Source: a virus | IMG/VR virus record: IMGVR_UViG_3300020020_000134 | Coordinates: 1 to 28,441 of that record | Length of the DNA stretch: 28,441 nt | Direction: 5' to 3' (one strand) | In this document: piece by piece, positions 1-28,441 of the stretch | Numbering within the stretch: position 1 is the first letter of the stretch | Layout: each line of letters opens with the position of its first letter | Notes under the pieces: generated by a model | What the model was told of the DNA's origin: nothing | Seen by the model: only the letters and a program-made list of their open reading frames with translations | The model's database searches: none | Position numbers and translations under genes: made by a program

Positions 1-79
1 CAAGTCGAAGACCACGAAGAAGAAGGCTTCTGAAGTCACTGATGACGAGCTCGAGGAGCTCGACATCGACAACCTGTAG
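1..79 (+). CDS. C-terminal end of an unknown protein (partial)
   Basis: The reading frame starting at base 2 is open to a TAG at 77-79 and gives the last 25 residues of a protein whose start lies outside the window. The tail is a lysine-rich stretch (KSKTTKKKAS) followed by an acidic one (DDELEELDIDNL). Such charged tails are common on phage DNA-binding proteins. The acidic end resembles the tails of the proteins at 1679-2296 and 10830-11081, which is only a hint of relationship. A strong hairpin follows at once, so this is the last gene of its unit. Function cannot be told from this fragment. Confidence 0.7.
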   Translation, partial: KSKTTKKKASEVTDDELEELDIDNL

Positions 80-103
80 GCGCGCCACCTACAGAAAACG
101 CGG

Positions 104-148
104 TGCCCCTCCCGGGATCGGGCCCCCTCATAGGGACCGGGAGGGGCA
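104..148 (+). terminator. Strong hairpin, likely terminator
   Basis: A perfect 12-bp stem (TGCCCCTCCCGG at 104-115 with its complement at 137-148) closes a 21-nt loop, directly after the stop at 79. A second small hairpin (CTGTAGG 74-80 with CCTACAG 88-94) precedes it and includes the stop codon. There is only a weak T-rich run afterwards (TCGTCTTGTG). Confidence 0.7.
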
Positions 149-166
149 TCGTCTTGTGTGCAGTCC

Positions 167-200
167 TTGCTATTTCGGGGTCTTGTGAATTAAGATGACT
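167..200 (+). promoter_or_regulatory. Possible promoter for the VRR-NUC gene
   Basis: TTGCTA (167-172), an 18-nt spacer and TAAGAT (191-196) lie just before ATGACGAAC at 201, the start sequence shared by the leaderless genes of this window. The -10 to ATG distance is only 4 nt, unlike the 6 nt seen elsewhere, so the assignment is weaker than the others. Confidence 0.4.
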
Positions 201-230
201 ATGACGAACCACTCGGAAGGAGGGGAGATT

Positions 231-527
231 ATGAGTCAGCCAGAATCCAAACTTAGTCGCCGCATCATGGAGGTGCTACGACTGGAGGGTTACTTCTGCT
301 TCAAGGTACACGGTAGCGAGTACATGATGGCAGGCCTACCGGACATCATCGTATGTGCAGAAGGCAAGTTCATCGGAATCGAGGTGAAAATGCCTCAGTC
401 TCGCGGCAATGTCTCCCCTGTCCAGCGGTTGGTCCACACCAAAATCGAGCACGCGGGAGGCGTCGCTCGGGTAGTGTGCTCCCCATCAGAAGCCCTATCC
501 GTCGTAAAGGAAGCCCTCAATGCGTAG
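231..527 (+). CDS. VRR-NUC domain nuclease
   Basis: A 98-residue protein covering essentially one VRR-NUC domain, a PD-(D/E)XK-type nuclease fold. Visible motifs are GLPD at about 35-38, ExK as E51-V52-K53 after a predicted beta strand, and a downstream Gln (PVQR) in the following helix. Phage stand-alone VRR-NUC proteins are thought to cut branched or structured DNA during recombination or packaging; the substrate here is not known. The start at 231 is chosen because AAGGAGGGG lies 6 to 13 nt upstream. An in-frame ATGACGAAC at 201 could give a longer leaderless form, MTNHSEGGEI plus the rest. The 3' end overlaps the next gene by 8 nt. Confidence 0.85.
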   Translation: MSQPESKLSRRIMEVLRLEGYFCFKVHGSEYMMAGLPDIIVCAEGKFIGIEVKMPQSRGNVSPVQRLVHTKIEHAGGVARVVCSPSEALSVVKEALNA

Positions 528-792
528 TGGTGGTTCAATTGCGCCCTCCCCATACATGGACTACGAGCAACAGTGCATCATATGGCGACAAAGCCTGAGT
601 GAAGCTAACCTCAGAGACCTTGCGTCAGACTTTCTCATGGGCCGCCGCGATGACTCGACGGCTGATGCATTGACTGAATACGAAGATCGCTATGGACCGC
701 TGGATCATGATAAAAAGCGACTACCCGGTAAGGACAAATCGGCTAAGCGCTCCAAGCGATCCGCTAAGCGCCGATCATCACGCTATACATGA
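520..792 (+). CDS. Small basic-tailed protein, unknown function
   Basis: A 90-residue protein whose ATG overlaps the end of the nuclease gene (AATGCGTAG), a usual sign of translational coupling. An alternative start at 556 (MDYEQQ) would shorten it by 12 residues. The middle (residues 25-65) is acidic and probably helical, with repeated Asp/Glu/Tyr. The last 25 residues are strongly basic (RSKRSAKRRSSR), suggesting nucleic-acid contact. I do not recognise a family. The coupling to the nuclease suggests a shared DNA-processing role, which is inference only. Confidence 0.65.
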   Translation: MRSGGSIAPSPYMDYEQQCIIWRQSLSEANLRDLASDFLMGRRDDSTADALTEYEDRYGPLDHDKKRLPGKDKSAKRSKRSAKRRSSRYT

Positions 793-811
793 TTGCCCAG
801 CAATGATATGC

Positions 812-838
812 GGGGCGATTTAGGAGCAACCTAGCCCC
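812..838 (+). terminator. Hairpin after the nuclease pair
   Basis: GGGGC (812-816) pairs with GCCCC (834-838), and the inner TAGG/CCTA arms close a 5-nt loop with a small bulge. There is no T-run, so this may be a weak terminator or a processing hairpin. Confidence 0.4.
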
Positions 839-848
839 TGCTGATGCA

Positions 849-878
849 TTGCCCAATCATGCATCGCGCGCATATGAT
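849..878 (+). promoter_or_regulatory. Possible promoter for the small basic gene at 897
   Basis: TTGCCC (849-854), an 18-nt spacer and TATGAT (873-878). Transcription would begin near 885, giving a 12-nt leader that holds GAGGTGA as ribosome binding site. The spacer contains ATCGCGCGC, also seen across the promoter at 3407-3435. Confidence 0.5.
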
Positions 879-896
879 GGCCATGAGGTGATCTAT

Positions 897-1025
897 ATGC
901 CTGGTAAGAAGTATCGCTCTATCAAACACCCTAAGCAATACGAGGCGCTCCGCCGAAGGGGCATGAGCAAATCATCGGCCGCTGCCATCAGTAACTCCTC
1001 AGGTAAACGCAAGAAGAAAAAATAG
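897..1025 (+). CDS. Small basic phage protein (GMSKSxAAAISNS type)
   Basis: A 42-residue protein. Its core, KYRSIKHPKQYEALRRRGMS followed by KSSAAAISNS, matches a small protein type I recognise as widespread in phages and mobile DNA of actinobacteria, of unknown biochemical role. It is basic throughout and ends in a lysine run. The start is fixed by GAGGTGA 6 nt upstream and a possible promoter at 849-878. It is followed by about 85 nt before the next gene. Family recognition is from memory of the motif; function is not known. Confidence 0.8.
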   Translation: MPGKKYRSIKHPKQYEALRRRGMSKSSAAAISNSSGKRKKKK

Positions 1026-1110
1026 TCTGATATGATCGCATCGACTCGGACGCAGGCGCAAATCTGGTTCGCAGGTCTTCTCAGCTAATCCATTCCATAA
1101 AGGAGATACT

Positions 1111-1350
1111 ATGGCTGTCAAGGCCCGTTTCTACGTCCACTCCATCATGAAGACCAACACCGGTTACTCACAGGTGACCCTGAACCCCGTCACCCGCAGC
1201 ACCGACGATAACATCGACTGGTCGAAGTACACACCGTCTGGGAAGATCGAGATGAACGTGTCCAAGGAAACTCAAGCGGTGAAATGGTTCGAAGCCAAGA
1301 TGGATGCCGGTGAGGATATCGGCATTACCTTCGACGATCTGCCCGAGTAA
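1111..1350 (+). CDS. Conserved small phage protein, unknown function
   Basis: A 79-residue protein with a strong ribosome binding site (AAAGGAGATACT just before the ATG). The pattern MAVKARFYVxxI, then a beta-rich stretch around VTLNPVTRS, DNxDWSKYTPSGKIEMNVS and an acidic C-terminus recalls a small protein found in many actinophages near replication genes; I know no function for it. The predicted fold is a compact beta-rich domain. A classic terminator follows directly, so it ends its transcription unit. A TATGAT at 1031-1036 could be a -10 box but has no convincing -35. Confidence 0.75.
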   Translation: MAVKARFYVHSIMKTNTGYSQVTLNPVTRSTDDNIDWSKYTPSGKIEMNVSKETQAVKWFEAKMDAGEDIGITFDDLPE

Positions 1351-1359
1351 CACACATTA

Positions 1360-1398
1360 AACCCCCTCCGGATATGGCGAAACTGGAGGGGGTTTTTT
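1360..1398 (+). terminator. Rho-independent terminator
   Basis: A perfect 10-bp stem (AACCCCCTCC at 1360-1369, complement at 1385-1394) followed by TTTT to 1398. It ends the 1111-1350 gene. Confidence 0.92.
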
Positions 1399-1678
1399 GT
1401 GGGCCTACCGCACGTATCAGAACTCTGACTGCACTCGATGATGCAACTTCGCCACGGCATGTTACCTAGTTCTAGGCCCGATTTGCTTGGTGTGGAATTA
1501 TCATTTAGGTTAGGAGGTCAGTACTGACTTCAGGGACTGGGGTCCGACCCCTTGTGGTTAGCTCTACCTCAAGTGTCGTTGTCTGAAGAGTTGCAGCATT
1601 GCCGTTCACGGCAGGCATTACCCTTGTAATACCCACCCGCTCTGAGCCTAAGAACCTGTTTAGAGTCGCTCAGACGAC
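1399..1678. other. Gene-free stretch with short palindromes
   Basis: No credible gene. It holds a perfect 12-bp palindrome GTCAGTACTGAC (1517-1528), a GGGGT-CCG-ACCCC hairpin (1539-1551) that could end the minus-strand gene at 1679, and small hairpins around GCCGTTCACGGC and ATTACCCTTGTAAT further on. Confidence 0.4.
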
Positions 1679-2296
1679 TTAGTCCTCGAGTTCGAGCTCC
1701 TCGTCGTCGAGCTCATCTTCGAGGTCCAGCTCCTCGATCTCTTCGACCTCTTCGATCTCCTCGGCCGGCTTGCTGGACTTGCCTGATCCGCGCTTCGCGC
1801 CGCGGCTGGCATGCTGTGCCTTCCAGGTCTCGAACTCCGACTTGATCTTCGGGATGTCGGTCTCGAGGAACTCGTAGCGACCACCCGAGCCGACTGCTTC
1901 GACGGTCGATGCCGGCGAACGGAAGAACTGCCGAAGCGTCTTGGCCTCGGTACCGAGCAGGGTTGCGACCTGCTTGGCGGCGAGAGTATCGCCTTCCTGG
2001 GCCGGCTTCTTCGTAGCCGTCTTGCCCTTGGTCTTCTTCGGGGCGGGCTCGGGTTCGATGTCGTCCTCCTCGAGCAGCTCCTCGTCGAGTTCTTCCTCGT
2101 CGAGTTCCTCGTCGAGCTCGTCTTCCAGCTCGTCTTCGAGGTCTTCCTCAAGTTCGGCGATCTCGACCTCGAGCAGGGTTTCGACCAGGTCGGCCTTGCT
2201 CCAGCCCTTCACGATCTCGATGTCGTGCTCCTTGGCGAGTGCCTTGAGGTCGGCAAGAGTCTTCTTACCGAGTTCGGACTTTGTGTACAGCGCCAT
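1679..2296 (-). CDS. Acidic DNA-binding-like protein (SAP/Rho-N-like head plus helix-turn-helix-like domain)
   Basis: A 205-residue protein in four parts. Residues about 6-45 (KSELGKKTLADLKALAKEHD, GWSKADLVETLL) look like a helix-extension-helix of the SAP or Rho N-terminal type. Residues about 46-90 are almost only Glu, Asp and Leu. Residues about 100-165 (LAAKQVATLLGTEAKTLRQF to GGRYEFLETDIPKIKSEF) look like a winged-helix or excisionase-like DNA-binding domain. The tail is acidic again. The middle domain is shared with the protein at 10830-11081. The start has AAGGAG about 9 nt upstream and a consensus promoter. A nucleoid- or regulator-type role is plausible but inferred. Confidence 0.85.
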   Translation of the reverse strand: MALYTKSELGKKTLADLKALAKEHDIEIVKGWSKADLVETLLEVEIAELEEDLEDELEDELDEELDEEELDEELLEEDDIEPEPAPKKTKGKTATKKPAQEGDTLAAKQVATLLGTEAKTLRQFFRSPASTVEAVGSGGRYEFLETDIPKIKSEFETWKAQHASRGAKRGSGKSSKPAEEIEEVEEIEELDLEDELDDEELELED

Positions 2297-2320
2297 TTGA
2301 ATTGCTCCTTGGGTTGCGAT

Positions 2321-2373
2321 TTATCGCCCTTTAGCGATAAGTAGACTATATGCCCTTGCCGATAGCATGTCAA
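2321..2373 (-). promoter_or_regulatory. Promoter and leader hairpin of the acidic protein gene
   Basis: Read on the minus strand: TTGACA (2373-2368), 17 nt, TATAGT (2350-2345). Transcription would start near 2338. The leader begins with a 7-bp inverted repeat, TTATCGC (2321-2327) with GCGATAA (2334-2340), which overlaps the start site and could be an operator or an RNA hairpin. AAGGAG lies before the ATG at 2296. Confidence 0.8.
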
Positions 2374-2387
2374 GGTTCCCGTCAAAA

Positions 2388-2591
2388 TTAATCGGCTGGT
2401 GCCTCCCCCGGGCATTCAGTATTATAGGTATCGTGGTCCAGGGGAACCTCGCACATCCAGCAGCCTACTACTGATTCTTCCTTTGCCAGCTCATCAGAAG
2501 CCTCAGAGACAGACCAGTCAAGCTTACCTGTTTCCCCGTTCAATTCAACATCGATGACTGAGTACTGAAGAGCTACCCATACATGCTTCAT
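2388..2591 (-). CDS. Small protein with a Cys pair, unknown function
   Basis: A 67-residue protein, last of a three-gene minus-strand operon; its ATG overlaps the stop of the gene before it by 4 nt. The sequence starts MKHVWVALQYSVIDVELNGE and looks beta-rich at the N-terminus. It then has an acidic helix and a GCWMCEVPLDHDTYNTECPG segment with three cysteines and one histidine that might bind one metal ion. I do not recognise a family. Confidence 0.65.
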   Translation of the reverse strand: MKHVWVALQYSVIDVELNGETGKLDWSVSEASDELAKEESVVGCWMCEVPLDHDTYNTECPGEAPAD

Positions 2592-2791
2592 ACTACTTCT
2601 TTTCTTTCGGAGTTGTTGAACTTGTTGGCTACCTTCTGAACAGCATCCTTGCTGGCCTGATCCAAGAACTGCTGCGCTGAATAAAGCAGTCGTTCCTGGA
2701 CAAGGTAAGGTAGACTATCCCAGTCGATACCCAGCTCCTCAGCAAGACGAAGGGCAATCTCCCAACGGGCGTCTTTCATCGGACTACTCAT
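2588..2791 (-). CDS. Small helical protein, unknown function
   Basis: A 67-residue protein overlapping its upstream neighbour by 4 nt and its downstream neighbour by 4 nt, so it is translated as part of the 3372 to 2388 operon. It appears wholly helical, with amphipathic segments MKDARWEIALRLAEELGIDW and LVQERLLYSAQQFLDQA. There are no cysteines and no catalytic motif. No family recognised; a small adaptor or inhibitor would fit the shape, but nothing in the sequence shows this. Confidence 0.65.
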   Translation of the reverse strand: MSSPMKDARWEIALRLAEELGIDWDSLPYLVQERLLYSAQQFLDQASKDAVQKVANKFNNSERKEVV

Positions 2792-3372
2792 CGGATTACG
2801 TGTACTCTCGGTCGGTTTTCATCCCACTTCTGGTGGTTGGTAGGGTGGCGAAGATCGACAATGCGTTCGCTTGCGCCGCAGATGATGCATCGGTCTACAG
2901 CTTCACCCGAGACAGCTGCATAGCCATTCTTGTCGGGTCGCTTCAACGTGGCTAGACGGAAGATGGTGGGTCGTCGGCAGTGGGGGCACCAGGAATGAGA
3001 TTCCATATCCGCTTCAATGCGAGGTGTCCACACCTTCGTAATGATCAGTGGCTTGCGTCGGGTACCAGATCCAACGAATTTACCCTTGACCTTGAAGTTC
3101 TTGATCGGAGGCATGAATCCCAAGGCGGGACAGTTGATTGCGGCATTGGTACTGACGGGGAGTATCTTCTTCAACCCATCAAAAGCATCGCGGTATGTGG
3201 GATAGCGCTTCGAGCGCCAGGCTGTTTCGCCTTCCTTGAGAATCAGGAGTTTCCATGGTAGGGTATCCGGACTGTAATGAGGGGGTAGTTCGGGGATCTG
3301 CTTGAAATAGTCCCGATAGGTCGGATCACGAAGCAACTCCCTCAACGTGATCAGTTCGAGCGAATTCGCCAC
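2788..3372 (-). CDS. Zinc-ribbon-containing phage protein, unknown function
   Basis: A 194-residue protein, first of the minus-strand operon. It starts with GTG at 3372, supported by GAAGGAG about 9 nt upstream and a promoter at 3435-3407. The first 90 residues (YRDYFKQIPELPPHYSPDTL, WRSKRYPTYRDAFDGLKKIL) look like a conserved alpha/beta region. Residues about 125-170 contain CPHC and CIIC pairs about 35 residues apart, a typical zinc-ribbon layout. Similar zinc-ribbon proteins of unknown function occur near actinophage replication genes. DNA or RNA binding is likely from the zinc ribbon, but this is inferred. Confidence 0.8.
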   Translation of the reverse strand: MANSLELITLRELLRDPTYRDYFKQIPELPPHYSPDTLPWKLLILKEGETAWRSKRYPTYRDAFDGLKKILPVSTNAAINCPALGFMPPIKNFKVKGKFVGSGTRRKPLIITKVWTPRIEADMESHSWCPHCRRPTIFRLATLKRPDKNGYAAVSGEAVDRCIICGASERIVDLRHPTNHQKWDENRPRVHVIR

Positions 3373-3406
3373 TGTGATTCTCCTTCAATCAATTGCTGAT
3401 GCATCA

Positions 3407-3435
3407 ATGCTATATCGCGCGCTTATGCAGTGCAA
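3407..3435 (-). promoter_or_regulatory. Promoter of the 3372-2388 operon
   Basis: Read on the minus strand: TTGCAC (3435-3430), 17 nt, TAGCAT (3412-3407). The start would be near 3400, giving a leader of about 28 nt with GAAGGAG. It has the same TAGCAT -10 box as the leaderless promoters, but this gene keeps a ribosome binding site. Confidence 0.8.
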
Positions 3436-3469
3436 GGCAGGGAAAGCATAATTTTGCTGACGTTAGCAG

Positions 3470-3498
3470 TTGACAAGGTTTGACTGATCGCATAAAGT
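3470..3498 (+). promoter_or_regulatory. Promoter of the replication operon
   Basis: TTGACA (3470-3475), 17-nt spacer, TAAAGT (3493-3498). The expected start is near 3505, inside the first of two ACGAAATGCCT direct repeats (3501-3511, 3523-3533). It faces away from the promoter at 3407-3435; the two -35 boxes are about 35 bp apart. Confidence 0.82.
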
Positions 3499-3500
3499 GA

Positions 3501-3540
3501 ACGAAATGCCTGCGTACGCAATACGAAATGCCTACGCACG
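3501..3540 (+). repeat. Two direct repeats at the start of the replication operon transcript
   Basis: ACGAAATGCCT occurs at 3501-3511 and 3523-3533, each followed by a related GCGTACGCA or ACGCACG. The 22-bp spacing (two DNA turns) and the position over the transcription start suggest a repressor operator. ACGAAATGC appears again at 8209-8217. Confidence 0.5.
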
Positions 3541-3580
3541 AAAGACGCAACAGCCCATGGCGCAACATTGAGGGAGTATC

Positions 3581-3787
3581 ATGCCTGTATCACCAACCCG
3601 TAAGAAGCTTCGAGATGGTCGTTATGAAGCAGGGCGACAGGATGGTCGCAAAGAAGCATTCGCTGAGGTGCTGACGGTACTCGAAAAGGAGTATGTGAAC
3701 AGCACTAACCTCAAGTCATCTCCGGAAGACCAGGCCTTACTGAAGTTGGCCACACGAATTGGGAAGCTCGTCCGGGGGGAGGAGTAG
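3581..3787 (+). CDS. Small basic/helical protein, unknown function
   Basis: A 68-residue protein, first of the long replication operon, with GAGGGAGTATC before its ATG. It shares one base with the GTG of the primase-helicase gene (TAGTG), so translation is probably coupled. The N-terminal third is basic (RKKLRDGRYEAGRQDGRKEA); the rest is a helix with leucines, suggesting a short amphipathic coiled coil. I do not recognise a family. Its position suggests an accessory to replication. Confidence 0.7.
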   Translation: MPVSPTRKKLRDGRYEAGRQDGRKEAFAEVLTVLEKEYVNSTNLKSSPEDQALLKLATRIGKLVRGEE

Positions 3788-5880
3788 TGGTCACACAGGC
3801 CGAAGTTGAAAAGTCTCTACGGCTGATCAGCAGAGCATGGGGGAAGAAGCAGGCCGGATATGTCTTCTTCCCATGGATCGATCGCAAGGTTCAACGCGAG
3901 ACTGGCAAGCGACGCAAGGGTTTCCACGAGGGACCCGCTTTTCTATGGCCCAAGCAGCGAGAAGACATCGTCCAACATATCCTCACCCACACCAATAAGG
4001 CACGGGAACATGACGTCTACTGGTCGACCAGCTTGTTTGAGTACCCCATGCGCCGTGAGGATGTGGCCATGGACGAACACGCTCTTTGGGCAGACCTCGA
4101 TTATGTCGACCCCAGCACCATCGACCAGTATCCCCCCACCATTGCCTGGGAATCGAGTCCGGGTCGTTATCAAGCTCTCTGGGTAGCACAACAGGGCGAC
4201 TTCCAAGGCTCTTCCTGGCCGGGCAACGAGAACCAGCGCATGACCTATATGCTCGGCGCGGATGCATCGGGCTGGGATTCAGTTCAGCTGCTGAGAGTAC
4301 CGGGTCTCCCCAATCACAAGCCAGAGAACCGACGGGCTGATGGAACATACCCTCAGGGTAAGATTCTCTGGCACGATGGTCCTTCCTACCTCCCCGGTGA
4401 TTTCGCTGAGTTGCCTCCAGTTGTCATGGGCCCTGACTCCGAACTTACCGACGCCCTCGCCTCAGACATTGAGGGTGTGGATAGGATCGAGGTTATCGCA
4501 CGTATCAAACTCAAACTGAACCACCGAGCAAGGGAGCTATTGAATGCCCGAGAAGCAAGCGGGGACAAGTCGGATCAACTCTGGTATCTCATTCGATGCC
4601 TTGCTGACGTCGGACTTTCGACCGCGGAGATCGTCTCGGTGGTTCGGGAGACGGTCTGGAACAAGTTCCGGGATCGCCACGATGAACTTCGTCGCCTCAT
4701 CGCCGAAGCATCGAAAGCCATCGCCAAGCGTTCTGACGAGACTCTTGCGAAGCTGGACAAAGAGGGGGAAGTAGAAAATGAGGTCGAGCGGCCGTCACCT
4801 CAGCGTCTTGGTTTCCTCCTCAAGAATATCAAGAAACCGAAGTATCTCATTCAAGGTGTTCTCACTGAAGGTGCATGTGGTTTTATTGCCGGAGAACCGA
4901 AGTGCTATAAATCATGGGTGGGCCTCGACCTTGCTCTCTCAGTCGCAACCGGAGCGGATTTTCTTGGCCACTTCAGGGTTCAGAATCCAGGCCCAGTTCT
5001 TTACATCCAGGAAGAAGACCCCGCACCCACTCTCAAGAATCGCTCCGCAAAAATCTGGGTGAACAAGAGCACCGACAAGTTCGAGCTTGTTCGGAATGAG
5101 AATGAGGCTGGTTTATACTGGCTTCCGCCCGAGCAGGACGCAGCATTCGACCCGAACATCAACGCCTATATCCAGCAGGGTTTGATTATCTCAAATGAAG
5201 CCTGGCAGATTTGGTTAGATGAGACACTCGCGGCCGGCATGGATGGCGAACCCTACAGGGTCATGATTATTGACACGCTCATGATGACCGCAGGCGAGGT
5301 CGATGAGAATCGGTCACAAGAGATGACCAATAAGATCTTCAAACCGCTCAAGCTACTTTCGAGGAAGCACAATGTTGCAGTCTTGGTCGTTCACCACATG
5401 GGTAAAGCTGATCGTGCTCGGCCGGGTCAACGTATGTTGGGTTCGGTCGCCAACCATGCTTGGGGTGAAGACAGTATGTACTTGTCACGATCAGGTCTCA
5501 AGGATGTACGCATTGACCTGGAATCAAAGACGGTTCCGGCTGCAACGTATCGTATGACCGATGTCCATAACCTCTGGTGGACACCAACAGTTCAGCCCTG
5601 GAGAGAAGATGACACCGAGGCGAATGAAGCCCAAGAGGGTCATTCCACACCCAGCAGGCGAACCAGTCGAGCGCGATCGGAACGCAAGGTTCGCACTGAT
5701 CCGGCACTGGATGCTCTTCGCGAGGCACCTGTATCGGGGATGAGCACCAGCGAACTTGCCGATGTGCTGAAGGTCAATCGTTCTACGGTACACAAGCGAA
5801 TGGTGAAGTTGCTTGACGCAAGCAAGGTGCAGCGGGTTCAGCTTCCAGGAGGCACGAATCTTTGGAGAATGCCCGTATGA
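3787..5880 (+). CDS. Primase-helicase fusion with RepA-like AAA ATPase and C-terminal HTH
   Basis: A 697-residue replication protein. Residues about 20-200 look like a RepB/AEP-type primase-polymerase domain: an acidic LWADLD motif near 100 and a SSPGRYQALW motif near 125. Residues about 340-590 are a RecA-fold RepA-like (AAA_25) ATPase with Walker A GEPKCYKSW at about 369-377, Walker B RVMIIDT at about 491, and VLVVHHMGK near 534. In the Walker A the usual Gly before Lys is Tyr, a variant I know from actinophage RepA-like proteins. The last 60 residues form a helix-turn-helix (MSTSELADVLKVNRSTVHKR), possibly for origin binding. The start is GTG with GGGGGAGGAG upstream. Primer synthesis and unwinding at the phage origin is the likely job. 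Confidence 0.88.
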   Translation: MVTQAEVEKSLRLISRAWGKKQAGYVFFPWIDRKVQRETGKRRKGFHEGPAFLWPKQREDIVQHILTHTNKAREHDVYWSTSLFEYPMRREDVAMDEHALWADLDYVDPSTIDQYPPTIAWESSPGRYQALWVAQQGDFQGSSWPGNENQRMTYMLGADASGWDSVQLLRVPGLPNHKPENRRADGTYPQGKILWHDGPSYLPGDFAELPPVVMGPDSELTDALASDIEGVDRIEVIARIKLKLNHRARELLNAREASGDKSDQLWYLIRCLADVGLSTAEIVSVVRETVWNKFRDRHDELRRLIAEASKAIAKRSDETLAKLDKEGEVENEVERPSPQRLGFLLKNIKKPKYLIQGVLTEGACGFIAGEPKCYKSWVGLDLALSVATGADFLGHFRVQNPGPVLYIQEEDPAPTLKNRSAKIWVNKSTDKFELVRNENEAGLYWLPPEQDAAFDPNINAYIQQGLIISNEAWQIWLDETLAAGMDGEPYRVMIIDTLMMTAGEVDENRSQEMTNKIFKPLKLLSRKHNVAVLVVHHMGKADRARPGQRMLGSVANHAWGEDSMYLSRSGLKDVRIDLESKTVPAATYRMTDVHNLWWTPTVQPWREDDTEANEAQEGHSTPSRRTSRARSERKVRTDPALDALREAPVSGMSTSELADVLKVNRSTVHKRMVKLLDASKVQRVQLPGGTNLWRMPV

Positions 5881-5967
5881 CCTATCATGCTCGATCATGT
5901 GATTTATCGCATCACGCATATTGAGCGATTCTGCAATACTTCAGGAATGAATGGGAAGGAAACTCTA

Positions 5968-6303
5968 ATGAATGATCGCACGATCATGATGCGCATTGAT
6001 TTGGTGGCGCTCGAAACTCGGAAGGAAGAGGATCGACAGGATCAAAAGTGGGGTCAGCAAGACCACCCCGATGGCACTGGACCCACTGACGGGAACCTGA
6101 GTGATCGCAATAGAGCTAAGTGGGTTACTCAACGAGAATTCGCCAAACGTAGGGGAACCTGGCGACAGGTTCTTGAGGAGGAAGTAGCTGAAGCTTTCGC
6201 TGAAAGCGATCCCGATCTGCTCAAGGCAGAACTCATTCAAGTGGCTGCAGTAGCACAGCAATGGATTCGTGCTATCAATCGCCGGCAAGAAGAACAACAA
6301 TGA
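5968..6303 (+). CDS. MazG-like all-alpha NTP pyrophosphohydrolase candidate
   Basis: A 111-residue protein. KWGQQDHPDGTGP near 27-39 and TWRQVLEEEVAEAFAESDPD near 64-83, followed by LKAELIQVAAVAQQWIRAI, match a phage/actinobacterial family that I associate with all-alpha (MazG/dCTPase-like) nucleotide hydrolases. The EEEVAE and downstream ELIQVA acidic positions would bind Mg. Nucleotide pool cleaning or alarmone removal would be the family role; the substrate is not shown. The start at 5968 is chosen for GGAAGGA upstream; an earlier ATG at 5887 lacks one. It shares the unusual actctaATG start context with 6322. Confidence 0.6.
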   Translation: MNDRTIMMRIDLVALETRKEEDRQDQKWGQQDHPDGTGPTDGNLSDRNRAKWVTQREFAKRRGTWRQVLEEEVAEAFAESDPDLLKAELIQVAAVAQQWIRAINRRQEEQQ

Positions 6304-6321
6304 GAAAGAGATGAAACTCTA

Positions 6322-6531
6322 ATGGCTAAGATGCAACCCATTGAGGTTATCTGCCCTGTCTGTGAACAGGTAGTCAAGATCCCCGTCAGGGTTGAGATTC
6401 GGGATGCCGAGTTTGCTTACCTGGGAATGGCTGAGCTTCTCCTTGACCCTGATATGAGTGAACTACAGGCTCATATGTTCAAGCATCAACTTGATGATAC
6501 AGAAGCTATCGCTGAGCTGGGGAATGGCTGA
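6322..6531 (+). CDS. Small Cys-pair protein, unknown function
   Basis: A 69-residue protein beginning MAKMQPIEVICPVCEQVVKI. A single CPVC pair near residues 11-14 is followed by a beta strand and an acidic helix with a His (AHMFKH). This is half of a zinc ribbon, so metal binding might need a dimer or the His residues. The preceding GAGATGAA is a weak ribosome binding site. The stop overlaps the next start by one base (TGATG). No named family. Confidence 0.7.
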   Translation: MAKMQPIEVICPVCEQVVKIPVRVEIRDAEFAYLGMAELLLDPDMSELQAHMFKHQLDDTEAIAELGNG

Positions 6532-6785
6532 TGCCTGAACAAAGGGAGGAGTCAGTAATTCTCACGGAGTTGCATGAACTCTTAAATGAGCTCTCGATCA
6601 TTCGAGAAGTTGGTGACGAGGGCGACTCATTCAATGACTGGGTATTCATTGGTCATGTCAGCAATCTCGATGATAGTGAGAAGGATGGATACATCACCAT
6701 GACCCAACGAGGCCTGACCCCTAGTCACATCGTTTATGGTCTACTACGAGAGGCCACCCTACGCTTCGAAGCAGCAAGACTATGA
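6531..6785 (+). CDS. Small acidic protein, unknown function
   Basis: An 84-residue protein starting within the stop of the gene before it and ending in a 4-nt overlap with the SLOG gene. The N-terminal half is a helix rich in Glu and Leu (ILTELHELLNELSII). The middle (DWVFIGHVSNLDDSEKDGYI) is probably beta, and the C-terminus is again helical (HIVYGLLREATLRFEAARL). There are no cysteines or known motifs. It is clearly part of the operon; function unknown. Confidence 0.7.
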   Translation: MPEQREESVILTELHELLNELSIIREVGDEGDSFNDWVFIGHVSNLDDSEKDGYITMTQRGLTPSHIVYGLLREATLRFEAARL

Positions 6786-7156
6786 CCACCCACTTCAGAT
6801 TGCTTGTCACTGGATCAAGAGATTGGACAGACAGAGAAGTAATCCAGCTACTGCTAGCAAAGGTGTATGATCAAGTAAAGGATCGAGACCCGATTCTCGT
6901 GCATGGGACGGCACGCGGAGTTGATGAGATGTCCTCCAAGATCTGGCTCGAACTAGGGGGTGCAGTAGAGGCTCACCCTGCAGACTGGGATCGCTATGGA
7001 AAGCAAGCAGGTTTCGTCAGAAACCAACAGATGGTTGACATGGGCGCAAACTTATGTATAGCATTTATCAAGAACAACTCGCGCGGGGCGTCCGCATGTG
7101 CGCGTCTCGCCGAGAAAGCCAGCATCAAGACATGGAGGATTACTGATGAGGGTTAA
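6782..7156 (+). CDS. SLOG-family (DUF2493, YspA/cpYpsA-like) nucleotide-binding protein
   Basis: A 124-residue Rossmann-like protein with the full DUF2493 pattern: LLVTGSRDW at 7-15, LVHGTARGVDEMSSKI near 38-53, and HPADWDRYGKQAGFVRNQQM followed by VDMGANLCIAF near 64-95. This family belongs to the SLOG superfamily (with DprA and LOG), whose members bind nucleotides or nucleotide-derived ligands. In phages the role is not settled. The start overlaps the gene before it by 4 nt. Its neighbourhood with a MazG-like gene fits nucleotide handling or interference with nucleotide-based host defence, which is inference. Confidence 0.85.
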   Translation: MTTHFRLLVTGSRDWTDREVIQLLLAKVYDQVKDRDPILVHGTARGVDEMSSKIWLELGGAVEAHPADWDRYGKQAGFVRNQQMVDMGANLCIAFIKNNSRGASACARLAEKASIKTWRITDEG

Positions 7157-7310
7157 AGTGGTGGTGAACTTCAACTCTGAAGAGACCCATGATCCGGCCG
7201 ACATTGTGGGTGTGGCAGCAAGCCTCATCCAGCAGGCCTTCGCCAACATCCCCGGCGTTGCCCTCGTGGGTATCGTCGAAACCAGTGAAGAGGAAGAGGT
7301 GCCCGCGTGA
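7146..7310 (+). CDS. Small acidic protein, unknown function
   Basis: A 54-residue protein starting MRVKVVVNFNSEETHDPADI and ending in an acidic SEEEEVPA tail. The start at 7146 is preferred because GGAGG sits 10 nt upstream; it overlaps the SLOG gene by 11 nt. The layout beta strand, helix (VGVAASLIQQAFANI), beta strand (VALVGIV) is a small alpha/beta domain. Its GTGA end overlaps the next gene. I do not recognise a family. Confidence 0.7.
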   Translation: MRVKVVVNFNSEETHDPADIVGVAASLIQQAFANIPGVALVGIVETSEEEEVPA

Positions 7311-7603
7311 GCGTACAAGGTGAAACAAGAGCAGGTATCCCCGGCAAAAGCTGGGTAGTTCGCAAGGCAGGTGGTAAATGGCAACTCGTCAAGAGCTACT
7401 GGACCCCCGGGTATACGCCCGCGCATACGGAGAGCCAGGGCGACGCCAAGCGACAGGCCCTTGCGAATCTCGAAGCGCAGCTTGCGGTCATCCAGCAGGG
7501 CATCCAAGAGGTGAAGGATCTGCCCTTCATCTGCGAATCAGGCTGCGATGATGCCCTTCCTTACACCGTCGATCCAGAGTGCCCAGTGCACGGGTGGGTA
7601 TAA
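7307..7603 (+). CDS. Small Cys-containing protein, unknown function
   Basis: A 98-residue protein starting with GTG in a 4-nt overlap (GTGA). The first half (GKSWVVRKAGGKWQLVKSYW) looks like a small beta domain. A helix follows (AKRQALANLEAQLAVIQQGI), then CESGCDD and a final ECPVHGWV, giving three cysteines and a histidine that could hold a zinc ion. The stop overlaps the next ATG by one base (TAATG). The role is unknown. Confidence 0.7.
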   Translation: MSVQGETRAGIPGKSWVVRKAGGKWQLVKSYWTPGYTPAHTESQGDAKRQALANLEAQLAVIQQGIQEVKDLPFICESGCDDALPYTVDPECPVHGWV

Positions 7604-7842
7604 TGGCCAAATCCCCTCCTCCCACGATATCCAAGATCATTACCGCTTATCCAGATGGTAGTATCATGGAACTGGATCTCCCACTAGGCTGGGAACTTCA
7701 GGGCGAGCTGGGCTGGATAGATAATCTCGGTAACTTTATCCCTGAGTTCGGCGTAGATCCTGCTATTGCCAAGATGTACAGCTGGCAACCAGTTGAGCGC
7801 CGCACTCTCATCACATACACCACACGAAAGGAAACACACTAA
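7603..7842 (+). CDS. Small protein, unknown function
   Basis: A 79-residue protein whose ATG is inside the preceding stop (TAATG). It begins MAKSPPPTISKIITAYPDGS and is mostly short beta strands with several Trp, Gly and Pro residues (PLGWELQGELGWIDNLGNFI), so a small beta-rich domain is likely. It ends with a Lys/Arg/Thr-rich segment that encodes the AAAGGA ribosome binding site of the next gene. No family is recognised. Confidence 0.7.
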   Translation: MAKSPPPTISKIITAYPDGSIMELDLPLGWELQGELGWIDNLGNFIPEFGVDPAIAKMYSWQPVERRTLITYTTRKETH

Positions 7843-8078
7843 TGTCCACTGAACCCATTCCCACCATCTCCACCGAACAAGCTCAGCGCCATGACGTCAA
7901 TCCCGCAGGTGCCCCGGCTCCAGGTCCCGCGCCAGTATGGCTCCAGGTCCATGTCGGCAATGAGACCTACGATCTGGCCACGCAGGGTCTCATCAATGAC
8001 CTGCCCGATGACGCCATTCAGGCCATCGCCGGCGCTACCGTTAAGCTGCTGACCCGCCTCCGCGATGAGGCTGAGTAA
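7842..8078 (+). CDS. Small Pro/Ala-linker protein, unknown function
   Basis: A 78-residue protein, last in the long operon, with AAAGGA before its ATG. Residues 1-30 are Pro/Ala/Gly rich and probably disordered (NPAGAPAPGPAPVW). Residues 31-78 form a compact unit with two strands (WLQVHVGNETYDLA) and two helices (AIQAIAGATVKLLTRLRDEA). No known motif. Inverted repeats follow in the gap to 8335. Confidence 0.7.
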   Translation: MSTEPIPTISTEQAQRHDVNPAGAPAPGPAPVWLQVHVGNETYDLATQGLINDLPDDAIQAIAGATVKLLTRLRDEAE

Positions 8079-8300
8079 CACGGCTAACCTACTGAGCTCC
8101 ATTCCCAAGGGTGTGGGGCTCACTAGTGTGTTCTCTCTCGCGCGGGCATACGCGTTCGTGCCCATACGCGCCCCTTCGCATACGCAACCTAAAGGTTGCG
8201 GTATGCAACGAAATGCTATGTCTGCAACATATACGGGATATGATAGCTACTTCTGACTGTTGCTTCGACTTTTCCGGATCATTATTTATGCTCAAAAGGG
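8079..8300 (+). promoter_or_regulatory. Gap with CATACGC repeats and hairpins
   Basis: Three CATACGC copies occur at exactly 16-bp spacing (8147, 8163, 8179). A GGGCA/TGCCC hairpin (8144-8163) and an imperfect hairpin from GCATACGCAACC (8178-8189) with its near complement up to 8206 follow the last gene of the operon and may end transcription, although there is no T-run. ACGAAATGC at 8209-8217 matches the repeats at 3501 and 3523. Confidence 0.45.
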
Positions 8301-8329
8301 TTGACCCCTCATCGCCGATGCGATAGCAT
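8301..8329 (+). promoter_or_regulatory. Leaderless promoter of the LAGLIDADG-like gene
   Basis: TTGACC (8301-8306), 17-nt spacer, TAGCAT (8324-8329), then 6 nt and ATGACCAAC at 8336. The start codon coincides with the expected first transcribed base. No Shine-Dalgarno sequence is present. Confidence 0.85.
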
Positions 8330-8335
8330 TAGTAC

Positions 8336-8635
8336 ATGACCAACGATGAAGCATGGGCTGCGGGTTACCTCTCAGCCTCAGGGACTCTCTTTTTGTCCCA
8401 TCAAAATGGCAAGTCAACCATCTGGCTCACAGTCAAGTCAACCCTAAGGGAAGATTCCGTTAACCGATTGGGTCAAATCATCGGGTGCAACGTTCGAGAC
8501 TCGAGCCAAGGCCGCAAACTTACGATTACTGGTGAGCCTCTACATCAGTTTATGCGTAGGGTTTGGGATGGGCTCTCAAGGTCCCGTCAACTGGAGTACG
8601 CCAAGCTTAGGAAGGAAGCCCATGCGCTTGTATAG
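8336..8635 (+). CDS. LAGLIDADG-like protein lacking the catalytic acids
   Basis: A 99-residue protein that looks like one LAGLIDADG half-domain: a WAAGYLSASGTL segment at 7-18 where homing enzymes have AGLxDGEG or similar, then a beta hairpin (STIWLTVKST), a helix (EDSVNRLGQIIG), a strand, and LTITGEPLHQFMRRVWDGLS. The acidic residues expected around 12-15 are Ser/Ala, so DNA cutting is unlikely. Sequence-specific DNA binding, for example as a regulator, is more plausible. The start is the leaderless ATG of a consensus promoter. It overlaps the next gene by 14 nt. Confidence 0.7.
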   Translation: MTNDEAWAAGYLSASGTLFLSHQNGKSTIWLTVKSTLREDSVNRLGQIIGCNVRDSSQGRKLTITGEPLHQFMRRVWDGLSRSRQLEYAKLRKEAHALV

Positions 8636-8819
8636 AAATTCACGGGGACAAGTGAAGGTTCCGACTTATGGGCAATGGGCTGCGTATGAACTGGGGATGG
8701 CAATCACGGCTATGGTTGTGGCTGTTGCGATTAAAACTGCGCAGCATAAACTCAGGCTGAATGACTGGGAGATGCGGGAGATAGTTCGACAGTGGGCGGA
8801 GGATGAGAGCAATGGCTGA
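8622..8819 (+). CDS. Small single-span membrane protein
   Basis: A 65-residue protein. The start at 8622 has AGGAAG just upstream and overlaps the gene before it. Residues 1-20 are basic (MRLYRNSRGQVK), and residues about 27-42 form a short hydrophobic helix (LGMAITAMVVAVAIKT) that may span the membrane. The C-terminal 22 residues form a charged amphipathic helix (DWEMREIVRQWAEDES). No family recognised. Confidence 0.65.
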   Translation: MRLYRNSRGQVKVPTYGQWAAYELGMAITAMVVAVAIKTAQHKLRLNDWEMREIVRQWAEDESNG

Positions 8820-9060
8820 AGTGGATTATCGGTATATTGAGGACTGCAAGATACTCGCTCAGGTTGCAGGGCAAGCTCTCTCACATATTCGGTTTGAGGA
8901 GCCGATGTGGCGAAAGCTAAGAGATGCTTTGGTACCATTTGATAATCTTGGGAAGTGGGACCCGGAGAAATCTCCTCGGCTAGACGATGATGATCTGATG
9001 AGATTACTTGAAGAAGATCCGGAGGACGAAACTGAGGCTGGGGGGAGCACTGGAGGCTAA
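8812..9060 (+). CDS. Small acidic protein, unknown function
   Basis: An 82-residue protein. The ATG at 8812 is preferred over that at 8803 because GGAGG lies 9 nt upstream of it. The N-terminal half is helical (VDYRYIEDCKILAQVAGQAL). The C-terminal half is strongly acidic (RLDDDDLMRLLEEDPEDETE) and ends in a Gly/Ser tail. Two hairpins follow directly. It overlaps the membrane-protein gene by 8 nt, so the two are coupled. Function unknown. Confidence 0.65.
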   Translation: MAEVDYRYIEDCKILAQVAGQALSHIRFEEPMWRKLRDALVPFDNLGKWDPEKSPRLDDDDLMRLLEEDPEDETEAGGSTGG

Positions 9061-9061
9061 A

Positions 9062-9140
9062 AGGAAGGCCCCGGGTCGAGCCCCGGGCTCGACGGAGGGC
9101 TAGGCGGAAGGCTGGATGGAGTACTATCCACCTTCCGCTT
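9062..9140 (+). terminator. Double hairpin terminator
   Basis: GTCGAGCC (9075-9082) pairs with GGCTCGAC (9086-9093) around a CCG loop. A second hairpin pairs 9104-9117 with 9126-9138 (GCGGAAG arms with one bulge) and ends at TTCCG. A third, GGCCC-TTC-GGGCC, lies near 9166-9180. Together they should stop the 8336-9060 transcript. Confidence 0.65.
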
Positions 9141-9184
9141 CCGTATGTCATGCATGCACGTCCCTGGCCCTTCGGGCCGGTCCG

Positions 9185-9630
9185 CACATCACACTACCAG
9201 ACGTGGATGAGTCAGAGGGTGGGGAGATTTGTGTCGAGTGGAGGAGGAGGGGATTGAAGGGGGACTGAGACTGAAGAATGCTGCTGTCTGTGTGTCTGAT
9301 GAGTGTCCGAGTTTGGGGGAATGGGGTAGGGCACGATGAAATCCGGGTGAAGGTAACTGAAGGATGCCAATGGGACAGGGGAAGATTGACAGGTAATTGC
9401 CCGGAACAACGTTCAGGGTTTGAGAGTTTGAGAAGAAACCTATAGGGTTTACGGAGCACCTGGATCATGGGAGTTTCGTCCGTCTCGGTACTTTCTGCAT
9501 TTATTATTGCCCGGACAGGCTCAGAGTATGGAGGTTCGGACATTTTGGCTCGAGTTTGATCTTTTCTTGCAGATCATGTGCACATACGCATATAGGCATA
9601 GGTTCCACGGACTCCTTGAGAGCCCCATTT
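9185..9630. other. Purine-rich gene-free stretch
   Basis: The plus strand is unusually rich in G and A up to about 9540 (for example GGAGGAGGAGGGGATTGAAG) with no credible gene on either strand; the open frames on the minus strand are low-complexity Ser/Pro/Leu readings without start signals. It lies between the terminators and the candidate origin. Confidence 0.5.
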
Positions 9631-9631
9631 T

Positions 9632-9882
9632 TTATTAACAGGGTTATGCACAGGACGCCATATGTCCGGAAGTTATGCACAGGGTGGACACATGGTGTCT
9701 GAAAGCGCTTTCCCGCGGACACATGGTGAAAGAGGGGCATCTCCTGCGGGTGCATAGGGTCAGGAACGCTCTCAGGAGGCGTCAGGAGCGATCGCATGCC
9801 GCGTCGGAATGCTAGCTATCCGCCGTGACCAAACCCCCTTAGGAAGCGCTTTCCGTGTGTTTGAAAATTGAGGGACACATGG
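9632..9882. other. Candidate replication origin with DnaA-box-like sites and repeats
   Basis: Two TTATGCACA sequences (9644-9652, 9673-9681) match the DnaA-box pattern TTATNCACA and lie 29 bp apart, next to an AT-rich TTTTTTATTAACA whose end (9632-9640) is a degenerate third box. GGACACATGG occurs three times (9686-9695, 9717-9726, 9873-9882). Two palindromes share AAGCGCTTTC (9701-9712, 9842-9854). No gene is present. Such clusters are typical of origins, but no function is demonstrated. Confidence 0.5.
9807..9820. repeat. GTATGCTAGCATAC-type palindrome, copy 1 (degenerate)
   Basis: GAATGCTAGCTATC, sharing the ATGCTAGC core with four other sites. It is followed 4 bp later by GTGACCAAAC. It lies inside the candidate origin region, upstream of the 9930 promoter. 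Confidence 0.6.
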
Positions 9883-9895
9883 CGTCAAATAAACC

Positions 9896-9923
9896 TTGAC
9901 AAAGTGAGGGGGTGTGATATGAT
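9896..9923 (+). promoter_or_regulatory. Leaderless promoter of the 9930 gene
   Basis: TTGACA (9896-9901), 16-nt spacer, TGA-TATGAT (extended -10; hexamer 9918-9923), then TTATAT and ATGACGAAC at 9930. GTCAA at 9884-9888 forms a short inverted repeat with the TTGAC of the -35 box. Confidence 0.88.
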
Positions 9924-9929
9924 TTATAT

Positions 9930-10217
9930 ATGACGAACCAAACGATTCCCACACCCTATTGCGAACGCGACGAATGCAAGGGCAAAGTCGTTCATGCTGC
10001 CGTTTGGCACCAATTCGACTCGTCCGTGCAAGAAGTCGCGTCCAATCGTGACGTCGAAAGAACGTTCGATGATTTCTACGATCGATTCTCGGAAATGATG
10101 GTCGATGCCGGGATGCCGTTCCCGAATAACGGGGAAACCGAGACGGATGATGATGAAGCACACGAATTCCGGGACTGGTTTACGGCGCAAGTAATCGGGC
10201 AATTTCTTCGCCCGTAA
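9930..10217 (+). CDS. Small acidic protein from a leaderless gene
   Basis: A 95-residue protein starting MTNQTIPTPYCERDECKGKV. Two cysteines near 11 and 16 lie close to the N-terminus. The rest looks helical, with FDDFYDRFSEMMVDAG and an acidic ETETDDDEAHEFRDWF segment, ending in a hydrophobic TAQVIGQFLRP. There is no ribosome binding site; the ATG lies 6 nt after the -10 box, so a leaderless mRNA is expected. It is a single-gene unit facing the 10602 gene. I do not recognise a family. Confidence 0.75.
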   Translation: MTNQTIPTPYCERDECKGKVVHAAVWHQFDSSVQEVASNRDVERTFDDFYDRFSEMMVDAGMPFPNNGETETDDDEAHEFRDWFTAQVIGQFLRP

Positions 10218-10228
10218 TTCGCTCCTCA

Positions 10229-10247
10229 GGCGCCCCACGAGGGCGTT
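10229..10247. terminator. Hairpin between convergent genes
   Basis: GGCGCCC with GGGCG(TT) around the loop CACGA. It lies between the convergent genes ending at 10217 and 10333, so it could serve either direction, but it lacks a long T-run. Confidence 0.5.
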
Positions 10248-10268
10248 CTGGGGTGTCAAAAAATGCCA

Positions 10269-10282
10269 GGAATGCTAGCATA
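10269..10282. repeat. GTATGCTAGCATAC-type palindrome, copy 2
   Basis: GAATGCTAGCATAC with a perfect ATGCTAGCAT core; GTGACACAAC follows after 3 bp. It is located between two convergent genes. Confidence 0.7.
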
Positions 10283-10332
10283 CTTCGTGACACAACACCG
10301 CGGGAGAACGCCGCAGGCGGCGCCCCACGGGG

Positions 10333-10602
10333 TCAGGACCCCCATCCTCCCATTCCCGTGCGGAGTTGGGGAACGATCGCGCGATATGATGCGATGCTCA
10401 TTTCGATAAACTTCCCCGCTTCCGCAACTTCGAGTTCGAATGTGACAACTTCTCCAGTTGTCAACTCGAAAGTCATTTGCACTTTGGGGAGCATTCCCTG
10501 CGCCTCATTGAAAATGGCACGGGATGCCAGGGCCTTGACAACGGGGCGCGCATATGCATCGCGCATCGCTTTGCGTTGGCGTCGATTTAGGCGATTGATC
10601 AT
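10333..10602 (-). CDS. Small basic protein from a leaderless gene
   Basis: An 89-residue protein starting MINRLNRRQRKAMRDAYARP, a strongly basic N-terminus that could contact nucleic acid. A beta-rich part follows (VQMTFELTTGEVVTFELEVA) and then a helix (AGKFIEMSIASYRAIVPQL). No cysteines. The ATG lies 6 nt downstream of a TAGCAT -10 box on the minus strand with no ribosome binding site. It converges on the 9930 gene and diverges from 10830. Family unknown. Confidence 0.75.
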   Translation of the reverse strand: MINRLNRRQRKAMRDAYARPVVKALASRAIFNEAQGMLPKVQMTFELTTGEVVTFELEVAEAGKFIEMSIASYRAIVPQLRTGMGGWGS

Positions 10603-10608
10603 GCATTA

Positions 10609-10637
10609 ATGCTACCACGATATGCGATGCGCGGCAA
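10609..10637 (-). promoter_or_regulatory. Leaderless promoter of the 10602 gene
   Basis: Read on the minus strand: TTGCCG (10637-10632), 17 nt, TAGCAT (10614-10609), 6 nt, ATG at 10602. It has the same geometry as the plus-strand leaderless promoters. Confidence 0.82.
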
Positions 10638-10691
10638 GGCAATTGGCAATTTTATTTGGGGCGCATGCGCATACCATGACCAGGAGGCAAA

Positions 10692-10747
10692 GTCAAGGCA
10701 ACTACGCCAAACAAAGTTTTTAATTTAATTTGGATATTTGCCTTGAC
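10692..10747. repeat. 10-bp inverted repeat overlapping a -35 box
   Basis: GTCAAGGCAA (10692-10701) and TTGCCTTGAC (10738-10747) are perfect inverse copies 36 bp apart. The right arm contains most of the -35 box of the 10830 promoter, so this is a candidate operator, possibly for autoregulation by the DNA-binding-like product of 10830. Confidence 0.6.
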
Positions 10748-10770
10748 GAGGGGGTCGAGTGTGGTATGAT
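10743..10770 (+). promoter_or_regulatory. Promoter of the 10830 gene
   Basis: TTGACG (10743-10748), 16-nt spacer, TATGAT (10765-10770), followed by TTATATAT exactly as at the 9930 promoter. The start is expected near 10777, giving a 53-nt leader with AAGGAG before the ATG. It is a near-copy of the 9930 promoter but leadered. Confidence 0.85.
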
Positions 10771-10829
10771 TTATATATCGAATCAAATGCACCCCGCAAA
10801 TGATCGATATGATACAAGGAGTGATACAA

Positions 10830-11081
10830 ATGGCAACGATCAACATCTCCGAACTGGCCACCGAACTCGACACCGACCCCCGCACCGCGCGCAAGTTCAT
10901 GCGCTCGATCACCCCCGCCGAGGGACAGCCCGGCAAGGGCGGGCGATGGGGCATCGAGAAGCGCGAGGTGCGCTCCCTCAAGACGAAGTTCGCCAAGTTC
11001 GCCGCCGAACTCGCCGAGAAGCGCGCATCGCGCGAGGACGCCGATGAGGCGCCCGAGGTCGAGGAACTCGACGCCGAGTAG
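10830..11081 (+). CDS. Winged-helix-like DNA-binding protein with acidic tail
   Basis: An 83-residue protein. Residues about 3-58 (INISELATELDTDPRTARKF, MRSITPAEGQPGKGGRWGIE, KREVRSLKTKFAKF) match the middle domain of the 1679-2296 protein in order and spacing: a helix-turn-helix, a Gly-rich GKGGRW wing, and a recognition of KxxFxxF at the end. The tail is acidic (EDADEAPEVEELDAE). A small DNA-binding regulator or architectural protein is likely. The start is set by AAGGAG 9 nt upstream. The inverted repeat at its promoter makes self-regulation plausible. Confidence 0.8.
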   Translation: MATINISELATELDTDPRTARKFMRSITPAEGQPGKGGRWGIEKREVRSLKTKFAKFAAELAEKRASREDADEAPEVEELDAE

Positions 11082-11089
11082 GCATCGCA

Positions 11090-11126
11090 CGATCGCCCCT
11101 GATTCGCAAGGATCGGGGGACGATCG
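11090..11126 (+). terminator. Hairpin terminator of the 10830 gene
   Basis: CGATCGCCCC-TGAT (from 11090) pairs with ATCGGGGGACGATCG (11112-11126) with small mismatches. Directly downstream of the stop; only a weak T-rich stretch follows. Confidence 0.65.
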
Positions 11127-11225
11127 GCGTGTGTTAAAGTTTGAGCGATTTCGCTCGTGACCCCCTCGCGCATGCTGGTGTGGAAGGCTCCAGGCGGCGA
11201 TCTGAGGCGATTTGAGGCATGCCCC

Positions 11226-11239
11226 GTATGCTAGCATTC
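11226..11239. repeat. GTATGCTAGCATAC-type palindrome, copy 3
   Basis: GTATGCTAGCATTC, one base from the full palindrome, followed 3 bp later by GTGACAAAC. It lies between convergent genes 10830 and 11480. Confidence 0.7.
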
Positions 11240-11294
11240 CGAGTGACAAACTCCCCCACACGCTCCTATGCCTCCCTTTCGGGGCGAGGGGGGT

Positions 11295-11480
11295 TTAATT
11301 GAGGAGCAATCGAATCTGGCGAATTTCATGCGAGATGAGGGCGAATTCCCTGACCGCAGAGCGGTAGATCGAGGAGTCGCGCAGTCGCGCATCGGCGAGT
11401 GCGGTGATCGTGTTTCGCATTGCGAGTTGATCAGCGAGAGCGTCGGTCAGGGCGGATTCGAGGATTTCCTTGTCATTCAT
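11295..11480 (-). CDS. Small helical protein from a leaderless gene
   Basis: A 61-residue, probably all-helical protein (MNDKEILESALTDALADQLA, then RNTITALADARLRD and EFALISHEIRQIRLLLN). The heptad-like leucine and isoleucine spacing suggests a helical hairpin or dimer. The ATG is 6 nt after a TAGAAT -10 box with no ribosome binding site. It diverges from the 11565 gene across only 84 bp. No family recognised. Confidence 0.7.
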   Translation of the reverse strand: MNDKEILESALTDALADQLAMRNTITALADARLRDSSIYRSAVREFALISHEIRQIRLLLN

Positions 11481-11486
11481 GCTTCT

Positions 11487-11516
11487 ATTCTACCACGACC
11501 ATCGCGCATGATGCAA
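11487..11516 (-). promoter_or_regulatory. Leaderless promoter of the 11480 gene
   Basis: Read on the minus strand: TTGCAT (11516-11511), 18 nt, TAGAAT (11492-11487), 6 nt, ATG at 11480. Confidence 0.75.
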
Positions 11517-11529
11517 GGCCAATTTATGC

Positions 11530-11558
11530 TTGACATCATGAGCGGGTCATGGTAGCAT
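11530..11558 (+). promoter_or_regulatory. Leaderless promoter of the 11565 gene
   Basis: TTGACA (11530-11535), 17 nt, TAGCAT (11553-11558), 6 nt, ATGACGAAT at 11565. It is back to back with the 11487-11516 promoter, so both directions could be controlled by one regulator. Confidence 0.88.
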
Positions 11559-11564
11559 GGCATT

Positions 11565-11780
11565 ATGACGAATTCACTTACCCGCACCAAGGCCGACCCG
11601 AAGCCCGCATTGGGCATTCTCGACACCGCCCATATCGCAAACCAGTGCACCACCGAGTTCATGAATGACAAGGGTGACCACATCCCGATGTTCGAACCGC
11701 GCGATGAAGACGTACTCGATTCTCAACTCGACACCCTCTTCAATGCGACTGGCGAACCCCGCCAAACTATCTGGCGCTGA
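11565..11780 (+). CDS. Small protein from a leaderless gene, unknown function
   Basis: A 71-residue protein starting MTNSLTRTKADPKPALGILD. It is mildly acidic, contains one Cys, and has a helical centre (IANQCTTEFMND) and an acidic, probably helical part (DEDVLDSQLDTLFNA) before a GEPRQTIWR end. The start is placed by the leaderless promoter; there is no ribosome binding site. It forms its own transcription unit ended by a good terminator. No family recognised. Confidence 0.75.
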   Translation: MTNSLTRTKADPKPALGILDTAHIANQCTTEFMNDKGDHIPMFEPRDEDVLDSQLDTLFNATGEPRQTIWR

Positions 11781-11811
11781 AAGGCCCCGGGGGCCCTCAC
11801 GAGGGGCTTTT
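11780..11811 (+). terminator. Rho-independent terminator of the 11565 gene
   Basis: AAAGGCCCC (11780-11788) pairs with GGGGCTTTT (11803-11811) with one bulged G. The stem begins in the stop codon of the gene and ends in a T-run. Confidence 0.8.
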
Positions 11812-11832
11812 CGGGTGTAGAATGCCAAAAGG

Positions 11833-11846
11833 GTATGCTAGCATAC
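11833..11846. repeat. GTATGCTAGCATAC palindrome, copy 4 (perfect)
   Basis: The full 14-bp palindrome, located between the convergent genes ending at 11780 and 11922. Unlike the other copies it is not followed by a GTGAC-type sequence. Confidence 0.75.
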
Positions 11847-11921
11847 ATGGCGGCCCGATATCGCCGGAAACGCGCTCCAGAACCCCCGCGATCGGAAGAT
11901 CAAGCGAGGGCCCGGGAGGGG

Positions 11922-12092
11922 TCAGATGTCGAACTTCTGGAAGTACTCGTTCTGAGTGAGGTCGACCCTCTTGTACGGAAGGCCGGTGAGAAGCGCATCG
12001 CCGAAGAACGGAGTCTGGTATGTCGACCCATCCCTGCGAGTCACTTCGTAGACGCGGTAGGTGGTTGCCTGAGTGTCGGTGTTGTTCGTCAT
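11922..12092 (-). CDS. Small protein from a leaderless gene, unknown function
   Basis: A 56-residue protein starting MTNNTDTQATTYRVYEVTRR and containing a GSTYQTPFFGDALLTGL stretch and a final LTQNEYFQKFDI. It looks like a small beta sheet with one helix. The start ATGACGAACAAC is 6 nt after TAGCAT on the minus strand, matching the leaderless pattern exactly, which is strong support for so short a gene. It converges on 11565 and diverges from 12199. Function unknown. Confidence 0.75.
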   Translation of the reverse strand: MTNNTDTQATTYRVYEVTRRDGSTYQTPFFGDALLTGLPYKRVDLTQNEYFQKFDI

Positions 12093-12098
12093 ACCTTG

Positions 12099-12127
12099 AT
12101 GCTATCACGACTTGGCACCAATGCCCT
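12099..12127 (-). promoter_or_regulatory. Leaderless promoter of the 12092 gene
   Basis: Read on the minus strand: TAGCAT (12104-12099), 6 nt, ATGACGAACAAC at 12092. The -35 at 17-nt spacing (12127-12122) is AGGGCA, a poor match, so this promoter may need an activator. Confidence 0.6.
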
Positions 12128-12163
12128 AGGACTATTTTGCCCTAAATAAAACTGATTTGGACC

Positions 12164-12192
12164 TTGACACTGGCGCTCGGGTCAGGCATAAT
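12164..12192 (+). promoter_or_regulatory. Leaderless promoter of the 12199 gene
   Basis: TTGACA (12164-12169), 17 nt, CATAAT (12187-12192), 6 nt, ATGACGAACAAC at 12199. Confidence 0.88.
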
Positions 12193-12198
12193 TGAAAT

Positions 12199-12345
12199 AT
12201 GACGAACAACACCGCAACTCAAATCGCCGCTCAGGTCGCCTCACGCTACGAGGACCTGAAGTTCGCACCGCTCGACCGCAAGGCCGACACTTCGCGCAAC
12301 CACAACCGCACCGCACGCCGCGCCCAGAAGCGCAACCACCGCTAG
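12199..12345 (+). CDS. Very small basic protein from a leaderless gene
   Basis: A 48-residue protein starting MTNNTATQIAAQVASRYEDL and ending in a strongly basic KADTSRNHNRTARRAQKRNH segment, suggestive of RNA or DNA contact. It is leaderless by the promoter geometry. Its first four codons are identical to those of the divergent 12092 gene, so the pair presents matching start regions on the two strands. Its TAG is followed by AGGAGCAGGG, the ribosome binding site of the next gene, making a two-gene unit. No family recognised. Confidence 0.75.
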   Translation: MTNNTATQIAAQVASRYEDLKFAPLDRKADTSRNHNRTARRAQKRNHR

Positions 12346-12356
12346 GAGCAGGGATC

Positions 12357-17514: not shown

Positions 17515-18206
17515 TGATTGACACCATCATGCTGCTGATGGGCATAACTGGTGTGCTGGGTCTCATTTTTATGAGAATCCGACGCCCAGTAGAAACCAAG
17601 CAGTTCTTTCTCGATATCGCCCTGACCTTACTGAACCCCTGGTTGAAGCGGCGTATTCGCAAGCGATACAAGCGAGTGCCTCGTCGAAGCGTTGCCTTCC
17701 CACCTGAGTTGATACAATACTACAGGCGGCGCTCGGACTCGCGCCGGGAGTACATGCAGCTCTGGGTGGAACGATTCATCGATGTCTGCGATAGTACTGG
17801 TACTCGCGTGCCCGACGATATTCTGCCGCCACATAGCCCCCTGCGTCGTACACTGAGGATCTATAGCGATGTATATGAGGTTCATGAGCCTCAGGTTACC
17901 AAGCGTAATGGAATGGGCCAGATCAATAATGTTCATCCCCGATTTCATCCACACCCCGTCACTTGCCCCGGTTACTTTAACATGGATGAAGTTAGGGATG
18001 GTGGGGGAGTTACCGTCACAACCTATGCTAGCTGTAGTCTTTGTGGGTGGTCGATAAATATGAGTAGAGCTCAGGTATGGGAACTACAAAATGAAGCCTC
18101 CCGTAGGAAAATGTACCAGGGCCCCATTGATGGAATACCAGGTGAAAACACAATGAGAGCCATACAAAAACTGAATAGCTACGGATTTCGAGCGGAGGAC
18201 TTATGA
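17514..18206 (+). CDS. Membrane-anchored protein ending in a peptidoglycan-binding-like half repeat
   Basis: A 230-residue protein. Residues about 3-22 form a membrane span (DTIMLLMGITGVLGLIFMRI), followed by a very basic stretch (RRIRKRYKRVPRRS). The middle holds CPGYF and CSLCGW cysteines, a possible zinc site. The last 31 residues (MYQGPIDGIPGENTMRAIQK, LNSYGF) match the repeat unit of the endolysin at 23876 (for example YSGPADGVPGANTIKGMQR). A protein anchored in the membrane that touches the cell wall would fit, which is inference. Confidence 0.75.
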   Translation: MIDTIMLLMGITGVLGLIFMRIRRPVETKQFFLDIALTLLNPWLKRRIRKRYKRVPRRSVAFPPELIQYYRRRSDSRREYMQLWVERFIDVCDSTGTRVPDDILPPHSPLRRTLRIYSDVYEVHEPQVTKRNGMGQINNVHPRFHPHPVTCPGYFNMDEVRDGGGVTVTTYASCSLCGWSINMSRAQVWELQNEASRRKMYQGPIDGIPGENTMRAIQKLNSYGFRAEDL

Positions 18207-18622
18207 TGACCAGCTACCTTACTGAGGTGGGTTTTCCCATCCCGTGGGAGCTATCTCATCAGGTGACAGAGATTACTCTTCCCATTCGCTGCACCACTGA
18301 TGGATACAGTTGCGGTCGTATCGTGGTGACGGGGGCGAAGAATGATGCCTGCTACATTGCCTGGTATCTCGACCCTGAATACCGAGGCAAGGGTCTCATG
18401 TTCGATGCGGTTGCACAAACGTTACCCTGGTTGTTCACTCGTTGGCACCGTGTAGTAGCCATGATATGGCCAGCCAATGCTCGATCTAAGCAGCTTGCGG
18501 AGCGTGCAGGGTTTCGCTATGAAGGCACTGCTCGGTTGCTACATAAGCAAGCTGATGGCTCATACATGGACGTGGAATTCTGGGCAATCCTGAGAGAGGA
18601 TAGTGATGTCGGCGACATTTGA
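18206..18622 (+). CDS. GNAT-family N-acetyltransferase (RimJ/RimL-like)
   Basis: A 138-residue GNAT domain. YIAWYLDPEYRGKGLMFDAV (about 50-69) contains the acetyl-CoA pyrophosphate loop (RGKGL), and NARSKQLAERAGFRYEGTAR (about 94-113) is the typical motif B end of RimJ/RimL-like enzymes, followed by the closing strand (DVEFWAILRED). The start at 18206 is preferred over 18203 because GGAGG is 7 nt upstream. The substrate (protein N-terminus, antibiotic or other amine) is not shown. It is shorter than host RimJ/RimL proteins. Confidence 0.85.
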   Translation: MTSYLTEVGFPIPWELSHQVTEITLPIRCTTDGYSCGRIVVTGAKNDACYIAWYLDPEYRGKGLMFDAVAQTLPWLFTRWHRVVAMIWPANARSKQLAERAGFRYEGTARLLHKQADGSYMDVEFWAILREDSDVGDI

Positions 18623-19094
18623 GGGGTTCGATTTCATCCATGAGCTCTATAACAAGGTCCACGATGGCGGCTATGAGCCCACACAAGAGGACATTGAAGA
18701 GTGCGCGCGGATCATGCAAATCATCATCGAGGCTCTTCGTCCCGTGATGGAAGCCATGGTTGATATTGCCCACGACGTTGTGCATACCCTGATTGATTGG
18801 TATGCTTCGCTTCCTGAGGAGATTCGGGAGGGGCTCAAGCCTTATATGGAGCCAATGGTGGTTATAGAGGAGGGTGTGGACAAGTCCGAGCCCGAGCCTG
18901 AGGCAAGGCCACACTTCAGTGAGCCGGTGTTTACAGTACGCCGCGATCAGCCGAACTACATTCCACCCGGGCAATGGGGTACTCCTCATCAGGGCATAGA
19001 CTTTGGTTTCATTTTTATCGACTCTGAGGATCCAGGTTATGCAGGGCGTGATGATGGAATTCGAGGTCGCCTTGACAGGGGTTCTGGGAGCTGA
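18606..19094 (+). CDS. Unknown protein, 162 residues
   Basis: The protein starts MSATFEGFDFIHELYNKVHD (an in-frame GTG lies 3 nt upstream; AGAGAGGA precedes). Residues 1-80 look helical (ECARIMQIIIEALRPVMEAM, VDIAHDVVHTLIDWYASLPE). The rest is Glu/Pro-rich and probably extended (KSEPEPEARPHFSEPVFTVR) with a Gly/Asp/Arg end. It overlaps the acetyltransferase gene by 17 nt. The -35 of the next promoter lies inside its last codons. No family recognised. Confidence 0.7.
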   Translation: MSATFEGFDFIHELYNKVHDGGYEPTQEDIEECARIMQIIIEALRPVMEAMVDIAHDVVHTLIDWYASLPEEIREGLKPYMEPMVVIEEGVDKSEPEPEARPHFSEPVFTVRRDQPNYIPPGQWGTPHQGIDFGFIFIDSEDPGYAGRDDGIRGRLDRGSGS

Positions 19095-19100
19095 TAGCAT
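19072..19100 (+). promoter_or_regulatory. Leaderless promoter of the 19107 gene
   Basis: TTGACA (19072-19077), 17 nt, TGA-TAGCAT (hexamer 19095-19100), 6 nt, ATGACGAACTCG at 19107. The TGA before the hexamer is the extended -10 form also seen at 12733 and 9918. Confidence 0.88.
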
Positions 19101-19106
19101 CATTAC

Positions 19107-19271
19107 ATGACGAACTCGCCCTTGCCCGATAACATACCTAGGTATGCTATTTTTAAAGGCAAAAGAGCTAGGATTGTAGGTTACGATGGTGGTAAATTTG
19201 ACATCATCGATAATCGAGACAACAAACGACGGGTCACCCGACTTCAACTCAAGTTTCTCAAGGACAAGTGA
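19107..19271 (+). CDS. Very small basic protein from a leaderless gene
   Basis: A 54-residue protein, MTNSPLPDNIPRYAIFKGKR, then ARIVGYDGGKFDIIDNRDNK and RRVTRLQLKFLKDK. The pattern of short strands with a basic end looks like a small beta-barrel (SH3-like) with nucleic-acid binding potential. The leaderless promoter with the ATGACGAAC start is strong support despite the size. The stop is 4 nt before the next ATG. No family recognised. Confidence 0.75.
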   Translation: MTNSPLPDNIPRYAIFKGKRARIVGYDGGKFDIIDNRDNKRRVTRLQLKFLKDK

Positions 19272-19275
19272 TAGA

Positions 19276-19548
19276 ATGGCTACAGCAGCAGTTCCCACTG
19301 AGATGATTTCCACTACGGAGGCCATCAACCAACTTTGGTACGCGATGCCAGAGTCGGAACGAGACAACCTGAGTCGTGAAACTTTCGAGGAGGCGGTTCG
19401 CCAAACTCGCAACCTAATGCTCGACGAGGTGTTCGATAAGTACGAGCTCGGTTATCGTCGAGGAGTCAATCACATCTTGGCTCCTGGGACCGTCGATACC
19501 AACGTGAAGACCTGGCGAGTCGAACAAACAGCTGCTCTCCCAGACTGA
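19276..19548 (+). CDS. Small acidic protein, unknown function
   Basis: A 90-residue protein starting MATAAVPTEMISTTEAINQL. It is mostly helical (WYAMPESERDNLSRETFEEA, VRQTRNLMLDEVFDKYELGY) and ends TNVKTWRVEQTAALPD. A longer frame from 19186 would overlap the preceding gene and is less likely. The ribosome binding site is the weak AAGTGATAGA. It is the last gene before the gene-free region with inverted repeats. No family recognised. Confidence 0.68.
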   Translation: MATAAVPTEMISTTEAINQLWYAMPESERDNLSRETFEEAVRQTRNLMLDEVFDKYELGYRRGVNHILAPGTVDTNVKTWRVEQTAALPD

Positions 19549-20235
19549 GGAGGGGAGGTCCCGGTCAACAGGCGACTGCGGTAGGTCCGATATCTTCGGA
19601 ACAAGAACCGGGACACACAACTAAATACTCCGGCACCAAAATCGAGTCCTTCTGGCGACTCCGTCCATCCAGATGATGGCCCCGGCGCTTTAGCTCTGCG
19701 GGGAACGAGCTACTAATAACTGAATACCTGTCTCGCAATGCATAGAGTACCCGCGCATAACAACCGGGGTGGCAAGGACAGGCGGTTTTGTTCCCCGTGC
19801 AGTAAACGGCCAACAGGGAACCTAGGGCACACACGGATCGGGAGCGCCCCATACCGCAGGTGAGGGTTTAGGCGGCACAATTTCATATGGGACGGTAGCT
19901 CACTCGGTAGAGCGACTGGCAGGTTGAGTGCGCACATGTGCCTGTTACAGGAGGTAGGAAGTTCGATTCTTCCCCGTTCCACAATGCGAGGCCGACACCC
20001 AGCGGTGCAAAGTTGCAACCCTCGCAGAAGTCCTAGGTCTTGCTCAAGATAATTACAGCTAAGCCGGCTATGAGCACGAGGCTGTCCCTAGGCACTAAAC
20101 TTCACATAGACTGCCTCGGGCCATGTTCGTCATAGCTCGCCCGGGGCGCGGGGCCCTTATGAGCCGGGGGTCAATTGGGATTACGGTATAGACAGGCTAC
20201 CATGACTGCCCTCCCCGCATTCACTTTTAAAAAAA
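19549..20235 (+). ncRNA. Candidate structured noncoding RNA region
   Basis: No credible gene in about 690 nt. Inverted repeats are dense: GTCCCGGT 19558-19565 with 19607-19614 (8 bp), enclosing TCCGA/TCGGA (19586-19600); GAGTC/GACTC (19644-19661); CCATC/GATGG (19665-19679); CTGCGGGGAAC 19696-19706 with GTTCCCCGTGCAG 19790-19802 (one bulge); CCTGTC/GACAGG (19727-19782); and TGCGAGG/CCTCGCA (19985-20026). A tRNA-like segment is embedded at 19889. Large phage RNAs such as GOLLD and ROOL are known to occur beside tRNAs, so that class should be tested; identity is not shown. Confidence 0.4.
19889..19981 (+). tRNA. Abnormal tRNA-like sequence, anticodon not assignable
   Basis: Acceptor arms GGGACGG (19889-19895) and CCGTTCC (19974-19980), a D-arm GCTC-ACTCGGTA-GAGC (19898-19913) and a T-arm GGAAG-TTCGATT-CTTCC (19957-19973) are all present and correctly placed. 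Between D- and T-arms are 42 nt instead of about 22, and no normal 5-bp anticodon stem with a 7-nt loop can be found. Possible partial stems are GCAGG/CCTGT and a CCTG-TTA-CAGG hairpin like a long variable arm. The CCA end is not encoded. It may be a decayed tRNA, an interrupted one, or part of a larger RNA. Confidence 0.5.
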
Positions 20236-20238
20236 GCC

Positions 20239-20267
20239 TTGACATGCTAGGCTAGATGCTATAGCAT
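20239..20267 (+). promoter_or_regulatory. Promoter of the secreted-protein gene
   Basis: TTGACA (20239-20244), 17 nt, TAGCAT (20262-20267). The start is expected near 20274, giving a leader of about 35 nt with AAGGAG. It has the same -35/-10 pair as the leaderless class but a normal translated leader. It is preceded by a run of A. Confidence 0.88.
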
Positions 20268-20308
20268 TATTAAGTACCGCTTCATCAACCAACTACAAGG
20301 AGAAACAA

Positions 20309-20677
20309 ATGAAGAAGCTCATTCTCGCCCTGGTCGCAGTTGCGGCTCTGACGTTCGGGTTCGCATCGCCGGCACAGGCCGCACCTCCGCGGGGGGTGAG
20401 CCTCTACTACAACACCCATGGCACCGCTGAGGACCCCAACCAGACCGTGTCGTACTCGGTGCGAAACACGGGCACGCTCAATCAGACCATCGTGCTCGAG
20501 TACAACACTGAAGATGGCTCCATCTTGCAGACGGCTCCCATCGTGATCGAACCCGGTTCCGAGCTCGTCGTCTACGGACTCACTCTCGTCGAGGGCAATG
20601 GGGTCGTACTCAGCGCGACACTGCTCACTGTCTCGGGTTCGAAACTCGATGCGATCCGGGTACGCGACTCGCGCTAA
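20309..20677 (+). CDS. Secreted protein with signal peptide, likely accessory (moron-type) gene
   Basis: A 122-residue protein with a textbook signal peptide: MKKLILALVAVAALTFGFAS then PAQA, cleavage expected after residue 24. The mature part is about 98 residues, beta-rich with many Thr/Val/Asn (VSYSVRNTGTLNQTIVLEYN), no cysteines, like a small immunoglobulin-like or adhesin-type sandwich. It has its own consensus promoter, AAGGAG and a terminator, and looks more GC-rich than neighbouring genes. This isolated-unit layout is typical of morons, phage genes that change the host surface. The exact role is unknown. Confidence 0.82.
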   Translation: MKKLILALVAVAALTFGFASPAQAAPPRGVSLYYNTHGTAEDPNQTVSYSVRNTGTLNQTIVLEYNTEDGSILQTAPIVIEPGSELVVYGLTLVEGNGVVLSATLLTVSGSKLDAIRVRDSR

Positions 20678-20687
20678 CTCATCGACT

Positions 20688-20729
20688 GGGGGGCCGCCCT
20701 TCTTCCCCCAAGAGGCGGCCTCCCTTCGT
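20688..20729 (+). terminator. Terminator of the secreted-protein gene
   Basis: GGCCGCC (20692-20698) pairs with GGCGGCC (20714-20720), extended by the flanking GGGG and CCC, followed by a short T-containing run (TTCGTTGTTT). Confidence 0.75.
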
Positions 20730-20759
20730 TGTTTAACTGAACACCAAAGGAGATCCGAA

Positions 20760-21248
20760 ATGAGTCCCGAAATGTTCTACACACTGCTAATGGTAATTGC
20801 GCTCTGCGTCGCCGGTTCCGTACTAGGGGCCTTTTTTTATGGCTTCCATTGTGGCGCCAGGTTCCAGGTACAGAGACCAGATCCCACACCCGAATGGGTG
20901 CCAGAGGTTCATGACATTGTACCTGATGAGATTATGCTCGAGGTAGCATATTTGCCCTCGAGCACGGGGCCCATTTCAATAGAAGCCCCAGCAAGCTTTG
21001 GGGAGATCGTAGGATCGGTCGATATCATCGCTGACCTTCATGCCCAGCTCGCTCGAGCTGAGCGCCTAAGGAAGCGATACCTGCGTCTCCTACGTGAAGA
21101 GCGCAAAATGGCCCTTGGCATGTTCGCCCGCCAAGACTTGCATTACTCACCGTACTGGAAGCGATGGGTAAATGCGCGCATGCAAATCATCAATGAGTTT
21201 GATTTTGGGGAATCCTCAAGTAGCGTACAAATCGCCAATACGCGATAA
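20760..21248 (+). CDS. Membrane-anchored protein, unknown function
   Basis: A 162-residue protein. AAAGGAGATCCGAA precedes the ATG at 20760. Residues about 5-30 are a membrane span (YTLLMVIALCVAGSVLGAFF). A Pro/Glu-rich linker (PDPTPEWVPEVHDIVPDEIM) follows, then a long basic/acidic helix (IADLHAQLARAERLRKRYLR, LLREERKMAL) that may form a coiled coil. No catalytic motif. It sits between the secreted-protein unit and the 21347 unit; no promoter of its own was seen. Confidence 0.72.
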   Translation: MSPEMFYTLLMVIALCVAGSVLGAFFYGFHCGARFQVQRPDPTPEWVPEVHDIVPDEIMLEVAYLPSSTGPISIEAPASFGEIVGSVDIIADLHAQLARAERLRKRYLRLLREERKMALGMFARQDLHYSPYWKRWVNARMQIINEFDFGESSSSVQIANTR

Positions 21249-21297
21249 TCGAGTCATTGCATCATCAATGATTTGAGTTCGTGAGGATGAACCTGCA

Positions 21298-21326
21298 TTG
21301 ACGATTACCCGGACTTTTGATACGAT
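21298..21326 (+). promoter_or_regulatory. Promoter of the 21347 operon
   Basis: TTGACG (21298-21303), 17 nt, TACGAT (21321-21326). The start would be near 21333, leaving a 14-nt leader containing GAAGGG. A TCATTG/CAATGA inverted repeat (about 21253-21271) lies upstream. Confidence 0.75.
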
Positions 21327-21346
21327 TCTCCTGACGAAGGGCTAAT

Positions 21347-21643
21347 ATGGACTGGGTAATTGTGACCTTGCAGGTCATCATAGTAATTTACCTGGTTGTT
21401 CTCAGCCGCGATATCGCAAAGCTGGGTGTGGAAGTTCGAAAGCTTCGGCATGAGATGGAGAAGTGGCGAGTACGCCAGTCGAAAATTAAGTCCCGTGTTG
21501 CTAATACTGGTATCCCCGTTGTCGATGCGACGGTTCGTACCATTCGTCGAGATACTGATGACCTCCCCCTTACTGGACGCATGTCCACTGGGCTGCATAG
21601 AAAGAAGAGGGACTTTGGCACAACCAATGACGATCGACTTTAG
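21347..21643 (+). CDS. Small membrane protein with coiled-coil-like helix
   Basis: A 98-residue protein starting MDWVIVTLQVIIVIYLVVLS, a single N-terminal membrane span. A charged helix follows (RDIAKLGVEVRKLRHEMEKW, RVRQSKIKSRV) and then a basic, probably disordered tail. Its end overlaps the next gene by 17 nt, so it leads the operon that includes the small-terminase-like gene. The topology (span, then cytoplasmic or external coiled coil) does not by itself show a function. Confidence 0.7.
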   Translation: MDWVIVTLQVIIVIYLVVLSRDIAKLGVEVRKLRHEMEKWRVRQSKIKSRVANTGIPVVDATVRTIRRDTDDLPLTGRMSTGLHRKKRDFGTTNDDRL

Positions 21644-22292
21644 TCGAGCGGATGATATCATTCAGCACTCATCTTCAGTTGAGGCTAGTAAGCCTCGGGG
21701 TGCAGATGGGAAACTGCTGACTGAGAAGCAAATTCGTGCTCGAGCGAGGCGTCGTATGAAACGCAATGAGGCGATGTCTCAAGAAGAACTCGAGTGGCTA
21801 TACAAGCCCATTGAGGAATGGGATCTTGAAGAACTAGCTCGTGGTCGTCCCCGTGGTAAGAATGGTAAATTCACAGGGCCAGCACCGAAGTGGATTACCA
21901 GGGATATTCATGAGCGAGCCATGGAGAAATACACAGCAGCGCTCAAGACGAATATGCGTGCCACAACGGTTGATGCTATGGAGATGATCCAAGAGCTGAT
22001 TACCAACGAGGATGTTGATGAAAAGGGAAAGCCAATCGTACCGCCGGGCACAAAACTGGAAGCTGCCAAGTTCCTCATCGAACATGTGGTGGGCAAGCCG
22101 ACTCAACGCATTGAGAACGACGTTTCGGTCAAGCTTCAGGGAATCCTCGGCCAAGTCATGGTCAACCCGCAAGAACTAACGGCAAGCGGTCATCAGACCT
22201 ATCAGCCGGCACACTACCCAGGCATTACCATGAAACTCGCGAATGAGAAGGAGTATGACGATGACGATGACTTCCTCCCAGAGGACGCCTGA
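21627..22292 (+). CDS. Terminase small subunit-like protein
   Basis: A 221-residue protein. The centre, EEWDLEELARGRPRGKNGKF then TGPAPKWITRDIHERAMEKY, followed by VDEKGKPIVPPGTKLEAAKF and LIEHVVGKPTQRIE, matches a pattern I know from actinophage terminase small subunits or related DNA-binding proteins, with a helix-turn-helix-like region between. The role would be recognition of packaging sites. No large terminase lies nearby in this window, unusual for a packaging gene, so the call is qualified. The tail is acidic (DDDDDFLPEDA). The start at 21627 is the first ATG after the upstream frame's overlap. Confidence 0.6.
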   Translation: MTIDFSRADDIIQHSSSVEASKPRGADGKLLTEKQIRARARRRMKRNEAMSQEELEWLYKPIEEWDLEELARGRPRGKNGKFTGPAPKWITRDIHERAMEKYTAALKTNMRATTVDAMEMIQELITNEDVDEKGKPIVPPGTKLEAAKFLIEHVVGKPTQRIENDVSVKLQGILGQVMVNPQELTASGHQTYQPAHYPGITMKLANEKEYDDDDDFLPEDA

Positions 22293-22560
22293 TCCTGACG
22301 AAGAGTGCCGAATCTGCGGTACCAAACGAGAAGAACATGGTGATCGTAACCATGAGTTCAGTTCTGATGGGGTCTTAGTGCCGAAGAAAGCACCTGAACC
22401 TCCTCGTGAGCAAGCACCACAGCGGCGATCTTATGGAGGCGAGGCTAAGCCTGATCCGACTGCGGCATACCTTCGTTTGGTGGAACGGTTGATCGCCAAG
22501 AACCTCCTCAATGGAGAGGACTTGATCTACATCTTTGGTGGCGGAAATGCTCATTCTTGA
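22261..22560 (+). CDS. Small zinc-binding-like protein
   Basis: A 99-residue protein starting MTMTSSQRTPDPDEECRICG. ATG codons at 22255, 22261 and 22267 are in frame; 22261 is best placed 7 nt after AAGGAG. CRICGTKREEHGDRNHEF has Cys-x2-Cys and two His, a compact zinc site I recognise from short proteins encoded next to actinophage terminase genes. A Pro-rich linker follows, then a C-terminal helix (AAYLRLVERLIAKNLLNGED). It overlaps the gene before it by 32 nt and the next by 14 nt. Function unknown. Confidence 0.72.
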   Translation: MTMTSSQRTPDPDEECRICGTKREEHGDRNHEFSSDGVLVPKKAPEPPREQAPQRRSYGGEAKPDPTAAYLRLVERLIAKNLLNGEDLIYIFGGGNAHS

Positions 22561-22879
22561 GGGCATCCTCCACACCCACCTGAGGCAATACGCACTCGCG
22601 GCTGCACCTAGAGAAGCGGTGGGGTTAATCCTCAGTGACCTAACGGTGATTCGCCTACCCAATTATGCGAGTGCGCCCGAGCATCAATTCAAGGTGTCAA
22701 AAAAAGACATCGTTACTGCCCTGGCTGATGAGGAAACTCTCTCAGAGGTAGTATTCTGGCATTCTCATCCTTTAGGTGGACTTGGTCCATCACGGATTGA
22801 TATGAAGCAGAGAACGCTGTTCAATCATCACCTCGTACTTTCTGTCGTCGAGAATGACATCGTCCCATCCTGGTATTAG
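22547..22879 (+). CDS. JAB/MPN (JAMM) metalloprotease-fold protein
   Basis: A 110-residue protein covering one JAB domain. The zinc and catalytic set is complete: E23 (REAVGLIL), H72 and H74 (HSHP), S82 and D85 (SRID). The family includes prokaryotic JAB peptidases that remove ubiquitin-like tails; in tailed phages JAB domains are often fused to or encoded near NlpC/P60 tail proteins. Here it stands alone after the small-terminase-like gene. The start at 22547 is preferred; TTG at 22535 is also in frame. Its natural substrate is unknown. Confidence 0.82.
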   Translation: MLILEGILHTHLRQYALAAAPREAVGLILSDLTVIRLPNYASAPEHQFKVSKKDIVTALADEETLSEVVFWHSHPLGGLGPSRIDMKQRTLFNHHLVLSVVENDIVPSWY

Positions 22880-22900
22880 AATCGTCCCCTGAACGCGTGA

Positions 22901-22906
22901 TATGAT
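22901..22906 (+). promoter_or_regulatory. Possible extended -10 box before the lysis genes
   Basis: TGA-TATGAT at 22898-22906 has the extended -10 form, but the -35 (TTAGAA at 19-nt spacing) is poor. The leader to 22948 contains a CCTGA/TCAGG hairpin. Confidence 0.4.
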
Positions 22907-22947
22907 GTTCCTGACCTAGGACTTTAAACTCACGATCAGGGACTCTA

Positions 22948-23427
22948 ATGACCAACCTGAAGACGATAGTATCGCATTCAGTATTTCGGCCTATCCCCAA
23001 GGGTAGTCCTATGGATTCGGTCTTGGCCGTTTTGTTCCATCGTTCAGCCGCGACCCTCTACTTCATCTATTCCCTCTGGGCCATTTCTGCGCTGGTTGTT
23101 GGAATCTTACCCATTACAGAGAACCTCGGATCAACCATCGGTACGCTGGTTTTTCCCCTTCTCATCGTGTTGACCGCTGCTCCCGCGGGTATTGGAGCCA
23201 CCTTCTGGCCGAATATGGCAAGACTAGAGCTCTTTTCGGGCTCTTCTTTTTGTATGGTTCTGCTAATCTACCTGTACTTCATTGGAGCCCGTGCCGTTAC
23301 TGGAGAAGGCAATTGGGCTGGTCTTCTAGTAAGCCTGTCTTTCCTAGTTATCCCAGTGGCAAGAACAGTAATTGTCACCCTCCTTCTACTTCGTCAAGCT
23401 GAGGAACGTAAGATTCAGGGAGACTAG
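22948..23427 (+). CDS. Polytopic membrane protein in the lysis cassette
   Basis: A 159-residue protein starting MTNLKTIVSHSVFRPIPKGS. After a 30-residue cytoplasmic-like start it has about four membrane spans: LYFIYSLWAISALVVGILPI, IGTLVFPLLIVLTAAPAGIG, FCMVLLIYLYFIGA and GLLVSLSFLVIPVARTVIVT. It ends in a short charged tail. It begins with the same Met-Thr-Asn as the leaderless genes, but its promoter lies further upstream. Its place upstream of the endolysin suggests a holin or lysis-accessory role, not proven. Confidence 0.72.
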   Translation: MTNLKTIVSHSVFRPIPKGSPMDSVLAVLFHRSAATLYFIYSLWAISALVVGILPITENLGSTIGTLVFPLLIVLTAAPAGIGATFWPNMARLELFSGSSFCMVLLIYLYFIGARAVTGEGNWAGLLVSLSFLVIPVARTVIVTLLLLRQAEERKIQGD

Positions 23428-23428
23428 G

Positions 23429-23872
23429 ATGTTCGGTCTATTGCCCGACTGGGTAGGTGATACTCTCACCATTATAGCTACCGTTCTCGGACTTCCGGGC
23501 ATCATCCTCTTTCTACTAAGTCGAAAGCAGGCTAACCGAAAGCTTGAGGTTGAAGAGGGCGGACTGACTGTAGATCAGTTCAATGCGGCCTTGCCCGCAT
23601 ATAAGGATCTGCTGGATCGAGCTAATACAGAGCGCAAAGAAGCGGTCGATGAAAGAAAAGAAGCACTAGGTAGGGTAGGTGCACTAACCGATCAACTTCG
23701 TGAGACCCGGGATGAAGTTGACGACTTGGAAGACAAGTTGGTGCTTGCTGTAGAGCTGATTGAAACCATTCTCCATCGAAGTGAAGTACAATTTACTCCT
23801 GAGGATCATAAGAAACTCGCAAGAATCAAGCCCTCTCCGGAAAGGTTCCGGGAGAGTGACGAGGAAGGATAG
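23429..23872 (+). CDS. Membrane-anchored coiled-coil protein, possible spanin or holin partner
   Basis: A 147-residue protein starting MFGLLPDWVGDTLTIIATVL right after the preceding stop. Residues about 8-30 form one membrane span (TLTIIATVLGLPGIILFLLS). Residues about 55-115 are a strong heptad-type coiled coil (ERKEAVDERKEALGRVGALT, DQLRETRDEVDDLEDKLVLA). The end is charged. It lies 3 nt before the endolysin gene. The topology resembles single-span lysis accessory proteins, but without a lipobox or other spanin mark. Role inferred from position. Confidence 0.72.
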   Translation: MFGLLPDWVGDTLTIIATVLGLPGIILFLLSRKQANRKLEVEEGGLTVDQFNAALPAYKDLLDRANTERKEAVDERKEALGRVGALTDQLRETRDEVDDLEDKLVLAVELIETILHRSEVQFTPEDHKKLARIKPSPERFRESDEEG

Positions 23873-23875
23873 GCG

Positions 23876-25774
23876 ATGGCATATCAACATCCCTTCCCGG
23901 AATCCACGGTAACAAGTGAGTGGGGCGAAACTGCAGGTCGTCCCAATCCCCATCGTGGTCGGGATTACGCGCCTGGCGGGCCACCTGCGCCAAGCATTGT
24001 GAACGGAGTTATCGTTCGCAGCGAGTACCAGACGGGACTCGGCAACGTAGTCGTCGTGAAGAACGACATCGATGGCTACAACATCGGCTATTGTCATCTC
24101 GCCGAACGATGGGTTTCCGTCGGTCAGCGGGTGGGTGTGGGAACAAACATCGGAGTGGTCGGCAACACCGGCACGCTCTCCGGTGGTCGTCACCTGCACT
24201 TCACTGTACAGACAGCAGGCCTCAACAACCCATCATCTGGGGCAACTATCGACCCGCGTGTTTACATTAACTCGGGTTCGTCAGTTGCCGGTGGGGGTGG
24301 CTCGACCAGTGGACTTACTACTGACACTCAGAAGAAATTCCAGCAGTTCCTCACGAACATCAGTCTCTACGATGGTCTGGTGGATGGGGCTTTTGGGCCG
24401 AAGAGTTGGGCAGCTGTTCAGGCCTACCTCCTCTCACAGGGTAGCCACTTCTATTCGGGTCCAGCTGACGGTGTACCTGGTGCTAACACCATCAAGGGCA
24501 TGCAGCGAGTTGCAGCTATTGGTGGTTACGACGGACCCATTGATGGAGTTTGGGGAACCAACTCTGACAAGGGTCTTAGCACCTGGCTTACGGCAGCTCT
24601 TGCTCCTACTCCTCCTCCTGCCACTGGGGGTACAGGGGGTGAGCATGGTGATCCAATTCCGACGGCAACTCAACGCGCATTCCAGGAACTTCTCACCCGT
24701 TTGAGTATGTATACCGGTTTGCTCGATGGGCTCTGGGGTCCGCTTTCCTGGAAGGCGATTCAGCAGTACATGACCAACAAAGGTGTCTATTCGGGAGCCG
24801 TCGATGGCGATCCCGGTCAGCTCACCTACGAGGGTCTACAAAAATTGGGGGCCAAGGCTGGTTATACTGGTCCGATTGATGGAATCTTCGGTCCGAAGTC
24901 GAATGAGGCTTTGTCTAACTATCTGGCCGCTGAGCTCGCAGGTACTGGTGGTATTCCCACCACGCCTCCGCCCTCAAGTGCTCCTGGTATTCCCGTTCTC
25001 GAAGCCGGTTTCATGTTCGGCATCGATATCTCGAGGTACCAGGACGGCATCGATCTCAAGGCGGCATACGCAGGCGGCGTTAAGTTCTCCGGCTTCAAGG
25101 TCGGTGGCGCTAATGGCAGCGAGGTTTACACGGATCGCAAGTATGTCGACTTCATCAACACTGCACGAGAGATCGAGAACTCGCAGGTAATCCACTACTG
25201 GTTCAATGGTCGTGCCGGAGGCATCACGCCGGCCGATGCTGCGAGCGAGATGATGGATCGCATGTTGCTCGAAGAGGGCGATATCATTGCTCTGGACATC
25301 GAGGCTGAGACTGCCACGAACCTTGTTGCCTACTCACCTCAGGAGGCGCTGGAGTTCATTGCTGGTCTTCAGTCGGAACTCGGACCTGCACTCAAGGTCG
25401 CTCACTACATGAGCTCCTCTGTTGAGCGCGCTGCTAACTGGTCGGCCTCCAAGGCCCTCGGTCACCCCCTCTGGGCAGCGGCATATAACTCGAACGATGG
25501 CACCATGTCGGGTGGAGGCCCCAGCCTCTCCGATCCCGATGCGGACTGGACTGACTGGGCAATCTGGCAATATGCCAGCCAGATCGGTCGCATTCCCGGG
25601 TGGGGTGGTAATATCGATATGAACGTCGCCAAGTCGAACATCTTCGAGCTGTACGGCTACAAGGCGACTACCACGGAGCCTGAACCCGAGATCGATTGGG
25701 AACAGCGCTTCAACGAACTGTACTCCGAGGTGGATGCAACTGCCTCGAAGTATGGTATCTACGCAACCGCGTAA
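23876..25774 (+). CDS. Two-enzyme endolysin: M23 peptidase, peptidoglycan-binding repeats, GH25 muramidase
   Basis: A 632-residue endolysin. Residues 1-140 form an M23 (LytM-like) zinc endopeptidase with H26-x3-D30, H74 (YCHL) and H106-x-H108 (RHLHF). Residues about 145-360 hold paired repeats such as TQKKFQQFLTNISLYDGLVD and YDGPIDGVWGTNSDKGLSTW, a peptidoglycan-binding type repeated several times and joined by Pro/Gly linkers. Residues about 380-600 form a GH25 lysozyme-type muramidase: FGIDISRYQ near 382 and LDIE with D474 and E476 as catalytic pair. It would cut both peptide bridges and glycan chains at lysis. The C-terminus is a short acidic helix. No signal peptide, so holin-dependent release is expected. 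Confidence 0.92.
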   Translation: MAYQHPFPESTVTSEWGETAGRPNPHRGRDYAPGGPPAPSIVNGVIVRSEYQTGLGNVVVVKNDIDGYNIGYCHLAERWVSVGQRVGVGTNIGVVGNTGTLSGGRHLHFTVQTAGLNNPSSGATIDPRVYINSGSSVAGGGGSTSGLTTDTQKKFQQFLTNISLYDGLVDGAFGPKSWAAVQAYLLSQGSHFYSGPADGVPGANTIKGMQRVAAIGGYDGPIDGVWGTNSDKGLSTWLTAALAPTPPPATGGTGGEHGDPIPTATQRAFQELLTRLSMYTGLLDGLWGPLSWKAIQQYMTNKGVYSGAVDGDPGQLTYEGLQKLGAKAGYTGPIDGIFGPKSNEALSNYLAAELAGTGGIPTTPPPSSAPGIPVLEAGFMFGIDISRYQDGIDLKAAYAGGVKFSGFKVGGANGSEVYTDRKYVDFINTAREIENSQVIHYWFNGRAGGITPADAASEMMDRMLLEEGDIIALDIEAETATNLVAYSPQEALEFIAGLQSELGPALKVAHYMSSSVERAANWSASKALGHPLWAAAYNSNDGTMSGGGPSLSDPDADWTDWAIWQYASQIGRIPGWGGNIDMNVAKSNIFELYGYKATTTEPEPEIDWEQRFNELYSEVDATASKYGIYATA

Positions 25775-25786
25775 GAAAGGAATACA

Positions 25787-26233
25787 ATGCAGTCCTTGCT
25801 CGCAAAGTTCGCCCCGGCACTCCTGCCGATGGCGGTGCTTCTTCTCGGAGGCCTTCAGAACGCCTACGCGGATAACACCGTCACTGACACCGAGATGTGG
25901 CAGCTCATCGCTCTCGGCGCGGGTGCTCTCGTCACGTTCATCGTCCCGCTGCTCCAGGGACCATGGGCCGCTGGTCTGAAGACCGGTGCCAACGTCCTGG
26001 CCGCGGTGGCTGCGCTCATCATCCCGATGCTGCCACAGTTCGAATGGTCAACATCCGCAGTGCTGTTCGTCGTGGTGGGTGCCATCCAGGCACTCTCGGC
26101 TGAGATCGGGGTCGGTGTGCGACTCGATCAGGCAAAGGAGGTCATCGACTCCCGGGAGAATCCCGCAGTGCCGACGATTACCACGCTCGATCCGAGGGCG
26201 GTCGCAGTGGTCGCCGCGGACGGTCTGCACTAA
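25787..26233 (+). CDS. Holin-like membrane protein
   Basis: A 148-residue protein 12 nt after the endolysin, with AAAGGAATACA before its ATG. Up to four hydrophobic segments are seen: LLPMAVLLLGGLQ (after a short start), LIALGAGALVTFIVPLL, LAAVAALIIPML and AVLFVVVGAIQAL. NAYADN near 25-30 looks like a possible signal cleavage site. The tail is hydrophilic. Position and topology fit a holin that opens the membrane for the endolysin. A terminator follows, ending the lysis unit. Confidence 0.78.
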   Translation: MQSLLAKFAPALLPMAVLLLGGLQNAYADNTVTDTEMWQLIALGAGALVTFIVPLLQGPWAAGLKTGANVLAAVAALIIPMLPQFEWSTSAVLFVVVGAIQALSAEIGVGVRLDQAKEVIDSRENPAVPTITTLDPRAVAVVAADGLH

Positions 26234-26250
26234 GTTCTCATGCACCGAGG

Positions 26251-26285
26251 GGTCCCTGCTTGCGTAGCTAAAGCAGGGGCCCTTT
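26251..26285 (+). terminator. Terminator after the lysis genes
   Basis: CCCTGCTT (26254-26261) pairs with AAGCAGGG (26271-26278), extended by GGT/GCC, followed by CCCTTTGGTTTG. Confidence 0.8.
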
Positions 26286-26306
26286 GGTTTGACCGAAAGG
26301 CAACTC

Positions 26307-26342
26307 ATGTCTGGTGTTCGAGGGCGGCGGGCTCATGCCTAA
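26307..26342 (+). CDS. Possible 11-residue leader peptide
   Basis: ATG at 26307 has CGAAAGG 6 nt upstream and encodes MSGVRGRRAHA before TAA at 26340-26342. It overlaps the ATG of the next gene by 8 nt (ATGCCTAA), and that gene has a poorer ribosome binding site, so a role in translational coupling is possible. Too short to be sure; conservation would decide. Confidence 0.35.
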   Translation: MSGVRGRRAHA

Positions 26343-26571
26343 CACCGTCTTCCCGAAGGGTACCGATGCCCTTACCGCTTCTGATAAACTTCGTCTCCAA
26401 AGCACCACTGGACAAGAAGTTGACTCACAGGCTCCTGTCGACCCTTACCATTGGTATGGTGGGGTGGGCCCCGATGATGAGGCGATTGCCGTAGCTGAAC
26501 GTGAGCGACGTACTCGGGCTCGCGCGCTTCGGCAGAGCGAGGTCAATCGGTATCGGGAATCCCAGTACTAA
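26335..26571 (+). CDS. Small protein before the tail-appendage genes
   Basis: A 78-residue protein starting MPNTVFPKGTDALTASDKLR (an in-frame GTG at 26314 would add 7 residues). It has Pro, Trp and Tyr in the middle (PVDPYHWYGGVGPDDEAIAV) and a very basic helical end (ERERRTRARALRQSEVNRYR). No family recognised. It follows the lysis terminator and starts the tail-side unit, so a structural or assembly-related role is possible. Confidence 0.65.
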   Translation: MPNTVFPKGTDALTASDKLRLQSTTGQEVDSQAPVDPYHWYGGVGPDDEAIAVAERERRTRARALRQSEVNRYRESQY

Positions 26572-26619
26572 CTCACCCCAGTAATGGGATAATATCGACT
26601 TGACATCCAGGAGGTTTAG

Positions 26620-27144
26620 ATGCCGCTCGGTATCGGTAAAGTCAAGGGTCAGTACATGACAGCGGTCGTGGATACAACGGATCCCGATGCTGAACCCGAC
26701 CTTGTTCCACTGAAAGGTACCATTACTTTCGATCTCAATGTTCCCGTCGTCGTCAATCCAAACGATTTTGCCAATCCGCGACTCATTGCTTCGTCGCCCT
26801 TTACCGGGATTCTGGACAGCTTGGGTTGGTTGACTACTCCAATCGCAGGCGCGGCGGGAACCCTTCGTGAGTTGGCTCTAGTAGCCAATGATGATCCAGA
26901 TAACAGCCCAACTAACACACAATACCTGGTCACTTATAGTCTGCTCACGGCAGATGATCGACCAATCACAATCACTCCACACCTCATCACGATCAACTCG
27001 GGGGCGACACTCGACTTGCCTCTGGTGTCTCCCGTTGAACCCGCTCCTCCGCAGCAGACCATGGGCATCATTGTTGCGATGACCCAGGCTGAGTACGATG
27101 CTCTCACTCCTCCTGAGTACCAAGTAACACTCATCATCGCATAG
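26620..27144 (+). CDS. Probable minor tail or appendage protein
   Basis: A 174-residue protein with a strong ribosome binding site (CCAGGAGGTTTAG). It is Thr/Val/Pro-rich and almost wholly beta (LVPLKGTITFDLNVPVVVNP, YLVTYSLLTADDRPITITPH), with no cysteines, typical of tail-tip or receptor-binding accessory proteins. Its C-terminal MTQAEYDALTPPEYQVTLII resembles the short AEYDAL segments found in phage tail-fibre and capsid-decorating proteins. Downstream of the lysis genes and before other Gly/Ala/Thr-rich genes. The structural role is inferred from composition and position. Confidence 0.6.
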   Translation: MPLGIGKVKGQYMTAVVDTTDPDAEPDLVPLKGTITFDLNVPVVVNPNDFANPRLIASSPFTGILDSLGWLTTPIAGAAGTLRELALVANDDPDNSPTNTQYLVTYSLLTADDRPITITPHLITINSGATLDLPLVSPVEPAPPQQTMGIIVAMTQAEYDALTPPEYQVTLIIA

Positions 27145-27160
27145 TAGAAAGAGATAGATC

Positions 27161-27541
27161 ATGGCTGGACTTACCCAGGCGCTGCAGCAGTCGGTCCTCG
27201 ACTCCGCGACGCTGTTTCCCACGTCGGGCGCAACCGATCACATTGGCTACTCCACCAACGGATCCTCGGAATCGGTGGCGGTCATCGCTGCTCGTACTCC
27301 GATTGGTGCGACTGGTTGGGCTGCAGCCACTGCAGCGACCCCTTCGGTCAAGGCGAACAACGCAGCACTCACCTCGGCAGCAGCGGTTGGCGCCGGCACG
27401 ATCACCCACGTGGCGATCTTCTCAGCACTTACCTCGGGCACTCAGAAGACGGACTGGCAGGCACTGGGCACGTCGCGTACCCTCGCCATCTCGGACCAGA
27501 TCACCTGGGCCATCGGTTCCATCGCGGTTACGCTCGACTAG
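27161..27541 (+). CDS. Probable tail-appendage protein
   Basis: A 126-residue protein, MAGLTQALQQSVLDSATLFP onward, made mostly of Ala, Thr, Ser and Gly, with a conserved-looking DHIGYSTNGSSESVAVIAAR stretch and a THVAIFSALTSGTQKTDWQA part. Small phage proteins of this type with a T(H/D)xAxF core occur next to tail-fibre genes and may form part of a tail-tip sheath; I recall the type but no name. AAAGAGATAGATC precedes the start. The role is inferred. Confidence 0.6.
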   Translation: MAGLTQALQQSVLDSATLFPTSGATDHIGYSTNGSSESVAVIAARTPIGATGWAAATAATPSVKANNAALTSAAAVGAGTITHVAIFSALTSGTQKTDWQALGTSRTLAISDQITWAIGSIAVTLD

Positions 27542-27573
27542 TTCTTCCCCTTCCTCTCGAGAGGGGGTGAGTC

Positions 27574-28441
27574 ATGGTTATCCAGTTTGTTCGCGACCTT
27601 ATAACGGATACTGATAAGACCAACGGTACAGGTGGTCTCATCTTCACCGTTAATACTGGTGGCGTGCAGATCGGTGAGACCATCATCCTTGGCATTGTTG
27701 TCGATAACCTCACCGGCACGACACCCACTATCTCGTCCATCCAGAAGGGCTCTGAGCCGGCTAACTGGACATTAATTAACACTGATGGCTCGGCTTCTAG
27801 CTCGGCTGGCGGCGGCCAGATGACGTTCCTGTACGCCCTGAAAGCGACCATTGTTTGGCCAGTTGCCAGTTACTCGATCACGCTTAGTGGTGCAGTCACG
27901 GCGAAGGCGGCAATCGGCGCGATCTTCTCTGGTGTTGGAGCCTTAAGTTCCACTTCGATCAACACAGGTTCTGGTAGTGCAGATATTGGTGTTGGCGGAG
28001 TTGGAGATCTATTTATTGGGCTTGCTGGCGAGCAGGACAATGCTGCGCTCGTTGGCGATGCTGATGTGGTTTCGGGTAGTTGGTCCACGATCCAAACTGC
28101 GTTTACGACCGGTGGTGGCGCGGCAGCGAACATCTCCGCAGGTATGCAGTGGAAGATTCTCAATGCTGCAAATGGGCAGTCGTATGAGGTATCCGGATCA
28201 ACTGGCGCTACTGGGCTGATCATCGCGAGGTTCCTCCAGGCAGGAGGAGCATTACATGCAGGTACAGCAACGATCGCGGTTTCTAGTGCAGTTAATGCAA
28301 CTGCCGCCGCACGATTGGCAGCTAGTGTAACAGTTGCTGCAGTTACTACTGTTACTGCTGATGCAGGAGTAGCAGGTTCGGGAACTCAGTATCCCGGTTC
28401 AGCAACCATCGCGATTAGTAGCACAAGTGCCGCGACAGTTG
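27574..28441 (+). CDS. Large beta-rich tail/adhesin-like protein, 3' end beyond the window
   Basis: An open frame from ATG 27574 (GAGGGGGTGA upstream) to the window end, 289 complete codons so far. MVIQFVRDLITDTDKTNGTG is followed by Gly/Ala/Thr/Ser-rich beta sequence with few charges (ISSIQKGSEPANWTLINTDG, LFIGLAGEQDNAALVGDADV). From about residue 225 a looser repeat of the form GTATIAVSSAxNA / GSATIAISSTSAAT starts. This composition is typical of phage receptor-binding or tail-spike shafts. Nothing shows the receptor. Several minus-strand open frames here are shadows of this gene. Confidence 0.72.
   Translation, partial: MVIQFVRDLITDTDKTNGTGGLIFTVNTGGVQIGETIILGIVVDNLTGTTPTISSIQKGSEPANWTLINTDGSASSSAGGGQMTFLYALKATIVWPVASYSITLSGAVTAKAAIGAIFSGVGALSSTSINTGSGSADIGVGGVGDLFIGLAGEQDNAALVGDADVVSGSWSTIQTAFTTGGGAAANISAGMQWKILNAANGQSYEVSGSTGATGLIIARFLQAGGALHAGTATIAVSSAVNATAAARLAASVTVAAVTTVTADAGVAGSGTQYPGSATIAISSTSAATV

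Follow-up and report, generated by a model that had tools for sequence, protein, structure and literature searches.

The window analysed here is the entire 28,441-bp virus fragment held in IMG/VR as IMGVR_UViG_3300020020_000134. It carries twelve genes with predicted leaderless starts (Table 1). A base-by-base check placed the ATG exactly 6 nt past a -10-like hexamer at all twelve, as a sequence-only reading of this DNA had described; the hexamer is TAGCAT itself in eight (8336, 10602-, 11565, 12092-, 12745, 13048, 17039 and 19107), the other boxes being TATGAT (9930), TAGAAT (11480-), CATAAT (12199) and GATGAT (14174). The same reading had placed a -35 box before most of these genes. This holds for eight of them (8336, 9930, 11565, 12199, 13048, 14174, 17039 and 19107), where 5 or 6 of 6 bases match TTGACA with a spacer of 16–17 nt, and less well for 10602- and 12745 (4 of 6) and for 11480- and 12092-, where the -35 is weak. 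Not even a 4-base Shine-Dalgarno (SD) core was found upstream of any of the twelve starts, in agreement with the reported lack of ribosome binding sites. The small proteins of the leaderless genes gave no significant Pfam match and almost no PHROG match, and no match to sigma-70 region 3 was found in the window.

Table 1. Leaderless genes of the window, with one leadered promoter and one non-member gene for comparison.
Feature	Coordinates	Strand	Promoter or context	Start	Product
Leaderless gene 8336	8301..8635	+	TTGACC-N17-TAGCAT	ATGACCAAC	99 aa
Leaderless gene 9930	9896..10217	+	TTGACA-N16-TATGAT	ATGACGAAC	95 aa
Leaderless gene 10602	10333..10637	-	weak -35 TTGCCG-N17-TAGCAT	ATGATCAAT	89 aa; PHROG 36836 (unknown function)
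Leaderless gene 11480	11295..11516	-	-10 TAGAAT, weak -35	ATGAATGAC	61 aa
Leaderless gene 11565	11530..11780	+	TTGACA-N17-TAGCAT	ATGACGAAT	71 aa
Leaderless gene 12092	11922..12127	-	extended -10 TGATAGCAT, weak -35	ATGACGAACAACACCGAC	56 aa
Leaderless gene 12199	12164..12345	+	TTGACA-N17-CATAAT	ATGACGAACAACACCGC	48 aa
Leaderless gene 12745	12711..13038	+	TTAGAC-N16-TAGCAT	ATGACCGAC	97 aa
Leaderless gene 13048	13013..13326	+	TTGACA-N17-TAGCAT	ATGACGAAC	92 aa
Leaderless gene 14174	14139..14629	+	TTGACA-N17-GATGAT	ATGACAAAA	151 aa
Leaderless gene 17039	17004..17272	+	TTGACC-N17-TAGCAT	ATGACGAACAACATT	77 aa
Leaderless gene 19107	19072..19271	+	TTGACA-N17-TAGCAT	ATGACGAAC	54 aa
Leadered sigma-A-type promoter, internal control	10764..11105	+	conserved leader ATCGAATCAA... 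and SD		small protein
VRR-Nuc-type nuclease gene, non-member	195..527	+	ATGACGAAC at 201 inside its leader

Seven of the twelve starts read ATGACGAAY (ATGACGAAC or its T variant), which bears out the shared nine bases described earlier. Counting both strands, the window has nine copies of ATGACGAAY where its length alone would predict ~0.4: at the seven leaderless starts, at 201 and at 20133-. The site at 201, previously put forward as an additional case, does not belong to the class. No -10 box lies at the required distance from its ATG, and comparison with gene 87 of Curtobacterium phage Shrew places the nuclease start at ~231–234 (ATGAGTCAGCC..., behind GGAAGGAGGGG); the true start is therefore probably near 231–234, and ATGACGAAC at 201 is part of the leader of an SD-led gene.

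On gene-level comparison, the window is part of a phage related to Shrew and to Microbacterium phage Triscuit, with a primase/helicase showing ~70% identity to that of Shrew and 62% to those of Triscuit and Microbacterium phage Huwbert. Further contigs were retrieved from IMG/VR via the start motif and are hence ascertained on it. Ten of these (G001, G002, G003, G005, G007, G009, G010, G011, G013 and G014) carry Shrew-type core genes, mostly at 60–78% identity; judged by core-gene markers, G012 is a more remote relative and G004, G006 and G018 bear no relation to the group. Since the cultured relatives infect Curtobacterium or Microbacterium, the hosts are most likely Microbacteriaceae, and the Shrew-like phages would be viruses of soil actinobacteria.

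The spacing between promoter and start codon is sharply fixed throughout this group. Among window sites that match the -35 consensus at 5 or 6 of 6 bases and open an ORF no shorter than 40 codons, an ATG follows at 6 nt six times, compared with a mean of 0.17 over the other distances between 0 and 40; first-order Markov shuffles gave no ATG at 6 nt for the window and almost none overall, and the 6-nt peak recurs in nearly every related contig. Across 12 Shrew-like genomes and contigs (507 kb), with gene starts predicted by simple rules rather than by a trained gene finder, 77 genes have the leaderless geometry. The ATG counts for successive distances from 0 nt run 0, 4, 6, 0, 2, 3, 75, 6, 1, 1 and so on, such that 75 fall at 6 nt and 0–6 at any other distance up to 19 nt, while GTG stands at 6 nt twice. 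The -10 box thus occupies -12 to -7 relative to the A of the ATG. Of the 77 genes, 75 have C or T at -1, a position outside the selection criteria; a pyrimidine/purine step is usual at transcription start sites (TSS), and this lends indirect support to a TSS on the A of the ATG. In whole-record searches a reversed-pattern control returned one match, against roughly a hundred for the true pattern.

Comparison with annotated and orthologous genes points the same way. Some 10 of the 12 sites predicted in Shrew coincide with annotated CDS starts (genes 15, 26, 28, 63, 79, 93, 105, 114, 116 and 119), and the Shrew terminal repeat holds further copies of predicted sites. Orthologues of gene 8336 are likewise leaderless in Shrew (gene 105), G014 and G002, and homologues of gene 13048 are found in G010, with the start ATGACGAAC, and in G001, where the gene is leaderless. 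The geometry of gene 19107 is retained in Shrew (at 5 nt), Triscuit, Huwbert, G001, G003/L411 and G009, and it is kept between orthologues that are only 45–50% identical. The Triscuit and Huwbert annotations of the 19107 orthologue begin 10 codons upstream of the leaderless start.

Leaderless geometry alone is not special to the Shrew-like group. A scan of IMG/VR for CCTTGAC-N17..19-TAGNAT-N6-ATG, in which the bases past the ATG played no part in selection, returned 115 distinct sites, 90 of which open an ORF of 35 or more codons, at 32 to 73% GC; the arrangement is found widely among phages, whatever their base composition. As it is also ordinary for actinobacteria, the unusualness suggested earlier applies to the number of genes involved and to the shared downstream sequence, and not to the geometry. 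A looser scan of IMG/VR (TAGCAT-N0..24-ATGACGAA) yielded mostly chance matches.

The shared start is strongly associated with leaderless genes. ATGACGAA opens 36 of 93 leaderless genes (34 of 93 with the full ATGACGAAY) but only 2 of 310 SD-led genes; because the contigs had been found via ATGACGAA, the comparison was repeated with the ascertaining site of each contig dropped, giving 19 of 70 versus 3 of 348 (p 2e-13). Roughly one in three leaderless starts of the group carries ATGACGAA, and since about two thirds do without it, the sequence is a preference and not a requirement. When every IMG/VR contig with 50% GC or more was scanned for composites of promoter and start, the form with ACG was found at 19 sites in 13 contigs, while those with ACA, ACC and ACT were found at 6, 7 and 1 sites and never twice in a contig. 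Composites with ATGACGAAY occur in 15 viral contigs, several of them multi-copy, confirming the expectation that the motif would be enriched after this promoter in related phages.

Selection on a Met-Thr-Asn(-Asn) N-terminus that serves, for instance, protein stability or targeting could produce such a pattern, given that Thr occupies codon 2 in 48 and Asn codon 3 in 33 of 77 leaderless genes, compared with 6% and 3.5% in the remainder of these genes. It would not explain why Thr2 is encoded by ACG in 35 of 48 cases (73%), against 127 of 580 (22%) in the rest of these genes (p 1e-12; 25 of 38 with ascertaining sites dropped, p 3e-8). The bases are therefore conserved, and not the amino acids alone, which upholds the earlier proposal of a nucleotide signal acting on both strands and before unrelated proteins. 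In addition, orthologues vary at residues 2–3 and such starts are rare in SD-led genes of the same phages, and we regard peptide selection as very unlikely. A phage tRNA-Asn was also considered as the cause of the Asn codons and rejected, as it is present in the window, Triscuit, G003 and G018 and absent from most relatives. The earlier proposal allowed the signal to act in either leaderless translation or transcription start, and the latter version fared poorly. The shared bases do sit directly behind a promoter and would form positions +1 to +9 of the transcript, where an initially transcribed sequence or DNA site might help transcription to start, promoter escape to proceed or a phage regulator to bind, with no role in translation. 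However, ACGAA is present within +1 to +12 of only 1 of 79 leadered promoters, compared with 31 of 76 leaderless ones in the same phages (p 1e-10). The leadered set consists of TTGAC/TAnn(A/G)T matches in which no start codon falls at +1; many clearly belong to leadered genes, and the chance promoter matches among them could dilute the difference, not create it. ACGAAC is likewise absent at the transcript start of the leadered control promoter of the window. The lack of the shared sequence at leadered promoters speaks against a transcription signal and for translation; the motif is also non-palindromic, and a purely transcriptional role seems unlikely to us. A palindrome, ATGCTAGCAT, was rejected as a regulator site: it is repeated in the group, with no fixed position relative to the leaderless starts.

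Common descent offers another route to shared starts, in which promoter-plus-start cassettes, comparable to T4-type promoter cassettes, were copied or recombined before different genes. The extended identical start ATGACGAACAACACCGAC does precede different proteins (12092- in the window, 13888 in G002 and 18801 in G003), and tandem, near-identical leaderless promoters exist elsewhere (L127 and L191). Yet sites with like boxes and starts differ in the 17-nt spacer and in the 6 nt ahead of the ATG, without the identity over a whole promoter unit that marks a T4-type mobile cassette; copying would not be expected to leave this pattern unless it was old, and we consider this origin distinctly unlikely. 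It is highly improbable, in our view, that these are ordinary actinobacterial leaderless genes with a start-codon preference of the host and nothing phage-specific. Leaderless genes are indeed common in actinobacteria (PMC4633059, PMC3848588), but mycobacteria lack a downstream motif (PMC4633059), and GUG or UUG, which begins a third of the leaderless genes of P. acnes (PMC3848588), is hardly ever used in these phages. Against the 15 viral contigs, TTGAC-N17..19-TAGNAT-N6-ATGACGAAC gave 7 matches in 257 Gb of bacterial and archaeal genomes, none of them named actinobacterial, which is about the chance number (~6 by length alone, our own estimate); the actinobacterial host side is represented by four plasmids, a weak substitute for host chromosomes, with one composite site in 2.7 Mb. 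The contrast between leaderless and SD-led genes, the ACG bias and the rarity in 257 Gb together make the shared start a nucleotide-level feature of Shrew-like phages.

The probable explanation, in our judgement, is a class of leaderless genes whose first codons are tuned for ribosome loading, as a leaderless counterpart of the ribosome binding site. It builds on features seen in the sequences themselves, namely the geometry, its conservation in orthologues, the nucleotide-level bias and the restriction of that bias to leaderless starts. Host sigma-A-type promoters (CC-TTGAC-N17-18-TAGNAT), placed such that the A of the ATG is the predicted first transcribed base, would drive many small accessory genes together with a few core genes (DNA polymerase I), and ribosomes would load the 5′-terminal AUG directly. 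The first codons would be kept CA-rich and unstructured because the 5′-coding sequence raises leaderless initiation, the preferred form being ATGACGAAC(AACACC). In line with this, the CA content of +4 to +21 is 0.68 in leaderless genes, 0.57 in SD-led genes and 0.53 in gene interiors, and leaderless start regions fold more weakly than those of SD-led genes. When leaderless genes were picked regardless of their start, the bias had the same direction and was weaker (0.625 versus 0.552, p 1.5e-6). G018, an unrelated 146-kb phage, carries a 12-kb array of 18 leaderless genes with starts of its own, such as ATGACCACCAACAACAAC, and a CA content of 0.80; by megablast G018 matched only a short piece of a cyanophage primase/helicase.

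In E. coli, CA repeats after the start codon are reported to enhance leaderless translation, and CA-rich first codons to raise translation of both leadered and unleadered mRNA (Martin-Farmer and Janssen 1999, as cited in PMC9031893). The phage starts resemble that enhancer, as described there, in being CA-rich just past the start codon; unlike the laboratory construct they are natural sequences with a preferred ACG codon and a putative function. CA-richness predicts ACC or ACA and leaves the G of the preferred ACG unexplained, for which some more specific interaction may be responsible. The TSS position, the gain in translation and the reason for ACG over ACC are the parts of the ribosome-loading reading that we infer. 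A stronger version, in which ATGACGAAC(AACACC) serves as an element dedicated to leaderless initiation, a specific first-codon sequence beyond low structure that steers ribosomes (perhaps altered by infection) to phage messages and gives the class its own translational control, is conceivable, although we hold it doubtful. In M. smegmatis a 5′-end RTG is sufficient, and neither natural nor selected leaderless mRNAs are enriched for a downstream motif (PMC4633059); an enhancer may therefore be unnecessary in actinobacteria.

As in actinobacterial leaderless mRNAs (M. smegmatis and P. acnes; PMC4633059, PMC3848588), the -10 box puts the expected TSS at the start codon and no SD is present. The phage starts differ from the mycobacterial ones in having a conserved downstream sequence, the absence of which is a mycobacterial report and no defining trait of leaderless genes in general, and from those of P. 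acnes, where GTG is freely used, in being nearly all ATG, with a strong TTGAC -35 and ATGACGAAC in about a third of the genes. Lambda cI and prophage repressors also have leaderless mRNAs with the TSS at the AUG (PMC3848588), as predicted here from sequence; those are single regulatory genes, whereas a whole gene class shares a common start here. The SAS/ESAS of cluster K mycobacteriophages (PMC11373665, PMC3203893) are likewise short sequences repeated at numerous gene starts within a single phage group, in part together with a promoter, but the SAS is sited upstream of the ATG, while the block described here consists of the ATG and codons 2–3. Arrays of many small genes, apparently with their own promoters and a repeated start context, are known from Arthrobacter phage Atuin and, as intergenic repeats, from halovirus HF2 (PMC8707807); Atuin has leaders of ~30 nt with AGGAGG-type sites and no leaderless starts.

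No need for a nucleotide-level signal of this kind is known for host genes with leaderless messages. On whether anything beyond the 5′-terminal start codon matters for leaderless translation in actinobacteria, the mycobacterial data say no, and evolution in these phages appears to answer otherwise. As the phage family has a cultivated member, Shrew, natural sequences can be used to address this question. Furthermore, the rule TTGAC-N17-TAGNAT-N6-ATG corrects start calls and finds small genes missed by SD-based annotation.

In both Triscuit gene 21 and Huwbert gene 22, a single frame holds a start led by a Shine-Dalgarno (SD) sequence as well as the leaderless start, and homology begins at the leaderless ATG rather than at the annotated start.

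The commonest form of the palindrome interspersed with the window's leaderless genes was GTATGCTAGCATAC or the same sequence with a ..TTC ending. Five copies of the palindrome were found in G001, an IMG/VR contig with Shrew-type core genes, and one or two in several other relatives. Its distance to the leaderless starts was not fixed; the palindrome may be an operator or a boundary element. The conserved leader of the small SD-led gene was common to G001 and two further contigs with Shrew-type core genes, G002 and G003. The tRNA was also found in Triscuit and G003. The window's Pistol ribozyme scored 41.9 bits against Rfam RF02679, exceeding the gathering threshold. It adjoins the 3' side of the gene for an acidic HTH protein and was not found in the right half of Shrew, the right part of Triscuit or positions 1-20000 of G001.

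Features of the window and its relatives
Feature	Sequence	Position	Strand	Remark
Pistol ribozyme	window	1631-1679	-	
Acidic HTH protein gene	window	1679-2296	-	
Palindrome ATGCTAGCAT	window	10272, 11228, 11835, 12678		4 copies, interspersed with leaderless genes
Leader ATCGAATCAA..CGCAACCGC..GATCGA	window	10764-11105	+	conserved; precedes small SD-led gene
tRNA-Asn(gtt)	window	19889-19982	+	just beyond leaderless-gene region
Triscuit gene 21	L413	7937-8140		annotated start 10 codons upstream of leaderless ATG
Huwbert gene 22	L414	7971-8174		annotated start 10 codons upstream of leaderless ATG

Two tandem genes of an AT-rich contig (L127 and L191) had nearly identical leaderless promoters, which represent a recent promoter duplication. 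An array of ∼18 small, predicted leaderless genes occupies 133,000-146,000 of an unrelated 146-kb phage (G018), with promoters of the type TTGACA-N17-TACAAT-ACACAC-ATG and very CA-rich gene starts; three sites of this type occur in another sequence, L497. Arthrobacter phage Atuin carries ∼30 small genes on both strands at 3,600-17,000, many with a short leader of the type ACCAACCAAC..AGGAGG. The layout is that of the leaderless small genes, but in Atuin the counterpart is leadered.

Follow-up and report, generated by a model that had tools for sequence, protein, structure and literature searches.

A probable new phage RNA made up of domains arranged around an unusual tRNA-like element

The window analysed here is a virus record of 28,441 bases. 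Based on comparison with other phages, its stem-rich stretch from 19549 to 20235 appears to be a real new phage RNA, in which separately folding domains are strung together on either side of an odd tRNA-like element. Domains related to these are found again in further actinobacterial phages. For at least one of these domains, designated element A, assignment to a new RNA class is supported because its predicted base pairs covary across 13 loci. A first-pass annotation of the sequence had proposed a large structured RNA of 690 nt and a possible new class. The structured nature of the region and its tRNA-like element were confirmed, but a single conserved 690-nt RNA was not, as the domains recur singly or in other combinations.

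The RNA region and its genomic setting

The primase encoded in the window shares 70% identity with its counterpart in Curtobacterium phage Shrew and 62% with the primases of Microbacterium phages Triscuit and Huwbert, so the host is probably a member of the Microbacteriaceae. The lysin protein, used as another route to relatives, yielded none in viral contigs. The RNA region covers about 690 bases without a supported gene, from the stop codon at 19548 to a promoter at 20239. No coding frame with support was found in it, and its two antisense ORFs gave no PHROGs match. The view of the region as gene-free and rich in stems thus stands, and the individual stems named earlier are present.

Exact copies of TTGACA-N16-18-TAGCAT occur five times in the window (7035, 11530, 13013, 19072 and 20239, all on the plus strand), compared to an expectation of 0.01, and are best read as a promoter set of the phage itself. 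Two of them flank the RNA unit. The first (TTGACA-N17-TAGCAT, 19072..19100, plus strand) precedes two small genes and lies 5' of the operon ending in the RNA region. The second (20239..20267, plus strand), just 3' of the RNA, bounds the region and is predicted to serve the next gene (20309). Since these promoters bound the unit, the RNA is probably transcribed as the 3' portion of a short operon. Promoters of the same kind are also located 5' of the syntenic gene in Shrew (L073) and in a metagenomic phage (L068).

The first small gene of the operon (19107..19271, plus strand) encodes 54 amino acids. By tblastn, homologues were identified in Shrew (gene 31) and L068, in both cases 5' of the non-coding region, as well as in Triscuit and Huwbert. 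The second small ORF (19276..19548, plus strand; also listed from an in-frame upstream start at 19186) ends where the RNA region begins and showed no family match. The -10 box ends six bases before the ATG of the first small gene in the window (19094-19109) and in L068 (near 8192), so the mRNA of this gene is probably leaderless in both phages. Downstream of the region, the ORF at 20309-20677 has a signal-peptide-like start (MKKLILALVAVAALTFGFASPAQA) and is a candidate for a small secreted protein. Elsewhere in the window, a Pistol self-cleaving ribozyme was predicted on the minus strand at 1631-1679 (41.9 bits, cut-off 34.5), directly 3' of the stop codon of the minus-strand ORF 1679-2296.

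Taken as a single sequence, the structure of the region is not beyond chance. The fold of the whole region had a z-score of +0.19, and 11 of 20 shuffles equalled or exceeded it in stability. Perfect stems of at least 7 bp within 100 nt numbered six compared to 3.9 in shuffles (reached by 44 of 200), and those of at least 8 bp numbered two compared to 1.1 (reached by 51 of 200). Neither the folding energy of the region and of its single domains nor the excess of inverted repeats was significant, and both were rejected as evidence. It is comparison with other phages that lifts the region above chance, through covariation in element A and apparent compensatory changes in homologues of elements B, C and the tRNA-like element.

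A scan against Rfam and a search for covarying pairs had been suggested as checks by the first-pass annotation. When 19400-20400 was scanned against all families of Rfam 15 (E ≤ 10), only tRNA was matched, all other matches being at chance level (E of 1.1 or worse), which leaves a new class open; the covariation analysis was positive for element A (see below). The GOLLD model (RF02032, gathering score 150 bits), searched at E ≤ 10, found nothing in the window or in 14 related records. These results support a structured RNA outside GOLLD and ROOL, neither of which could be matched by eye in the first-pass annotation. No description of the RNA was found in the literature. Comparison with phage records by blastn gave two separate blocks, 19816-19913 (Triscuit and Huwbert) and 19712-19799 (Curtobacterium phage Parvaparticeps). 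The modules occur in differing combinations, mostly adjoining tRNAs or just 5' of genes.

The region opens with a stem-loop at 19558..19614 (plus strand). As described earlier, its 8-bp outer stem (GUCCCGGU/ACCGGGAC, 19558-19565/19607-19614) encloses an inner hairpin (19587-19600). No clear homologue of this stem-loop was found, nor was one found for the stem-rich 3' end (20099..20235, plus strand). Bases 20210-20216 of the latter can pair with 19552-19558 (GGGGAGG), which would close the whole region.

Element A and the accompanying domains

Element A (19815..19879, plus strand) comprises 65 nt that form two predicted hairpins with strongly conserved loops. Its sequence consists of UGGGAACCUAG, a short helix, ACGGA..GGG and a second helix with a 14-base loop, AGGUGAGGGUUUAG. 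Pattern scans of IMG/VR combined with a covariance model yielded 13 copies in 13 phages, with one strong copy per genome. In the alignment of the 13 sequences fitted to this model, 94.6% of cells were paired and double-sided changes were observed in 7 of 10 pairs. The covariation of 0.600 compares to 0.170 ± 0.036 in shuffles and was reached by none of 500, while slid controls remained at or below 0.13. A consistent result (0.391 compared to 0.122) was obtained from nine sequences aligned independently with MAFFT. A candidate pseudoknot, GAACC/GGUUU, is possible; both of its strands are invariant and hence beyond the reach of covariation.

The orientation of element A is that of the downstream tRNA, tRNA-like element or ORF in all 13 loci. 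This constancy makes an RNA more likely than a DNA site, which is also disfavoured by the covariation of pairs. In the window, Triscuit, Huwbert, L005, L027 and L066, the element is followed by tRNAs or tRNA-like elements. It is located inside an array of 26 tRNAs in L027 and 3' of an array of 11 tRNAs in L016. In L010, L012, L013, L016, L019, L025 and L067, it lies within about 100 nt 5' of an ORF. The downstream gene is the same in L013 and L067; L013 carries about 170 extra stem-rich bases between element and gene (66-236), which are absent in L067 (7299-7301). Plasmids yielded no copy of element A, and among 84,980 bacterial and archaeal genomes the only hits to its pattern were three chance matches, all without the second hairpin. 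No Rfam family was matched by the element in any locus scanned.

The comparisons of element B, element C and the tRNA-like element are based on two to four sequences each. Element B (19696..19802, plus strand) is closed by the 11-bp helix with one bulge noted earlier (19696-19706/19790-19802) and contains an inner helix as well as the conserved motifs GCAAUGC..AGAG and GGGGUGGCAAG. Homologues are present in L004, L023 and L068, i.e. Parvaparticeps and two metagenomic phages. The inner helix reads CCUGUC/GACAGG in the window and CCCGU/GCGGG, CCUG/CAGG and CCAUC/GAUGG in the other three, while a second helix is CCCG/CGGG in three sequences and CCCA/UGGG in L068. These apparently compensatory changes were registered by hand, as the aligner had left the helices out of register in the automatic pair count. 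In the predicted fold of Parvaparticeps, the closing helix has the counterpart CCGCGGGACCAA/UUGGUCUCCGUGG with one bulged base. A gene follows directly 3' of element B in Parvaparticeps and L068. The GUUCCCC strand of the window has two alternative partners, 19700-19706 and the GGGAAC at the start of element A, which may represent a switch or a coincidence.

A further candidate unit, B' (19619..19690, plus strand), starts with AACUAAAUAC and contains the hairpin GAGUC/GACUC. It was recognised by eye and is weak, as is a unit resembling it 5' of element B in L068. Tandem B-like units starting with AACURAAUA, two in each phage, are located at 19619 and 19718 in the window and at about 8807 and 8875 in L068.

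Element C (19983..20098, plus strand) consists of a hairpin (UGCGAGG/CCUCGCA), AGAAG, a second helix and CACUAA. Homologues were identified in Huwbert (L003) and in one metagenomic phage (L041), and in all three loci the element starts 1-3 nt 3' of the end of a tRNA or tRNA-like element. Its second helix is CCUAGG/CCUAGG in the window and CCUGGUG/CACCAGG and CCUCAGG/CCUGAGG in the homologues, so that the fourth-position pair differs in each. An HNH endonuclease-like ORF (by eye) lies 3' of element C in L041. A different sequence, element D (GGAAAU..CUACGUAGAGCC..GGUCGGG), was observed in Triscuit (L002 3150-3235), Huwbert (L003 3360-3440) and Mercedes (L024 1526-1590), following the 3' end of a tRNA or tRNA-like element in each; it was not found in the window. 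When viral contigs were searched with the patterns of elements C and D, nearly all matches were chance matches inside genes, the exception being L041 for element C.

The tRNA-like element and related leaders

The embedded element at 19889..19982 (plus strand) was called as a tRNA by both ARAGORN (tRNA-Asn) and Rfam (RF00005, 44.3 bits, cut-off 29). It has the 7-bp acceptor stem, 4-bp D stem and 5-bp T stem of a tRNA, the acceptor stem and T arm being perfect. In place of a canonical anticodon arm with a 5-bp stem and a 7-nt loop, it features an enlarged two-step arm of about 40 nt, including a 29-nt stretch where the RF00005 model has 9. The tRNA-like body is contiguous, and ARAGORN called no tmRNA in the window. 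The so-called tRNA-Ser of Huwbert (L003 3269-3360) is a homologue with the same enlarged plan. In both arms a short CUG..CAG helix is followed by a second one, GCAGG/CCUGU in the window and GCGAC/GUCGU in Huwbert. The loop reads UUGA-[8-base palindrome]-AUGUG; the palindromes, which coincide in the alignment, are GUGCGCAC (19928-19935) in the window and CCUCGAGG in Huwbert. The tRNA-like element of L068 (8659-8741) contains another perfect 8-base palindrome, GGGGCCCC. Dimerisation through putative kissing loops is possible, but several other tRNA-like elements are devoid of such palindromes.

Among the T-arm matches listed (23), six or seven of the seven acceptor pairs are formed in all but one, although these counts are slightly flattering because the acceptor partner taken was the best one among about 140 positions. 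In these matches, acceptor and T arm are separated by about 20 to more than 90 nt. Non-coding regions with tRNA-like pieces were also found at the syntenic place in Shrew, where the mostly non-coding region spans 520 bases, and in L068.

About 38 Microbacterium phages besides Huwbert have related sequence in common with Mercedes in the gap before DNA polymerase I. A tRNA-like element was read in this gap in 15 phages (Mercedes included; L024 and L076-L089), those of WestPM and HerculesXL being identified by eye. Existing annotations of these leaders conflict (tRNA-Thr, -Ser, -Ala, -OTHER or none), and zero tRNA genes are given in the WestPM paper (PMC11749228). Acceptor and T stems stay paired in the leaders despite many sequence changes, while the remainder varies greatly. 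Fulton, Zepp and Zayuliv keep the tRNA-like element but lack the domain after it. In 12 of the 15 leaders, the next feature is a B-like 3' strand with a CUCC part able to pair with the ribosome-binding site. The polymerase I leaders are linked to the window by this strand and the tRNA-like body only, a weaker connection than that provided by element A.

Possible roles: processing signal, leader, scaffold or decoy

The reading we favour, tentatively and with rather less than even confidence, is that the tRNA-like element serves as a processing signal which splits the operon RNA into B-A and C parts acting in cis. The region would be transcribed as one chain of independent domains (5' stem, B', B, A, tRNA-like element, C and 3' stem). 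Host RNase P and the 3' tRNA-processing enzymes would cut at about 19888/19889 and after 19981, releasing a 5' RNA with B-A at its end and a 3' RNA that opens with C. For RNase P, an acceptor stem stacked on a T arm is a minimal substrate. A role in processing is suggested because the part retained among the tRNA-like elements is what RNase P and the 3' enzymes need; the 7-bp acceptor stem and T arm would be kept for them, leaving the anticodon arm free to change. The compact domains may protect the new RNA ends, tune expression in cis, or both, an action in cis being suggested by their usual place adjoining tRNAs or directly 5' of genes. Processing signals of this kind are known from tRNA punctuation in mitochondrial transcripts and from MALAT1/mascRNA, in which RNAs are released on either side. 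Acceptor and T arms are likewise retained there, whereas the element in the window belongs to a phage, its relatives have changing anticodon arms and its cleavage is a prediction. Some observations speak against the processing reading: ordinary tRNAs adjoin element A in Triscuit, Huwbert and L027, the RNA region has no recognisable terminator at its 3' end, the gene beyond it in the window has a promoter of its own, and the comparisons of B, C and the tRNA-like element involve few sequences.

A broader proposal, which we consider rather doubtful, is a new modular class of tRNA-linked RNAs in actinobacterial phages, with domains swapped as units and dimers formed through self-complementary loops in the anticodon arms of the tRNA-like elements, leading to RNA-only assemblies or a block of tRNA-directed defences. 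That the modules are translational leaders, in which an RNA domain near the ribosome-binding site gates the start of the next gene, is unlikely. It would fit the seven loci with element A shortly upstream of an ORF and the polymerase I leaders, in which the ribosome-binding site, GGAGUC, can be paired with GACUCC; in Juicer, the two strands have changed together (GGCUCC/GGAGCC). However, those leaders have the limited connection to the window described above, and a pure leader role is weakened because the gene after the RNA of the window has its own promoter. Quite unlikely is an RNA-only multimer of the GOLLD or ROOL kind, in which a linker would hold the tRNA-like element and subunits would contact each other through self-complementary loops. 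GOLLD is a large RNA of phages and prophages near tRNA islands, with a less conserved 5' part and sometimes a tRNA in its linker (PMC12286853). ROOL is phage-borne, often near tRNA islands, several hundred nt long and without a known partner. The RNA in the window resembles them in being phage-borne, tRNA-linked and several hundred nt in length, and both the possible pairing of its ends and the palindromes at the same aligned place in the window and Huwbert, with another in L068, would suit such an assembly. Yet neither model was matched, palindromes are missing from several other tRNA-like elements, and domains that are shuffled and often occur alone, recurring separately and in other orders, differ from GOLLD and from a fixed scaffold.

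The remaining explanations were judged less probable. It is very doubtful that element A is a put-like antiterminator carrying RNA polymerase through tRNA arrays and operons. The putRNA of phage HK022 has about 70 nt and two stem-loops (PMC9378689), and element A, with its similar size, single strong copy per genome and occurrence irrespective of gene context, is comparable. The likeness is limited to size and plan, with no sequence relation seen and other hosts; moreover, element A is not consistently promoter-proximal, given its positions inside and after tRNA arrays, and an antiterminator would account for one module only. The tRNA-like element could be charged, or could act as a decoy. Across phages, such elements combine an intact tRNA body with anticodon arms that are unusual and change fast, as would be expected if they served to divert or antagonise anticodon nucleases of the host or other defences aimed at tRNAs, but this leaves A, B and C unexplained and is improbable. 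A normal or degenerating tRNA gene whose flanks carry no meaning, as the tRNA-Asn call and the unremarkable stability of the fold could suggest, is highly improbable: other phages conserve the domains on either side, with compensatory changes, element A covaries, and the odd anticodon arm is common to Huwbert.

Phage T4 encodes the stable RNAs C and D, which are unexplained and co-transcribed with its tRNA cluster. They are tRNA-linked like the RNA of the window and belong to an unrelated phage and host. With element A as one well-supported motif and several candidates, the domains described here join a small set of unexplained tRNA-linked phage RNAs. Many 'tRNA' annotations in phages are probably degenerate tRNA-like elements, which bears on claims about phage codon usage. 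As relatives exist in culturable Microbacterium and Curtobacterium phages, transcription, processing and the effects of deletion would be directly testable.
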